A stretch of DNA of 46,468 nt. It comes from Alphaproteobacteria bacterium MarineAlpha6_Bin4 (GTDB taxonomy: Bacteria; Pseudomonadota; Alphaproteobacteria; GCA-002720895). The stretch is from assembly GCA_002937775.1 (NCBI GenBank), contig PTKO01000004.1, positions 1 to 46,468 of the forward strand. The letters are read 5' to 3'. A model generated the notes under the pieces. The model was given only the letters and a program-made list of their open reading frames with translations, was not told where the DNA came from and ran no database searches. Position numbers and translations under genes: made by a program. Positions 1 to 46,468 of this stretch are shown here, piece by piece (position 1 is the first letter of the stretch; each line of letters opens with the position of its first letter).

Positions 1-748
1 ACTTAATTTTATTTTTTATTGAATTTTGTAGTGGAATTTTTTTTATAAATCTTGTTCCATTAAAAATTATTTTATTTTTTTTATAAAAAATAATTTGCTT
101 ATTAAAATTTAAAATTTTAGTTTTTTTATTAATTAATATAACGTTTGCACTATAGCTGGATCCTTTTACAAGAGGTTGAGCAATAAAATTTTTGTTATTA
201 TTTAAAAAATTTGATAGTTTTTTTTTATCATCAAAAATATAATTTTTTTCACATCCAGCACCATCATCGGGCTTAACTACCCATTTTTCGTAAATATCAT
301 AATTAATTTTATTTTTTGAGCAAAATGTTTTTAATGTGGGTATAGAATTTTTTTTGAAAAATTTATAAGTTTCATATTTGCTAGTAGTTTTTTTTATCGC
401 GCTTATTTTGTTAGATATAACTTTTTTTGAATTATTTAATTTAATTAGTTTAATTAAACTTTTTTCAGTTTCAGGAGCTATAGGAAAAAAAAAATCTGAT
501 TTTTTTATAAGCTCTTTCCATTTATTTACAGAATTTTTTTTTATAAAAAAACATTTAGTATTTTTATAATCTTTAAATTTTTTAAATCTTGAGTCCCAAG
601 TATATATTATTTTCGTATTTGGTATTTTGTTGAAATCATTTAATAAAGATTTTAAAATTAAAGTTGCTTGTTGAAATAATTTTTTTGGAATTTTTTTTTT
701 TATATAACCGCCACCTGTAACATATTCGCATATAAATAATATTTTCAT
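1..748 (-). CDS. ATP-grasp ligase, probably methanofuran-type tyramine-glutamate ligase (MfnD-like), 3' end outside window
   Basis: The frame is open from an ATG at 748 to the window edge, giving the first 249 residues; the C-terminus is missing. It opens with EYVTGGG at residues 8-14, which I associate with the ATP-grasp family that contains archaeal MfnD (tyramine-glutamate ligase of methanofuran synthesis) and a homologue in methylotroph H4MPT clusters. A second ATP-grasp signature, KWVVKPDDGAG, lies in the middle of the protein. No signal peptide is visible, so it should be cytoplasmic. Its likely job is adding glutamate to the methylofuran carrier used by the Fhc complex encoded at 7156-11737. 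Its start codon is one base from that of the divergent HisA-like gene. The family is well supported; the exact substrate is inferred from context. Confidence 0.72.
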   Translation of the reverse strand, partial: MKILFICEYVTGGGYIKKKIPKKLFQQATLILKSLLNDFNKIPNTKIIYTWDSRFKKFKDYKNTKCFFIKKNSVNKWKELIKKSDFFFPIAPETEKSLIKLIKLNNSKKVISNKISAIKKTTSKYETYKFFKKNSIPTLKTFCSKNKINYDIYEKWVVKPDDGAGCEKNYIFDDKKKLSNFLNNNKNFIAQPLVKGSSYSANVILINKKTKILNFNKQIIFYKKNKIIFNGTRFIKKIPLQNSIKNKIK

Positions 749-749
749 T

Positions 750-1433
750 ATGGAATTAATACCTGCAATTGATGTACTAAATAATATTGTAGTAAAGGCA
801 TTTTTAGGTAAAAGAAAAAAATATAAACCAATTAAGTCTAAATTAATAAATTCTTCTAATCTAGAAAAAATAATATACAGACTACTTAAAGAATACAAAT
901 TTAAGGTAATTTATATTGCAGATTTAAATGCTATAATGGGGAAAAAGAATAATTTTATAATTATTAAAAAAGTTATTAAGAAGTTTCCAAATATTGAGTT
1001 TTGGGTTGATTGCGGGGTAAGAACTTTTTTGGACATTAAGCAATATGAAAATTTACCATTAAAAATAATCATAGGTTCAGAAACTTTAAGAAACACTAAA
1101 GAGCTAAAAAAAATAAATAAATATAAAAGAAATGAAATAATATTATCCTTAGATTTTAAAGATAACAATTTGCTAGGCCCATTAAATCTATTAAAAAATC
1201 AAAAACTTTGGCCAAAAAAAGTAATTTTTATGTTGATTGATTCAATTGGAACAAAAAAAATATCAGATTTAAAAAAATTAAAAAAATTTTTTTTAACCAA
1301 AAAAAAAGACTTTTATTTAGCAGGAGGGGTATCAAACAATAAAGATATTAATTTCTTAAAAAAAAATGGTTTCAAAGGAACTGTGTTATCAACTGCAATA
1401 CACGAGAAAAAAATTAATTATAAAAATTTGTAA
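750..1433 (+). CDS. HisA-like TIM-barrel protein of the H4MPT/methanofuran gene neighbourhood
   Basis: This 227-residue protein starts PAID at residues 5-8, like HisA/HisF, and keeps Asp8, a second Asp in SLDFKDN (Asp135) and a late LAGGVSN phosphate-binding loop. That is the half-barrel symmetry of the histidine isomerases. It is too divergent, and in the wrong context, to be the histidine biosynthetic HisA. A HisA/HisF-related protein recurs beside H4MPT genes in methanogens and methylotrophs, so a role in making the C1 carrier is the best inference; the reaction is unknown to me. The ATG at 750 gives a normal HisA-type N-terminus. It ends against a strong terminator that separates it from the convergent fae gene. 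Confidence 0.7.
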   Translation: MELIPAIDVLNNIVVKAFLGKRKKYKPIKSKLINSSNLEKIIYRLLKEYKFKVIYIADLNAIMGKKNNFIIIKKVIKKFPNIEFWVDCGVRTFLDIKQYENLPLKIIIGSETLRNTKELKKINKYKRNEIILSLDFKDNNLLGPLNLLKNQKLWPKKVIFMLIDSIGTKKISDLKKLKKFFLTKKKDFYLAGGVSNNKDINFLKKNGFKGTVLSTAIHEKKINYKNL

Positions 1434-1440
1434 AAAAAAA

Positions 1441-1467
1441 AGCGAGTTAAACAACTCGCTTTTTTTT
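1441..1467. terminator. Bidirectional intrinsic terminator between the HisA-like gene and fae
   Basis: A perfect 8-bp stem (AGCGAGTT / AACTCGCT) encloses an AAAC loop. It is followed by seven T on the plus strand and preceded by a long A run, so it can act in both directions. It lies 7 bases after the HisA-like stop codon and 21 bases beyond the fae stop codon. This is the clearest terminator in the window. Confidence 0.9.
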
Positions 1468-1487
1468 AATATATATATGAAAAAGTA

Positions 1488-2003
1488 TTAAACTTTTACG
1501 TTTCCAAAAGGGTGTTCAGCTGATGCTTTTTGTGAAACAACATCTTTAGCTTTAGGTTCTCCCTTAATAGCTCTTTCAATAGATTCTTTAACAGCTTGAT
1601 AGTTGTAATCGTATATTTTTTGATCACTTTTTGCATCCCAGTGAATAAATACACCAACTGATACAAAAACATCATCAGCTTCTCCAGATGGAATTGTTCC
1701 ATCTTCAACAGAGTCAGCAACAGCTCTTGCCACTGCAGCCTGTGCAGGACCAAACATTTGTACAGCTTGTTTAGCACCTTTAATGGTAACTTTATTAAAC
1801 ATAACTGTATTTGGTTTACATGGAAGATTTGGTGCAACAACTGCAAGTAAAGATGTAAAACCATCTTTATTATTTGTTAATGTATTACAAAAAGCAGCTT
1901 CTGCAGCGCTTCCTCTTGGTCCAATAAGTAAATCAATGTGTGCGACTTCATTACCGTCACCAACAAGAGATTCTCCTACAAGTACTTTATTAATTTTAGC
2001 CAT
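1488..2003 (-). CDS. fae: Formaldehyde-activating enzyme
   Basis: Fae condenses formaldehyde with tetrahydromethanopterin to methylene-H4MPT, the entry step of the cytoplasmic C1 pathway. The 171-residue protein is nearly collinear with Methylobacterium Fae: [18 protein letters not shown] at 15-32 with the conserved His22, then [32 protein letters not shown] and [10 protein letters not shown] start it at 2003 (MAKINK), because that matches the family and follows AGGAGGG at 2007-2013; an in-frame codon 36 bases upstream adds residues that do not fit. It is the last gene of the minus-strand H4MPT run, separated by 95 bases from the gene upstream, so it may have its own promoter, though I see no strong consensus one. 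The Shine-Dalgarno is unusually strong for this window and fits high expression. Confidence 0.97.
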
Positions 2004-2006
2004 TAT

Positions 2007-2013
2007 CCCTCCT
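2007..2013 (-). promoter_or_regulatory. Strong ribosome binding site of fae
   Basis: AGGAGGG is read on the minus strand and ends three bases before the fae ATG at 2003. It decides between the two in-frame starts. Most other genes in the window have no visible Shine-Dalgarno sequence. Confidence 0.8.
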
Positions 2014-2098
2014 AAATTAAATAACCTTTTAAAAAACATGACACAGTGATTAAAAACTACATGGTAATGATATTTTGGTAATTTATCTAGGATTTTTT

Positions 2099-2965
2099 TT
2101 ATTGTTTTTTTGTCACTAGTTCTAATAACAGAGTAGCAACTGTTAAATCAGCCGTTGTACCTGGATTAATTTCATTATTTTTAAGCATTTTATCAAAGAA
2201 AAGTAACTTTTTTTCTATTATTTTCATATTTTCATAATTTTTTAGAATATTATAGTATTTTTTTGCCTGTTTTTTGACATTTATGGCAATTTTTATACCA
2301 TTTTTTCTAATTATGTGAGAGTCATTAAATTTTTTTAAAAAAGTTAAATACACTCCTGTAAGAGCCCAATTTACTTTACCCCATTTTTTATAAAATTTAT
2401 CATATGCTGGAATTCCTACCTCAAGAATATCTTTAAAACCACTACAATATTGTTTGGCTATCAAATCTTTTTTTTTTGAATATTCCATAGCTTTATAAAG
2501 ACTTATTCTTGGTAATTTATTAACATCATACTTTTTTGAAAACCCAAGACCACCAGGAGTCGCAATAGATATTGCTTTAAATATGTCATAAGAATTTTTT
2601 GTATTTTGTTTTATTAAAAGTGATTTAATTTTTTTTAATAATTTTTTTTTAGTTAATATTCCTTCCTTTTCAACAACTGTTATAATTGGAGATAACATTA
2701 AAATTATTCCTAAATTTGTATTTTTTCTTATTTTTTTTTTGGTTTCTATAACTGAGTTCAAAATTTTTTTTCCTAAATTATATTTATTATTTGTTAAATA
2801 ATTAGAAATTATCTCTCCTGATTTTATAAAATCTTTTACATTCATACCATGACCAGCAGAATACTTATGCACATTTCCTGGCTTTAATGAATTCATCTCA
2901 TTATTACAAACAAATCTAATTTGTTTTTTTAACATTTTTTTGATTTTTAAATTTTTAGTTTTCAT
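2099..2965 (-). CDS. Triphosphoribosyl-dephospho-CoA synthase-like (CitG/MdcB family) protein of the H4MPT cluster
   Basis: The 288-residue protein has the CitG/MdcB pattern: [20 protein letters not shown] near residues 22-41, TPGGLG in the middle and [14 protein letters not shown] at the C-terminus. True CitG makes the prosthetic-group precursor of citrate lyase, but no citrate or malonate lyase genes are here. In Methylobacterium extorquens a gene of this family (orf7, as I recall) sits between the ATP-grasp gene and fae and is needed for growth on C1 compounds. The same position here supports a role in H4MPT or methylofuran synthesis, probably a phosphoribosyl or nucleotidyl transfer step. 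It overlaps the upstream ATP-grasp gene by ATGA. The family is sure; the function is inferred. Confidence 0.8.
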
Positions 2966-3858
2966 TTTATTTTTGTTAAAAATTCTTTAACCAAAATAGA
3001 AGCAATATTTTTTTTGGTTAATTTTTGCAAAGTTTTCCAAGCAGGGACGCTATTTATTTCTATAACCTTAAAATTGCCATTTATATCTTTTATGATATCA
3101 ATTCCAGCATAACTAGCATTCACTAACTTTGATGCTCTAATTGAAATTTTTTTAATTTCTTTATTAATTCGAAAACTAAGTGGTTTTGCACCTTGCCCAA
3201 TATTTGTTATTTTTTTTTTATTTTCTCTAATCATTGAAGCAATAATTTTTTTATTGCAAACTAATATTCTAAAATCTTGCCACGTATCTTTTGACTTAAT
3301 CTTTTTATTTTCAAATTTTTGTAAGTAAAATACTTTTTCTTTATTTAATTTTAATTTTTTATTTTTAATCACTTTTATACCTTTTCCTTGTGATCCGAAT
3401 AAAGGCTTCCATATAGCATAATTTTTTTCTTTATTTAATTTTTTTAAAATATTTTTAGCAATTTTTATTTTTTCTGGCACCCATGTATCAGGAGTATTTA
3501 TTTTTTTATGACTTAATAGAAAAGTTGTCATAGATTTATCTGTTGATTTTTCAATACAATTTATATCGTTAAATAATACAACTCTTAGTTTTTTTAATGC
3601 ATGAAGTATAGTTAACCTTCTTGTAATTTGTTGAAAGGTACCTTTACCAATAGTTCTTATTATGCACCCATCTGGTAAATTATTTTTGTACCCAGGAATA
3701 AAAATATTTTTTTTTCTTTTTGTATCTATAAAACAATCGTCAAGCGAAAGACATGAAACATTACAATTTAACTTTTTTAATTCTTTTTTTAGCTGATTAC
3801 TATGCCAATCATGTGAATCTGAAAAAATAATTACATTTTTATTTTTTTTCATATCCAA
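2962..3858 (-). CDS. RimK/MptN-like ATP-grasp ligase of the H4MPT cluster
   Basis: This 298-residue protein has the ATP-grasp fold order: an N-terminal pre-ATP region, IWKPLFGSQGKGIKVI near residues 145-165, a DFRILVCNKKIIASMIR strand pair, and the metal-binding end DINGNFKVIEINSVPAW. This resembles RimK and archaeal MptN/CofE-type glutamate ligases. A homologue (orf5) lies directly after mch in Methylobacterium, the same order as here, and has been linked to H4MPT function. It probably attaches an amino acid or glutamate to the pterin or furan cofactor. It overlaps the end of mch by 20 bases, so an in-frame ATG at 3852 is also possible, and it overlaps the next gene by 4 bases, which implies translational coupling. 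Confidence 0.8.
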   Translation of the reverse strand: MDMKKNKNVIIFSDSHDWHSNQLKKELKKLNCNVSCLSLDDCFIDTKRKKNIFIPGYKNNLPDGCIIRTIGKGTFQQITRRLTILHALKKLRVVLFNDINCIEKSTDKSMTTFLLSHKKINTPDTWVPEKIKIAKNILKKLNKEKNYAIWKPLFGSQGKGIKVIKNKKLKLNKEKVFYLQKFENKKIKSKDTWQDFRILVCNKKIIASMIRENKKKITNIGQGAKPLSFRINKEIKKISIRASKLVNASYAGIDIIKDINGNFKVIEINSVPAWKTLQKLTKKNIASILVKEFLTKIK

Positions 3859-4804
3859 AAGATTTATCCAAAAGATTATTATTTAGCTCTCCTTCTGTAA
3901 AAATCTTTCCCGTTTCAAGAGAGATTACAGTTACTTTTCCTGGACTAAATAAATTTGGGTCTATAGCATAAAAGTCTCCTTTATAATTTTTAAAAATTTC
4001 CGCAAAAGGCTTTCCGTAATCTTTAGATGATGTACTTGGGAGATTTTTAGCCAAATTAATTATTTGTTCTTCTGTACCTTTAACTTTTAATTCTACATTA
4101 CCACCATAAAGTATGGCATCGTTAGTTCGACCCATGGATGTAATAAAATCGCTTGATATTGGGGGTATTGGAGCAGTTCCTGAAACTTCAACAACATTTT
4201 TAAGAGGAAAATTTAGAGTGTGTAATTTATGTAAACCTACTTCACTTACTCTTGATACAACTTGAATTACTCCAGAAATACTTTGTGTTGGTGTTAAGAT
4301 TAAAAAAATATTTTTTGAATTAGTTTTGCAGTCATTTGATATTTTTTCTATTATTTCTTTAGGAGGTATTTTATCTACTTCCATTACTAAATAAACAAAT
4401 TCAAAATTATCTTTATATTTTAATTCATTAAACAAATCCTCTCTTCTTGCAATAGCTCTTCCTGGACCAGAAGCTAAAGCATAAAATTTTTCGTAGGATA
4501 AATTCCATCCAGCATACTGACTACCTAAACACGATATAACGGGTTCTTTACTTTTTACCTTTGTTTCTAATGGCCAATGAGGAAAGGTACTAGTTTTTTC
4601 TAATTTTATTGATCCTAGACCTCCCATACAAATCTCTGCTATCAATTTTCCAGCTTCTTGGCTTCCTTTAGTTTCTAAACCAGCATCGATAATTGTGCAA
4701 TCTAGCGGACCTTTTTTTATTAAAACATTTAATTCTTTTGAATTATTAATTAATTTATCAACTAACCCTTTTGCAAGATTTGAAACACTTAAATTTGGAT
4801 TCAT
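3839..4804 (-). CDS. mch: Methenyltetrahydromethanopterin cyclohydrolase
   Basis: Mch hydrolyses methenyl-H4MPT to 5-formyl-H4MPT, the third step of the pathway and the link between MtdB and Fhc. The 321-residue length is typical. Family signatures are visible: GLETKGSQEAGKLIAEICMGG near residues 43-63, CLGSQYAGWNLS, ALASGPGRAIARRED, and a late SGTAPIPPISSDFITSMGRTNDAILYGG stretch seen in bacterial and archaeal Mch. It is cytoplasmic, with no signal peptide. It follows mtdB by 14 bases and overlaps the ATP-grasp gene, so the three are surely co-transcribed. Confidence 0.97.
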   Translation of the reverse strand: MNPNLSVSNLAKGLVDKLINNSKELNVLIKKGPLDCTIIDAGLETKGSQEAGKLIAEICMGGLGSIKLEKTSTFPHWPLETKVKSKEPVISCLGSQYAGWNLSYEKFYALASGPGRAIARREDLFNELKYKDNFEFVYLVMEVDKIPPKEIIEKISNDCKTNSKNIFLILTPTQSISGVIQVVSRVSEVGLHKLHTLNFPLKNVVEVSGTAPIPPISSDFITSMGRTNDAILYGGNVELKVKGTEEQIINLAKNLPSTSSKDYGKPFAEIFKNYKGDFYAIDPNLFSPGKVTVISLETGKIFTEGELNNNLLDKSFGYEKK

Positions 4805-4818
4805 AATAATTATAAAAA

Positions 4819-5727
4819 TTATTTTTTAATTTCTAGGGCGATTTTATATGCTTCTCTAAAGTCTAAAAATACTGGTTTATCAGAGCTACACATTAATTTT
4901 AATAATTTATGCTGAACTTGAGCTTTAATTTGGCCTACAGCTAAAGCCCCAATTCCTGAAACATTTGTATTTTTAATTTTTTCCCCATTTGAATTAACTT
5001 CCAAACCTTCAATTCCAGGAGGAGGCACTGCGTTAACATCAGAAACAACTTTTAAATTTTTTGCTTCTTTAAAATGTTTTAACAATAAAGCTTCTTTTCC
5101 TGCAGCTGCAGCACATAGGATAACATCAGCATCTAAAGACATTTTTGTTTTTTCCTCATCAGTAATTCCCATAATAGCTTCAAGTTCTACATTATATTTT
5201 TCTTTATATTCAGTAACTCTTTTATTAATTGGGTCGACTGCCCCATCTCTATGTATAATCATACCAACTTTTGCACCTTCTTGAGCGGCAATAACTGCGC
5301 ATGCTCCACCAACAATTCCCTTAGCTCCAACTATTTGTACTTTTTTATTTTTAAGATCAGTTTTAAATTCACTCGCTAAAGTATTCTTTACACAAGCTAT
5401 CATTGCTGCTGCGGTTGTAAATGATCCTGCAGGATCTGCGAAAACAGAGATTTCAAAAGGTGGGACCATAGCTTTTTTAGCTTTTTCTAACATCTCAATT
5501 GCTTCTTCTGCATCTTCACCAGCAATAAAAAGCCCAGTTTTTTTACAATCATTTGGGTGTCTTGAAAAAATAATGTCCTGAACCAAATCACTAACATCAT
5601 CCATTGTTATGTTTGTGTAGGTAGCTACATTGTCAAATCCTGAATCATAAGCCATATTTATATCAAAAGGGCTAACAATCTTACTAGGACTCATTGCATG
5701 TAAAATAAATGGTTTTTCTTTTGTCAT
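4819..5727 (-). CDS. mtdB: NAD(P)-dependent methylene-tetrahydromethanopterin dehydrogenase
   Basis: MtdB oxidises methylene-H4MPT to methenyl-H4MPT with NAD(P)+. The 302-residue protein has the MtdA/MtdB N-terminus (FILHAMSPSKIVSPFDINMAYDSGFD), a Rossmann loop VQIVGAKGIVGGACAVIAAQEGAKVG near residues 130-155, and DVNAVPPPGIEGLE late. The order mtdB-mch and the absence of a serine-cycle neighbour here favour MtdB over the H4F-active MtdA, but sequence alone cannot exclude MtdA-like cofactor use. Its ATG overlaps the stop codon of mptG (TAATG), so translation is coupled. Confidence 0.95.
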   Translation of the reverse strand: MTKEKPFILHAMSPSKIVSPFDINMAYDSGFDNVATYTNITMDDVSDLVQDIIFSRHPNDCKKTGLFIAGEDAEEAIEMLEKAKKAMVPPFEISVFADPAGSFTTAAAMIACVKNTLASEFKTDLKNKKVQIVGAKGIVGGACAVIAAQEGAKVGMIIHRDGAVDPINKRVTEYKEKYNVELEAIMGITDEEKTKMSLDADVILCAAAAGKEALLLKHFKEAKNLKVVSDVNAVPPPGIEGLEVNSNGEKIKNTNVSGIGALAVGQIKAQVQHKLLKLMCSSDKPVFLDFREAYKIALEIKK

Positions 5728-6671
5728 TATTTAAATTGAATATCAGCTCCGCTATTTTTAACCGAGCATATTATAAATTCTAAATTTTTACAACTCGAAA
5801 ATCTTTTAATTAGTTTTTTTTGCATTTGTTTTGCTTTTTCTATGTTGGGAAAAAAAGCAAAACCACTTGGGCCCCAAGAAGTTTGGCCATATCCTTTTAC
5901 ATTTTTTTTCTTTAAAAATTTTAGGACATTTCCTACTGAAATACTTGAAAATTTACCTCCTTGAAATGATTTAAATTTTTTACTCATTTCATTTTGTAAT
6001 TTAGTAATTGCTTTACTAAAATTATCAAAATTATTTTCAATTATTGAAGGATATATTTCTAATAAAACTAAGCTAGCCAAATTAATATTATTTTTTTTTA
6101 AACTTTTAAGTTTTTTAAAAGCTTCCATTTCATTTTTACCATGTAAGCCTTGATCATTATCTTTTACTAAAATTATTTTCCATTCTTCTGGAAAAAAAAC
6201 TTTATCAATATTTGAATAAAACTTGTTACTTATTTTTAAATCAATCAAAAAACCTCCATGTTTAAAATTAATTAATCCTACATTTGATCTTGAACTTCTA
6301 TTTAGTATTTTTGCAATTTCTTCTATATTTAAATTAATATTGTTTAAATTAGAAATAGCAGTTCCAATAGATAACGCTAATTGCGTTCCCGAGCCTAACC
6401 CTATATGTTGCGGAGAAGATTTTTCTATATTAATAGAAAAATTAGATTTGATTTTATTTTTTTTACAAAATTTTGTTAAAAAAAACTGAGCTTTATTTGA
6501 CACTTTACTCTTAAGTTTCATTTTAGTATTTTTTTTAATAATTATTTTTGTATGAAATTTATCTATACTCAGACCAATTCCTCCAAATTTTGAATGACAA
6601 CTATTGTTTAGTTCTATGAAACCAAAATGTAATCTCGAAGGAGTTATTATTTGTATAGTATTTTTTAACAT
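5727..6671 (-). CDS. mptG: Beta-ribofuranosylaminobenzene 5'-phosphate synthase (GHMP-kinase fold)
   Basis: The enzyme joins p-aminobenzoate and phosphoribosyl pyrophosphate in the first committed step of H4MPT synthesis. The 314-residue protein opens with ITPSRLHFGFIELN, then SSPQHIGLGSGTQLALSIG near residues 89-108, the glycine-rich GHMP loop in the form typical of this synthase, and a C-terminal GQTSWGPSGFAFF segment. It heads the minus-strand operon with mtdB and mch. The 89-base gap to the divergent gene at 6761 must hold its promoter. Its presence means the cell makes its own H4MPT rather than acquiring it. Confidence 0.93.
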   Translation of the reverse strand: MLKNTIQIITPSRLHFGFIELNNSCHSKFGGIGLSIDKFHTKIIIKKNTKMKLKSKVSNKAQFFLTKFCKKNKIKSNFSINIEKSSPQHIGLGSGTQLALSIGTAISNLNNINLNIEEIAKILNRSSRSNVGLINFKHGGFLIDLKISNKFYSNIDKVFFPEEWKIILVKDNDQGLHGKNEMEAFKKLKSLKKNNINLASLVLLEIYPSIIENNFDNFSKAITKLQNEMSKKFKSFQGGKFSSISVGNVLKFLKKKNVKGYGQTSWGPSGFAFFPNIEKAKQMQKKLIKRFSSCKNLEFIICSVKNSGADIQFK

Positions 6672-6760
6672 TTAACTTTCAATTTATTTCGTTAAACTTT
6701 TTAACTAAAATATCATAAGTATATTTTTATATTTTAATAACAAATTTATTAGGAAAAATA

Positions 6761-7138
6761 ATGAGTAAAGATGATAAAGTTTATAGCGAAGCAGAGATAA
6801 AGGAAATATTAAAAAAAGATTTACCATTATGGGTATTTGAAGGAAATTGGATTAAAAGAAAATATAAAACCCAGAATTGGAAGTCAACTTTAATGGTCAT
6901 AAATACAGTTGGGCACTTAGCAGAGGCTGCTTGGCATCATCCTGATATTACAGCATCTTACGCTTGGGTTGAAGTTCGTTTAACTAATCATGCAGCAAAA
7001 GGAGTTACAGATAAAGATTTTGAACTTGCAAAAAAAATAGAAGATACTATTCAGTGGGATCCATCTAAAGATAAAGGTTCTTTAGAGGGAACACCAAAAG
7101 AAGACCAAAGATTTTCGTATATAAAATACGATAAATAA
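6761..7138 (+). CDS. 4a-hydroxytetrahydrobiopterin dehydratase-like protein (PCD/DCoH family)
   Basis: This 125-residue protein has the PCD active-site arrangement: AEAAWHHPDI with His59-His60 and, later, VRLTNHAAKGVTDKDFELAKKIE with the third His and Asp. PCD normally recycles the oxidised pterin of phenylalanine hydroxylase, which is not encoded here. Leading the fhc operon 17 bases before fhcB, a role on methanopterin (synthesis or repair) is more likely than amino acid hydroxylation; this is inference. The C-terminus extends about 20 residues beyond the usual fold. AGGA lies 6 bases before the ATG. It should be cytoplasmic. Confidence 0.88.
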   Translation: MSKDDKVYSEAEIKEILKKDLPLWVFEGNWIKRKYKTQNWKSTLMVINTVGHLAEAAWHHPDITASYAWVEVRLTNHAAKGVTDKDFELAKKIEDTIQWDPSKDKGSLEGTPKEDQRFSYIKYDK

Positions 7139-7155
7139 TTTTTTGTTTTTTTTAT

Positions 7156-8394
7156 ATGAAAAATATTAATTTCACATGCCCGTTTTGTTCTTTACTGTGT
7201 GATGATGTCCAATTAGAAATTAAAAAAAACAGCTTTAAACCTGTAAACTCAGGATGTTCTCTTTTAGTTAGTTCATTAAAAAAAAAGATTAATGACCAAT
7301 TCTCAAGGGTTAATGGCAAAAAAACTAATATTTCTGAAGCAATTACCGAATTATCTTTAATGATAAAAGAAAGTAAATCTACACTATTTACTGGAATGGC
7401 CACTGATATTAAAGGAACAAAAGCAGCACTTAATATTATTGATAAATATAAATGTATTGTTGACCATTTCTCCGGCGACAGTTATTCAAAGAATTTAAAG
7501 AGCATGCAGGAAACTGGAGGTTTTTTTTTAACTTTATCAGAATTAAAAAATAGAGCAGATACTATTATTATATTTCAATCGACAGGAGAAGAACTTCCTA
7601 GATTGTTTGAAAAATATATTTTCCCAAAAAAGACAATAAATAATTTAAAAAAAAGGAAAGTTATTTTTATTGGTACCAAAGTTCCAAAATTTTTTTATAA
7701 AAATAAAAAAATAATTAATTTTGAATTTATAAAATTAGATTCTATTAATTTACTAAATTTTTTATCAAGTATTAGAAATTCTATTAATTTTGAAACGAAA
7801 GAAGCAAAAGATAAAAGAATTTTGTATTTATTAGATATTTTAAAAAAAACAAATTATGGATCTATCTTATGGAATGCCTCGGAGTTTCAAAACGATATTA
7901 GTGATGTAATTATAAATGAAATAAATTTATTAATTCAAGATTTAAACAAATTTACAAGATTTTCTGGTTTATCATTATCAGCGTCTGATCATGTTTTAAC
8001 AGTTAATGAAGTTTTATTATGGCAAACAGGATTTCCAATTAGGACCAGTTTTGCAAATGGTTTTCCTACACATGACACCAATCAATTTTCAACAAAAAAA
8101 TTAATAGATAATAAAGAAATAGATTTGGTTGTATGGATAAATTCTTTTAATGAAAAAAGTATTGTTATTAACAAAAAAATCAAAAATGTTTTAATTGGAA
8201 TTCCATCGCATCCTCAGAAAAATAATGTAGATATTTTTATACCTGTAGGTACACCGGGATTAGATCACAATAGCCATTTGTTAAGAGTGGATAAAGTAGT
8301 TTCAATGCCATTAAAAAAAATCAGAAACATTTCACTACCAAGTGTCGATCAAATTTTGAATAAAGTAAAAGAAGGAGTTACTGATGATAATTAA
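7156..8394 (+). CDS. fhcB: Formyltransferase/hydrolase complex subunit B (formylmethanofuran dehydrogenase B homologue)
   Basis: FhcB is the structural partner of FhcA in the complex that turns formyl-H4MPT into formate via methylofuran. The 412-residue protein starts with CPFCSLLCDD (Cys8, Cys11, Cys15) and a fourth Cys34, the spacing of the N-terminal cluster of molybdopterin oxidoreductases. The region that in archaeal FwdB carries the tungsten/molybdenum Cys ligand (before TLSELKNRAD) reads HFSGDSYSKNLKSMQETGG, with no Cys, so redox activity is probably lost as in Methylobacterium FhcB. The late VGTPGLDHNSHLLRVD segment is a family feature. It overlaps fhcA by 11 bases. Confidence 0.92.
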   Translation: MKNINFTCPFCSLLCDDVQLEIKKNSFKPVNSGCSLLVSSLKKKINDQFSRVNGKKTNISEAITELSLMIKESKSTLFTGMATDIKGTKAALNIIDKYKCIVDHFSGDSYSKNLKSMQETGGFFLTLSELKNRADTIIIFQSTGEELPRLFEKYIFPKKTINNLKKRKVIFIGTKVPKFFYKNKKIINFEFIKLDSINLLNFLSSIRNSINFETKEAKDKRILYLLDILKKTNYGSILWNASEFQNDISDVIINEINLLIQDLNKFTRFSGLSLSASDHVLTVNEVLLWQTGFPIRTSFANGFPTHDTNQFSTKKLIDNKEIDLVVWINSFNEKSIVINKKIKNVLIGIPSHPQKNNVDIFIPVGTPGLDHNSHLLRVDKVVSMPLKKIRNISLPSVDQILNKVKEGVTDDN

Positions 8395-10048
8395 ATTAGA
8401 AAATGCAAGAATTTACGATCCAATTAATAAAATTAATGGAAAAGTTAAAGATTTATATATAAAAAATCAATATATTGTTGATAAACCAAAAAGTGGTGAA
8501 AAAATATCAAAAAAAATTAATCTAAAAAATAAAATTATTATGGCTGGTGGAATAGACATCCATAGCCATATTGCTGGAGGAAAAGTTAACCTTGCCAGAT
8601 TATTGTTACCAGAAGAACATAGAGAACATCTATATCCATCCTCAGAAAATTTAAGATCTGGTTCAGGATTAGGAACTTGCAGTTCATTTCATATAGGTTA
8701 TAAATATGCCAAACTAGGATATTGTGCAGTCTTTGAACCTGCAGTACTCCCATCTAATGCAAGATCTGCAATTATCGAAATGTCAGACATACCTTTTGTT
8801 GATAAAGGAACATACACAGTTTTAAGTAATGATGATTTTTTATTAAATTTGATACAAAAAAAAATAAGCCAGAAAAAAATTAATGATTATGTTGCCTGGA
8901 TACTTAATTCAACAAAAGGACTAGGTATTAAAATTGTAAATCCAGGAGGCATTAATGCTTTTAAATTTAATCAAAGAGCGCTTGATCTAGATGAAAAAAA
9001 TAAAAAATATGGAATTACACCTAGATCTATTTTAAAAGTTTTAACTAAATCATTAATTGATTTGAAAGCTCCGCATCCAATACATGTTCATGGGTGTAAT
9101 TTAGGAGTTCCTGGTAATGTTAATACTACAATAAAACAAATTAAAGCAGTTGAAGGAAAGCCTATGCATTTAACCCATATCCAATATCATTCTTATGATA
9201 ATAAGGGAGATAGAAAATTTTCATCTGGAGCAAGTCTTTTAGCTGAAAATATAAACAAGCAAAAAAATATTACCTGTGATGTCGGACAAATTATGTTTGG
9301 TCAAACAGTAACAGCATCAGCTGATACAATGAGCCAATACAAAAATCACCATTTTGCGCGTCCAAAAAAATGGATATGCGCTGATATTGAATGCGATGCT
9401 GGTTGCGGCATAGTTCCATTTGAATACCAAGATAAAAATTTTGTTAATTCACTCCAATGGGCTATAGGACTAGAACTATTTTTATTAATTAAAGACCCTT
9501 GGAGAATTTACTTAACTACTGATCATCCAAATGGTGCGGCATTTACCGCCTATCCAAAATTAATAAAATTATTAATGGATAAATCTTTCAGAGATGGTGA
9601 ATTTGAGAAAATTAATAAAGAAGCACAAAAAAGCTCTGTGCTGGGTAATTTAAAAAGAGAATATAGCCTTTATGATATTGCAATTCTTACAAGGGCTGGT
9701 CCTGCAAAAGTTTTAGGTTTAACTAATATTGGGCATTTGGGTATTGGTGCCAAAGCAAACATAACAGTTTATAATAACAAAGAAGATAAAGAGGAAATGT
9801 TTGAAAACCCATTTATGGTTTTTAAAGACGGCAATTTAATCGTAAAAAATGGTAAAATACAAAAAGTTTTTAATGGTAAATTTTATACAGCAGAAACTGA
9901 TTTTGATAAAAAAATTGAAAAAGAAATTAGTTCTTATTTTCAAAAATATATGGGTAGAGGAATGGAAAGTTTTAAAATAAAAAATCAAGAATTATGGGAT
10001 TATGGAATAGAAACTGAAAATATTAAATGTGATAGAAATGATTATTAA
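8384..10048 (+). CDS. fhcA: Formyltransferase/hydrolase complex subunit A (amidohydrolase)
   Basis: FhcA hydrolyses formyl-methylofuran to formate. The 554-residue protein is an amidohydrolase: GGIDIHSHIAGG carries the His60-x-His62 metal ligands, PIHVHGCNLGVPGN and MHLTHIQYHSY supply further His ligands, and LTTDHPNGAAFTAYP carries the catalytic-type Asp. The order and length match FwdA/FhcA. The protein is cytoplasmic and works with FhcB, FhcD and FhcC, encoded next to it with overlapping ends. The ATG at 8384 follows GGAG at 8373-8376 inside fhcB, consistent with coupled translation. Confidence 0.96.
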   Translation: MIIKLENARIYDPINKINGKVKDLYIKNQYIVDKPKSGEKISKKINLKNKIIMAGGIDIHSHIAGGKVNLARLLLPEEHREHLYPSSENLRSGSGLGTCSSFHIGYKYAKLGYCAVFEPAVLPSNARSAIIEMSDIPFVDKGTYTVLSNDDFLLNLIQKKISQKKINDYVAWILNSTKGLGIKIVNPGGINAFKFNQRALDLDEKNKKYGITPRSILKVLTKSLIDLKAPHPIHVHGCNLGVPGNVNTTIKQIKAVEGKPMHLTHIQYHSYDNKGDRKFSSGASLLAENINKQKNITCDVGQIMFGQTVTASADTMSQYKNHHFARPKKWICADIECDAGCGIVPFEYQDKNFVNSLQWAIGLELFLLIKDPWRIYLTTDHPNGAAFTAYPKLIKLLMDKSFRDGEFEKINKEAQKSSVLGNLKREYSLYDIAILTRAGPAKVLGLTNIGHLGIGAKANITVYNNKEDKEEMFENPFMVFKDGNLIVKNGKIQKVFNGKFYTAETDFDKKIEKEISSYFQKYMGRGMESFKIKNQELWDYGIETENIKCDRNDY

Positions 10049-10931
10049 TGGAATAAAAATCGAAAACACCTTTGCCGAAGCATTTCCAATGAAAGTAGCA
10101 AGACTAATTATCACTGCAGATTCAAAATATTGGTTAAAACAGGCGGCAAACAGTATTACAGGTTTTGCAACTTCAGTAATTGCTTGTGGTTGTGAAGCTG
10201 GTATAGAAAAAGAAATTAAATCATCAAAAACACCCGATGGTAGATCTGGAATAGCTGTACTTTTATTTGCTATGAACAGCGAAGGCCTTGCTAAACAGGT
10301 TTTAAGAAGAGTTGGGCAATGTATTTTGACTGCACCAACTACAGCATGTTTTTCTGGAATAGAAACAAATGAAAAAATAAATTTAGGAGATGCAATAAGA
10401 TATTTTGGAGATGGCTTTCAAATTTCAAAGAAAATTAATGATAAAAAAATATGGAGAATTCCTGTTATGGAAGGAGAATTTGTTATTGAAGACAAAACAA
10501 GTATTGCTAGTGGTATCGGAGGGGGAAATATATTAATTATTGGAGACTCAAATCAACAAGTTTTGAAATCTGCAGAAGCAGCAGTCAAAGAAATGAGAAA
10601 AGTTGATAATATAGTTTTACCATTTCCTGGAGGAATTGTTAGATCAGGATCAAAAGTAGGATCAAAATACAAAAATCTTATAGCATCAACAAATGATGCA
10701 TACTGCCCAACTTTAAGAGGAATTACTAAAACAAAATTAAGTAAAAGTAACGAGTCAGTATTAGAAATCGTTATTGATGGGACTAATGAAAAAGACATAG
10801 AAAAAGCAATGAAACAAGGAATTAATATTATTTGTAAGAAATATAATAAGGGTATTAAAACAATATCAGCAGGAAATTATGGCGGAAAGTTAGGACCATA
10901 CCATTTTCATTTAAGAAAAATCATGAAATGA
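10038..10931 (+). CDS. fhcD: Formylmethanofuran-tetrahydromethanopterin formyltransferase (complex subunit D)
   Basis: FhcD (Ftr homologue) moves the formyl group from H4MPT to methylofuran. It reads INGIKIENTFAEAFPMKVARLIITA at the N-terminus, GFATSVIACGCEAGIE, PDGRSGIAVLLF, and the C-terminal GNYGGKLGPYHFHL, all hallmarks of Ftr. I start at the ATG at 10038 (MIINGIKIENTF), which aligns with the family; a GTG at 10029 would add three residues. The start lies inside the end of fhcA, and the stop overlaps the fhcC ATG (ATGA), so the complex is made from one coupled message. The length of 297 residues is normal. Confidence 0.96.
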   Translation: MIINGIKIENTFAEAFPMKVARLIITADSKYWLKQAANSITGFATSVIACGCEAGIEKEIKSSKTPDGRSGIAVLLFAMNSEGLAKQVLRRVGQCILTAPTTACFSGIETNEKINLGDAIRYFGDGFQISKKINDKKIWRIPVMEGEFVIEDKTSIASGIGGGNILIIGDSNQQVLKSAEAAVKEMRKVDNIVLPFPGGIVRSGSKVGSKYKNLIASTNDAYCPTLRGITKTKLSKSNESVLEIVIDGTNEKDIEKAMKQGINIICKKYNKGIKTISAGNYGGKLGPYHFHLRKIMK

Positions 10932-11737
10932 GTTATTTAGTTTTAAAATTAAAAAAAAAATTAAAGTATAGAATTAATTTGGGTGTTTTAACTCCAAATA
11001 ATATTGCAAACAAAAAAATCTCAATTATCAAATCTTTAAAGATTCTTTATGGTAAAGAAAAAAAAGAAATTTCGAATTTTTTTTCTATATCTGGAAACTT
11101 AAAAAAAGGAATTCTTTTTAAAGGAAACTTAAATAAATGTGATTTTATTGGGCACCAAATGATAGATGGAAAAATAATAGTTAAAGGAGATGTTGGTGAT
11201 TATTTAGGAAATAAAATGAAAGGTGGAAAAATAATTATTTATGGTTCTTCATCTAACTACACAGGCGCCTCTTTATCTAATGGAGAAATTTTAGTAACTA
11301 AAAATACTGGAGATTTTTTAGGAAGTTCAATCCAAGGTGAAAAATTAGGAATGTCAGGAGGAACAATTATTGTTAAAGGAAACGCAGGAAACAGAGTGGG
11401 TTATAAAATGAGATCGGGTATTATTTTTATTAAGAAAAATGCTAAGGATTTTATTGGCTGCCAAATGATTGCGGGAACAATAATTATTAAAGGTAAAATT
11501 GGCTCCAATCTAGGGCTTTTAATGAAAAGGGGCACAATTATTTTGGAAAAACAAAAATTATCAGCATCTCATTTGAGTTATAATGGAAAAAATAATTATA
11601 TTTTTTTAAAAGTTATTCAAAGTTATTTGGAGAAATTAAACGATGAATTTAAAGATATTTTTCCTAATACCTACATAAAAAAATATTTAGGTGATATAAA
11701 TTGTAAAGGTATGGGAGAAATATTGATTCTTAAATAA
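10928..11737 (+). CDS. fhcC: Formyltransferase/hydrolase complex subunit C (GXGXG beta-helix)
   Basis: The 269-residue protein contains at least six copies of a repeat of the form G-D/N-x-x-G-x-x-M-x-G-G-x-I-x-I-x-G between about residues 65 and 190, the right-handed beta-helix shared with FwdC and the C-terminal domain of glutamate synthase. FhcC is the fourth structural subunit of the complex. It is the last gene of the coupled fhcBADC set; the next gene starts 19 bases later on the same strand and is of a different type. It is not a glutamate synthase fragment, because the amidotransferase and flavin domains are absent and the partners are all Fhc subunits. Confidence 0.94.
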   Translation: MSYLVLKLKKKLKYRINLGVLTPNNIANKKISIIKSLKILYGKEKKEISNFFSISGNLKKGILFKGNLNKCDFIGHQMIDGKIIVKGDVGDYLGNKMKGGKIIIYGSSSNYTGASLSNGEILVTKNTGDFLGSSIQGEKLGMSGGTIIVKGNAGNRVGYKMRSGIIFIKKNAKDFIGCQMIAGTIIIKGKIGSNLGLLMKRGTIILEKQKLSASHLSYNGKNNYIFLKVIQSYLEKLNDEFKDIFPNTYIKKYLGDINCKGMGEILILK

Positions 11738-11756
11738 TTTTAATTATTTCATTTGA

Positions 11757-12269
11757 ATGGATTCTTTAAGTACAGTAGTAGCGTCTCTTTTTGTTTGGAT
11801 TTCATCGCATTTATACGTTGTTAATGCTGATTTTAAAGAACCAAATTATCAACCTGAAATAAAGTTTATGCCACATAAAGAATTGTCAAAAATTGCGTGT
11901 GAGAAACCATGTCCTGTTATTGGCTGGTACCCAACTGAAGATCAAATCGAAGGGGAAGAAAAGTTATACTTGATTAAGGGGGCTGATCCAATCAATGATT
12001 TATGCATTAGAACCATACTACTTCATGAACTTGTACATTTTTGGCAAGATTATAATAATGCATTTGAGGAACCTGGTGATAGTAAAAAGGTTGTGTTTAC
12101 TAGGAGAGAGCAACAGGCTCATATTTTAGAACATTTATATAGAGGGCAACAATATGATAAATATAAGCTAAAAACAGGAAAAGAATATAGTCCTAAATGT
12201 TGTAAACAAATTGCATTTGGTAGATGTATAAATAATCCAGGCTGGATTAAACAATATATAAAAGAATAA
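11757..12269 (+). CDS. Small probable exported zincin-like protein with HExxH motif, function unknown
   Basis: I do not recognise this 170-residue protein as a named family. Residues 1-24 include a short hydrophobic stretch that could be a signal peptide, although positive charges at the N-terminus are lacking. HELVHFW at 90-96 is a zinc-metallopeptidase motif, and REQQAHILEHLY at 117-128 offers Glu118 as a third ligand, as in gluzincins. Six cysteines (48, 52, 83 and three between 148 and 157) could form disulfides outside the cytoplasm. It sits between fhcC and hpnN, all on the plus strand, and may share either transcript. It is small for a secreted protease and could be a non-peptidase zinc protein. 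Confidence 0.72.
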   Translation: MDSLSTVVASLFVWISSHLYVVNADFKEPNYQPEIKFMPHKELSKIACEKPCPVIGWYPTEDQIEGEEKLYLIKGADPINDLCIRTILLHELVHFWQDYNNAFEEPGDSKKVVFTRREQQAHILEHLYRGQQYDKYKLKTGKEYSPKCCKQIAFGRCINNPGWIKQYIKE

Positions 12270-12310
12270 TTTTTTTTTAAAACACTTATTTTTCAGTTAC
12301 AATTTCTTCT

Positions 12311-14845
12311 ATGACCAGTTCTTTAATTAATTTGGTTTTAACATATCCAAAAAGATTCATTCTTTTTATTCTACTGATAACTTTAGCCGCTGGATGTTTT
12401 GTATATAAAAATATTTCAGTAAATACATCAAATACAGATTTACTTTCTAAAGAGTTAACATTTAGAAAAAATGACATAGCATTTAAAAAAGAATTTCCTC
12501 AATTTTCAAACAATATAATTTTAGTGATTGATGCTAGAAAAGGTGATATTGCCAAAGATATAGCCTCTACATTTTATAAAGAATTAAAAAATAACGAGGA
12601 AGAATTATTCAGCGATGTTTTTTATCCTAATGAACTAGATTTTTTTAAAAAAAATGGAATTTTATATTTATCTGTAGAAGAATTAGAAGAAAGATTAGAT
12701 GATATGGCTAATTATCAGCCATTTATTACTAGACTATCTAATGATCAAACTTTATACGGATTATTAAATACAATAAATCTTTTTTTATCTGCAGATTTAA
12801 ACGATAGTTATGTAAATCAAATTAATAAATTACTTAAAAATCTCACAGAACAAAAAAGCCTCACTTGGGGAAATATTTTTTCTCTTGAGAATGAGTTAAA
12901 CTATAGAGAGATAATTTATCTTCAACCCAAGCTTGATTATTCAAAATTCTTTCCTTCAGAAAGTTCATTAATTTTTTTAGAGAAAAAAATAGAAAATATT
13001 AAAACAAATTATAAACACACAGACTCTAAGAATTTTAATATTCGTTTAACTGGAACAGTTCCTATGGAGCAAGATGAATTAAATACTTTAGGAGGTGGTG
13101 CAAAAAAAGGAATAACTATTTCTCTAATTTTAGTTTTTATCTTTTTATTATATGCATTCAAAAACTCAATATATCTTTTTGCTAGTTTTTTTACTTTATT
13201 AATCGGTTTAATTTGGACAACGTCTTCTGCTTTATTTTTCTTTAACGAATTAAATTTAATATCTATTGCTTTTGCAATACTTTTTATTGGACTGGGCATT
13301 GATTTTTCAATCCACTATCTTTTAAGAACATATGAATTTTCTAGTAAAGAAATAAACGATTTCTTATTTTTAACAAATAAAAGTATAACAAATGCATTGT
13401 TATTAACTGCAATAGCAATTGCTATTGGTTTCTTTAGTTTTGCATTTACATCTTTTCAAGGATTGGCACAGCTAGGAATTATTGCTGGTACCGGAATGTT
13501 CATTTCATTGTTTTTAACTTTATTTTTTTTACCATCTTTTTTAATTTTAATAAAAAAAATTTTTAATAAAAGTTTAGATAAAAAACAAAATAACAACTCA
13601 AAAAGTTTTCAATTTGTAAATTTCATGACATTTTTTAAAAATAATAGTAATACTTTTTTTACTATATCTACTATTTTTCTTTTATTTTCTATATTTAACT
13701 TAAAAAATATTAAATTTCATAACAATCCTTTAGAATTACGTAATCAACAAAGCACTTCGGTTGCTACAATGAATGAACTAATTAAAGACAGAAGCTTAAA
13801 CCCAAACAGCGTTGATATTTTAGTAAAAAATATTTCAGAAGGAATTAAATTAAAAAGCAATCTTTCCTTTTCAGACAAAATAAAAGAAGTAAATTTTATT
13901 GAAGATCTTGTACCTCAAAATCAAGATGAAAAATTAGAAATAATAAATCAATTCAAAACTTTTTTTCCTGAAATTAAAATGAATGAAGCTGTCATTATTA
14001 AAGAAACAAATATAAAAAAAAAAGAGGATGAATTACTAATAAATATAGAAAATAAAATTAATGAAAAATATAAATCTTTAATCAATTTATCATATATAAA
14101 AAAATTAAAAGAAAGAAAATTTTCTGAAGATATTTTTTATTTTTTTAGAGAAAATATAAGCAATTTTAATAATAGTTTAAAAGCAGAAAAGATATTAAAA
14201 GAAAATATTCCAGAAAGTTTGAAATCTAGGTATGTTGGTATTAATGGAGCAATAAGAATGGAAATTATTCCATTTGAAAATTTAAATAATCAGAGAAATA
14301 AGAAAGAATTTGTTGAGTATGTATATAAAAATGCACCCAATGTATCTGGAGGAGCATTTACAACTTATGAAGCAGGAAAAACAATAATTTCTTCTTTTAA
14401 AGAAGCTATGACAATTTCTATATTTTTAACTACTTTATTTTTATTTATAACTTTAAGAAATTTAAGAAAAGTTTTTATAGTTTTTATTAATTTAATTGCT
14501 GCTTTATTATTTTCTTTATCATTTCTAAGTTTATTTGGTCTAAATCTAAATTTTGCAAACATTATTGCCCTGCCTTTGCTTTTTGGTTTAGGTGCAGCAA
14601 CTTCAATCCAGACTATTTTAAGAACTGAAAAATTTAAAACATTAGATGATTATTTTAATAGTACAACTCCACGAGCCATTATTTTTAGTTTATTAACAAC
14701 ATTAGGTACTTTTTTTGTTTTATCACTTTCATCACATGTTGGTACTTCAAGTATGGGAAAATTATTAATAATATCTTTATTTTCAATATTTTTAGCAAAT
14801 TTAACAATTCTAATACCTCTAGAAAAATATTTTTTTAAAAAATGA
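12311..14845 (+). CDS. hpnN: Hopanoid biosynthesis-associated RND/MMPL transporter
   Basis: HpnN is an inner-membrane RND-like pump thought to move hopanoids toward the outer membrane. The 844-residue protein has a first membrane segment near residues 11-31, a periplasmic loop, a block of membrane segments at about 265-415, another single segment near 447-465, a second periplasmic domain and a final block from about 695 to 842. This two-fold MMPL layout and the N-terminal SVNTSNTDLLSKELTFRKND fit HpnN. It overlaps hpnA by ATGA, so it leads the operon hpnN-hpnA-ispH-hpnH. The only alternative is another MMPL pump, which the neighbours make unlikely. Confidence 0.93.
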   Translation: MTSSLINLVLTYPKRFILFILLITLAAGCFVYKNISVNTSNTDLLSKELTFRKNDIAFKKEFPQFSNNIILVIDARKGDIAKDIASTFYKELKNNEEELFSDVFYPNELDFFKKNGILYLSVEELEERLDDMANYQPFITRLSNDQTLYGLLNTINLFLSADLNDSYVNQINKLLKNLTEQKSLTWGNIFSLENELNYREIIYLQPKLDYSKFFPSESSLIFLEKKIENIKTNYKHTDSKNFNIRLTGTVPMEQDELNTLGGGAKKGITISLILVFIFLLYAFKNSIYLFASFFTLLIGLIWTTSSALFFFNELNLISIAFAILFIGLGIDFSIHYLLRTYEFSSKEINDFLFLTNKSITNALLLTAIAIAIGFFSFAFTSFQGLAQLGIIAGTGMFISLFLTLFFLPSFLILIKKIFNKSLDKKQNNNSKSFQFVNFMTFFKNNSNTFFTISTIFLLFSIFNLKNIKFHNNPLELRNQQSTSVATMNELIKDRSLNPNSVDILVKNISEGIKLKSNLSFSDKIKEVNFIEDLVPQNQDEKLEIINQFKTFFPEIKMNEAVIIKETNIKKKEDELLINIENKINEKYKSLINLSYIKKLKERKFSEDIFYFFRENISNFNNSLKAEKILKENIPESLKSRYVGINGAIRMEIIPFENLNNQRNKKEFVEYVYKNAPNVSGGAFTTYEAGKTIISSFKEAMTISIFLTTLFLFITLRNLRKVFIVFINLIAALLFSLSFLSLFGLNLNFANIIALPLLFGLGAATSIQTILRTEKFKTLDDYFNSTTPRAIIFSLLTTLGTFFVLSLSSHVGTSSMGKLLIISLFSIFLANLTILIPLEKYFFKK

Positions 14846-15849
14846 AAACATTAATAACAGGAGCAACGGGGTTTGTTGGTGCAGCAGTTTTAAGAGAGCT
14901 TTTAAAAAAAGGCCACAGAGTAAAGGCGCTTGTAAGAAAATCAAGCGTTCTAGACAATTTAAAAAATTTAAATGTAGAAACTGTAGAAGGTGATTTAAAA
15001 GATAGAGATTCACTAAAAAGTTGTCTAAAGGATTGTAAGTATTTATTCCATGTTGCAGCAGATTACAGACTATGGGTCCCAAAACCTGATGAAATTTATC
15101 AAAATAATGTAAAGGGAACAGAAAATTTAATGGAGGAGGCAGTAAATTCTGAAATTGAAAAAGTTGTTTACACAAGCAGCGTTGCTGTTTTAGGTAAACC
15201 AATAAGTGGAGGGATAGCTAATGAAAAAACACCAGTTAATGAAGATCAGATGATTGGACATTATAAAAAGTCAAAATTTTTAGCTGAAGAAAAAGTAAAA
15301 AAATTATATAAAACAAGAAGACTGCCAGTAGTTATAGTAAATCCAGCTGCGCCTGTAGGACCCAGAGATATAAAACCAACGCCTACAGGGAAAATGGTTT
15401 TAGACGCAGCAATGAAAAAAATTCCTGCTTATCTTGACACAGGACTTAATATTGTACACGTCAATGATGTAGCAAAAGGACATATGCAGGCTTTTCATAA
15501 GGGAAAGCTTGGAGAAAGATATATATTGGGCGGAGAAAATCTAACTTTAAAAGAAATGTTAGAAATAATTTCAACTTTATGTGGAAATACTCCACCTAAA
15601 ATAAAACTTCCTAGAAAACCCCTTTATCCTATAGGATATATTTTTGAAGTTTTTGCTAGATTATTTAATATTAAATACCCAATTCTAACTGTTGATATGA
15701 TTAGAATGGCTGAAAAAAAAATGTTTTATTCTAGCGAAAAAGCTAAAAAAGAATTAGATTATAAACATAAATCAGCTAAATCTGCACTAAGAGATGCTAT
15801 TAAATGGTTTATTGACAACGGTTATTGTAGAAATGTAATTTTAGTTTGA
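14842..15849 (+). CDS. hpnA: Hopanoid-associated sugar epimerase (SDR family)
   Basis: This 335-residue extended short-chain dehydrogenase starts with TLITGATGFVGAAVLREL (NAD-binding GxxGxxG), has VVYTSSVAVLG, the GHYKKSKFLAEEK catalytic Tyr-Lys region and VIVNPAAPVGPRDIKPTP. The end WFIDNGYC is typical of HpnA. The family is named for its constant link to hopanoid genes; its exact substrate has not been settled as far as I know, and a sugar head-group role is assumed. The ATG overlaps the hpnN stop codon. ispH follows after 13 bases. Confidence 0.94.
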   Translation: MKTLITGATGFVGAAVLRELLKKGHRVKALVRKSSVLDNLKNLNVETVEGDLKDRDSLKSCLKDCKYLFHVAADYRLWVPKPDEIYQNNVKGTENLMEEAVNSEIEKVVYTSSVAVLGKPISGGIANEKTPVNEDQMIGHYKKSKFLAEEKVKKLYKTRRLPVVIVNPAAPVGPRDIKPTPTGKMVLDAAMKKIPAYLDTGLNIVHVNDVAKGHMQAFHKGKLGERYILGGENLTLKEMLEIISTLCGNTPPKIKLPRKPLYPIGYIFEVFARLFNIKYPILTVDMIRMAEKKMFYSSEKAKKELDYKHKSAKSALRDAIKWFIDNGYCRNVILV

Positions 15850-15862
15850 TAAAATAAAAAAA

Positions 15863-16813
15863 ATGAAAATTATTTTAGCACAACCCAGAGGTTTTTGCGC
15901 AGGCGTAGATAGGGCTATAGATATAGTTAAAGAAGCTCTAAAAATTTACGGACCGCCTGTTTATGTACGACATGAAATTGTTCATAACAAAAGAGTGGTA
16001 GAGGATTTAAAACAAAAGGGAGCGGTTTTTGTTGAGGAAATAAAAGAAATTCCGGATGATGCTGTAACAGTTTTTAGCGCACATGGTGTTTCTAGAAGAG
16101 TGGAAGATGATGCAAAAAGTAGAAAGTTACCAGTGCTGGATGCAACATGCCCTCTAGTTTTAAAAGTACATAACCAAGGAATAAAATACGCTAAAAAGGG
16201 TTATGAAATAATTTTAATTGGACATGAAGGCCACCCTGAAGTCGAAGGTACGCAAGGAAGAATTCCTGGAGGTGTTCATTTAGTATCAACAAAAGAAGAT
16301 GTAAGGAAATTAAAAGTTAAAGATGAAAATAAATTAGCATATGTAACTCAAACCACGCTTGGCGTTGACGATACTAAAGATGTAATAAAAGAGTTGGAAA
16401 CGAGATTTCCTAATATTGTAGGCCCTGGTGTTGAAGATATTTGTTACGCAACTACTAATAGACAAGAAGCCGTAAGAGATTTGGCCAAACACGTTGATCT
16501 ATTACTTGTCGTTGGTTCGCAGAATAGTTCAAATTCTAAAAGATTAGAAGAAATTGGAAGAGAAATAAATATACCTAGCTATTTAATTGATGGTCCTTCA
16601 GATATAAACAAAGATTGGTTAAAAAATGTAAAAACAGTTGGTATTACTGCTGGGGCCTCTGCTCCTGAAGCGGTTGTTATGGAAGTAGTTGACGAGCTAA
16701 AAAAAATTGAAAAATCAAATGTGAAAGTGATGGATGGTATTAAAGAAAAAGTTGAGTTTAAACTGCCAGCAGGCATAAGATATAAAAAAGATAAAAAGGA
16801 GCTGATTGTTTAA
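15863..16813 (+). CDS. ispH: 4-hydroxy-3-methylbut-2-enyl diphosphate reductase
   Basis: IspH makes isopentenyl and dimethylallyl diphosphate in the last step of the MEP pathway. Three cysteines bind its iron-sulfur cluster: Cys12 in QPRGFCAGV, one in LDATCPLVLKVH, and one in DICYATTNRQEAV. The conserved HEGHPEVEGT and TQTTLGVDDT stretches are present. The length of 316 residues is standard. Its place between hpnA and hpnH ties precursor supply to hopanoid synthesis. Its end overlaps a non-preferred upstream start of hpnH. Confidence 0.97.
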   Translation: MKIILAQPRGFCAGVDRAIDIVKEALKIYGPPVYVRHEIVHNKRVVEDLKQKGAVFVEEIKEIPDDAVTVFSAHGVSRRVEDDAKSRKLPVLDATCPLVLKVHNQGIKYAKKGYEIILIGHEGHPEVEGTQGRIPGGVHLVSTKEDVRKLKVKDENKLAYVTQTTLGVDDTKDVIKELETRFPNIVGPGVEDICYATTNRQEAVRDLAKHVDLLLVVGSQNSSNSKRLEEIGREINIPSYLIDGPSDINKDWLKNVKTVGITAGASAPEAVVMEVVDELKKIEKSNVKVMDGIKEKVEFKLPAGIRYKKDKKELIV

Positions 16814-16817
16814 ATAT

Positions 16818-17960
16818 ATGGGAATACCTTTATTACAAAAAGTTAAAGTGGCAAAATATATTTTTGAGCAAAAAATAAAAGGAAATAAAAAATATCCATT
16901 AGTTTTAATGTTAGAGCCATTATTCCGTTGTAATTTGGCTTGTGCTGGATGTGGAAAAATAGATTATCCAGATGAAATACTAAATAAGAGAATGTCCGTC
17001 AAAGATTGTTTAGATGCTGTAGATGAATGTGGTGCTCCTGTGGTTTCAATACCTGGAGGAGAACCATTGGTACATAAAGAGATTGGTGAAATAGTCAAAG
17101 GAATAACCGATAAAGGTAAATTTGTTTATCTTTGTACAAATGCACTTTTACTAGAAAAAAAACTAGATTTATTTAAACCATCACAATATTTAACTTTTTC
17201 AATCCACTTAGATGGGTTAGAAAAAGAACATGATCACTCAGTTTGTCGTGGAGGAGTATATACAAAAGTTATTGATGCTATCAAAGTAGCAAAACAAAAA
17301 GGCTTTAGATGCAATGTTAATTGCACTTTGTTTCATCAAATGACTCCAAAAAGAACTGCAAAATTTTTTGATTTTGTTACAGATTTAGGAGTTGATGGAA
17401 TTACTGTATCTCCAGGTTATGCATATGAAAGAGCAGCAGATCAAAAAAATTTTTTAAAAAGAAAAAAAACAAAGAATTTTTTTCGAGATATTTTTAAATT
17501 AGGTAAAGGAAAAAAATGGGCTTTTAGCCAATCTTCATTATTTTTAGATTTTCTTGCCGGTAATCAGAATTACAAATGTACTCCATGGGGCAATCCAACT
17601 AGAAATATATTTGGATGGCAAAAACCTTGTTATTTGCTTGGTGAGGGATATGTAAAAACTTTTAAAGAATTGATGGAAACAACAGAGTGGGGTAAATATG
17701 GAACTGGAAATTATGAAAAATGCGCAGATTGCATGGTTCATTGCGGTTATGAACCAACTGCTGCTGAAGATTCGATTAAAAATCCTTTAAAAACTTTAAA
17801 AGTCGCATTGTTTGGTCCGAAAACTGATGGCGAAATGGTGGCTGATATACCATTAAATAATCAAAGGCCAGCAGAATATGTTTTTGAAAAGTTAGTAAGA
17901 GATTCTACAAAAAGTATTAAAGAAGAAAAAGAGAGCCAAGAAGAATTAGCTGTAAAATAA
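16818..17960 (+). CDS. hpnH: Adenosyl-hopene transferase (radical SAM protein HpnH)
   Basis: HpnH adds a 5'-deoxyadenosyl group to hopene, giving adenosylhopane, the root of C35 hopanoids. The radical SAM motif is FRCNLACAGCGK (C-x3-C-x2-C) near residues 37-48, preceded by YPLVLMLEPL and followed by VSIPGGEPL and LTFSIHLDGLEKEHD. I place the start at the ATG at 16818 (MGIPLLQ), which aligns with other HpnH proteins, rather than the in-frame TTG at 16806 that overlaps ispH. C-terminal cysteines (CADCMVHCGYEPTA) resemble a second cluster site. A hairpin follows the stop codon, so this probably ends the operon. Confidence 0.96.
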   Translation: MGIPLLQKVKVAKYIFEQKIKGNKKYPLVLMLEPLFRCNLACAGCGKIDYPDEILNKRMSVKDCLDAVDECGAPVVSIPGGEPLVHKEIGEIVKGITDKGKFVYLCTNALLLEKKLDLFKPSQYLTFSIHLDGLEKEHDHSVCRGGVYTKVIDAIKVAKQKGFRCNVNCTLFHQMTPKRTAKFFDFVTDLGVDGITVSPGYAYERAADQKNFLKRKKTKNFFRDIFKLGKGKKWAFSQSSLFLDFLAGNQNYKCTPWGNPTRNIFGWQKPCYLLGEGYVKTFKELMETTEWGKYGTGNYEKCADCMVHCGYEPTAAEDSIKNPLKTLKVALFGPKTDGEMVADIPLNNQRPAEYVFEKLVRDSTKSIKEEKESQEELAVK

Positions 17961-17972
17961 AACTAAAGAAGC

Positions 17973-17992
17973 ATGGTCTCCGTAGAGACCAT
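17973..17992. terminator. Hairpin between convergent hpnH and the PepSY-like gene, possible bidirectional terminator
   Basis: A perfect 8-bp stem (ATGGTCTC / GAGACCAT) with a CGTA loop lies 12 bases after the hpnH stop. On the plus strand it is followed by only TTTTC and then A residues, and on the minus strand by a broken T run. As an intrinsic terminator it is therefore weaker than the one at 1441-1467, but it can serve both converging genes. Confidence 0.65.
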
Positions 17993-18005
17993 TTTCAAAA
18001 AAAAA

Positions 18006-18263
18006 TTATTTAACTTCTTTACCGCTTACTTTACTGATTTTAATTGTTTTAAAATCGCCATCTTTTGTAAGATAAGTAATGTTATAAAGTTTTTCTTTAA
18101 CATCAAATTTGGCACTTTTTAAAGTAGCAAAATTGTCTTTGCTTCTCGCATCTTGCAATGCTTGAGATATTGAGACAGTTGGTGTTCTTGCTTCAACAGC
18201 GTAAGCAGTTGAATTAACAAAAATAGCAATTAATGCTAAAAAAATAAAACTTAATTTTTTCAT
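18006..18263 (-). CDS. Small secreted protein with PepSY-like domain
   Basis: The 85-residue product has a clear signal peptide, lysines then a hydrophobic core, ending near AYA at residues 20-22. The mature part, about 63 residues, reads SISQALQDARSK...FDVKEKLYNITYLTKDGDFKTIKISKVSGKEVK. That is the helix-plus-strands pattern of a PepSY domain, where AL-A is followed by Y-V and a final SGKEV. PepSY proteins often inhibit peptidases or sense periplasmic conditions; the role here is unknown. AAAGGAA precedes the ATG. It lies alone between the convergent hopanoid operons, 114 bases beyond the start of no other gene but downstream of shc in the same direction's path, so it needs its own promoter in 18264-18377. 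Confidence 0.75.
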   Translation of the reverse strand: MKKLSFIFLALIAIFVNSTAYAVEARTPTVSISQALQDARSKDNFATLKSAKFDVKEKLYNITYLTKDGDFKTIKISKVSGKEVK

Positions 18264-18377
18264 ATAAAATTCCTTTCTAAAAAGTTAATAAAAAAATTAT
18301 TAATACTTAAATAAGGTATTTTATATTATTACTCAAATTTATTATTTATATGGACTCTATCACTATAATGAATAACT

Positions 18378-20264
18378 CTATAAGCCAAAAACTTTATTTG
18401 CTTTATAACCTTTTTTTATATTCCTATACCTTGAAATTGCTAAATTTGTAAAATACTTAGAGTATCCGTGATATGTAATATAAAATACTTTGGGGAAACC
18501 AACAGCATTAAAGGTATTGTCTGTCCATAATTTTTTTTTATCAAAACTTCTTTTTAAAAATTCAATACCTTTCAATATTGAAGGATCATTTACATTTTCT
18601 GTAGTAAGTAAACTCAAAATCGCCCAAGATGTTTGACTTGGCATACTATTTATTGAAGGCATTTCCTTTTTTTCTTTCCAATATGTGGCGCAATCTTCTC
18701 CCCAACCTCCATCTTCATTTTGTTTACTTTTTATCCACGATATAGATTTTTTTATGTATTTTTCATCCATATTTTCTCCGGAAGCTTTTAAAGCATGTAA
18801 AACTGACCAAGTCCCATAGATATAATTTGTACCCCATCTACCAAACCACGATCCATCATCTTCTTGCTCTTTTTTTAAAAATTTCACTCCTTTTTCAATT
18901 TTTTCTTTGTACTTATTTTTATCAATTTGACTAAGCATAGAAATACACCTTGCTGAAACATCAGCAGTTGGAGGATCTAGAAGTGCTCCATGATCAGCGA
19001 ATGGTATATTATTTAAATAATGATAAGTGTTATCTTTATCGAATGCCCCCCAACCCCCATTTTTTGACTGCATTCCAGAAATCCATTCACATGCGACTTG
19101 AATTATTTTTTTATTTTTATATCCTGCACGATCTAAAAACATAGCCACAACCGCTGTATCATCTACATCAGGATAAAAGTCATTGTCATATTGAAAGGCC
19201 CATCCTCCTGGTATTAGATTTTTATTATTGTGCGCCCAATCACCTTTTAAATTTAAAATTTGTTTTTTTTCCAACCATTTACAAGCTTTCTTAATTGCAG
19301 GATTTTTTAAAGTTAAACCTGATTCTAATAGCGATAGTCCGTTCAGACCAGTATCCCAAATTGGAGAAAAACATGGTTGGCAATAACTAAAATCTTTTTT
19401 GTGTGTAATTAAATTTTTAACACTTTTTAAAGAAACTTTATATTCTTTTTTAAGACCGAGTAAGTACATAGCTTTAGTACAGTTTGTCATTGCTGGAAAA
19501 ATAGCACCCAAACCATTAATTCCATTAAGACGATCAACCATAAAAGTTTTAGCTTTATCAATTGCTTCTTTCTTAATATTTTTTGGGATAAAAGGTAATA
19601 AAATTTTTAAAACTTTATCAATTATTTTGAATAAATAAAAAAAGAAAAAAGATTGTTTTCCATAATTTATATTTAATTTTTTTTTGTTTTCTAAAAGTTC
19701 TTTTATATAAATCCTTTTAGGGTTTTTTGCTTTTGGTTTTTTATCTAAAATTATTAAAAGAGGCACCACAACCGTTCTTGACCAGTATGATATTTTGTTA
19801 ATGTGAAATGGGAACCATGAAGGTAAAAGCATTATTTCTATAGGCATACAAGGAATTTTTTTCCATGAAATTTGTTCAAATAATGCAAGGCTTATTTTAG
19901 TAAAAACATTACAATTTTCAGCTCCTCCTAATTCTAAAATTTTGTCTTTTGCTTTAACCATAAATTTTTCTGATATTTTTTCACCACTAAGTTTTAAAGC
20001 ATAATATGCTTTTACACTTGTGCTAATATTAGATTCTCCCTTCCAAAATAATGGCCAACCTCCATCAGGATTTTGTTTTTTTTTGATATATGCTGCAAGT
20101 TTTTTTTCTAGCTTTTCTTCTTTTAAACCTAAGAAATGATTCATTAATATATATTCGGACGGTATTGTTGTATCAGCTTCTAATTCATATACCCAATGAC
20201 CATCTTTTTTTTGTTCACTAAGTAGTTTCTTTTTGCAGTGCTCTAAGATTTTGTTTAATTTCAT
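18378..20264 (-). CDS. shc: Squalene-hopene cyclase
   Basis: The enzyme folds squalene into hopene/hopanol at the inner membrane. The 628-residue protein has the catalytic DXDD motif as Asp366-Val-Asp-Asp369 (DVDDTAVVAMFLD) and several QW repeats, for example KKQNPDGGWPLFW, SGMQSKNGGWGAFD, KEQEDDGSWFGRWG and KSKQNEDGGWGEDCATYW. These are the two alpha-barrel domains in the usual order and length. Its ATG follows the hpnE stop codon with no gap, so it is the last gene of hpnC-hpnD-hpnE-shc and translated by coupling. Confidence 0.97.
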   Translation of the reverse strand: MKLNKILEHCKKKLLSEQKKDGHWVYELEADTTIPSEYILMNHFLGLKEEKLEKKLAAYIKKKQNPDGGWPLFWKGESNISTSVKAYYALKLSGEKISEKFMVKAKDKILELGGAENCNVFTKISLALFEQISWKKIPCMPIEIMLLPSWFPFHINKISYWSRTVVVPLLIILDKKPKAKNPKRIYIKELLENKKKLNINYGKQSFFFFYLFKIIDKVLKILLPFIPKNIKKEAIDKAKTFMVDRLNGINGLGAIFPAMTNCTKAMYLLGLKKEYKVSLKSVKNLITHKKDFSYCQPCFSPIWDTGLNGLSLLESGLTLKNPAIKKACKWLEKKQILNLKGDWAHNNKNLIPGGWAFQYDNDFYPDVDDTAVVAMFLDRAGYKNKKIIQVACEWISGMQSKNGGWGAFDKDNTYHYLNNIPFADHGALLDPPTADVSARCISMLSQIDKNKYKEKIEKGVKFLKKEQEDDGSWFGRWGTNYIYGTWSVLHALKASGENMDEKYIKKSISWIKSKQNEDGGWGEDCATYWKEKKEMPSINSMPSQTSWAILSLLTTENVNDPSILKGIEFLKRSFDKKKLWTDNTFNAVGFPKVFYITYHGYSKYFTNLAISRYRNIKKGYKANKVFGL

Positions 20265-21533
20265 TTAAATTTTTTTTATATAATTAGCCACATTATATCC
20301 AGATGTAATTGCACCTTCAATTGTTGCTGGTAATCCAGTATCAATCCAATCACCTGCTAAATAAATATTTTTATATTTAGTATGCATACTTGGTTTTCTA
20401 AAAAGTTCTTTAGGACTTTGAACAAATGTTGCCATTTTTTCTCTTATAATTTTATATTTTGGTTTTTCACATGTTTTTAAATTAAATACTTTTTTTACAT
20501 CTTCCCATACTAAGTTTGAAATATCATTATTATTTAGTGAATTTAGATAATTAGCTGCACTTATAGTAATTGATAATATATTTTTTTTTTTAAATATCCA
20601 ATCAACCGTTCCTCCAATTACGCCAATAAAAAAAGATCCTTGTCGAATTTTTATTTCTTTATGTTTTTTGCTTAATTTAAAGTGAATATTTAATATACAG
20701 TTAGTTTTTTTAGGTGTTTTTAAATTTGGCAAAATTTTCGATGCAATATTTGGAGTTACTGCTAAGACAACGCTTTCATTCTCGCTAATTTTTATAGAGT
20801 TATCATTAAACACCATCTCATTTGCTAAATTATTTTTAAATTTAATTTTCTTTAACCTAGCATTAAATTTTATTCTACCACCCTGTTTTAAAATCTTTTT
20901 AATTGCAGGATTAATTAAGCTATCTTCAAGAGAATTTTTTACTACAAATGGTTGTAGAGGATTCTTACTAAAGAATAATATTTTTATAATAATTTTTCTT
21001 AATAATCTTGCTGATGCCTCATTAGGGTGTGTATTAAGTACTGCAATCGTAAAAGGTTTCCAAAATTTATTATAAATATTAGTATTTTTTTCTAATAGAT
21101 TTGCAACTGTTTCATTTTTTTTTGCAAAAATTAATTTCAAACTTTTAATAAAATCTAAAATAGAAACATTTTTAGGCCTGCATGAACTAAAAAGAATCCA
21201 CCATGGTAAAAAAAAAGAAAAAGGTTTAACGTCCCAAACTTCAAGTTTCTTAATATCAAAAAAAGGATAAAAAGTTTTATCATTAGCTATTAGTCTTTCA
21301 GTTGCCTTTATTTGTTTTAAATAATTAAAAGTATTTTTATATGCTTTTATTATTAAGTGATTTCCATTATCTAACTTACATTTAAGATCTTTATCTACAT
21401 AAGATCTACATCTGCCACCTAATAATGAAGTTGCTTCGTAAAGAATAATTTTTTTATTATTTTCTTTTAATAAATTAATAGCACAAGATAACCCGGCTAG
21501 TCCCGCACCAATTATGTGTATAGATTTTTTCAA
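20265..21533 (-). CDS. hpnE: Hydroxysqualene dehydroxylase (FAD-dependent)
   Basis: HpnE reduces hydroxysqualene to squalene. The 422-residue protein has the FAD-binding IIGAGLAGLSCAINLL at residues 8-23, LYEATSLLGGRCRSY shortly after, and a C-terminal NIYLAGDWIDTGLPATIEGAITSGYNVA flavin-contact segment, all typical of the amine-oxidase-like HpnE group. The start codon is TTG at 21533, directly after the hpnD stop codon (TAATTG); no better start is available, and the alignment of the dinucleotide fold supports it. It is flanked by shc with zero spacing. Confidence 0.95.
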   Translation of the reverse strand: MKKSIHIIGAGLAGLSCAINLLKENNKKIILYEATSLLGGRCRSYVDKDLKCKLDNGNHLIIKAYKNTFNYLKQIKATERLIANDKTFYPFFDIKKLEVWDVKPFSFFLPWWILFSSCRPKNVSILDFIKSLKLIFAKKNETVANLLEKNTNIYNKFWKPFTIAVLNTHPNEASARLLRKIIIKILFFSKNPLQPFVVKNSLEDSLINPAIKKILKQGGRIKFNARLKKIKFKNNLANEMVFNDNSIKISENESVVLAVTPNIASKILPNLKTPKKTNCILNIHFKLSKKHKEIKIRQGSFFIGVIGGTVDWIFKKKNILSITISAANYLNSLNNNDISNLVWEDVKKVFNLKTCEKPKYKIIREKMATFVQSPKELFRKPSMHTKYKNIYLAGDWIDTGLPATIEGAITSGYNVANYIKKI

Positions 21534-22358
21534 TTAGAAAATTATTCCTTTAATAAAAAGATAAAATTTTTCTATTTTTGTTAAATTAACTCTTTCTTCA
21601 AAACTATCCCAACCTTTTTTTTTTAACTTTTTTAATAGCAGCTTATAAGTGTTCATCATTAAAATTGCTGATTTTAGATTTTTTTTTTCTGATAATTTTA
21701 AATATTTATTTGCAAGTTCAAAATTTTTGTCCGCATATTCTGATAATTTCTCGCATGCTTCTGGAAATTTTTTATCATTTAATATATGTGTTATTTTATT
21801 TTTTTTTATTCCTGAACTATTTAATATTTCAATAGGAATATATAATCTGCCCATTTTTTCATCTTGCTTTATATCTCTTAGTATATTTGTTGTTTGTAAA
21901 GCATCTGCTAGACGTAGACCAAAATTTTTTGAATTAAAATTATAGCATCCAAAGATTTTTAAACTTATCATTCCTACAGCACCAGCCACTCTATAACAAT
22001 ATAATTTAAAAATATTATTTTTTGGACAAATCATAATATTGTTTATATCCATTTCCACACCTGAAATTATGTCTAAGAAATATTTTTTATCTAATTTGTA
22101 TTTTTCTATGTAGTATTTTAAATTTCTTCTAAAAGCATTATTCAAATTATCTCTATATATTTCATTAATTTCTTTTTTTAATTTTTTAATCTTTCTTTTT
22201 TTTTCTTTTTCTGAATTATTGTTGTCAGCAATTGAATCTGCTTTTTTACAAAAATCATATATTGAAAACATTGCGTCTCTTTTTTCTTTGTTTAAAATTC
22301 TTATTCCCCAGTAAAATGAAGATTTTGGATACTTAATTATATTTTTGTTTTTTAACAA
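21534..22358 (-). CDS. hpnD: Presqualene diphosphate synthase
   Basis: HpnD condenses two farnesyl diphosphates into presqualene diphosphate. The 274-residue protein has SSFYWGIRIL near residues 13-22, the first Asp-rich site ADSIADNNN near 40-48, VAGAVGMISLKIFGC, and the second site ALQTTNILRDIKQDEKMGRLYIP near 155-178, where both Asp residues and RLYIP are the family signature. The start is a TTG at 22358, 21 bases after the hpnC stop; it gives the normal HpnD N-terminus. hpnE follows with no spacing. Confidence 0.94.
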   Translation of the reverse strand: MLKNKNIIKYPKSSFYWGIRILNKEKRDAMFSIYDFCKKADSIADNNNSEKEKKRKIKKLKKEINEIYRDNLNNAFRRNLKYYIEKYKLDKKYFLDIISGVEMDINNIMICPKNNIFKLYCYRVAGAVGMISLKIFGCYNFNSKNFGLRLADALQTTNILRDIKQDEKMGRLYIPIEILNSSGIKKNKITHILNDKKFPEACEKLSEYADKNFELANKYLKLSEKKNLKSAILMMNTYKLLLKKLKKKGWDSFEERVNLTKIEKFYLFIKGIIF

Positions 22359-22379
22359 GAATTTTAAATTATTAAATAA

Positions 22380-23195
22380 TTAAAAAAAGGTTTTTGCGAA
22401 ACATTTCATGTAATCAAACTTATTTAAAACTACTTTATTTTTTAATGGATCTTTTTTTTTTAATAATTCAATTAAGCTTTTTGCAATTTCTAAAATAAAA
22501 GATGTTTCATTTAATAATTTTTTATTTTTCATTAACTTCTTATTTTTTTCTGCTTGTTTAATTAATTTTTCTGTATGAATTAAAATATCATTTATTGCAA
22601 ACCTTAAATTTTTTTCAGTGTACCCTTTATTTAACTGATCCAATTTTACATTATGTTTTTTTAGAAAAGTTGAAGGTAAATAAACTCTATCTATGTTTTT
22701 ATAATCATCTTTACAATCTTGAATATGATTTAAAATTTGAAGCGCAATACATAATGGATCTGAATATTTATAGGTTATACTTTGTTCTTTATGTAGATCT
22801 ATCACAAATCTTCCAACAGGAACCGCTGAATGTTTGCAGTAATTTATTAGCTCAGACCAATTTTTGTATCTTTTTTTAACTGCATCTTGTTTAAATGCTT
22901 TTAATAAATTTAAAGCGTGATTTAAATTAATCTTATTCTCTTTGCATACTTTTTTTAGCTTAAAAACTTTAGAAACTTTTGCTTTGTTACCTTTAATAGC
23001 TTCTTTAAATAAATTTAATCTCCTAATTTTTTCTTTTGGATTTAATTTTGGGCTATCAGCAATATCATCAGCTGCTCTTGCAAACTTGTAAAAAACTAAT
23101 ATTTGAGGCCTAATTTCTTTTGAAAGCAACCATGATCCAACAGGAAAATTCTCTTGTTTATGATTTTTTGTTAATGTAGTTTCTATAGTATTCAT
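22380..23195 (-). CDS. hpnC: Hydroxysqualene synthase
   Basis: HpnC converts presqualene diphosphate to hydroxysqualene. The 271-residue protein shows ENFPVGSWLL near residues 16-25, the first Asp-rich site FARAADDIADSPKL near 38-51, VPVGRFVIDL, and the second site ILNHIQDCKDDYKNIDRVYLP near 153-173. It resembles HpnD because the two are paralogs; the NFPVGS start and the position before hpnD identify HpnC. It is the first gene of the minus-strand hopanoid operon and shares a 71-base divergent promoter region with the lipoprotein gene at 23267. Confidence 0.94.
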   Translation of the reverse strand: MNTIETTLTKNHKQENFPVGSWLLSKEIRPQILVFYKFARAADDIADSPKLNPKEKIRRLNLFKEAIKGNKAKVSKVFKLKKVCKENKINLNHALNLLKAFKQDAVKKRYKNWSELINYCKHSAVPVGRFVIDLHKEQSITYKYSDPLCIALQILNHIQDCKDDYKNIDRVYLPSTFLKKHNVKLDQLNKGYTEKNLRFAINDILIHTEKLIKQAEKNKKLMKNKKLLNETSFILEIAKSLIELLKKKDPLKNKVVLNKFDYMKCFAKTFF

Positions 23196-23254
23196 ATATA
23201 TTAATTTTCATTTCTTTAAAATAACAAAATTATATATTAAAATATTTCTTTTTT

Positions 23255-23260
23255 TATAAT
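23255..23260 (+). promoter_or_regulatory. Possible -10 element giving a near-leaderless transcript
   Basis: A perfect TATAAT ends six bases before the ATG at 23267, in a 71-base divergent gap. Transcription would then begin at or next to the start codon. No good -35 match is visible and the surroundings are almost all A and T, so chance is a real alternative. Confidence 0.35.
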
Positions 23261-23266
23261 TTTCTA

Positions 23267-23899
23267 ATGATTACTAAATTTCTAAAAATTTTTATTTTAA
23301 TAGCTTTTATTATTACTAGCTCATGCGGAATAAAAAAACGCTGGGAGGAAAGTGGAGTTTACACCAATCCTCAATCACAAGAATCTACATATATATGGAA
23401 AAAAGGAAAACAATATATAGCAATAGTTAAAACAATACCAGTCAAAGGTAGAGATAAAAACAAAACAATACATCCAATTAATATTTCTGTAGATACAATT
23501 TCAAATTCATTAGAAAAAATTAATTATGTATTGATTGATAAAAAAGGAAGAAAGAGTGAAAGAAAACCAGTTTTTTCAGAAGCAAATATTGAATTATTAG
23601 GTAAAAAAATTCCAGAAGCTTTAAAACAAGCAAATAGAAATCAAGACATATTATTTGAAGTATTTCAATTAAGAAAGAAATGGTTTGTGCTTCCTACAAC
23701 TGTTGATACAACGGCCGGTTATCTTTTTATAGAAAGAGGAAGAATAAATATTATTTTTGAAAAAATAAATGAAGATTATCAAGGTTATGATTATGATATT
23801 AAAAGAGTAATTTCTGGCGATGCTAGCGATGGAGTGTACTCAGGAAAAAATAAAATAGGTAAAGGTTGGGTTGTTTTAACTTCTAAATCGTGGAACTAA
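23267..23899 (+). CDS. Putative lipoprotein of unknown function, first of a tandem paralog pair
   Basis: I do not recognise the family. The 210-residue product begins with a basic, hydrophobic signal segment ending in TSSC (Cys20), a weak but plausible lipobox. The mature part contains YIWKKGKQYIAIVKTIPVKG, then TIHPINISVDTI, and ends with DGVYSG...GWVVLTSKSWN. The same three blocks, in the same order, occur in the next gene, so the two arose by duplication. It is probably attached to the outer membrane. It stands divergent from hpnC and upstream of a beta-barrel protein gene; any link to envelope lipids is only a guess from position. Confidence 0.78.
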   Translation: MITKFLKIFILIAFIITSSCGIKKRWEESGVYTNPQSQESTYIWKKGKQYIAIVKTIPVKGRDKNKTIHPINISVDTISNSLEKINYVLIDKKGRKSERKPVFSEANIELLGKKIPEALKQANRNQDILFEVFQLRKKWFVLPTTVDTTAGYLFIERGRINIIFEKINEDYQGYDYDIKRVISGDASDGVYSGKNKIGKGWVVLTSKSWN

Positions 23900-23916
23900 A
23901 TTTAAAAAAATTTTTA

Positions 23917-24603
23917 ATGAAAACTCTTATTTCTTCTTTCTTTATTTTTTTTTTAATATTTTTTCAATTAAAGGCTGATTCATCAATAATATATAAGGAT
24001 GGTTATAAAAATCCATTAAACGTACTTAATTCTTTTTTATGGAATGAAGATGAAAAAGGAAAAATCGGTCTTATTTCAAGTATACTAGTTAAAAATAGAG
24101 ATTTAAAAGCTACAGTTCATCCTATTTTAATAGAACCTCATAAAATAAAAATAGCTTTAAATAAAATTAGATATAAAGATGAGGATAAAGAATTAGATGA
24201 TTTTATTTTTAAAGATGAAAACTTAGAAATTATATCTAAATACGCATCTAAAGGCCTATATTTAGCTAATAAAAAACAAGATGTTATTTTTCAATTTGCG
24301 AACAAAGATAACAAAAAAAATATAACTCAAGGAATAATATTTGCACAAAAAAAATCTTTAAATTTTATTTTTTTTCAAATCAATGATTGCCAAACAGAAT
24401 TTAAAAGTAAAAAAAAATATACCAAAAAAAAAAAAGAATTTTACAAAAATCATCCTAATTTCTCTTTTAAAAAAAAAGAAAGTAAATGTGATAGAAAATC
24501 GAAAACAATATCTGTTACATCTAGCGAAGGTATCTATAAACGTAATACCAATAATGATTACTCATGGATAATCTTCACTTCAAAATCTTGGGGAAGTAAG
24601 TAA
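23917..24603 (+). CDS. Exported protein of unknown function, second of the tandem paralog pair
   Basis: The product has 228 residues from the ATG at 23917, which I prefer to a GTG at 23890 because it starts a clean signal peptide (cleavage likely after KA at residue 20). It shares with its upstream neighbour a block SFLWNEDEKGKIGLISSILV, then ATVHPILIEPHKI and the end EGIYKR...SWIIFTSKSWG. It lacks the lipobox Cys and has gained a lysine-rich insertion around residues 165-190 flanked by two Cys. The gap to the upstream gene is 17 bases, so they form an operon. Function unknown. Confidence 0.75.
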   Translation: MKTLISSFFIFFLIFFQLKADSSIIYKDGYKNPLNVLNSFLWNEDEKGKIGLISSILVKNRDLKATVHPILIEPHKIKIALNKIRYKDEDKELDDFIFKDENLEIISKYASKGLYLANKKQDVIFQFANKDNKKNITQGIIFAQKKSLNFIFFQINDCQTEFKSKKKYTKKKKEFYKNHPNFSFKKKESKCDRKSKTISVTSSEGIYKRNTNNDYSWIIFTSKSWGSK

Positions 24604-24652
24604 TAAAAGTATATTTTGTATATTTGGCATAGTAATTGCTTGATATTTATAA

Positions 24653-24658
24653 AAGGAG
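24653..24658 (+). promoter_or_regulatory. Ribosome binding site of the TorF-type porin
   Basis: AAGGAG lies nine bases before the ATG at 24668. It is one of the few good Shine-Dalgarno sites in the window and fits an abundant outer-membrane protein. Confidence 0.75.
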
Positions 24659-24667
24659 TATTTTATT

Positions 24668-25432
24668 ATGAAGAAAATTATGTTACTTACCTCAGCGGCT
24701 TTGTTTGCTAGCAATATTGCATACGCTGCTGAATTAAATCTTTCTCGTGAATCTTTAGAAAAAGCAACAGGCGTAAGCATTGGTTATAATGCTAGCTGGT
24801 CATCCCATTATGTTTGGAGAGGAGAAAGTCAAAGTTCAAAAGATATGTCACCTGCTATAGGAGTTGATCTTGGTCATTCTAGTGGGTTGTATTTAGGGGC
24901 TTGGACTGGATCTATAACTAATGGTACCCATGGAGCAGAATTTGATGTCTATGCAGGTTATGCTTTTGACCTTGGTCCATTAAGTTTTGATATTGGTGAT
25001 CTATATTATTTATATCCTGGAGAATCCAACGAAGTTCAGTTTAATGAATATTATTTTTCAGTCGGAACTGAAATCCCTGTCAAAGCAATTGCTGATGATT
25101 TTAGTGTATCGCCCTATGTTTATTTAGCATATGCACCTAAGTGGTTTGGAGCAAATACCCCAGATGCTATATATAGTGAATTTGGTATAGAAGCTCCAAT
25201 TCCTGGAACATCTTTATCATTAGCCTACACTTATGGAAATGTAGATATAGATGATCTAGAAGGAGATGCTGAAAAAGCTAATGATGTTGATAGTTGGGAT
25301 TATTACTATATAACTTTAGGATTTGGAGATGTGTTAGGATTAGACACTTCTATAACATATCATAATGCACCTGGATATAGTGGTGATGCAGGGCAAGAAG
25401 GTTTTTTTATATCACTTGGACACGAATGGTAA
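24668..25432 (+). CDS. TorF-family putative outer-membrane porin
   Basis: The 254-residue product has a signal peptide ending AYA at residues 18-20, then SIGYNASWSSHYVWRGESQSSKDMSPAIGVDLGHSSGLYLGAW, the YVWRGxSQS signature of the TorF/gcw_chp outer-membrane family. Alternating aromatic strands run to the end, which finishes in Trp (HEW) as beta-barrel proteins do. It is acidic in its loops and less lysine-rich than its neighbours. The family is of unknown transport specificity. It ends in a 21-base convergent overlap with the heme A synthase gene. Confidence 0.88.
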   Translation: MKKIMLLTSAALFASNIAYAAELNLSRESLEKATGVSIGYNASWSSHYVWRGESQSSKDMSPAIGVDLGHSSGLYLGAWTGSITNGTHGAEFDVYAGYAFDLGPLSFDIGDLYYLYPGESNEVQFNEYYFSVGTEIPVKAIADDFSVSPYVYLAYAPKWFGANTPDAIYSEFGIEAPIPGTSLSLAYTYGNVDIDDLEGDAEKANDVDSWDYYYITLGFGDVLGLDTSITYHNAPGYSGDAGQEGFFISLGHEW

Positions 25433-26452
25433 GCTTTTTAAAGTCCATATAGATATGGAGAATAAAATTAAAGCTCCAGATTGATGCATTATTGCTATCG
25501 GTATGCTTACATATGATAGCAATGTAGCTATCCCAAATATGATTTGAATAAAAACAACTATTAAAAGAATAGTTGCTTTCTTTTTTATATCTAAAGATAA
25601 ATCATTTAACATTATGCAAATCCAAAAAATAATAGTAAGAAATAAAGTCGTTACTCCTAAAACACGATGATCAAATTGAACTGTTACTGGATTTTCGAAA
25701 AAATTTAAAAATTTTGGTTCTAAATACCAAATATCTATTGGAATTAACTTCTCTCCCATAAATGGAAATGTATTATATGTTAGTCCTGCATCTAAGCCAG
25801 CAACCATACCACCAGAAAATACAGTAACAACAATTAAACATATCAAAATTAAATTAACAAATCTTAGATTTTTATTTTTTGTAAATATTTTTTTTCTATT
25901 TTTTTTTAAATCATAAATACAAAAGGTAATAAATAACAAATATCCATATATAATAAATGCTGTAACTAAATGAAGTGACAATCTATAGTGGCTTACATCT
26001 GGCTTGTTTATTAATCCGCTTTTTACCATATACCACCCAAAAAAACCTTGGAGTATAATTAAAGAAAGAATTATAAAAAAATGTTTTATAAATTTTTTGG
26101 GTATTAATTTTTTAATTAAAAAAGTTATAAGTGGAATAAAAAAAACTAAAAAAATTAAACGACCCCATATACGATGAATATATTCCATCCAAAAAATAAA
26201 CTTAAATTGATCTAAATTAATGTTTTTATTTACTAACAAAAATTCTGGATATTTTTTATATTTTTCAAATAAATCTATCCAATCGGTGTCTTTTAAAGGA
26301 GGAAGTATGCCTTTAAATATATTCCATTCAACTATTGATAATCCAGATTCAGTTAATCTTGTTAAACCTCCAATAAAAACCATAATAAAAACCAAAGAAC
26401 AACATATTACTAGCCACCAATAAATATAATTTAAGTTATTAATATTTTTCAT
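25412..26452 (-). CDS. ctaA: Heme A synthase (COX15/CtaA)
   Basis: It oxidises the methyl group of heme O to form heme A for aa3-type cytochrome oxidase. The 346-residue protein has about eight membrane segments and the four His motifs in order: EYIHRIWGR, HYRLSLHLVTAF, FDHRVLGVTT and IAIMHQSGALI. The N-terminal GGLTRLTESGLSIVEW is a COX15 signature; this mitochondria-like form is common in Alphaproteobacteria. Its last 21 bases overlap the porin gene on the other strand. A TATAAT in reverse orientation at 26475-26480 could be its -10 box. Confidence 0.95.
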   Translation of the reverse strand: MKNINNLNYIYWWLVICCSLVFIMVFIGGLTRLTESGLSIVEWNIFKGILPPLKDTDWIDLFEKYKKYPEFLLVNKNINLDQFKFIFWMEYIHRIWGRLIFLVFFIPLITFLIKKLIPKKFIKHFFIILSLIILQGFFGWYMVKSGLINKPDVSHYRLSLHLVTAFIIYGYLLFITFCIYDLKKNRKKIFTKNKNLRFVNLILICLIVVTVFSGGMVAGLDAGLTYNTFPFMGEKLIPIDIWYLEPKFLNFFENPVTVQFDHRVLGVTTLFLTIIFWICIMLNDLSLDIKKKATILLIVVFIQIIFGIATLLSYVSIPIAIMHQSGALILFSISIWTLKSLPFVSK

Positions 26453-26513
26453 AATTTCACAAAAAAAAATGTATATTATATATAATTAACGAAAAAAATA
26501 TGTAAATAAATAG

Positions 26514-26540
26514 TTGACAATTTTATCAATTAACTATAAT
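26514..26540 (+). promoter_or_regulatory. Sigma-70-type promoter of metY
   Basis: TTGACA at 26514-26519 and TATAAT at 26535-26540 are both exact consensus hexamers, separated by 15 bases, slightly shorter than the usual 17. Transcription would start near 26547, leaving about 20 bases before the metY ATG, too short for a SAM riboswitch. It lies in the 115-base divergent gap with ctaA. Confidence 0.65.
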
Positions 26541-26567
26541 ACATTGTTGATAATAAAATAAAATATT

Positions 26568-27863
26568 ATGTTAAAAAAAACAGGTCCAAAAAAAGAAACA
26601 ATAGTATTACATGCTGGGCATAGAAAAGATGAAACAACTAATGCCGTAGCAGTGCCAATTTATCAATCAACTTCTTATCAATTCAACGATACTGAACATG
26701 CTGCTAATTTATTTGCTCTTAAAGAGTTTGGAAATATTTATTCAAGAATAATGAACCCAACATGTGCTGTTTTAGAAGAAAGAATTACTAAATTAGAAGG
26801 TGGAGCAGCAGCTCTTGCAGTTTCATCAGGACAAGCTGCATCTATGATGTCTTTACAAAATATTGCGCATGCCGGTGATAATGTTATTAGTTCAACTGAT
26901 TTATATGGTGGAACTTGGAATTTGTTTAACAACGCCTTATCTACGATGGGAATTGAAGTTAGATTTGTTGACCCCGAAGATCCAGAAAAATTTAGAGATG
27001 CCGCAGATAATAAAACCAGAGCAATTTATGCCGAAACATTACCTAACCCAAAATTACAAGTTTTTCCTATTAAAGAAGTATCAGATATTGGTAGAGAACT
27101 TGGAATACCTTTAATTATGGATAATACAGCTGCATACGGCTTATGCAGACCTTTTGAACATGGTGCAGCAATTGAAGCTTCTTCATGTACAAAATATATA
27201 GGTGGTCATGGAAATTCTATTGGAGGAATAATTGTAGATGGTGGAAATTTTGATTGGGAAAAACAAGGAGACAGATTTCCAATGCTTAATGAACCAGACC
27301 CAAATTACCATGGAGCTGTCTGGACTGAAGCTGTCAAACCGTTGGGCCCAATTGCATATATTATTAAAGCGCGAGTTACGTTATTAAGAGATTGCGGACA
27401 ATGCATGAGTCCATTTAATGCTTATAATTTTATCCAAGGTTTAGAAACTCTTCCTTTGAGAATTGAAAGACATTCACAAAATGCACTTGCAGTTGCAAAT
27501 TACCTAAACAAACATTCTAAAGTATCTAAAGTTATATATCCTGGTTTGATGTCAGGAAAATTTAGAAAAAGAGCTGATAAATATTTATCTGGCGGATATG
27601 GTGGTTTATGCGGATTTGAATTAAAAAACGGTTTAAAATCAGGAAAAAAATTCATTAATAATTTAAAATTATTTTATCACCTAGCTAATATTGGAGATTC
27701 AAGAAGTTTAGCAATACATCCAGCTAGCACAACACATTCACAACTCACATCTGATGAACAACTTGCTACAGGTGTAACCCCGGGTTATATTAGATTATCA
27801 GTAGGAATTGAGCATATAGACGATATTCTTGAAGATTTAGAACAAGCTTTGAAAAAAGCATAA
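26568..27863 (+). CDS. metY: O-acetylhomoserine sulfhydrylase / aminocarboxypropyltransferase
   Basis: MetY makes homocysteine (or methionine) from O-acetylhomoserine and sulfide (or methanethiol) with pyridoxal phosphate. The 431-residue protein starts ETIVLHAGHRKDETTNAVAVPIYQSTSY, has VSSGQAASMMSLQNI, NPKLQVFPI, and the cofactor Lys209 in SSCTKYIGGHGNSIGG. The longer form with the insertion after the Lys (GAVWTEA...LGPIAYIIKAR) and the ending IRLSVGIEHIDDILEDLEQAL separates it from cystathionine gamma-synthase. It has a strong promoter with a short leader. fprA follows after 31 bases. Confidence 0.94.
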   Translation: MLKKTGPKKETIVLHAGHRKDETTNAVAVPIYQSTSYQFNDTEHAANLFALKEFGNIYSRIMNPTCAVLEERITKLEGGAAALAVSSGQAASMMSLQNIAHAGDNVISSTDLYGGTWNLFNNALSTMGIEVRFVDPEDPEKFRDAADNKTRAIYAETLPNPKLQVFPIKEVSDIGRELGIPLIMDNTAAYGLCRPFEHGAAIEASSCTKYIGGHGNSIGGIIVDGGNFDWEKQGDRFPMLNEPDPNYHGAVWTEAVKPLGPIAYIIKARVTLLRDCGQCMSPFNAYNFIQGLETLPLRIERHSQNALAVANYLNKHSKVSKVIYPGLMSGKFRKRADKYLSGGYGGLCGFELKNGLKSGKKFINNLKLFYHLANIGDSRSLAIHPASTTHSQLTSDEQLATGVTPGYIRLSVGIEHIDDILEDLEQALKKA

Positions 27864-27894
27864 ATATCTGTAATAATTTAAATTAAAAATAATT

Positions 27895-29190
27895 ATGAAA
27901 GGTCCTAGCGTTGTTGTAATAGGTTCTGGTCCAAGTGGATTTTATACTGCCGAATCTATTTCAAAAAAATTAAATTCTAACATCGATATAATTGACCGTT
28001 TACCAACACCTTTTGGTCTAATTAGAGGAGGAGTTGCGCCTGATCACCAAACAACAAAAAAAATAACTGCTATCTATTCCAAGATAGCAAAAAAGGAACA
28101 AGTCAATTTTTTTGGGAATATTGAAATTGGAAAAGATATTTCAATTGATGAAATAAGAAAAATTTATGATGTTGTTGTTTTGGCTATTGGGTCAGAATTA
28201 GATAATAAATTAGAAATAAAAGGCTCAAACTTAAAAGGTGTTTATGGTTCAGCGGAATTTGTAGGATGGTACAATGGACATCCAGATTATGTAAGTTTAG
28301 AACCAGATTTAAATACTGAGAATGTTGTAGTAGTTGGCAATGGAAATGTTGCTATAGATATTGTAAGAGTTTTATCAAAAACTTCAGAAGAAATGATAAA
28401 TTCAGATATACCTGAATATGCTTTAAATTCTATTAATAAATCTCCTATAAAAAATTTGTACATGGTAGGTAGAAGAGGACCAATTGAAGCTAAATTTACA
28501 AACGTTGAGCTTAGAGAGATGGGAAATTTAAAAAATTGCCTACCAATTGTAAACTTAGATTTACCAAGTAAAGTAGTGGGAAATTATTCAGAAAGAGATC
28601 AAAGATTAATTGAAAAAAATTTAGAAACTTTAAAAAGTTTTTCTTTGATTGAAAAAAATAATAAAGAAAAAAAACTAAATTTTAATTTTTTTCAAAAACC
28701 GATTGAAATTATTGGTAATGAGAGAGTCGAATCTGTTAATTTTGAAACAACAAAGTTAGAAGGAACTAAATTAAAAAGTACTGGAGAAATTAATAATATT
28801 AATTGTGGTTTGATTATATCGGCAATAGGATATAAACCAAAAGAAGTCCCAGGTATAAAAATATCTAATGGAGTAGTTAAAAATAATAATGGAAAAATTG
28901 ATAAAGGTTTTTATGCAGCCGGTTGGATTAGAAGAGGCCCTACCGGAGTCATTGGGACTAATAAGGCTGATGGCGAATTAGTAGCAGACTTAATTAGCAA
29001 AGATTTTAAAGATCAAAACAAGGATGGAAGAAAGTCATTGATTGAGTTAATAAAATCTAAAAATTTAAAGTCAACGTCTTTTGAAAATTGGGAGAAAATT
29101 GATTCTTATGAAAAAAAGAATGCAGTAGAACCAGCCCCAAGAAAGAAGATTCTAACTATCAAAGAAATGCTAAATTTATGTAATATATAA
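27895..29190 (+). CDS. Adrenodoxin reductase-like ferredoxin/flavodoxin-NADP+ reductase
   Basis: The 431-residue flavoprotein transfers electrons between NADPH and a ferredoxin. It has the FAD fold VVVIGSGPSGFYTAESI at residues 5-21, RLPTPFGLIRGGVAPDHQ near 35-52, the NADPH fold VVVVGNGNVAIDIVRVL near 145-160, VGRRGPIEAKFTNVELREM, and the C-terminal FYAAGWIRRGPTGVIGTNKADGELVADL. These motifs and the length match the mitochondrial/FprA group rather than plant-type FNR. The cell could use it to supply electrons to Fe-S assembly or to hydroxylases such as heme A synthase; the partner is not shown here. lysS starts 2 bases after its stop. Confidence 0.9.
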   Translation: MKGPSVVVIGSGPSGFYTAESISKKLNSNIDIIDRLPTPFGLIRGGVAPDHQTTKKITAIYSKIAKKEQVNFFGNIEIGKDISIDEIRKIYDVVVLAIGSELDNKLEIKGSNLKGVYGSAEFVGWYNGHPDYVSLEPDLNTENVVVVGNGNVAIDIVRVLSKTSEEMINSDIPEYALNSINKSPIKNLYMVGRRGPIEAKFTNVELREMGNLKNCLPIVNLDLPSKVVGNYSERDQRLIEKNLETLKSFSLIEKNNKEKKLNFNFFQKPIEIIGNERVESVNFETTKLEGTKLKSTGEINNINCGLIISAIGYKPKEVPGIKISNGVVKNNNGKIDKGFYAAGWIRRGPTGVIGTNKADGELVADLISKDFKDQNKDGRKSLIELIKSKNLKSTSFENWEKIDSYEKKNAVEPAPRKKILTIKEMLNLCNI

Positions 29191-29192
29191 AT

Positions 29193-30755
29193 ATGGGTAT
29201 TGATTTCTCAAAAGCAGATCAAATTAACTCTTGGCCTTTTCAAGAAGCCAGGTTAATTAAAAAAAAAATAAATAAGAAACCAGACAAAGGTTATATTTTA
29301 TTTCAATCTGGTTATGGAGCATCTGGGCTACCACACATAGGAACTTTTGGAGAGGTTACTAGAACCAGAATGATAATGAATGCATTTAGTAAAATTTCTG
29401 ATATTTCTACAAAATTAATTACTTTTTCTGATGATTATGATGCTTTAAGAAAGGTTCCAGATAATTTACCAAATCAAAAAATGTTAAAGGAAAATTTAGG
29501 CAAGCCAGTATCTTCAATACCAGATCCTTTTGGAGAATACGAAACTTTTGCAGAGAATGTTAATAATAAATTAAAAAGTTTTTTAGATAGTTTTGGAATT
29601 AAATTTGAGCTCAAAAGTGCAACAGAATTATATAAATCTGGTTTTTTCGACAAATATCTATTAAAGATTTTAAAAAATTATAAAAAAATAAATGATATTG
29701 TTTTACCAACAATAGGCCCAGAAAGAAGATCAACTTACAGTCCTATTTTACCAATAAGCCAGAAAACTGGAAAAGTTCTTCAAGTTCCAATAAAAATAGA
29801 AAATCAAGAAAAAGGCGAAATAAGTTTTACTGACGAAGATGGAGAAAATTATAAAACCAACATATTAAAAGGTAATTGTAAGTTGCAATGGAAAGTTGAT
29901 TGGGCAATGAGATGGGATGCACTTGATGTAGATTATGAGTTATATGGCAAAGATTTGGTAGATTCAATAAGGAGCACAACGGAAATTTGTAAATTATTAG
30001 GCAAAACCCCACCATTAGGATTTAATTATGAACTTTTCTTAGATGAAAAAGGTGAAAAAATATCTAAAAAAAAAGGAAACGGAATGTCAATTGAAGAATG
30101 GATTAAATACGGAACTTCTGAAAGTTTATTATTATTTATGTATTACACTCCAAAAAAAGCAAAAAGATTATATTATGATGTTATTCCGAAGCATGTTGAT
30201 GAATATCTTAGACATTTAAAACAATTCGATAGCCAAAAAGATATAGAAAAATTAAATAACCCTATAATACATATTCACGCAGATAAAATACCAAAGGCTG
30301 AGATTAATATAAGCTTTTCATTAATTTTGAATTTAGTAAGCGCATGTCAAAGCGATGATAAGGATATTATTTGGAATTATATTAAAGAATATTTACCTAA
30401 TGTTAATCCATCAGATAATCCATATACAGATAAGTTAGTAGAATTTTCTATCCAATATTATAAAGATTTTGTTGAACCAAACAAAAAATATAAAAAACCT
30501 TCAGAGGAAGAAAAAAAAGTTCTTGAAGAACTTATTAATATATTAAAGGAATTTAAAGAAAATGTTTCTTCTGAAGAAGTGCAAACAGAAATTTATGAAC
30601 TTGGAAAGAAATTTAAATATGAATTAAAAGATTGGTTTTTATTTCTTTATGAAATTCTGTTAGGACAAAAAAATGGGCCTAGATTAGGAACATTTGTCTT
30701 ACTTCTAAGTATTAAAGAAACAATCAAATTAATTGAGAAAAGCTTTTCTAGATAA
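29193..30755 (+). CDS. lysS: Lysyl-tRNA synthetase, class I
   Basis: The 520-residue enzyme charges tRNA-Lys and belongs to the class I type found in archaea and many Alphaproteobacteria, not the class II enzyme of E. coli. The HIGH-type motif is HIGT at residues 48-51, followed by FGEVTRTRMI; the KMSKS-type motif is KISKKKGNGMSIEEW near 289-303. The middle holds GNCKLQWKVDWAMRWDALDVDYELYGKD, a class I LysRS signature. It is in a same-strand run with fprA and converges on sufE with a 3-base gap. Confidence 0.96.
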   Translation: MGIDFSKADQINSWPFQEARLIKKKINKKPDKGYILFQSGYGASGLPHIGTFGEVTRTRMIMNAFSKISDISTKLITFSDDYDALRKVPDNLPNQKMLKENLGKPVSSIPDPFGEYETFAENVNNKLKSFLDSFGIKFELKSATELYKSGFFDKYLLKILKNYKKINDIVLPTIGPERRSTYSPILPISQKTGKVLQVPIKIENQEKGEISFTDEDGENYKTNILKGNCKLQWKVDWAMRWDALDVDYELYGKDLVDSIRSTTEICKLLGKTPPLGFNYELFLDEKGEKISKKKGNGMSIEEWIKYGTSESLLLFMYYTPKKAKRLYYDVIPKHVDEYLRHLKQFDSQKDIEKLNNPIIHIHADKIPKAEINISFSLILNLVSACQSDDKDIIWNYIKEYLPNVNPSDNPYTDKLVEFSIQYYKDFVEPNKKYKKPSEEEKKVLEELINILKEFKENVSSEEVQTEIYELGKKFKYELKDWFLFLYEILLGQKNGPRLGTFVLLLSIKETIKLIEKSFSR

Positions 30756-30758
30756 ATG

Positions 30759-31184
30759 TTATTTAGAGTATTGTTTTGCATAATTCATAATTTTTTCAAC
30801 CATTGCATGAAGGCCATTTGTTCTACTTGGAGTCAGGTGTACTCCTAAGCCAACTTTATCTATAAATTCAGGTGGATTGTTAATTATATCTTCAGGCGGT
30901 CTATCAGAATAGATTCTTAAAAGCATAGCAATTAAACCTCTAGTTATTACTGAGTTGCTATCAGCTTTAAAATTCAAAATATTATTATTTTTTTCTGGCA
31001 CTAGATACACTTCAGATACACAACCTTCAACTTTAAATTCGTTAGTATGGAATTTATCTGGAAGCATATCTAACTTTTTACCCATATCTATTATATGTTC
31101 ATATTTTTCTTGCCAATCTTCAAAAAAAGAAAACTCTTCTATAAGATCTTTTTGTTCTTCATTAATTGATTTTTTTTTATTCAT
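30759..31184 (-). CDS. sufE: Cysteine desulfuration protein SufE
   Basis: SufE takes persulfide sulfur from the desulfurase SufS for iron-sulfur cluster assembly. The 141-residue protein has the sulfur-accepting Cys55 in KVEGCVSEVYL, preceded by the W-x-x-K-Y-x-x-I-I-D-x-G-K-K-L helix and followed by DSNSVITRGLIAMLL and the C-terminal VGLGVHLTPSRTNGLHAMVEKI. All are standard. It faces lysS tail to tail and pyrD head to head across 60 AT-rich bases that must contain both promoters. The desulfurase itself is not in the window. Confidence 0.94.
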   Translation of the reverse strand: MNKKKSINEEQKDLIEEFSFFEDWQEKYEHIIDMGKKLDMLPDKFHTNEFKVEGCVSEVYLVPEKNNNILNFKADSNSVITRGLIAMLLRIYSDRPPEDIINNPPEFIDKVGLGVHLTPSRTNGLHAMVEKIMNYAKQYSK

Positions 31185-31244
31185 AAAAAAATAAGTAAAT
31201 ATTATATATATAAGTAAATAAAATTTGTTTTATAGTTAATAAAA

Positions 31245-32306
31245 TTGTTAGAAAAATTATATAAGAAAATATTTCCTATTTTAAACTTTGTACCTCCTGA
31301 GTTAGCGCATAATTTAGCAATAAAATTTTTTTCAAAATATAAAAAAACAATTGAAAAAGATGATCAGATACTTAACAGCAATGTTTGTAATTTACAATTT
31401 AGTAATCCAATAGGTTTGGCAGCAGGTTTTGATAAGAATGGAGAAGCTTATAACGGCTTATTAAGTTTAGGTTTTGGATTTGTAGAAATAGGCACGGTTA
31501 CATTAAATCCTCAGATTGGTAATAAAAAACCCAGAATTTTTAGATTAAAAGAAGATAAAGCAATTATAAACAGATTGGGATTTAACAATGTTGGGGCAGA
31601 AAAAGTTTTAAAAAATATAAAAAAAAATGAAGTTAATAGCAAAAGATTGTTAGGAATAAATTTAGGTAAGAATTTGGATAGCATAGAACCTATAGAGGAC
31701 TACTTAAAATTAATAAAAATTTTTGATAAAAAAGCTAGTTATATAACATTAAATATATCATCACCCAACACTCCTGATTTAAGAGAGTTAGAAAAAAAAA
31801 ATAATTTAGAAAAATTTGTGAAAAAAGTTTCCTTAGTTAAAAGAAAAAATTCAATAAAATCTCCAATTTTTTTAAAAATAGATCCAGATTTAAATACTAA
31901 AGAACTTGGAGATATAGCCGACATTATTCTTAGCTCTTCAATTGATGGTATTATAATTTCCAATACTTCAATCAATAGATCAAATAATTTAATTAATACA
32001 AACGCAGGTGAAGTAGGGGGTATAAGTGGTTTACCATTAAAAACAAAATCTAACAAATTACTCAAAGATTTTTATATTCTAACAAATGGAAAAATTCCAT
32101 TGATAGGAGTTGGTGGTATATCAAATGCAAAAGATGCATATGAACGAATATTAAATGGCGCGTCATTGGTGCAATTGTATACAGCGCTAGTTTACCATGG
32201 GCCTTCAATAGTTAATAATATTAAGAAGGAATTAGTATATTTTTTAAAAAAAGATAATTATAAATGTGTTGAACAAGCGATAGGAAAATTAAATAAATTA
32301 AAATGA
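31245..32306 (+). CDS. pyrD: Dihydroorotate dehydrogenase, quinone-linked class 2
   Basis: PyrD oxidises dihydroorotate to orotate at the membrane in pyrimidine synthesis. The 353-residue protein has PPELAHNLAIKFF at the N-terminus, the membrane-contact helix of class 2, then NPIGLAAGFDKNGEAYNGL, FGFVEIGTVTLNPQ.GNKKPR, LNISSPNTPDLREL (catalytic Ser) and IPLIGVGGISNAKDAYERILNGASLVQLYTALVYHG. The start codon is TTG at 31245; in-frame stop codons lie just upstream and no ATG fits. The end overlaps the HAD gene by ATGA. Confidence 0.95.
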   Translation: MLEKLYKKIFPILNFVPPELAHNLAIKFFSKYKKTIEKDDQILNSNVCNLQFSNPIGLAAGFDKNGEAYNGLLSLGFGFVEIGTVTLNPQIGNKKPRIFRLKEDKAIINRLGFNNVGAEKVLKNIKKNEVNSKRLLGINLGKNLDSIEPIEDYLKLIKIFDKKASYITLNISSPNTPDLRELEKKNNLEKFVKKVSLVKRKNSIKSPIFLKIDPDLNTKELGDIADIILSSSIDGIIISNTSINRSNNLINTNAGEVGGISGLPLKTKSNKLLKDFYILTNGKIPLIGVGGISNAKDAYERILNGASLVQLYTALVYHGPSIVNNIKKELVYFLKKDNYKCVEQAIGKLNKLK

Positions 32307-33118
32307 TTAAAAAAAAAAATTTTTCAGAAATAGCTAATTTTTATGATTTTTTTTTTTTCGATTTGTATGGAGTTACCCACAATGGAATAAAATTATTCCC
32401 TGGGATAGTTCCCATTTTGAAACAAATTAAAGTTTTAAAAAAAAAGGCTATATTTATTTCTAATGCCCCAAGAAGATCTGAAAAAATAAAAAGTTTTTTA
32501 AATAAAATAGGGTTAAAAAGAAGTTTATATCTTGATGTATTTAGTTCTGGGGACATAACTTATAAAAATTATTTAACAAAATTAAAAAAAAAAAAAAAAT
32601 ATTATTTTATAGGAGCAAAAAAAGATAATGATTTTTGTAATGGATTAAAAATTATAAAAGAAAAAGAATTAGAAAAATCTGACTTTATTTTAAATTTAGG
32701 TGTAAATGATGGTGAAAGATTAGCCGAATATAAAAAAATTTTAAATGAAGCTGCAAAATTATCTTTGTTAATGGTCTGCGTTAATCCAGATTTAGAGGTT
32801 ATTAGGGGAAAAAAAAAAGAAATTTGCGCAGGTTCATTAGCATTAGAATATAAAAAGTTTGGTGGAAATATTTTATATTTTGGAAAACCACATCTAACAA
32901 TTTATAAAGAAATTTCTAAAAAATTAAAAATAAAAAGCAAAAAAAAGATTTTAGCTATAGGGGATTCTTTAAGAACTGATATATTGGGTGCTAATAATTA
33001 TAATATAGATTCTGCATTGGTGTTAAGTGGCATTCACAGTAAAATAAAAGAAATTGAAAAAATTTGTAAAAAAACAAATATATATCCAAAGTTCTTATTT
33101 AATGAATTAATGTGGTAG
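32303..33118 (+). CDS. HAD-superfamily class IIA hydrolase
   Basis: The 271-residue protein has the HAD nucleophile motif FFFDLYGVTHNG near residues 17-28 (first Asp intact), the second motif AIFISNAPRRSEKI near 48-61, and the last motif KILAIGDSLRTDILGANNYNIDSALVLSG near 213-241. This is the IIA-capped HAD group, as in NagD and the alphaproteobacterial family TIGR01459. Substrates are usually small phosphorylated metabolites; none can be named here. Translation is coupled to pyrD by a 4-base overlap, but a role in pyrimidine metabolism is only suggested by position. Confidence 0.88.
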   Translation: MIKKKNFSEIANFYDFFFFDLYGVTHNGIKLFPGIVPILKQIKVLKKKAIFISNAPRRSEKIKSFLNKIGLKRSLYLDVFSSGDITYKNYLTKLKKKKKYYFIGAKKDNDFCNGLKIIKEKELEKSDFILNLGVNDGERLAEYKKILNEAAKLSLLMVCVNPDLEVIRGKKKEICAGSLALEYKKFGGNILYFGKPHLTIYKEISKKLKIKSKKKILAIGDSLRTDILGANNYNIDSALVLSGIHSKIKEIEKICKKTNIYPKFLFNELMW

Positions 33119-33146
33119 AAATATTTATTAGTTAAATCAGTAATTT

Positions 33147-35306
33147 ATGAATAAAAAGAATAAAAGAAATTATAGCAGTTGGACTCAAATAGCAAAAAAA
33201 GAGTTAAAAAATAATAAGTTAGACAAACTATTTTCTAAAACTCCTGATGGTATTGAAATAAAGCCTTTGTATACAATTAATGATTTAAAAAAACTAGATC
33301 ATATTAATAGCTATCCAGGAATGGAACCTTATATTAGAGGTCCAAAAGCGACGATGTATCCAAATAGACCTTGGACAATTAGACAGTACGCAGGATTTTC
33401 TACTGCAGAAGAATCAAATAAATTTTATAAAGATAATATTAAAAGTGGACAAACAGGACTATCAGTAGCTTTTGATTTAGCCACTCATAGAGGCTACGAC
33501 TCTGACCATCCTAAAGTTTTAGGAGATGTTGGTAAAGCAGGAGTGGCAATAGATACAGTTGATGATATGAAAATTCTTTTTAATGGAATTCCTTTGGAAA
33601 AAATGAGTGTTTCTATGACAATGAATGGCGCAGTATTGCCAGTTTTAGCAAATTTTATAGTTGCAGGAGAAGAACAAGGTGTTGCGCAAAATAAATTATC
33701 TGGAACTATTCAAAATGATATTTTAAAAGAATTCATGGTAAGAAACACATACATATATCCGCCTGAACCAAGTATGAGAATTGTTTCAGATATAATTGAA
33801 TACACTTCTAAGCACATGCCAAAATTTAATTCTATATCAATTTCAGGATATCATATGCAAGAAGCAGGATCTACTACGGCTCAGGAATTAGCTTTTACTC
33901 TCGCAGACGGGGTTGAGTATGTTAAGTGTGCTTTATCTAAAGGTCTTAAAGTTGACGAATTTGCACCACGTTTATCATTTTTTTTTGCTATTGGAATTGA
34001 TTTTTTTATGGAAATTGCAAAACTTAGAGGAGCTAGATTGCTTTGGCACAAATTAATGAAACAATTTAAACCAAAAGATCCCAGAAGTTCAATTTTAAGA
34101 ACTCATTGTCAAACATCTGGCGCAAGTTTAACTGAACAAGACCCCTATAATAATGTTGTTAGAACAACAATAGAAGCAATGGCTTCAGTTTTAGGTGGCA
34201 CACAATCTTTACACACAAACTCATTTGATGAAGCCTTAGCTCTTCCAACTCCATTTTCAGCAAGAATTGCAAGAAATACACAATTAATTTTAGCTGAAGA
34301 AACAGGAATAAATAAGACAATCGACCCTTTTGGAGGAAGTTTTTTTATTGAAAAGTTAACAGATGATTTAGTTAAAGAAGCAGAAAAAATGATTAATGAA
34401 ATAAATAAAATGGGAGGAATGACCAAGGCCGTTGAAAAAGGTTATCCAAAATTAAAAATTGAAGAAGCTGCAACACTTAAACAAGCTAGAATTGATAACG
34501 CAGATGAGGTTGTTGTTGGTGTTAATAAATATCCTCCTGATACAAAAGAAAAAGTGGATATACTTAATATCGATAATACAAAAGTTAGAAAAGAACAAAT
34601 TGCAAAATTATCAAAAATAAGAAAAAAAAGGAACTCCAAAAAAGTCTTAGCTTCCTTAGAAGCCTTAACTAACGCAGCTAAAAAAGAGCCAAATAAAACA
34701 AATTTATTAAAGTACACAATTGATGCTGCTAGAAACAGAGCTTCAGTTGGAGAAATTTCAGATGCATTAGAGACTGTATTTACAAGACACAGAGCTATAA
34801 TAAGGAGTGTTTCAGGAGTTTATAAATCTGCTTTTGAAGGTAAAGAAGGTTTGAAGGATATAAAAATACAAATAAAAAAATTTGTTTCTAAGTTTGGAAG
34901 AAGACCAAGAATGTTAGTTGTTAAACTTGGGCAAGATGGACATGATAGAGGTGCAAAAATTATTGCCACTTCATTTGCTGATATAGGATTTGATGTTGAC
35001 ATAGGTCCTTTATTTCAAACGCCAGATGAAGCTGCGAAGCAAGCGTTGGAAAGTGATGTTCATGTAATTGGTGTATCAAGCCAAGCAGCTGGTCATAAAA
35101 CATTAGTCCCTGAATTATTAAAAAGTTTAAAGAAACAAGGAAATAAAGATATTTTAGTTGTTTGTGGAGGAGTCATACCTCCTCAGGATTATAAATTTTT
35201 AAAAGATAAAGGTGTTGCAGCTATTTACGGACCAGGTACAAATATTCCAAAAGCAGCTGATGATATAATTCAGTTAATTGAAAAAAAGAAAAATATTGCT
35301 GCTTAA
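33147..35306 (+). CDS. scpA: Methylmalonyl-CoA mutase, single-chain B12-dependent
   Basis: The enzyme interconverts methylmalonyl-CoA and succinyl-CoA with adenosylcobalamin. The 719-residue protein has the substrate barrel first ([74 protein letters not shown]) and the cobalamin domain at the end: D597-x-H599-x-x-G602 in [10 protein letters not shown], then [11 protein letters not shown] and [12 protein letters not shown]. All B12-binding signatures are intact. Barrel and B12 domain are in one chain, unlike split mutases. Its GTPase meaB follows after 27 bases. In a methylotroph it can serve propionyl-CoA oxidation or the ethylmalonyl-CoA route of glyoxylate regeneration. Confidence 0.97.
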
Positions 35307-35333
35307 TTTTTACTTTTAATTTTAATAATTTAA

Positions 35334-36311
35334 ATGATAGAAAATTTATATAAAAAAATTTTATTATCTGACAGACTTGCTCTATCAAAAGCAATTACTT
35401 TAATAGAATCAACTAAAGTAAAGGATAAAAATAAATCGAGTAAATTAATAAAAAAATTATATAAAAAATCAGGAAAATCATTAAGAATTGGTGTATCTGG
35501 ACCACCTGGGGTAGGGAAATCTACTTTTATTGAATCACTCGGAATTTTTTTAACTAATAAAAAAAATAAAGTAGCAGTTTTAGCTGTTGATCCATCTTCT
35601 AAAAAAAGCGGAGGATCAATTTTAGGAGATAAAACAAGGATGCAAGAGCTATCAGTAAAAAAAAATGCTTTTATTCGCCCATCCCCAAGTGGTGGAGAAT
35701 TAGGAGGAGTCGCAAGGAGAACAAGAGAAAGTATGGTTTTAGTTGAAGCAGCAGGTTACGAAGTAATTCTTATAGAAACTGTAGGAGTTGGGCAATCAGA
35801 AACCGAGGTTGCTGAAATGGTTGATATATTTTTAGTTTTACTTCAACCTTCATCAGGCGACGAATTACAAGGAATAAAAAAGGGAATAATCGAAATTGCA
35901 GATATCTTAGTTGTTAATAAAGAAGATGAATTTGAGAATGAAGTTAAACAAACTGTTTCGGATTATAAAAATGCTTTGTCTATAATAAAAAAAGAAAATA
36001 ATTCATTTACAACTAAAGTGGTTAAATGTTCTGCTTTAAATAGAACTGGCATAGGTGACATATGGAAAATAATTCAAGATTTTAAATCTTTAGGTAATAA
36101 AAAAGGATGGATAAAAGAAAAAAGAACAAAGCAATTGGAAAAATGGATGTGGGATGATTTACAAAAGAATTTATTTGAAAATATAAGAAATAATAAAAAA
36201 TTAGTCTCAGAATTTAATAAATTAAAAAAAAAATTAGCAAAAAATGCTATTTCTCCAACAGAGGCATCTAAAAAAATCTTGCAACATTACACAAAAAATA
36301 ATAAAAGTTAA
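35334..36311 (+). CDS. meaB: Methylmalonyl-CoA mutase-associated GTPase (MeaB/ArgK)
   Basis: MeaB protects and reloads methylmalonyl-CoA mutase with adenosylcobalamin using GTP. The 325-residue protein has the Walker A loop GPPGVGKST at residues 56-64, AVLAVDPSSKKSGGSILGDKTRM, FIRPSPSGGELGGVARRTRE, and IETVGVGQSETEVAEMVDIFLVLLQPSSGDELQGIKKGIIE, then VVNKEDE as the guanine-specificity site (NKxD-like). It is placed directly after the mutase gene, its usual partner. Older names ArgK/LAO kinase are misleading. Confidence 0.96.
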   Translation: MIENLYKKILLSDRLALSKAITLIESTKVKDKNKSSKLIKKLYKKSGKSLRIGVSGPPGVGKSTFIESLGIFLTNKKNKVAVLAVDPSSKKSGGSILGDKTRMQELSVKKNAFIRPSPSGGELGGVARRTRESMVLVEAAGYEVILIETVGVGQSETEVAEMVDIFLVLLQPSSGDELQGIKKGIIEIADILVVNKEDEFENEVKQTVSDYKNALSIIKKENNSFTTKVVKCSALNRTGIGDIWKIIQDFKSLGNKKGWIKEKRTKQLEKWMWDDLQKNLFENIRNNKKLVSEFNKLKKKLAKNAISPTEASKKILQHYTKNNKS

Positions 36312-36338
36312 TTTGATTATTTTAATTATAAAAAAAAA

Positions 36339-36650
36339 ATGACTAAACAATGCGAATTAACCGGGGTAAGAATTTCAATTGGCAATAACGTCAGTCACGC
36401 TCACAATAAAACTAAAAGAAATTTTTCTCCTAATTTACAAAAAAAAAAAATTTTTTCAGATATATTAAACCAAATGATAAGACTGAAAATTACTACTAAA
36501 GCAATGAAATCAATAGAAATTGCGGGTGGTTTTGACAAATTTATTCTTAAAGTTTCAAATAATAAGCTTTCAAATAAAGCTTTAAAATTAAAAAAAGAAA
36601 TAAAAAATAAAATTAATAAAGATTCAAAAAAAACTAAAAAAAATAAGTAA
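36339..36650 (+). CDS. rpmB: 50S ribosomal protein L28
   Basis: The 103-residue basic protein starts MTKQCELTGVRISIGNNVSHAHNKTKRNFSPNLQ in pattern (CxxTG, N-x-V-S-H-x-x-x-K-T-K-R), the L28 signature, and continues with MIRLKITTKAMKSIEIAGGFDKFIL. A lysine-rich tail makes it slightly longer than E. coli L28. It faces cobT tail to tail with a 3-base gap. L28 next to cobT is a common alphaproteobacterial arrangement. Confidence 0.96.
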   Translation: MTKQCELTGVRISIGNNVSHAHNKTKRNFSPNLQKKKIFSDILNQMIRLKITTKAMKSIEIAGGFDKFILKVSNNKLSNKALKLKKEIKNKINKDSKKTKKNK

Positions 36651-36653
36651 CCT

Positions 36654-38411
36654 TTATTTTTTTTTATCAAATAATTCTAAAAAATTTTTAATCATTGTTC
36701 CACCCAGTTGGTCTGGATCATTAATGGTTACAGCTTTTTTATAATATTTATTTACATTATGGCCAATTCCAATAGCAATTATTTCAACTTCAGTTTTATT
36801 TTCTATAAATTTAATTACTTTTTTTAAATGTTTTTCAAGATAATTAGCTGAGTTAGCAGATATTGTGGAGTCGTCAACTGGAGCACCATCGGAAATTATC
36901 ATTAAAATTTTTCTTTCTTCATTTCTTTTCCATATTCTACTTAAAGCCCAAAGTAAAGATTCTCCATCTATATTCTCTTTTAAAAGTCCATCTTTAAGCA
37001 TTAAAGCAAAATTTTGATTTATTTTTTTTAAATTATCTTCTGGTGTTTTATAAATTATGTGGATTAAATCATTAAGTCGTCCAGGGTTATTTGGCATGTC
37101 TTTTTCTATCCAATGCTCTCTTGATTTTCCTCCTTTCCATTCTCTTGTAGTAAAACCTAAGACTTCAACCTTTACTGAACAATTCTCAAGTATTTTACTA
37201 ATAATTTTAGAGCATATTGCTGCTGTTTGTATCGGCTTACCTCTCATTGAACCAGAATTATCTATTAATAAAGTAACAACAGTATCTTTAATTTTTTTTT
37301 CCTCAAAATTTTTATATATTTTTTTGTAACTATTATCAGCAATTACTCTTGCTAATTTTGCATTATTAATTTTTCCTTCTTCTAAATCAAAATTCCAAAA
37401 ACTTTTATTAAATACCAATAATTTATTTTGTAACTTTTTTGCTAATCTTTTAACAGTTAAAGATGTTTCCTTAGAATCTTTTAATAATTGATTATGTAGC
37501 TGCAAAAGCTCGTTTCTTTTACAATATTCCTCAGCTCTAACAATTTTATCGAATTTATTTGTATATACTTTATATTTTAAATCTTCATTTAATTTAAAAA
37601 TAGAATTATTTAAAAAATTGACTTTTTTATTAATTTTATTTTTTTTGTTTTCTATTTTTTCTTTAACTTCTTTTTTTATATTATTAGATTCATTATTAAA
37701 AAAAGAACTATTATTTGTTTTTTCTTCAATATTTTTATGTTTTTTTTCTAACTTTTCTTCTTTTTTTTGTTTAATTGTTTTTTTTTCGAATTCATTTTTT
37801 TTTTTACAAAATTTATTAATTTTTTTAATTAGTTTTAAAGATTTTTTTGAATACTCATTTTGATTCATTATTTCCTTTTTTAATCCAACTAAGTCTTTGG
37901 AGATTATAGGCATTAAAATTGGTTTCCATAGATTCATGAAAGAGTAAGTATTTTTAGGTAGTTTTTCTTTTAAGAAAAATTCAGAAGTTACTAATTTTAT
38001 TATTTGAGTTATTTGAGAATTATCTCTTTTCTTTATTTTATTGAATTGATTTTTTTTACAAAAAAATTCTATGCTAGCCTTAAGATTATAAGCTATTCCT
38101 TTCATATAATATGAACCCAAAGTAATTATTCTTGTTTCTTCTAAAGCATCAAAAATTTCTTCATTTACAATTTCTTTAGGTTTAAAATTTTTATATATTT
38201 TAAAATCATGATATTTTAATTTTAACGCTAAAAAATCTGTAACTCCTCTATAGTTTTTAATATTAAAATTTTTTTTTGATAAATCACTGACAGGTAAAAA
38301 AATTTTATTCCCCTCAATTTTTGTGATTTTATTATTAAATGAAAAAATAAGATTTTTCTTTTCTGAGATTGATTTAATAGTTGAAGCAATGGATTTGTTA
38401 AAGTCTGACAT
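36654..38411 (-). CDS. cobT: Cobaltochelatase subunit CobT-like protein with von Willebrand A domain
   Basis: CobT, with CobS, forms the AAA+/MIDAS motor that drives cobalt insertion by CobN in aerobic cobalamin synthesis. The 585-residue protein has an N-terminal CobT domain (LALKLKYHDFK, EALEETRIITLGSYYMKGIAYNL), a charged lysine/glutamate-rich linker near residues 205-270, and a C-terminal VWA domain with the metal site D384-x-S-x-S in VTLLIDNSGSMRGKP, then VLGFTTREWKGG and MIISDGAPVDDST. It follows cobS by 6 bases. cobN is not in the window, so the actual metal or substrate remains unproven. Confidence 0.93.
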   Translation of the reverse strand: MSDFNKSIASTIKSISEKKNLIFSFNNKITKIEGNKIFLPVSDLSKKNFNIKNYRGVTDFLALKLKYHDFKIYKNFKPKEIVNEEIFDALEETRIITLGSYYMKGIAYNLKASIEFFCKKNQFNKIKKRDNSQITQIIKLVTSEFFLKEKLPKNTYSFMNLWKPILMPIISKDLVGLKKEIMNQNEYSKKSLKLIKKINKFCKKKNEFEKKTIKQKKEEKLEKKHKNIEEKTNNSSFFNNESNNIKKEVKEKIENKKNKINKKVNFLNNSIFKLNEDLKYKVYTNKFDKIVRAEEYCKRNELLQLHNQLLKDSKETSLTVKRLAKKLQNKLLVFNKSFWNFDLEEGKINNAKLARVIADNSYKKIYKNFEEKKIKDTVVTLLIDNSGSMRGKPIQTAAICSKIISKILENCSVKVEVLGFTTREWKGGKSREHWIEKDMPNNPGRLNDLIHIIYKTPEDNLKKINQNFALMLKDGLLKENIDGESLLWALSRIWKRNEERKILMIISDGAPVDDSTISANSANYLEKHLKKVIKFIENKTEVEIIAIGIGHNVNKYYKKAVTINDPDQLGGTMIKNFLELFDKKK

Positions 38412-38417
38412 TTTTAA

Positions 38418-39407
38418 CTACTTCTTTTTTAAATTATCTTTTTTATTTTTATCCAAATCTATATTAAACACTCTTTGAAAATATTCAGTAATTATAGGTT
38501 TTTCTGTTTCATCACATTTATTTAAAAAAGATACCTTAAAAGAAAAAATTAAATCGTTAAAAATTTTATAATTTTCCGCCCAATTGATAATTGTTCTGGG
38601 TGATAAAACTGTTGTTAGATCACCTTGTATAAAACCTTTTCTTACTAATCCAGCTAAAGCAATCATGGATTTTAATTTATCTAATTCATCTTTTCCAAAC
38701 ATTTTAGTTTTTTTAGAAACAATTTCAGTTTCAATTTCAGGCGATAAATAATTTAGAACTGAAATAATATTCCATCTATCCATTTGCCCTTGATTAATTT
38801 GGTTAGTTCCATGATATATACCAAGATTATCAGATTGTCCTATTGTATTTGATGTAGCAAATAATCTAAAAGCTGGATGAGGGTCTATTATTTCATTATT
38901 ATCTAATAATGTAAATTTACCTTCAGATTCCAATATTCTTTGAATTACAAACATTACCTCGGGTTTTCCTGCATCATATTCGTCAAAAACAAGGGCCGCT
39001 GGTCTTTTAATAGCCCAAGGTAGCATCCCATCTTTAAATTCTGTAATTTGTTTACCTTTATCAATTTTTATAATATCTTTTCCTACCAAGTCCCCTCTTG
39101 TTATATGGCTATCTAGATTTATTCTTATGCATGGCCAATTTAATCTAGCTGCAATTTGCTCTATATGAGTTGTTTTCCCTGTGCCATGATATCCTTGTAT
39201 CAAAACCCTTTTGTTCAATGAAAAACCACTTAAAATTGATATTGTTGTACTTTCATCAAAAAAATAATTATTATCTATTTTTGGAACCAATGATGTTTTT
39301 TTACTAAACGCCGGTATTCTAAAATCTTTTTTAGTACCAAAGACTTGTTTTGATGAAATTTTTATATCAGGTATAAAAGAAGATGATTCTGTTAAAATAT
39401 TTTCCAT
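38418..39407 (-). CDS. cobS: Cobaltochelatase subunit CobS-like AAA+ ATPase
   Basis: The 329-residue AAA+ ATPase has Walker A GYHGTGKTT at residues 72-80, RINLDSHITRGDLVGKD, Walker B ALVFDEYDAGKPEVMFVIQR, and the sensor-type RLFATSNTIGQSDNLGIYHGTNQINQGQMDRW. These are diagnostic for CobS rather than for MoxR proteins. It works as a ring with CobT. The tight order DnaJ protein-cobS-cobT (gaps of 4 and 6 bases) marks one operon. The pair is found in many Alphaproteobacteria, and the neighbouring B12-dependent mutase shows that the cell uses cobalamin. Confidence 0.95.
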   Translation of the reverse strand: MENILTESSSFIPDIKISSKQVFGTKKDFRIPAFSKKTSLVPKIDNNYFFDESTTISILSGFSLNKRVLIQGYHGTGKTTHIEQIAARLNWPCIRINLDSHITRGDLVGKDIIKIDKGKQITEFKDGMLPWAIKRPAALVFDEYDAGKPEVMFVIQRILESEGKFTLLDNNEIIDPHPAFRLFATSNTIGQSDNLGIYHGTNQINQGQMDRWNIISVLNYLSPEIETEIVSKKTKMFGKDELDKLKSMIALAGLVRKGFIQGDLTTVLSPRTIINWAENYKIFNDLIFSFKVSFLNKCDETEKPIITEYFQRVFNIDLDKNKKDNLKKK

Positions 39408-39411
39408 AAAT

Positions 39412-39969
39412 TTAGTTTAAATTTTTAACTAAGTTTTTTTTTATTTCTTCAAAAGCTTGATTAATTTCTTTTAATTTTTCTTCATATTTTTTACTACCAT
39501 TATTTTTATCAGGATGATATTTTTTTACCAATTTTTTATAATTACTTTCAAGTGAATTAATTGTTAAGTTTTCAATTTTGATATCTAAAACTTTTAAAGC
39601 ATTTTTAATTTTTAAATTTTTTTTATTTATTTTTGATTGATGCTTTTTCTTTTTAAAAAAATCGAAATAATTAGAGAATATTTTTTCGAAATTTCTAAAT
39701 TTAGCAATCTTTGTTGAAAAATTCCAAGTTGGCCTCCATCCTATAGTGTCTAATTCAATATGTTTTTCCATTTCTTTTTGAGACATATTTTTACAATAAT
39801 TCCAATTTTTATTGTATGATTTGATATGTTCTTCACAAAACCAAATATAATTTTTTATTTCATCTTTAGATTTAGGAGCTTTGTAAATGCCGGGATTTAA
39901 GCAATTTTTTTTGTAACACTTCCTTTTAAAAGAAAATTTTTCTTTTTCAAATAAAATTTTTTTCTTCAT
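39412..39969 (-). CDS. J-domain protein (DnaJ-like co-chaperone)
   Basis: The 185-residue protein ends with a J domain, with the HPD tripeptide at residues 152-154 in LVKKYHPDKNNG, followed by INQAFEEI. Ahead of it is an N-terminal segment with CYKKNCLNPGIYKAPKSKDE and YIWFCEEHIKSYNKNWNYC, a Cys/His pattern that could bind zinc. This layout, next to cobS and bolA, is a known alphaproteobacterial J-protein of undefined client. It heads the operon with cobS and cobT and diverges from bolA across 44 bases. It lacks the Gly/Phe and zinc-finger regions of true DnaJ. Confidence 0.9.
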   Translation of the reverse strand: MKKKILFEKEKFSFKRKCYKKNCLNPGIYKAPKSKDEIKNYIWFCEEHIKSYNKNWNYCKNMSQKEMEKHIELDTIGWRPTWNFSTKIAKFRNFEKIFSNYFDFFKKKKHQSKINKKNLKIKNALKVLDIKIENLTINSLESNYKKLVKKYHPDKNNGSKKYEEKLKEINQAFEEIKKNLVKNLN

Positions 39970-40013
39970 AATTACTATTATTTACAATAAAAAATTAAAT
40001 AACAAGTTTTCAT

Positions 40014-40313
40014 ATGGTAAAAGGTAAAATAGAGTTATTAATTAAAAAAAAAATAGAAAATAATTTTCCTAATTCTTATTTTTTTATTGAAAATACTTCA
40101 AAAAAACACAAAAACCATAAACAAAATATTAAAGGGGAAGAAACACATTTTGTAATTACGCTAAAAAGCCATAAATTTTCTAAATTAACTATAATTGAAA
40201 GACAAAGATATATTATAAATATATTAGGGGATGAAGTTATTAAGAATGTTCATTCTATTTCATTTAAGTTATCTTTGCCAAAAGATAAAAATATTAATTT
40301 GTTAAAGGAGTAA
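40014..40313 (+). CDS. BolA-family protein
   Basis: The 99-residue protein has the BolA fold: an N-terminal helix (IELLIKKKIENNFPN), ENTSKKHKNHKQNIKGEETHFVITLKSHKFSKLTIIERQRYIINILGD with the conserved helix-turn region, and VHSISFKLSLP at the end. BolA proteins pair with monothiol glutaredoxins in iron-sulfur trafficking or act in stress morphology. The His in THFVIT is a likely cluster ligand. The final 20 bases overlap the end of the corC-type gene on the opposite strand. Confidence 0.92.
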   Translation: MVKGKIELLIKKKIENNFPNSYFFIENTSKKHKNHKQNIKGEETHFVITLKSHKFSKLTIIERQRYIINILGDEVIKNVHSISFKLSLPKDKNINLLKE

Positions 40314-41544
40314 CTTTAACAAGTTCGATATGATTTTTTTTTGATTTTATTATTTCAAATCTAAAACTATAAAAACTAAATATTTTACCAGGCTCAGGTA
40401 TTGCTTTTATTTCATGGAATATTAAACCTGCAAGTGTTGATGCATTATTATCTGGCAAATTCCATCCAAATTCTCTATTTATGTCTCTTATAGTTACTTT
40501 ACCGCTTATAGTAAAAGTTCCATCTTTTGATTTTCTCGCTCCTCTAATCTTAACGTCATGTTCATCTTCTATGTCACCTACAATTTCCTCAATAATATCT
40601 TCTAAAGTTATAATTCCCATTAAAGTGCCATATTCATCTACAACAAAAGCCAAATGCCTTTGTTTTTTTTTAAATTCTTGTAATTGATCTAAAACAGAGG
40701 TTGTTTCAGGAATAAACCAAGGTTTTTTTGCAATAGTTTTTAAATCTAATTTTTTTTTCTTATTTAAATTTTTTAAAACATCTTTTACATTTAAAATACC
40801 TAAAATTTTGTCTGAATTTTTATCATATAATGGAAATCTTGTAAATTGACTACTCAAGACTTTTTTTATATTTTTACTCTCAGGGTCATTTGCATAAACT
40901 ACTTCTAAATCTTTTCTATGAGTCATAATTTCATTAACTTGTAAATCATCCAAATCAAGTATACCTTGCAGCATATCTTTTTCTTGGGTAGTCCCTTCAC
41001 TTTTAGCATGTAAATCTATTGCTCCTCTTAATTCATCTTCTGTTGTGCCAATATCCGAACTAATTTGAAATTTTGATAACTTTAAAATTCCATTTGTAAA
41101 AAATTGAATTAAATAGGTAAAAGGATATAAAATTTTAACTAAAAATTTAATAGTTGGTGCAATTAAAAGTGAAAATTTTTCTGCTTTATTTATAGCAATA
41201 GTTTTAGGAAGAACTTCTCCAAAAATAAGGATTAGTGCAGTCATTATACAAGTTGAGTATATGACAGCCTTTTCGTTATCATTTGAATAGTTGATTATTA
41301 AACTTGTAGCCAAAGCTGTAGCCAAAGTATTTACAAGATTATTTCCTAATAAAAGAGTTCCAATTAGTTTCTCCTTCTGAGATTTTAGAAAACTAACAAT
41401 CTTAGCTTTTGAGTTTTTTTTTTCTAGCTGATGTATTTTTGCCTTTGATGCAGCAGTTAAAGCAGTTTCAGATCCTGAAAAGAAACCAGAAAGTAAAATT
41501 AGAAAAAAAATAAATAATATAATTGAAATTGTATATAGATCCAT
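40294..41544 (-). CDS. CNNM/CorC-type membrane protein with DUF21, paired CBS and CorC_HlyC domains
   Basis: The 416-residue protein has an N-terminal DUF21 membrane part (SGFFSGSETALTAASKAKIHQLEK near residues 20-43, then segments to about 155), two CBS domains (IMTHRKDLEVVYAND...; FIPETTSVLDQLQEFKK...VDEYGTLMGIITLEDIIEEIVGDIEDEHD) and a C-terminal CorC_HlyC domain (FTISGKVTIRDINREFGWNL). Relatives are annotated hemolysin or Mg/Co efflux; magnesium transport is the better-supported role. It is followed by nothing else in the minus run, since bolA converges with a 20-base overlap, and is preceded by aroB with a 3-base gap. Confidence 0.93.
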   Translation of the reverse strand: MDLYTISIILFIFFLILLSGFFSGSETALTAASKAKIHQLEKKNSKAKIVSFLKSQKEKLIGTLLLGNNLVNTLATALATSLIINYSNDNEKAVIYSTCIMTALILIFGEVLPKTIAINKAEKFSLLIAPTIKFLVKILYPFTYLIQFFTNGILKLSKFQISSDIGTTEDELRGAIDLHAKSEGTTQEKDMLQGILDLDDLQVNEIMTHRKDLEVVYANDPESKNIKKVLSSQFTRFPLYDKNSDKILGILNVKDVLKNLNKKKKLDLKTIAKKPWFIPETTSVLDQLQEFKKKQRHLAFVVDEYGTLMGIITLEDIIEEIVGDIEDEHDVKIRGARKSKDGTFTISGKVTIRDINREFGWNLPDNNASTLAGLIFHEIKAIPEPGKIFSFYSFRFEIIKSKKNHIELVKVTPLTN

Positions 41545-41547
41545 TTT

Positions 41548-42657
41548 TTACGATATAGATTTTTCCACCGAAATCCTTTTTATTTTATTATATACAAAAG
41601 CATTGCCTATATCTTTACATAAAATGAAATTTAATCTACCACTAAGATTTTTCTTATCATAAATCATATTGTTTATAATTTGATTTTTTGAGATTCTAAA
41701 TTTTTTTAAAAAATTTAAGTCTATAGGCAAACCAAAGTTCAAAAAAATATTTTTTATTTTTTCATAATTATTTAAAGATAAAAATCCTAAAATTAATGAT
41801 AATTTAGAAGCCATGCAAATTCCTATTGAAACTGCTTCTCCATGTAATAAATTTTTTGAATAATTAGTAGATTTTTCTAAAGAGTGAGCAAAAGTATGCC
41901 CTAAATTTAGAATTGCTCTTTTATTTTTTATATCTTTTTCATCCTTTACAATATATTGTTTTTTTATTTCAACACTTCTTTTTATCAATCGGATAATCTC
42001 ACGTTCATTTTTATTAATAATTTTTTCAACATTTTTATTTAACCAAGTAAAAAATTTTTTGTCATATATAATACTATATTTTATAACTTCAGCATAACCT
42101 GAGATTAATTCCCTTTTTGGTAAAGTTGATAAAAAAGTGGTATCACATATAACAATATTAGGTTGATAAAATGTTCCAATTAAATTTTTTCCATAAAAAC
42201 TATTAACTCCAGTTTTTCCTCCTATAGAACTATCTACTTGAGCTAACAGAGTTGTTGGAAAATGTATCAACTGTACCCCTCTTAAAGCAACGCTTGATAA
42301 AAAACCAGAAATATCACCGACTACACCTCCGCCAATAGCTAATATTGCGTCATTTCTAGAAATTTTATTTTTTAATAAAAAATTTAATGCTTTATTTATT
42401 GTTTTAATATTTTTTTCTTTTTCTCCTGGAGCTATTATTAAAACTTTTACAACAAAATTTTTTGGAATATTTTTAAGAATTTTATTTAAATGAAACTTTT
42501 TAATATTTGTATCTGAAATGATAAATATTTTTTTAGCATCTTTTATAGTAGAAAATATTTTTTTATTACTTTTCTTTAAGACATCTTTTCCAATTAACAC
42601 TTCATAAGAGTTATCTTTCAAAGTAATTTTTACAGAATCTTTTTTTTTAAATTTCAT
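41548..42657 (-). CDS. aroB: 3-dehydroquinate synthase
   Basis: AroB cyclises DAHP to 3-dehydroquinate, step two of the shikimate pathway. The 369-residue protein has the NAD-binding LAIGGGVVGDISGFLSSVALRGVQLIHFPTTLLAQVDSSIGGKTGVN near residues 107-153, and metal ligands in SGYAEVIKYSII, NLGHTFAHSLE and LLHGEAVSIG. All active-site motifs are present and the length is standard. It follows aroK by 13 bases and precedes the corC-type gene by 3 bases, a usual alphaproteobacterial order. Confidence 0.97.
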   Translation of the reverse strand: MKFKKKDSVKITLKDNSYEVLIGKDVLKKSNKKIFSTIKDAKKIFIISDTNIKKFHLNKILKNIPKNFVVKVLIIAPGEKEKNIKTINKALNFLLKNKISRNDAILAIGGGVVGDISGFLSSVALRGVQLIHFPTTLLAQVDSSIGGKTGVNSFYGKNLIGTFYQPNIVICDTTFLSTLPKRELISGYAEVIKYSIIYDKKFFTWLNKNVEKIINKNEREIIRLIKRSVEIKKQYIVKDEKDIKNKRAILNLGHTFAHSLEKSTNYSKNLLHGEAVSIGICMASKLSLILGFLSLNNYEKIKNIFLNFGLPIDLNFLKKFRISKNQIINNMIYDKKNLSGRLNFILCKDIGNAFVYNKIKRISVEKSIS

Positions 42658-42670
42658 ATTTATTAATAAT

Positions 42671-43192
42671 TTAAATTAAATCCTTAATATATTTTGTTAT
42701 TCTGCCACAAACTATTGATGGGTTTTGATTTGTTTTCACAGTAAAATTTGCTTTTCTATATATAGGTTTTCTAATCTTTAATATATCAGTTATTAAATTT
42801 TTTAAATTTTTTTTTTTATTTTTTAGAAGCAAAGGCCTTTCATTTGAATTTCTACATCTTTTATAAATTAATTCTACATTAGCATCCAGCCATATAGAAA
42901 TAGTTTTTTTAAGGATAATTTTTTGCAAATTTATATTTAAAAATGCACCTCCGCCAGATGCAATTACGCATGAATTTTTATTTTTTAAAATTTTTAAAAT
43001 AACTTTCTTTTCTTTATTTCTAAAATATTTTTCTCCATATTTTTCGAAAATTTCTTTAATTCCTAAACCACATTCTTTTTCTATCAAAATATCTGTGTCA
43101 ACAAAATTTAACCCAAGTTTTTTTGACAAAATTCTTCCTATCGTAGTTTTGCCACTACCCATCATTCCTATTAATACTATTTTTTTTTTCAT
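42671..43192 (-). CDS. aroK: Shikimate kinase
   Basis: AroK phosphorylates shikimate. The 173-residue kinase has Walker A GMMGSGKTT at residues 9-17, VDTDILIEKECGLGIKEIFEKYGEKYFRNKE with the substrate-binding Asp and Arg, SGGGAFLN, and the lid region RCRNSNERPLLL. Size and order are normal. It starts the minus-strand aroK-aroB-corC run; the 74 bases upstream separate it from the small plus-strand gene at 43267 and must hold divergent promoters. Confidence 0.96.
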   Translation of the reverse strand: MKKKIVLIGMMGSGKTTIGRILSKKLGLNFVDTDILIEKECGLGIKEIFEKYGEKYFRNKEKKVILKILKNKNSCVIASGGGAFLNINLQKIILKKTISIWLDANVELIYKRCRNSNERPLLLKNKKKNLKNLITDILKIRKPIYRKANFTVKTNQNPSIVCGRITKYIKDLI

Positions 43193-43266
43193 AATTTAAA
43201 CTAAAATTAATTTTTTTTTTGATAAAAATTACTCTATGGTAATACTTAATTAATTAAATATATATA

Positions 43267-43431
43267 ATGCTTATAAACAGAAAAAAAAACTTTTTTGAGA
43301 GAAGATTAAATATTTTATTGATATTTGTAATTTTAATTCTGTGTGTTTTATTTTTCTTTTTAGAGTGGTTTGTTCCAGTACCAAAAATAAAAGTAGAAAA
43401 AAATATAGTAATAGAACAATATAAAAAATAA
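43267..43431 (+). CDS. Predicted 54-residue single-pass membrane protein, function unknown
   Basis: A short frame from ATG to TAA encodes 54 residues. Residues 1-13 are strongly basic (NRKKNFFERR), 14-32 are a hydrophobic segment, and EWFVPVPKIKVEKN follows. That is a classic N-in, C-out small membrane protein. It fills the otherwise empty 264-base gap between aroK and the exported 593-residue gene, 25 bases before that gene and on the same strand. No Shine-Dalgarno is visible. An antisense frame at 43254-43445 is less protein-like. I do not recognise the family; protein status is moderately likely. Confidence 0.55.
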   Translation: MLINRKKNFFERRLNILLIFVILILCVLFFFLEWFVPVPKIKVEKNIVIEQYKK

Positions 43432-43456
43432 TTTATAAAATTCATAATTAATTTAA

Positions 43457-45238
43457 ATGAAAATTATTCAAAACTTCCTTTTAATTTTTATTTTATTTTT
43501 TTTCATTATAAAAGATTCGTTTGCTGGTTTAGGAAATACAACCCTAGGACCTGGAGGAATTAAAAGAGATATAGAAGTTAATGAAATTGAAGAAATTGAA
43601 GAAATTGATCAAGAAGAAAAAGATAATGAAAGCTTCAATAATCAAAATTTTGAAACCATCGAATTAAAAAAAATTGATTTAAATACAGTTGGAACTTTAA
43701 CAGAAAAACAAGGTGGATTAGGCTATGACATGTGGTTAGGAACAGAAAAAAATATAATTTTAAACTATCTTAAAAACCTTCCAATTAATAAAGAATCTGA
43801 ACTTGCAATTGATTTAATTAGAAAACTTCTTTTGTCGAATGCAGATATAAAAGATTCAAATGGTGATAATGAAATAATTTTGACAAGAATAAATAAATTA
43901 ATTGAACTTGGTGATTTTGAGAATGCAAAATTATTAATAGATTTAATAATTAGCAATGATGAAAATGAAGAAATTTTGAGGAAACAAACAGAGATAAATT
44001 TATCTTTAAGTAATTTTGATTTAGTTTGTTCAAATATTGTAGAAAAAAGAAAAAAGTTTAAAGAAAACTTTTTTTGGTGGAAAGTGGAAATTTTTTGTCA
44101 AATACTTAATGATGAATCTAATAAAGCCAACCTATCCTTAACCTTATTAAAAGAAAAAAAAGATTTTAGTGATGAAAATTTTTTTAAAATTATAGATAGT
44201 TTAATATATAACGAAGAAATTAAAGATGAAAATTTATTCAATTTAGATCTTTTAAATTTAGCAATGACACGTATTGCTAATATAAATATTAAAGAAGGAT
44301 ATGTTTTAAAAGAAGATCCACTTTTTTTGACTATGATTTATCGAATGCCAAATGTTCCTATAAAGCTAAGAATAGAAGCAATAGAAAAATCAAAAAAACT
44401 TTTAAATTTACCAACAGAAACCATTGAAGAAATCTATAATAGTTATGAAATAGATGAAAAGGATAAAAAAATATCTCTCGATGAAGATATTTTATTAGGA
44501 TATGGGACACAGGCAATATTGTTTCAAATGGCTATTTCTGAAGAAAATGAAGAAAAAAAAGTTAAGATCATAAACAAAGCTTTAGAAATAGCAGCTATAA
44601 ATGGTAATTTTAAATTAATTTCAAAATTAAATTTGAATTCTTTATTAGAGATTAAGCCATCAACAAAATTAGTATGGTTTGCTAATAATGCAGTTAAATC
44701 ATTATTAATTTTAAATGAAATAGACGCAGCTATGGAGTGGTACAAAATACTAAAAAACGAAAAAGATAGAAACGTTGAAATTTTTAATAATTTTGCTGAA
44801 TTGTGGCCAATTATAGAATTGTTCATTTTAAGAGATAAGGGTGATAATAAATACGAAAATGTTACACAGGAAGAAATAATTAAAATATTAAATAAATTTC
44901 AGTCTAAAAATGAAAATTTAAACTTTGATACTTTAGGTTTTTATTTACTTGAAGTTTTCGGGGTTAAAATTAATCCAGAAATTTGGCTTATTAACATAGA
45001 CAAAGAAGAAATAGAGTCAAAAGAATTTCCTAATACTTCTTTAATATCACTATTAAAACTTTCTTCAGAGCAAAAAAGAGTAGGTGAAACCATTTTGTTA
45101 ATATTAATGAATTTAGAAACAAAAAATTTTAATCAGCTTCATCCTTTCTTCTTGCAAATTGTAATTAGTTCACTAAATCAAATAGGATTGAATGATAAAT
45201 CTTTTGATTTAGCAATTGAAACATTAATAGATTTATAA
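43457..45238 (+). CDS. Large exported, probably alpha-helical repeat protein of unknown function
   Basis: The 593-residue product has a signal peptide (hydrophobic core to about residue 20, DSFAG at 20-24), a glycine-rich GLGNTTLGPGGIKRD, and a very acidic stretch around residues 38-58 with repeated EIEEI units. The rest is a series of amphipathic helices (for example INKLIELGDFENAKLLIDLII and LILNEIDAAMEWYKIL) that look like degenerate TPR or similar solenoid repeats. A large helical exported protein beside xerD and aroK occurs in other Alphaproteobacteria as far as I recall, but I know no function. It is 7 bases upstream of xerD, so co-transcribed. Confidence 0.8.
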   Translation: MKIIQNFLLIFILFFFIIKDSFAGLGNTTLGPGGIKRDIEVNEIEEIEEIDQEEKDNESFNNQNFETIELKKIDLNTVGTLTEKQGGLGYDMWLGTEKNIILNYLKNLPINKESELAIDLIRKLLLSNADIKDSNGDNEIILTRINKLIELGDFENAKLLIDLIISNDENEEILRKQTEINLSLSNFDLVCSNIVEKRKKFKENFFWWKVEIFCQILNDESNKANLSLTLLKEKKDFSDENFFKIIDSLIYNEEIKDENLFNLDLLNLAMTRIANINIKEGYVLKEDPLFLTMIYRMPNVPIKLRIEAIEKSKKLLNLPTETIEEIYNSYEIDEKDKKISLDEDILLGYGTQAILFQMAISEENEEKKVKIINKALEIAAINGNFKLISKLNLNSLLEIKPSTKLVWFANNAVKSLLILNEIDAAMEWYKILKNEKDRNVEIFNNFAELWPIIELFILRDKGDNKYENVTQEEIIKILNKFQSKNENLNFDTLGFYLLEVFGVKINPEIWLINIDKEEIESKEFPNTSLISLLKLSSEQKRVGETILLILMNLETKNFNQLHPFFLQIVISSLNQIGLNDKSFDLAIETLIDL

Positions 45239-45245
45239 ATAAAAT

Positions 45246-46169
45246 ATGACACAGGAAATAAATTACTTTATTCAAACATTAAATTCTGAAATTGGGGTTC
45301 ATAAAAATACAATAATTTCTTATAAGTACGATATAAATCAGTTTCATAATTTCATAAATAAAAAAAAAAAAAATTTTAAATCTGTAAATAAGGAAATAAT
45401 GCTCGATTTTCTTGATAGTTTAAAATTAAAGAATTTAAAAAATAAAACAAAAACAAGAAAAATTTATGCCTTAAAAAGATTTTATAAATTTTTAATGTCA
45501 GAAAAAATTATTGAAAAAAACCCAATGGAAAAAATCGATATTCCAAAATCTGAAGATACTTTATCTATTACTTTAACTTCAGATCAAATAGAAAAAATAA
45601 TTAAATTTGTATCAAAAAAGAATAGTAATTACATAGATATTAGATCTAATTTGATTATTGAACTTTTATATTCTACAGGTATAAGAGTTTCTGAATTAAT
45701 TTCTATAAAAACAAATAATGTTGATTTAGATAAAAAGAGTATTTTAATTGACCCGCCTGAAAAAGGAAAAAGTAGAAAAGAAAGAGTTGTTTTTTTTGGT
45801 GATCAAACAAAAAGGGTAATAGAGAAATACTTAGAATTTAGAAAGATTTATTTTAAAAATAAAGATACTCCTTGGCTATTTCCGTCAAGTAACACAAATG
45901 AATTTTTAACTAGAAGAAGAGTTTTACAAATAATGCATAATTTAGCTGATGAAATAAATATAGATAAAGATTTAATGCATCCGCACTCATTTAGACATGC
46001 ATTTGGAAATCATTTATTAAACTCTGGAGCAGATATCAGAGTAGTGCAAAAATTACTTGGTCATTCAAGTATTATTACAACTCAGAAATATACTGAGCAT
46101 AGAGATAAACTTATTGAAACTATAGAAAATTTTCACCCTTTAAATAAAAATAATGAAAATATCGTTTAA
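45246..46169 (+). CDS. xerD: Tyrosine recombinase XerD
   Basis: XerD with XerC resolves chromosome dimers at dif. The 307-residue protein has the N-terminal SAM-like domain (residues 1-90) and the catalytic set Arg147 (STGIRVSELISIK), His247 and Arg250 (HPHSFRHAFGNHLL), His273 (LLGHSSIITTQKYTEH) and the nucleophile Tyr282. Length and spacing match the housekeeping enzyme; no phage or integron genes are nearby, so it is not a mobile-element integrase. XerC is the other possible name; the neighbourhood with aroK favours XerD. Confidence 0.93.
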   Translation: MTQEINYFIQTLNSEIGVHKNTIISYKYDINQFHNFINKKKKNFKSVNKEIMLDFLDSLKLKNLKNKTKTRKIYALKRFYKFLMSEKIIEKNPMEKIDIPKSEDTLSITLTSDQIEKIIKFVSKKNSNYIDIRSNLIIELLYSTGIRVSELISIKTNNVDLDKKSILIDPPEKGKSRKERVVFFGDQTKRVIEKYLEFRKIYFKNKDTPWLFPSSNTNEFLTRRRVLQIMHNLADEINIDKDLMHPHSFRHAFGNHLLNSGADIRVVQKLLGHSSIITTQKYTEHRDKLIETIENFHPLNKNNENIV

Positions 46170-46223
46170 TATTTGTATATTCTATTTTTATTAATTATTA
46201 ATAATAAGAAAGGAAATTTTAAA

Positions 46224-46468
46224 ATGAGTTTTTTTGAAGTAGAACAAGCAACAACAAGACTAAATAGAAGTGAACTTGCAGTACCCGGCAGTTCTCCAGA
46301 TTTTTTTGAAAAAGCAGCTAAATCTGACGCAGATGTAATTTTTCTTGATTTAGAAGATGCAGTAGCGCCAGATGATAAAGAAAAAGCAAGAGAAAATATA
46401 ATACAGGCTCTTAACGATATAGATTGGGGCAATAAAGTTATGTCTGTAAGGATTAATGGATTAGATAC
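46224..46468 (+). CDS. mclA: Malyl-CoA lyase (CitE-like), 5' part, cut by window end
   Basis: The first 81 residues are visible from an ATG preceded by AAAGGAAA. RLNRSELAVPGSSPDFFEKAAKSDADVIFLDLEDAVAPDDKEKARENIIQALNDIDWGNK, given here only as a pattern at residues 12-71, runs nearly collinear with Methylobacterium L-malyl-CoA/beta-methylmalyl-CoA lyase, including the metal-region LDLEDAVAP. The enzyme cleaves malyl-CoA to acetyl-CoA and glyoxylate in the serine cycle. With fae and fhc in the same window this supports full methylotrophy. Other CitE-like lyases share the first motifs, but the N-terminal match is too close for those. The rest lies outside. Confidence 0.9.
   Translation, partial: MSFFEVEQATTRLNRSELAVPGSSPDFFEKAAKSDADVIFLDLEDAVAPDDKEKARENIIQALNDIDWGNKVMSVRINGLD

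Follow-up and report, generated by a model that had tools for sequence, protein, structure and literature searches.

Formaldehyde-oxidation half of a probable methylotrophy island in an AT-rich marine alphaproteobacterium

It is very likely that the window, i.e. the whole 46,468-nucleotide stretch of DNA analysed here, carries that half of a chromosomal methylotrophy island which oxidizes formaldehyde, and that its host is an AT-rich marine alphaproteobacterium from a lineage other than TMED127/Methylaequorales, probably a facultative methylotroph. Positions 1488-11737 encode Fae, MtdB, Mch, FhcBADC and cofactor-synthesis genes as intact frames. An earlier note had read fae, mtdB, mch, fhcABCD, mptG and further cofactor genes here, and all are borne out by open frames with family matches far above chance; profile matches were judged against curated bit-score cut-offs, with NCBIfam matches listed at E<=1e-5. 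The strong AT-richness described in that note also holds, GC content being 26.2% across the window. The window's own genome comprises 855 kb at 69% completeness, suggesting a full size of roughly 1.2 Mb. Six genomes of its family (f1) were compared; G001, G002 and G003 belong to its genus. Searches of the module against plasmids, and of the window for tRNAs and with Rfam, gave zero matches.

Fae, a methylene-H4MPT dehydrogenase, Mch and FhcABCD occur together in this one genome, with FhcB below its cut-off. On the minus strand lie fae, for the formaldehyde-activating enzyme (1488..2039; TIGR03126, 9e-75, 250 bits, cut-off 118; PDB 1y5y, E 6.5e-76), mch, for methenyl-H4MPT cyclohydrolase (3839..4804; TIGR03120, 3e-116, 388 bits, cut-off 229), and mtdB, for methylene-H4MPT dehydrogenase (4819..5727; PF09176, 4e-35, 120 bits, cut-off 27). 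On the plus strand lie fhcB (7156..8394; TIGR03129, 220 bits, below the cut-off of 328), fhcA, for formyltransferase/hydrolase subunit A (8384..10048; TIGR03121, 2e-214, 713 bits, cut-off 393), fhcD, for formyl-MFR:H4MPT formyltransferase (10029..10931; TIGR03119, 4e-128, 427 bits, cut-off 293), and fhcC (10928..11737; TIGR03122, 3e-68, 230 bits, cut-off 131). FhcA retains His60, His62, Lys183, His234, His236, His265 and Asp380, which we take to be the metal site and the catalytic Asp. These residues are kept in 40/40 aligned FhcA sequences, a set that includes the window's own and has no archaeal outgroup. The nearest solved FhcA structure is 6s6y, presumably the Methylobacterium extorquens complex; we likewise take 1y5y, 6tge and 6s6y to be structures from H4MPT-linked formaldehyde oxidation in M. 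extorquens AM1. The window shares with the AM1 route Fae, MtdB, Mch, FhcABCD, accessory genes and the FhcA site residues, and differs in its strong AT bias.

The product of 4819..5727 has no NCBIfam match at E<=1e-5; we call it MtdB because its gene adjoins mch and because relatives lie near mch in other loci. Of 31 Mch loci, 25 have such a relative no more than 1.5 kb from mch, at 37-52% identity with one weak match at 32%; most of these matches are fragments (36-132 residues) truncated where the locus stops, and two are complete. Solved MtdA-type structures are remoter matches (E ~1e-30), and when MtdA was sought with MtdB as the query only MtdB was recovered. On position and identity, the frame is a putative MtdB. 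The alignment of FhcB with archaeal FwdB spans most of the latter (86 bits), that with chain B of 6s6y only a part (42 bits). Its Ser109 aligns with the Mo/W-ligating Sec of archaeal FwdB (9sfi chain Q) in one pairwise alignment of low identity. Judging by its residues, FhcB is presumed to be a non-redox relative of FwdB, lacking a Cys or Sec for Mo/W binding.

How would such a host oxidize methanol? From the established roles of these enzyme families, a periplasmic lanthanide-dependent XoxF5 would convert methanol to formaldehyde, which Fae would condense with H4MPT. MtdB would oxidize methylene-H4MPT to methenyl-H4MPT, and Mch would hydrolyse the latter to formyl-H4MPT. FhcD would then transfer the formyl group to methylofuran, and FhcA, together with FhcB and FhcC, would hydrolyse it to give formate. 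mptG and its neighbours would supply the cofactors.

The accessory genes are less sharply assigned by their families. mptG (5727..6671, minus strand) belongs to the beta-ribofuranosylaminobenzene 5'-phosphate (RFAP) synthase family by TIGR00144 (138 bits, cut-off 113.5), and scores 164 bits, below 328, against the RFAP synthase equivalog NF040726. Also on the minus strand are a CitG-like protein (2099..2965; PF01874, 4.5e-55, 188 bits, cut-off 27; NCBIfam CitG 52, below 272), presumed to be accessory to cofactor synthesis, and a RimK/MptN-like ATP-grasp ligase (2962..3858; NF040720, 8e-53, 179 bits, below 350). A pterin-4a-carbinolamine dehydratase-like protein (6761..7138, plus strand; PF01329, 1e-25) is 98% identical to its G003 counterpart. 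The module reaches past the start given in the earlier note, to a HisA/HisF-family gene (750..1433, plus strand; TIGR00734, 127 bits, below 180) whose start overlaps a divergent ATP-grasp accessory frame (2..898, minus strand; PF02655). The latter is truncated at base 1, where the contig ends, and has a 335-aa orthologue in G003 (73% identity); the HisA-like gene occupies the same position in G003, in G001 and in regions of families f9, f118, f59 and f87. Between fhcC and hpnN lies a gene for a 170-aa protein with no family match (11757..12269, plus strand), relatives of which occur in f118 and f59 regions, G003 and G005. G003 also has MfnB-like and DmrB-like cofactor genes, both below cut-offs, the MfnB-like gene lying beyond the site of the window's contig break.

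The order mch-mptN-citG recurs in 11/11 other Mch regions compared and continues to fae in nine, the contigs of the other two (G324 and G355) stopping within citG. mtdB adjoins mch in 7/11; elsewhere the contig ends (G278, G063 and probably G075) or, in G371, mtdB is missing despite ~18 kb of sequence on that side. The earlier note likened the order mtdB-mch-ATP-grasp-CitG-like-fae to that of Methylobacterium, a putative resemblance. The module is flanked by hopanoid genes, namely hpnN, hpnA, ispH and hpnH (12311..17960, plus strand; HpnN below its cut-off) and shc, hpnE, hpnD and hpnC (18378..23195, minus strand; HpnD and HpnC below theirs). On the base 1 side the contig ends just past the module. 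The full island is best seen in G003, which is 89% complete (the highest of the family genomes), with 6% contamination and two fhc copies. There the same module order is continued by xoxF5, xoxJ, pqq genes, a TonB receptor and an ABC transporter that is likely to serve lanthanide uptake, with xoxF5 ~11 kb past the site matching the window's break. xoxF5, xoxJ, pqqE, pqqC and pqqB score over their cut-offs; pqqD was recognized by eye and place only. The lut-pqq-xoxF part was seen independently in G002 (0% contamination). XoxF5 of both genomes carries the WDYD motif, which we take to mark lanthanide dependence, and has XoxF structures 6oc5/6dam as best solved matches. A search for C1 dehydrogenases was suggested in the earlier note; XoxF5 was found in these two genomes of the same genus. 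The window's own genome (69% complete), G004 and G005 gave no XoxF5, and G001 has only a 43-residue match, containing a stop, at a contig edge. The own genome does encode a PQQ alcohol dehydrogenase with WDLD, whose best solved match is 6zcv, presumably PedH.

Carbon would be assimilated through the ethylmalonyl-CoA pathway, presumably together with the serine cycle. The window encodes methylmalonyl-CoA mutase and MeaB (33147..36311, plus strand), which we take to be the last steps of the former. In the own genome, Ccr scores over its cut-off, and next to it are encoded an acyl-CoA dehydrogenase, another MCM-type mutase and an adenosyltransferase; by enzyme class, these neighbours would include methylsuccinyl-CoA dehydrogenase and ethylmalonyl-CoA mutase, their substrates being predictions. 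Ccr is present in 5/6 family genomes. Serine-cycle genes were also proposed as a target in the earlier note. No PEP carboxylase turned up in the portions examined, ~46% of the own genome and ~44% of G003, and short motifs for serine-cycle enzymes, some of them crude, had no match in the own-genome stretches. G003 has a sucCD-like pair (516 bits against a malate-CoA ligase cut-off of 604, and over that for succinate-CoA ligase), and the window closes with the start of a CitE/malyl-CoA-lyase-family gene (46173..46468, plus strand; PF03328, 1e-12), cut by the contig end.

Some portion, at least, of 2-oxoglutarate dehydrogenase (2-OGDH) is encoded in 2/6 family genomes. In G000, the own genome, it is an E1 frame (602 bits against a cut-off of 770) that runs off its contig, the truncated sucA of a sucC-sucD-sucA series; in G004 it is two pieces, with none in G001, G002, G003 or G005. 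A complete TCA cycle is thus at most a candidate feature of the family, yet multicarbon compounds could plausibly support growth. This agrees with an alternative function for the module, namely detoxification of formaldehyde from demethylation of methylated amines, DMSP or methoxy compounds rather than growth on methanol, as does the failure to find XoxF5 in the own genome. However, the continuation of the island into xoxF5, xoxJ, pqq genes and likely genes for lanthanide uptake, seen in G003 and G002, and the presence of Ccr in most of the family, make detoxification distinctly unlikely as the main role, and we favour facultative methylotrophy.

Which lineage carries the island? The earlier note's assignment to the Alphaproteobacteria is supported: of the nearest four named records, two are labelled Alphaproteobacteria and two Pelagibacteraceae, and relatives are of the same class by kinship label. 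Records of the family are SP38, SP2998, MarineAlpha6_Bin2 and ALOHA_A2.5_6. In a 12-protein rpo/str tree the order is f118,(f9,(G034,f1)); G022 and G075 were left out, and rpoB matched in 26/30 genomes, G002, G005, G278 and G371 having no match and being absent from the trees. The nearest other genome to f1 is thus G034 (1,410,127 bases, one contig), which we take to be HIMB59-like (HIMB59 / AEGEAN-169 clade). Unlike the window's family, G034 gave no match to Mch and none to Ccr above the cut-off, and its 2-OGDH is over cut-off. Recoding keeps f1 with G034 (SH-aLRT 99.6, bootstrap only 85) and does not resolve the other island families; shared AT bias could have helped the pairing.

The earlier note's remark that AT-rich marine Alphaproteobacteria such as SAR11 are not known to carry this route needs correcting, since a "methylotrophy island" has been described for TMED127/Methylaequorales (Glass et al. 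2025, PMC12542740). As in the window's lineage, a single stretch holds the hopanoid cluster together with genes for making H4MPT and for C1 transfer, xoxF5, and genes for PQQ synthesis and the uptake of lanthanides; the genomes are again small and marine, with the ethylmalonyl-CoA pathway. Our first idea, that the window is TMED127 itself, was discarded because of the kinship label, the size of the family and the AU test. TMED127 is probably represented here by f9, which has 32 genomes in 12 genera and lacks 2-OGDH in 3/3 tested; 2-OGDH is reported in 0/64 TMED127 genomes (PMC12542740), as against its partial presence in the window's family. If the window were simply another TMED127/Methylaequorales genome, the shared layout would be expected, as would the grouping of f1 and f9 H4MPT genes (94/96). 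However, f9 is related to the window's genome at the "same class" level only, and an f1+f9 clade is rejected (p-AU 0.0021; LG+G4, groups named after the tree was seen). Furthermore, fhcBADC is contiguous in the window, whereas in both f9 genomes whose island was read (G244 and G324) fhcA lies outside it and belongs to another FhcA group; G244 also has a 222-aa frame between mtdB and mch where the window has none. We consider membership of TMED127 very improbable. Because it groups with G034 and a clade with f9 is rejected, the window's family apparently lies outside that order, as a different order by kinship label and tree.

The earlier note's suggestion of a little-described methylotrophic lineage stands for the lineage; the pathway and island are already known. 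In the available portions of the literature searched, no paper links members of the family to methylotrophy; the word "methanol" was not found in the available part of PMC8879329, which contains the word MarineAlpha, and searches for MarineAlpha6, or for MarineAlpha with methanol dehydrogenase, returned none. UBA8558, a name that may or may not cover the family, came up in PMC12542740 alone. "Clade X" bacteria are, in the portion of PMC11996626 available, marine alphaproteobacteria with XoxF5 as here, but Clade X is equated with TMED127 (PMC12542740), outside which the window's lineage appears to fall. The window's lineage would be the second AT-rich marine alphaproteobacterial one with small genomes to have a complete route from methanol to formate. 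It seems to keep 2-OGDH, unlike Methylaequorales, so methanol in the open ocean may be used by obligate specialists in some lineages and by facultative ones in others.

The origin of the island also becomes testable, as vertical descent with loss in HIMB59 or as transfer. Transfer from a distant phylum, for which the earlier note had proposed a phylogeny, was set aside: Mch of the window groups with marine families f9, f59, f118 and f130 (94/88), and the joint island-gene tree places f1 beside f9 (94/96), both values being short of the mark for secure branches. Acquisition of the island by lateral transfer, with another marine alphaproteobacterium as donor, concerns origin rather than function, and so can hold alongside our functional reading. 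Such transfer is suggested by the sister genome G034, where Mch has no match and Ccr none above the cut-off, by an FhcA tree that groups the window with f59, f130 and others (82/89) and not with f9, and by an f1+f118 grouping of island genes that is not rejected (p-AU 0.059). We nonetheless think it rather unlikely, since the island order f118,(f9,f1) agrees with that of the rpo/str tree, GC is 23-30% in every 4-kb segment listed, and loss in the G034 line is simpler. A tentative joint reading, which we place a little short of probable, is that an order-level sister of HIMB59/AEGEAN-169 is a facultative lanthanide-dependent methanol oxidizer, and that the island was ancestral to an AT-rich marine alphaproteobacterial group, lost in HIMB59 and kept here with fhcA in place. 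TMED127 would have swapped fhcA for a copy, encoded elsewhere, that is akin to the fhcA genes of f70 and f174, two families that may be Rhizobiales.

The window is a complete contig of its genome (contig G000:C34; 46,468 bases, 26.2% GC), which comprises 855,376 bases in 43 contigs and is 69% complete. The genes that the earlier note had placed at 1488-11737 (fae, mtdB, mch, fhcABCD, mptG and accessory genes) are all present as frames. The minus strand carries fae, a CitG-like gene, an ATP-grasp gene resembling MptN/RimK, mch, mtdB and mptG; the plus strand carries a pterin dehydratase-like gene, then fhcB, fhcA, fhcD and fhcC. In profile searches, Fae, Mch, FhcA, FhcC, FhcD and the RFAP-synthase family passed curated cut-offs; FhcB (220 vs 328 bits) and the MptN-like product (179 vs 350 bits) scored below theirs, and the CitG-like product fell under the NCBIfam CitG cut-off (52 vs 272 bits) and over that of Pfam (188 vs 27). 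Two further genes precede fae: one is HisA-like, the other an ATP-grasp frame truncated by the contig end. Beyond fhcC and a 170-aa protein lies a hopanoid cluster, hpnN, hpnA, ispH, hpnH, shc, hpnE, hpnD and hpnC. The 170-aa protein (11757-12269, between fhcC and hpnN) has no family match, and its relatives adjoin the hopanoid/H4MPT border in families f118 and f59 as well.

FhcA matches 6s6y chain A along its length, and His60, His62, Lys183, His234, His236, His265 and Asp380 are identical in all 40 aligned FhcA sequences; these residues represent the metal site and the catalytic Asp. FhcB aligns to archaeal FwdB with Ser109 opposite the selenocysteine of 9sfi chain Q, a replacement that fits a hydrolytic rather than a redox complex. 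The methylene-H4MPT dehydrogenase family allows either MtdA or MtdB. Because 25 of 31 Mch loci encode a relative of the window's enzyme no more than 1.5 kb from mch (37-52% identity, with one at 32%; most are pieces cut by the locus edge), we prefer to regard it as a putative MtdB. There is no gene in the mtdB-mch gap of the window's genus. The same gap holds a 403-aa frame in f118 (L032:18023-19231), a 222-aa frame in f9 (L036:18434-19099) and a 1.2-kb stretch with shorter frames in f59 (L041:18300-19550); by eye, we took the extra frame for a putative ATP-grasp gene.

The H4MPT pathway in the window is already known. Our best explanation, which we consider very probable, is that the window holds the formaldehyde-oxidation half of a methylotrophy island, in a lineage separate from TMED127. 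In the same-genus genome G003, a 68,136-base contig (C20) carries the H4MPT module in the window's gene order and continues with an ATP-grasp gene, a protein of the hydantoinase type (PF01968), an MfnB-like and a DmrB-like gene (both under cut-offs), xoxF5 and xoxJ, and then pqqE, pqqD (assigned by eye and position), pqqC, pqqB, a TonB receptor (under cut-offs) and an ABC transporter. The fhc and hopanoid genes are joined on another contig, C18. With 6% contamination and two near-identical fhc copies, each at the end of a contig, the G003 bin may combine two strains. Two similar copies per genome occur in G003 (C18 and C20) and in G005 (C50 and C74), probably as two strains binned together. 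G002, with 0% contamination, has lut-pqq-xoxJ-xoxF on its own contig, arranged as in G003.

Among the six genomes of the window's family, the search found XoxF5 in G002 and G003, both with a WDYD motif; the best solved-structure match of the G003 protein is XoxF. G001 gave a 43-residue match containing one stop, G005 one of 81 residues at 30% identity, and G004 none. C1 dehydrogenases in the same genome had been put forward as a check on the module. In the window's own genome, 69% complete, the XoxF5 query met only a different PQQ dehydrogenase at 33% identity: XoxF5 was not found, and a PQQ alcohol dehydrogenase with a WDLD motif was (G000:C23:1367-3001, L125; nearest solved structure, 6zcv). 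The latter, also present on contig C1 of G002, is a possible lanthanide-dependent alcohol oxidiser alongside XoxF. The stop in the G001 match, together with partial evidence for 2-oxoglutarate dehydrogenase (2-OGDH), slightly lowers our confidence in the island explanation.

The Mch query matched 5 of 60 relatives (own genome counted), all in the window's family, and none of the 54 outside it; G002 gave no match. The Mch profile matched 19 of 385 genomes of the class, four from the window's family and 15 from f9, f59, f70, f71, f87, f118, f130 and f131, and 18 of 398 in a draw from the phylum (own genome counted). Island regions were compared in 11 other genomes, of which G075 (f71), G278 and G324 have contigs too short for judging the layout. 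Hopanoid genes, H4MPT genes and xoxF form a single stretch, as in the window's family, in G244 (f9), G122 (f118) and G184 (f59). No fhc genes were found within the island stretch of G122 and G184, where fhcBADC is sited elsewhere; G355 (f59) resembles the window in having fhcBADC between its hopanoid and its H4MPT genes. Regions from f130 hold the core only, and that of G371 (f87) runs from mch to mfnB. Second or relocated fhc loci are at G244:C14 (L119), G122:C7 (L120), G063:C69 (L121), G184:C12 (L122) and G355:C73 (L123). In f59, G063 and G355 each have two fhc sets, which belong to different FhcA groups.

FhcA was found in four of the six genomes of the window's family and in 27 of 32 in f9. 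The 40-row FhcA tree has three groups: the window's family with island-type f59 copies, f130 and others, including three rows from other classes (larger group, 82/89); f9, f70 and f174 (100/99); and f118 with second f59 copies (100/100). In contrast to the window, the two f9 genomes whose island was examined, G244 and G324, have fhcA on a non-island contig, while fhcB, fhcD and fhcC are still in the island; no other fhc gene was found on the 10-kb contig of G244. A tree of island genes (13 rows, several under half filled) gives f118,(f9,f1) at 98/99 and 94/96, where f1 is the window's family, and agrees with the rpo/str tree; a grouping of f1 with f118 is not rejected (p-AU 0.059).

The host lineage looks separate and, as the earlier note had suspected, little described: titles and abstract openings in the literature searched, a scope outside which lie supplements and most subscription journals, described no methylotrophy for the family. 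With 12 rpo/str-operon proteins from 24 genomes, the window's genus groups at 100/99 with G034, a single contig of 1,410,127 bases that we would liken to HIMB59. Four-letter recoding keeps this grouping (SH-aLRT 99.6, bootstrap 85), and deep forks among island families are weak. AU tests under LG+G4, of groupings chosen post hoc from the tree, rejected an f1+f9 clade (p-AU 0.0021) and f1+f9+f118 without G034 (p-AU 0.0004). TMED127 is one family with 12 genera (PMC12542740); we infer that it corresponds to f9, with 32 genomes in 12 genera. Two peptide patterns, in a scan that reaches close relatives only, gave four loci with named hosts: Pelagibacteraceae bacterium SP38 (PBCY01) and SP2998 (PBIP01), MarineAlpha6_Bin2 (PTKQ01) and ALOHA_A2.5_6 (JAKUPP01). 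One study reports that several marine genomes had been assigned to Pelagibacteraceae but proved to be related to HIMB59 (PMC8879329), which fits the names SP38 and SP2998.

What carbon metabolism would accompany the island? Ccr, of the ethylmalonyl-CoA pathway, scored over the cut-off in five of the six family genomes and in 14 of 17 genomes searched. In the window's genome it adjoins an acyl-CoA dehydrogenase, an MCM-type mutase and a cobalamin adenosyltransferase, and the window also encodes methylmalonyl-CoA mutase and MeaB. Serine-cycle genes were a further check proposed earlier; a search of stretches covering ~46% of the window's genome and ~44% of G003 turned up no PEP carboxylase. A sucCD-like pair in G003 scores under the malate-CoA ligase cut-off. 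Ccr and likeness to TMED127 lead us to infer that a serine cycle would be present. The E1 component of 2-OGDH is a partial frame after sucC-sucD in the window's genome and two pieces in G004; it was not found in G001, G002, G003 or G005, nor in the three f9 genomes tested, G122 (f118) or two of four f59 genomes. It scored over the cut-off in G063, G134, G235 and G034, with pieces in G278. Near the methylmalonyl-CoA mutase gene, the window carries cobS and cobT (aerobic cobaltochelatase; 36654-39407, under curated cut-offs), which in a very small genome suggests its own B12 synthesis. At 43457-45238 the window encodes a secreted-looking protein of 593 aa with no Pfam or NCBIfam match.
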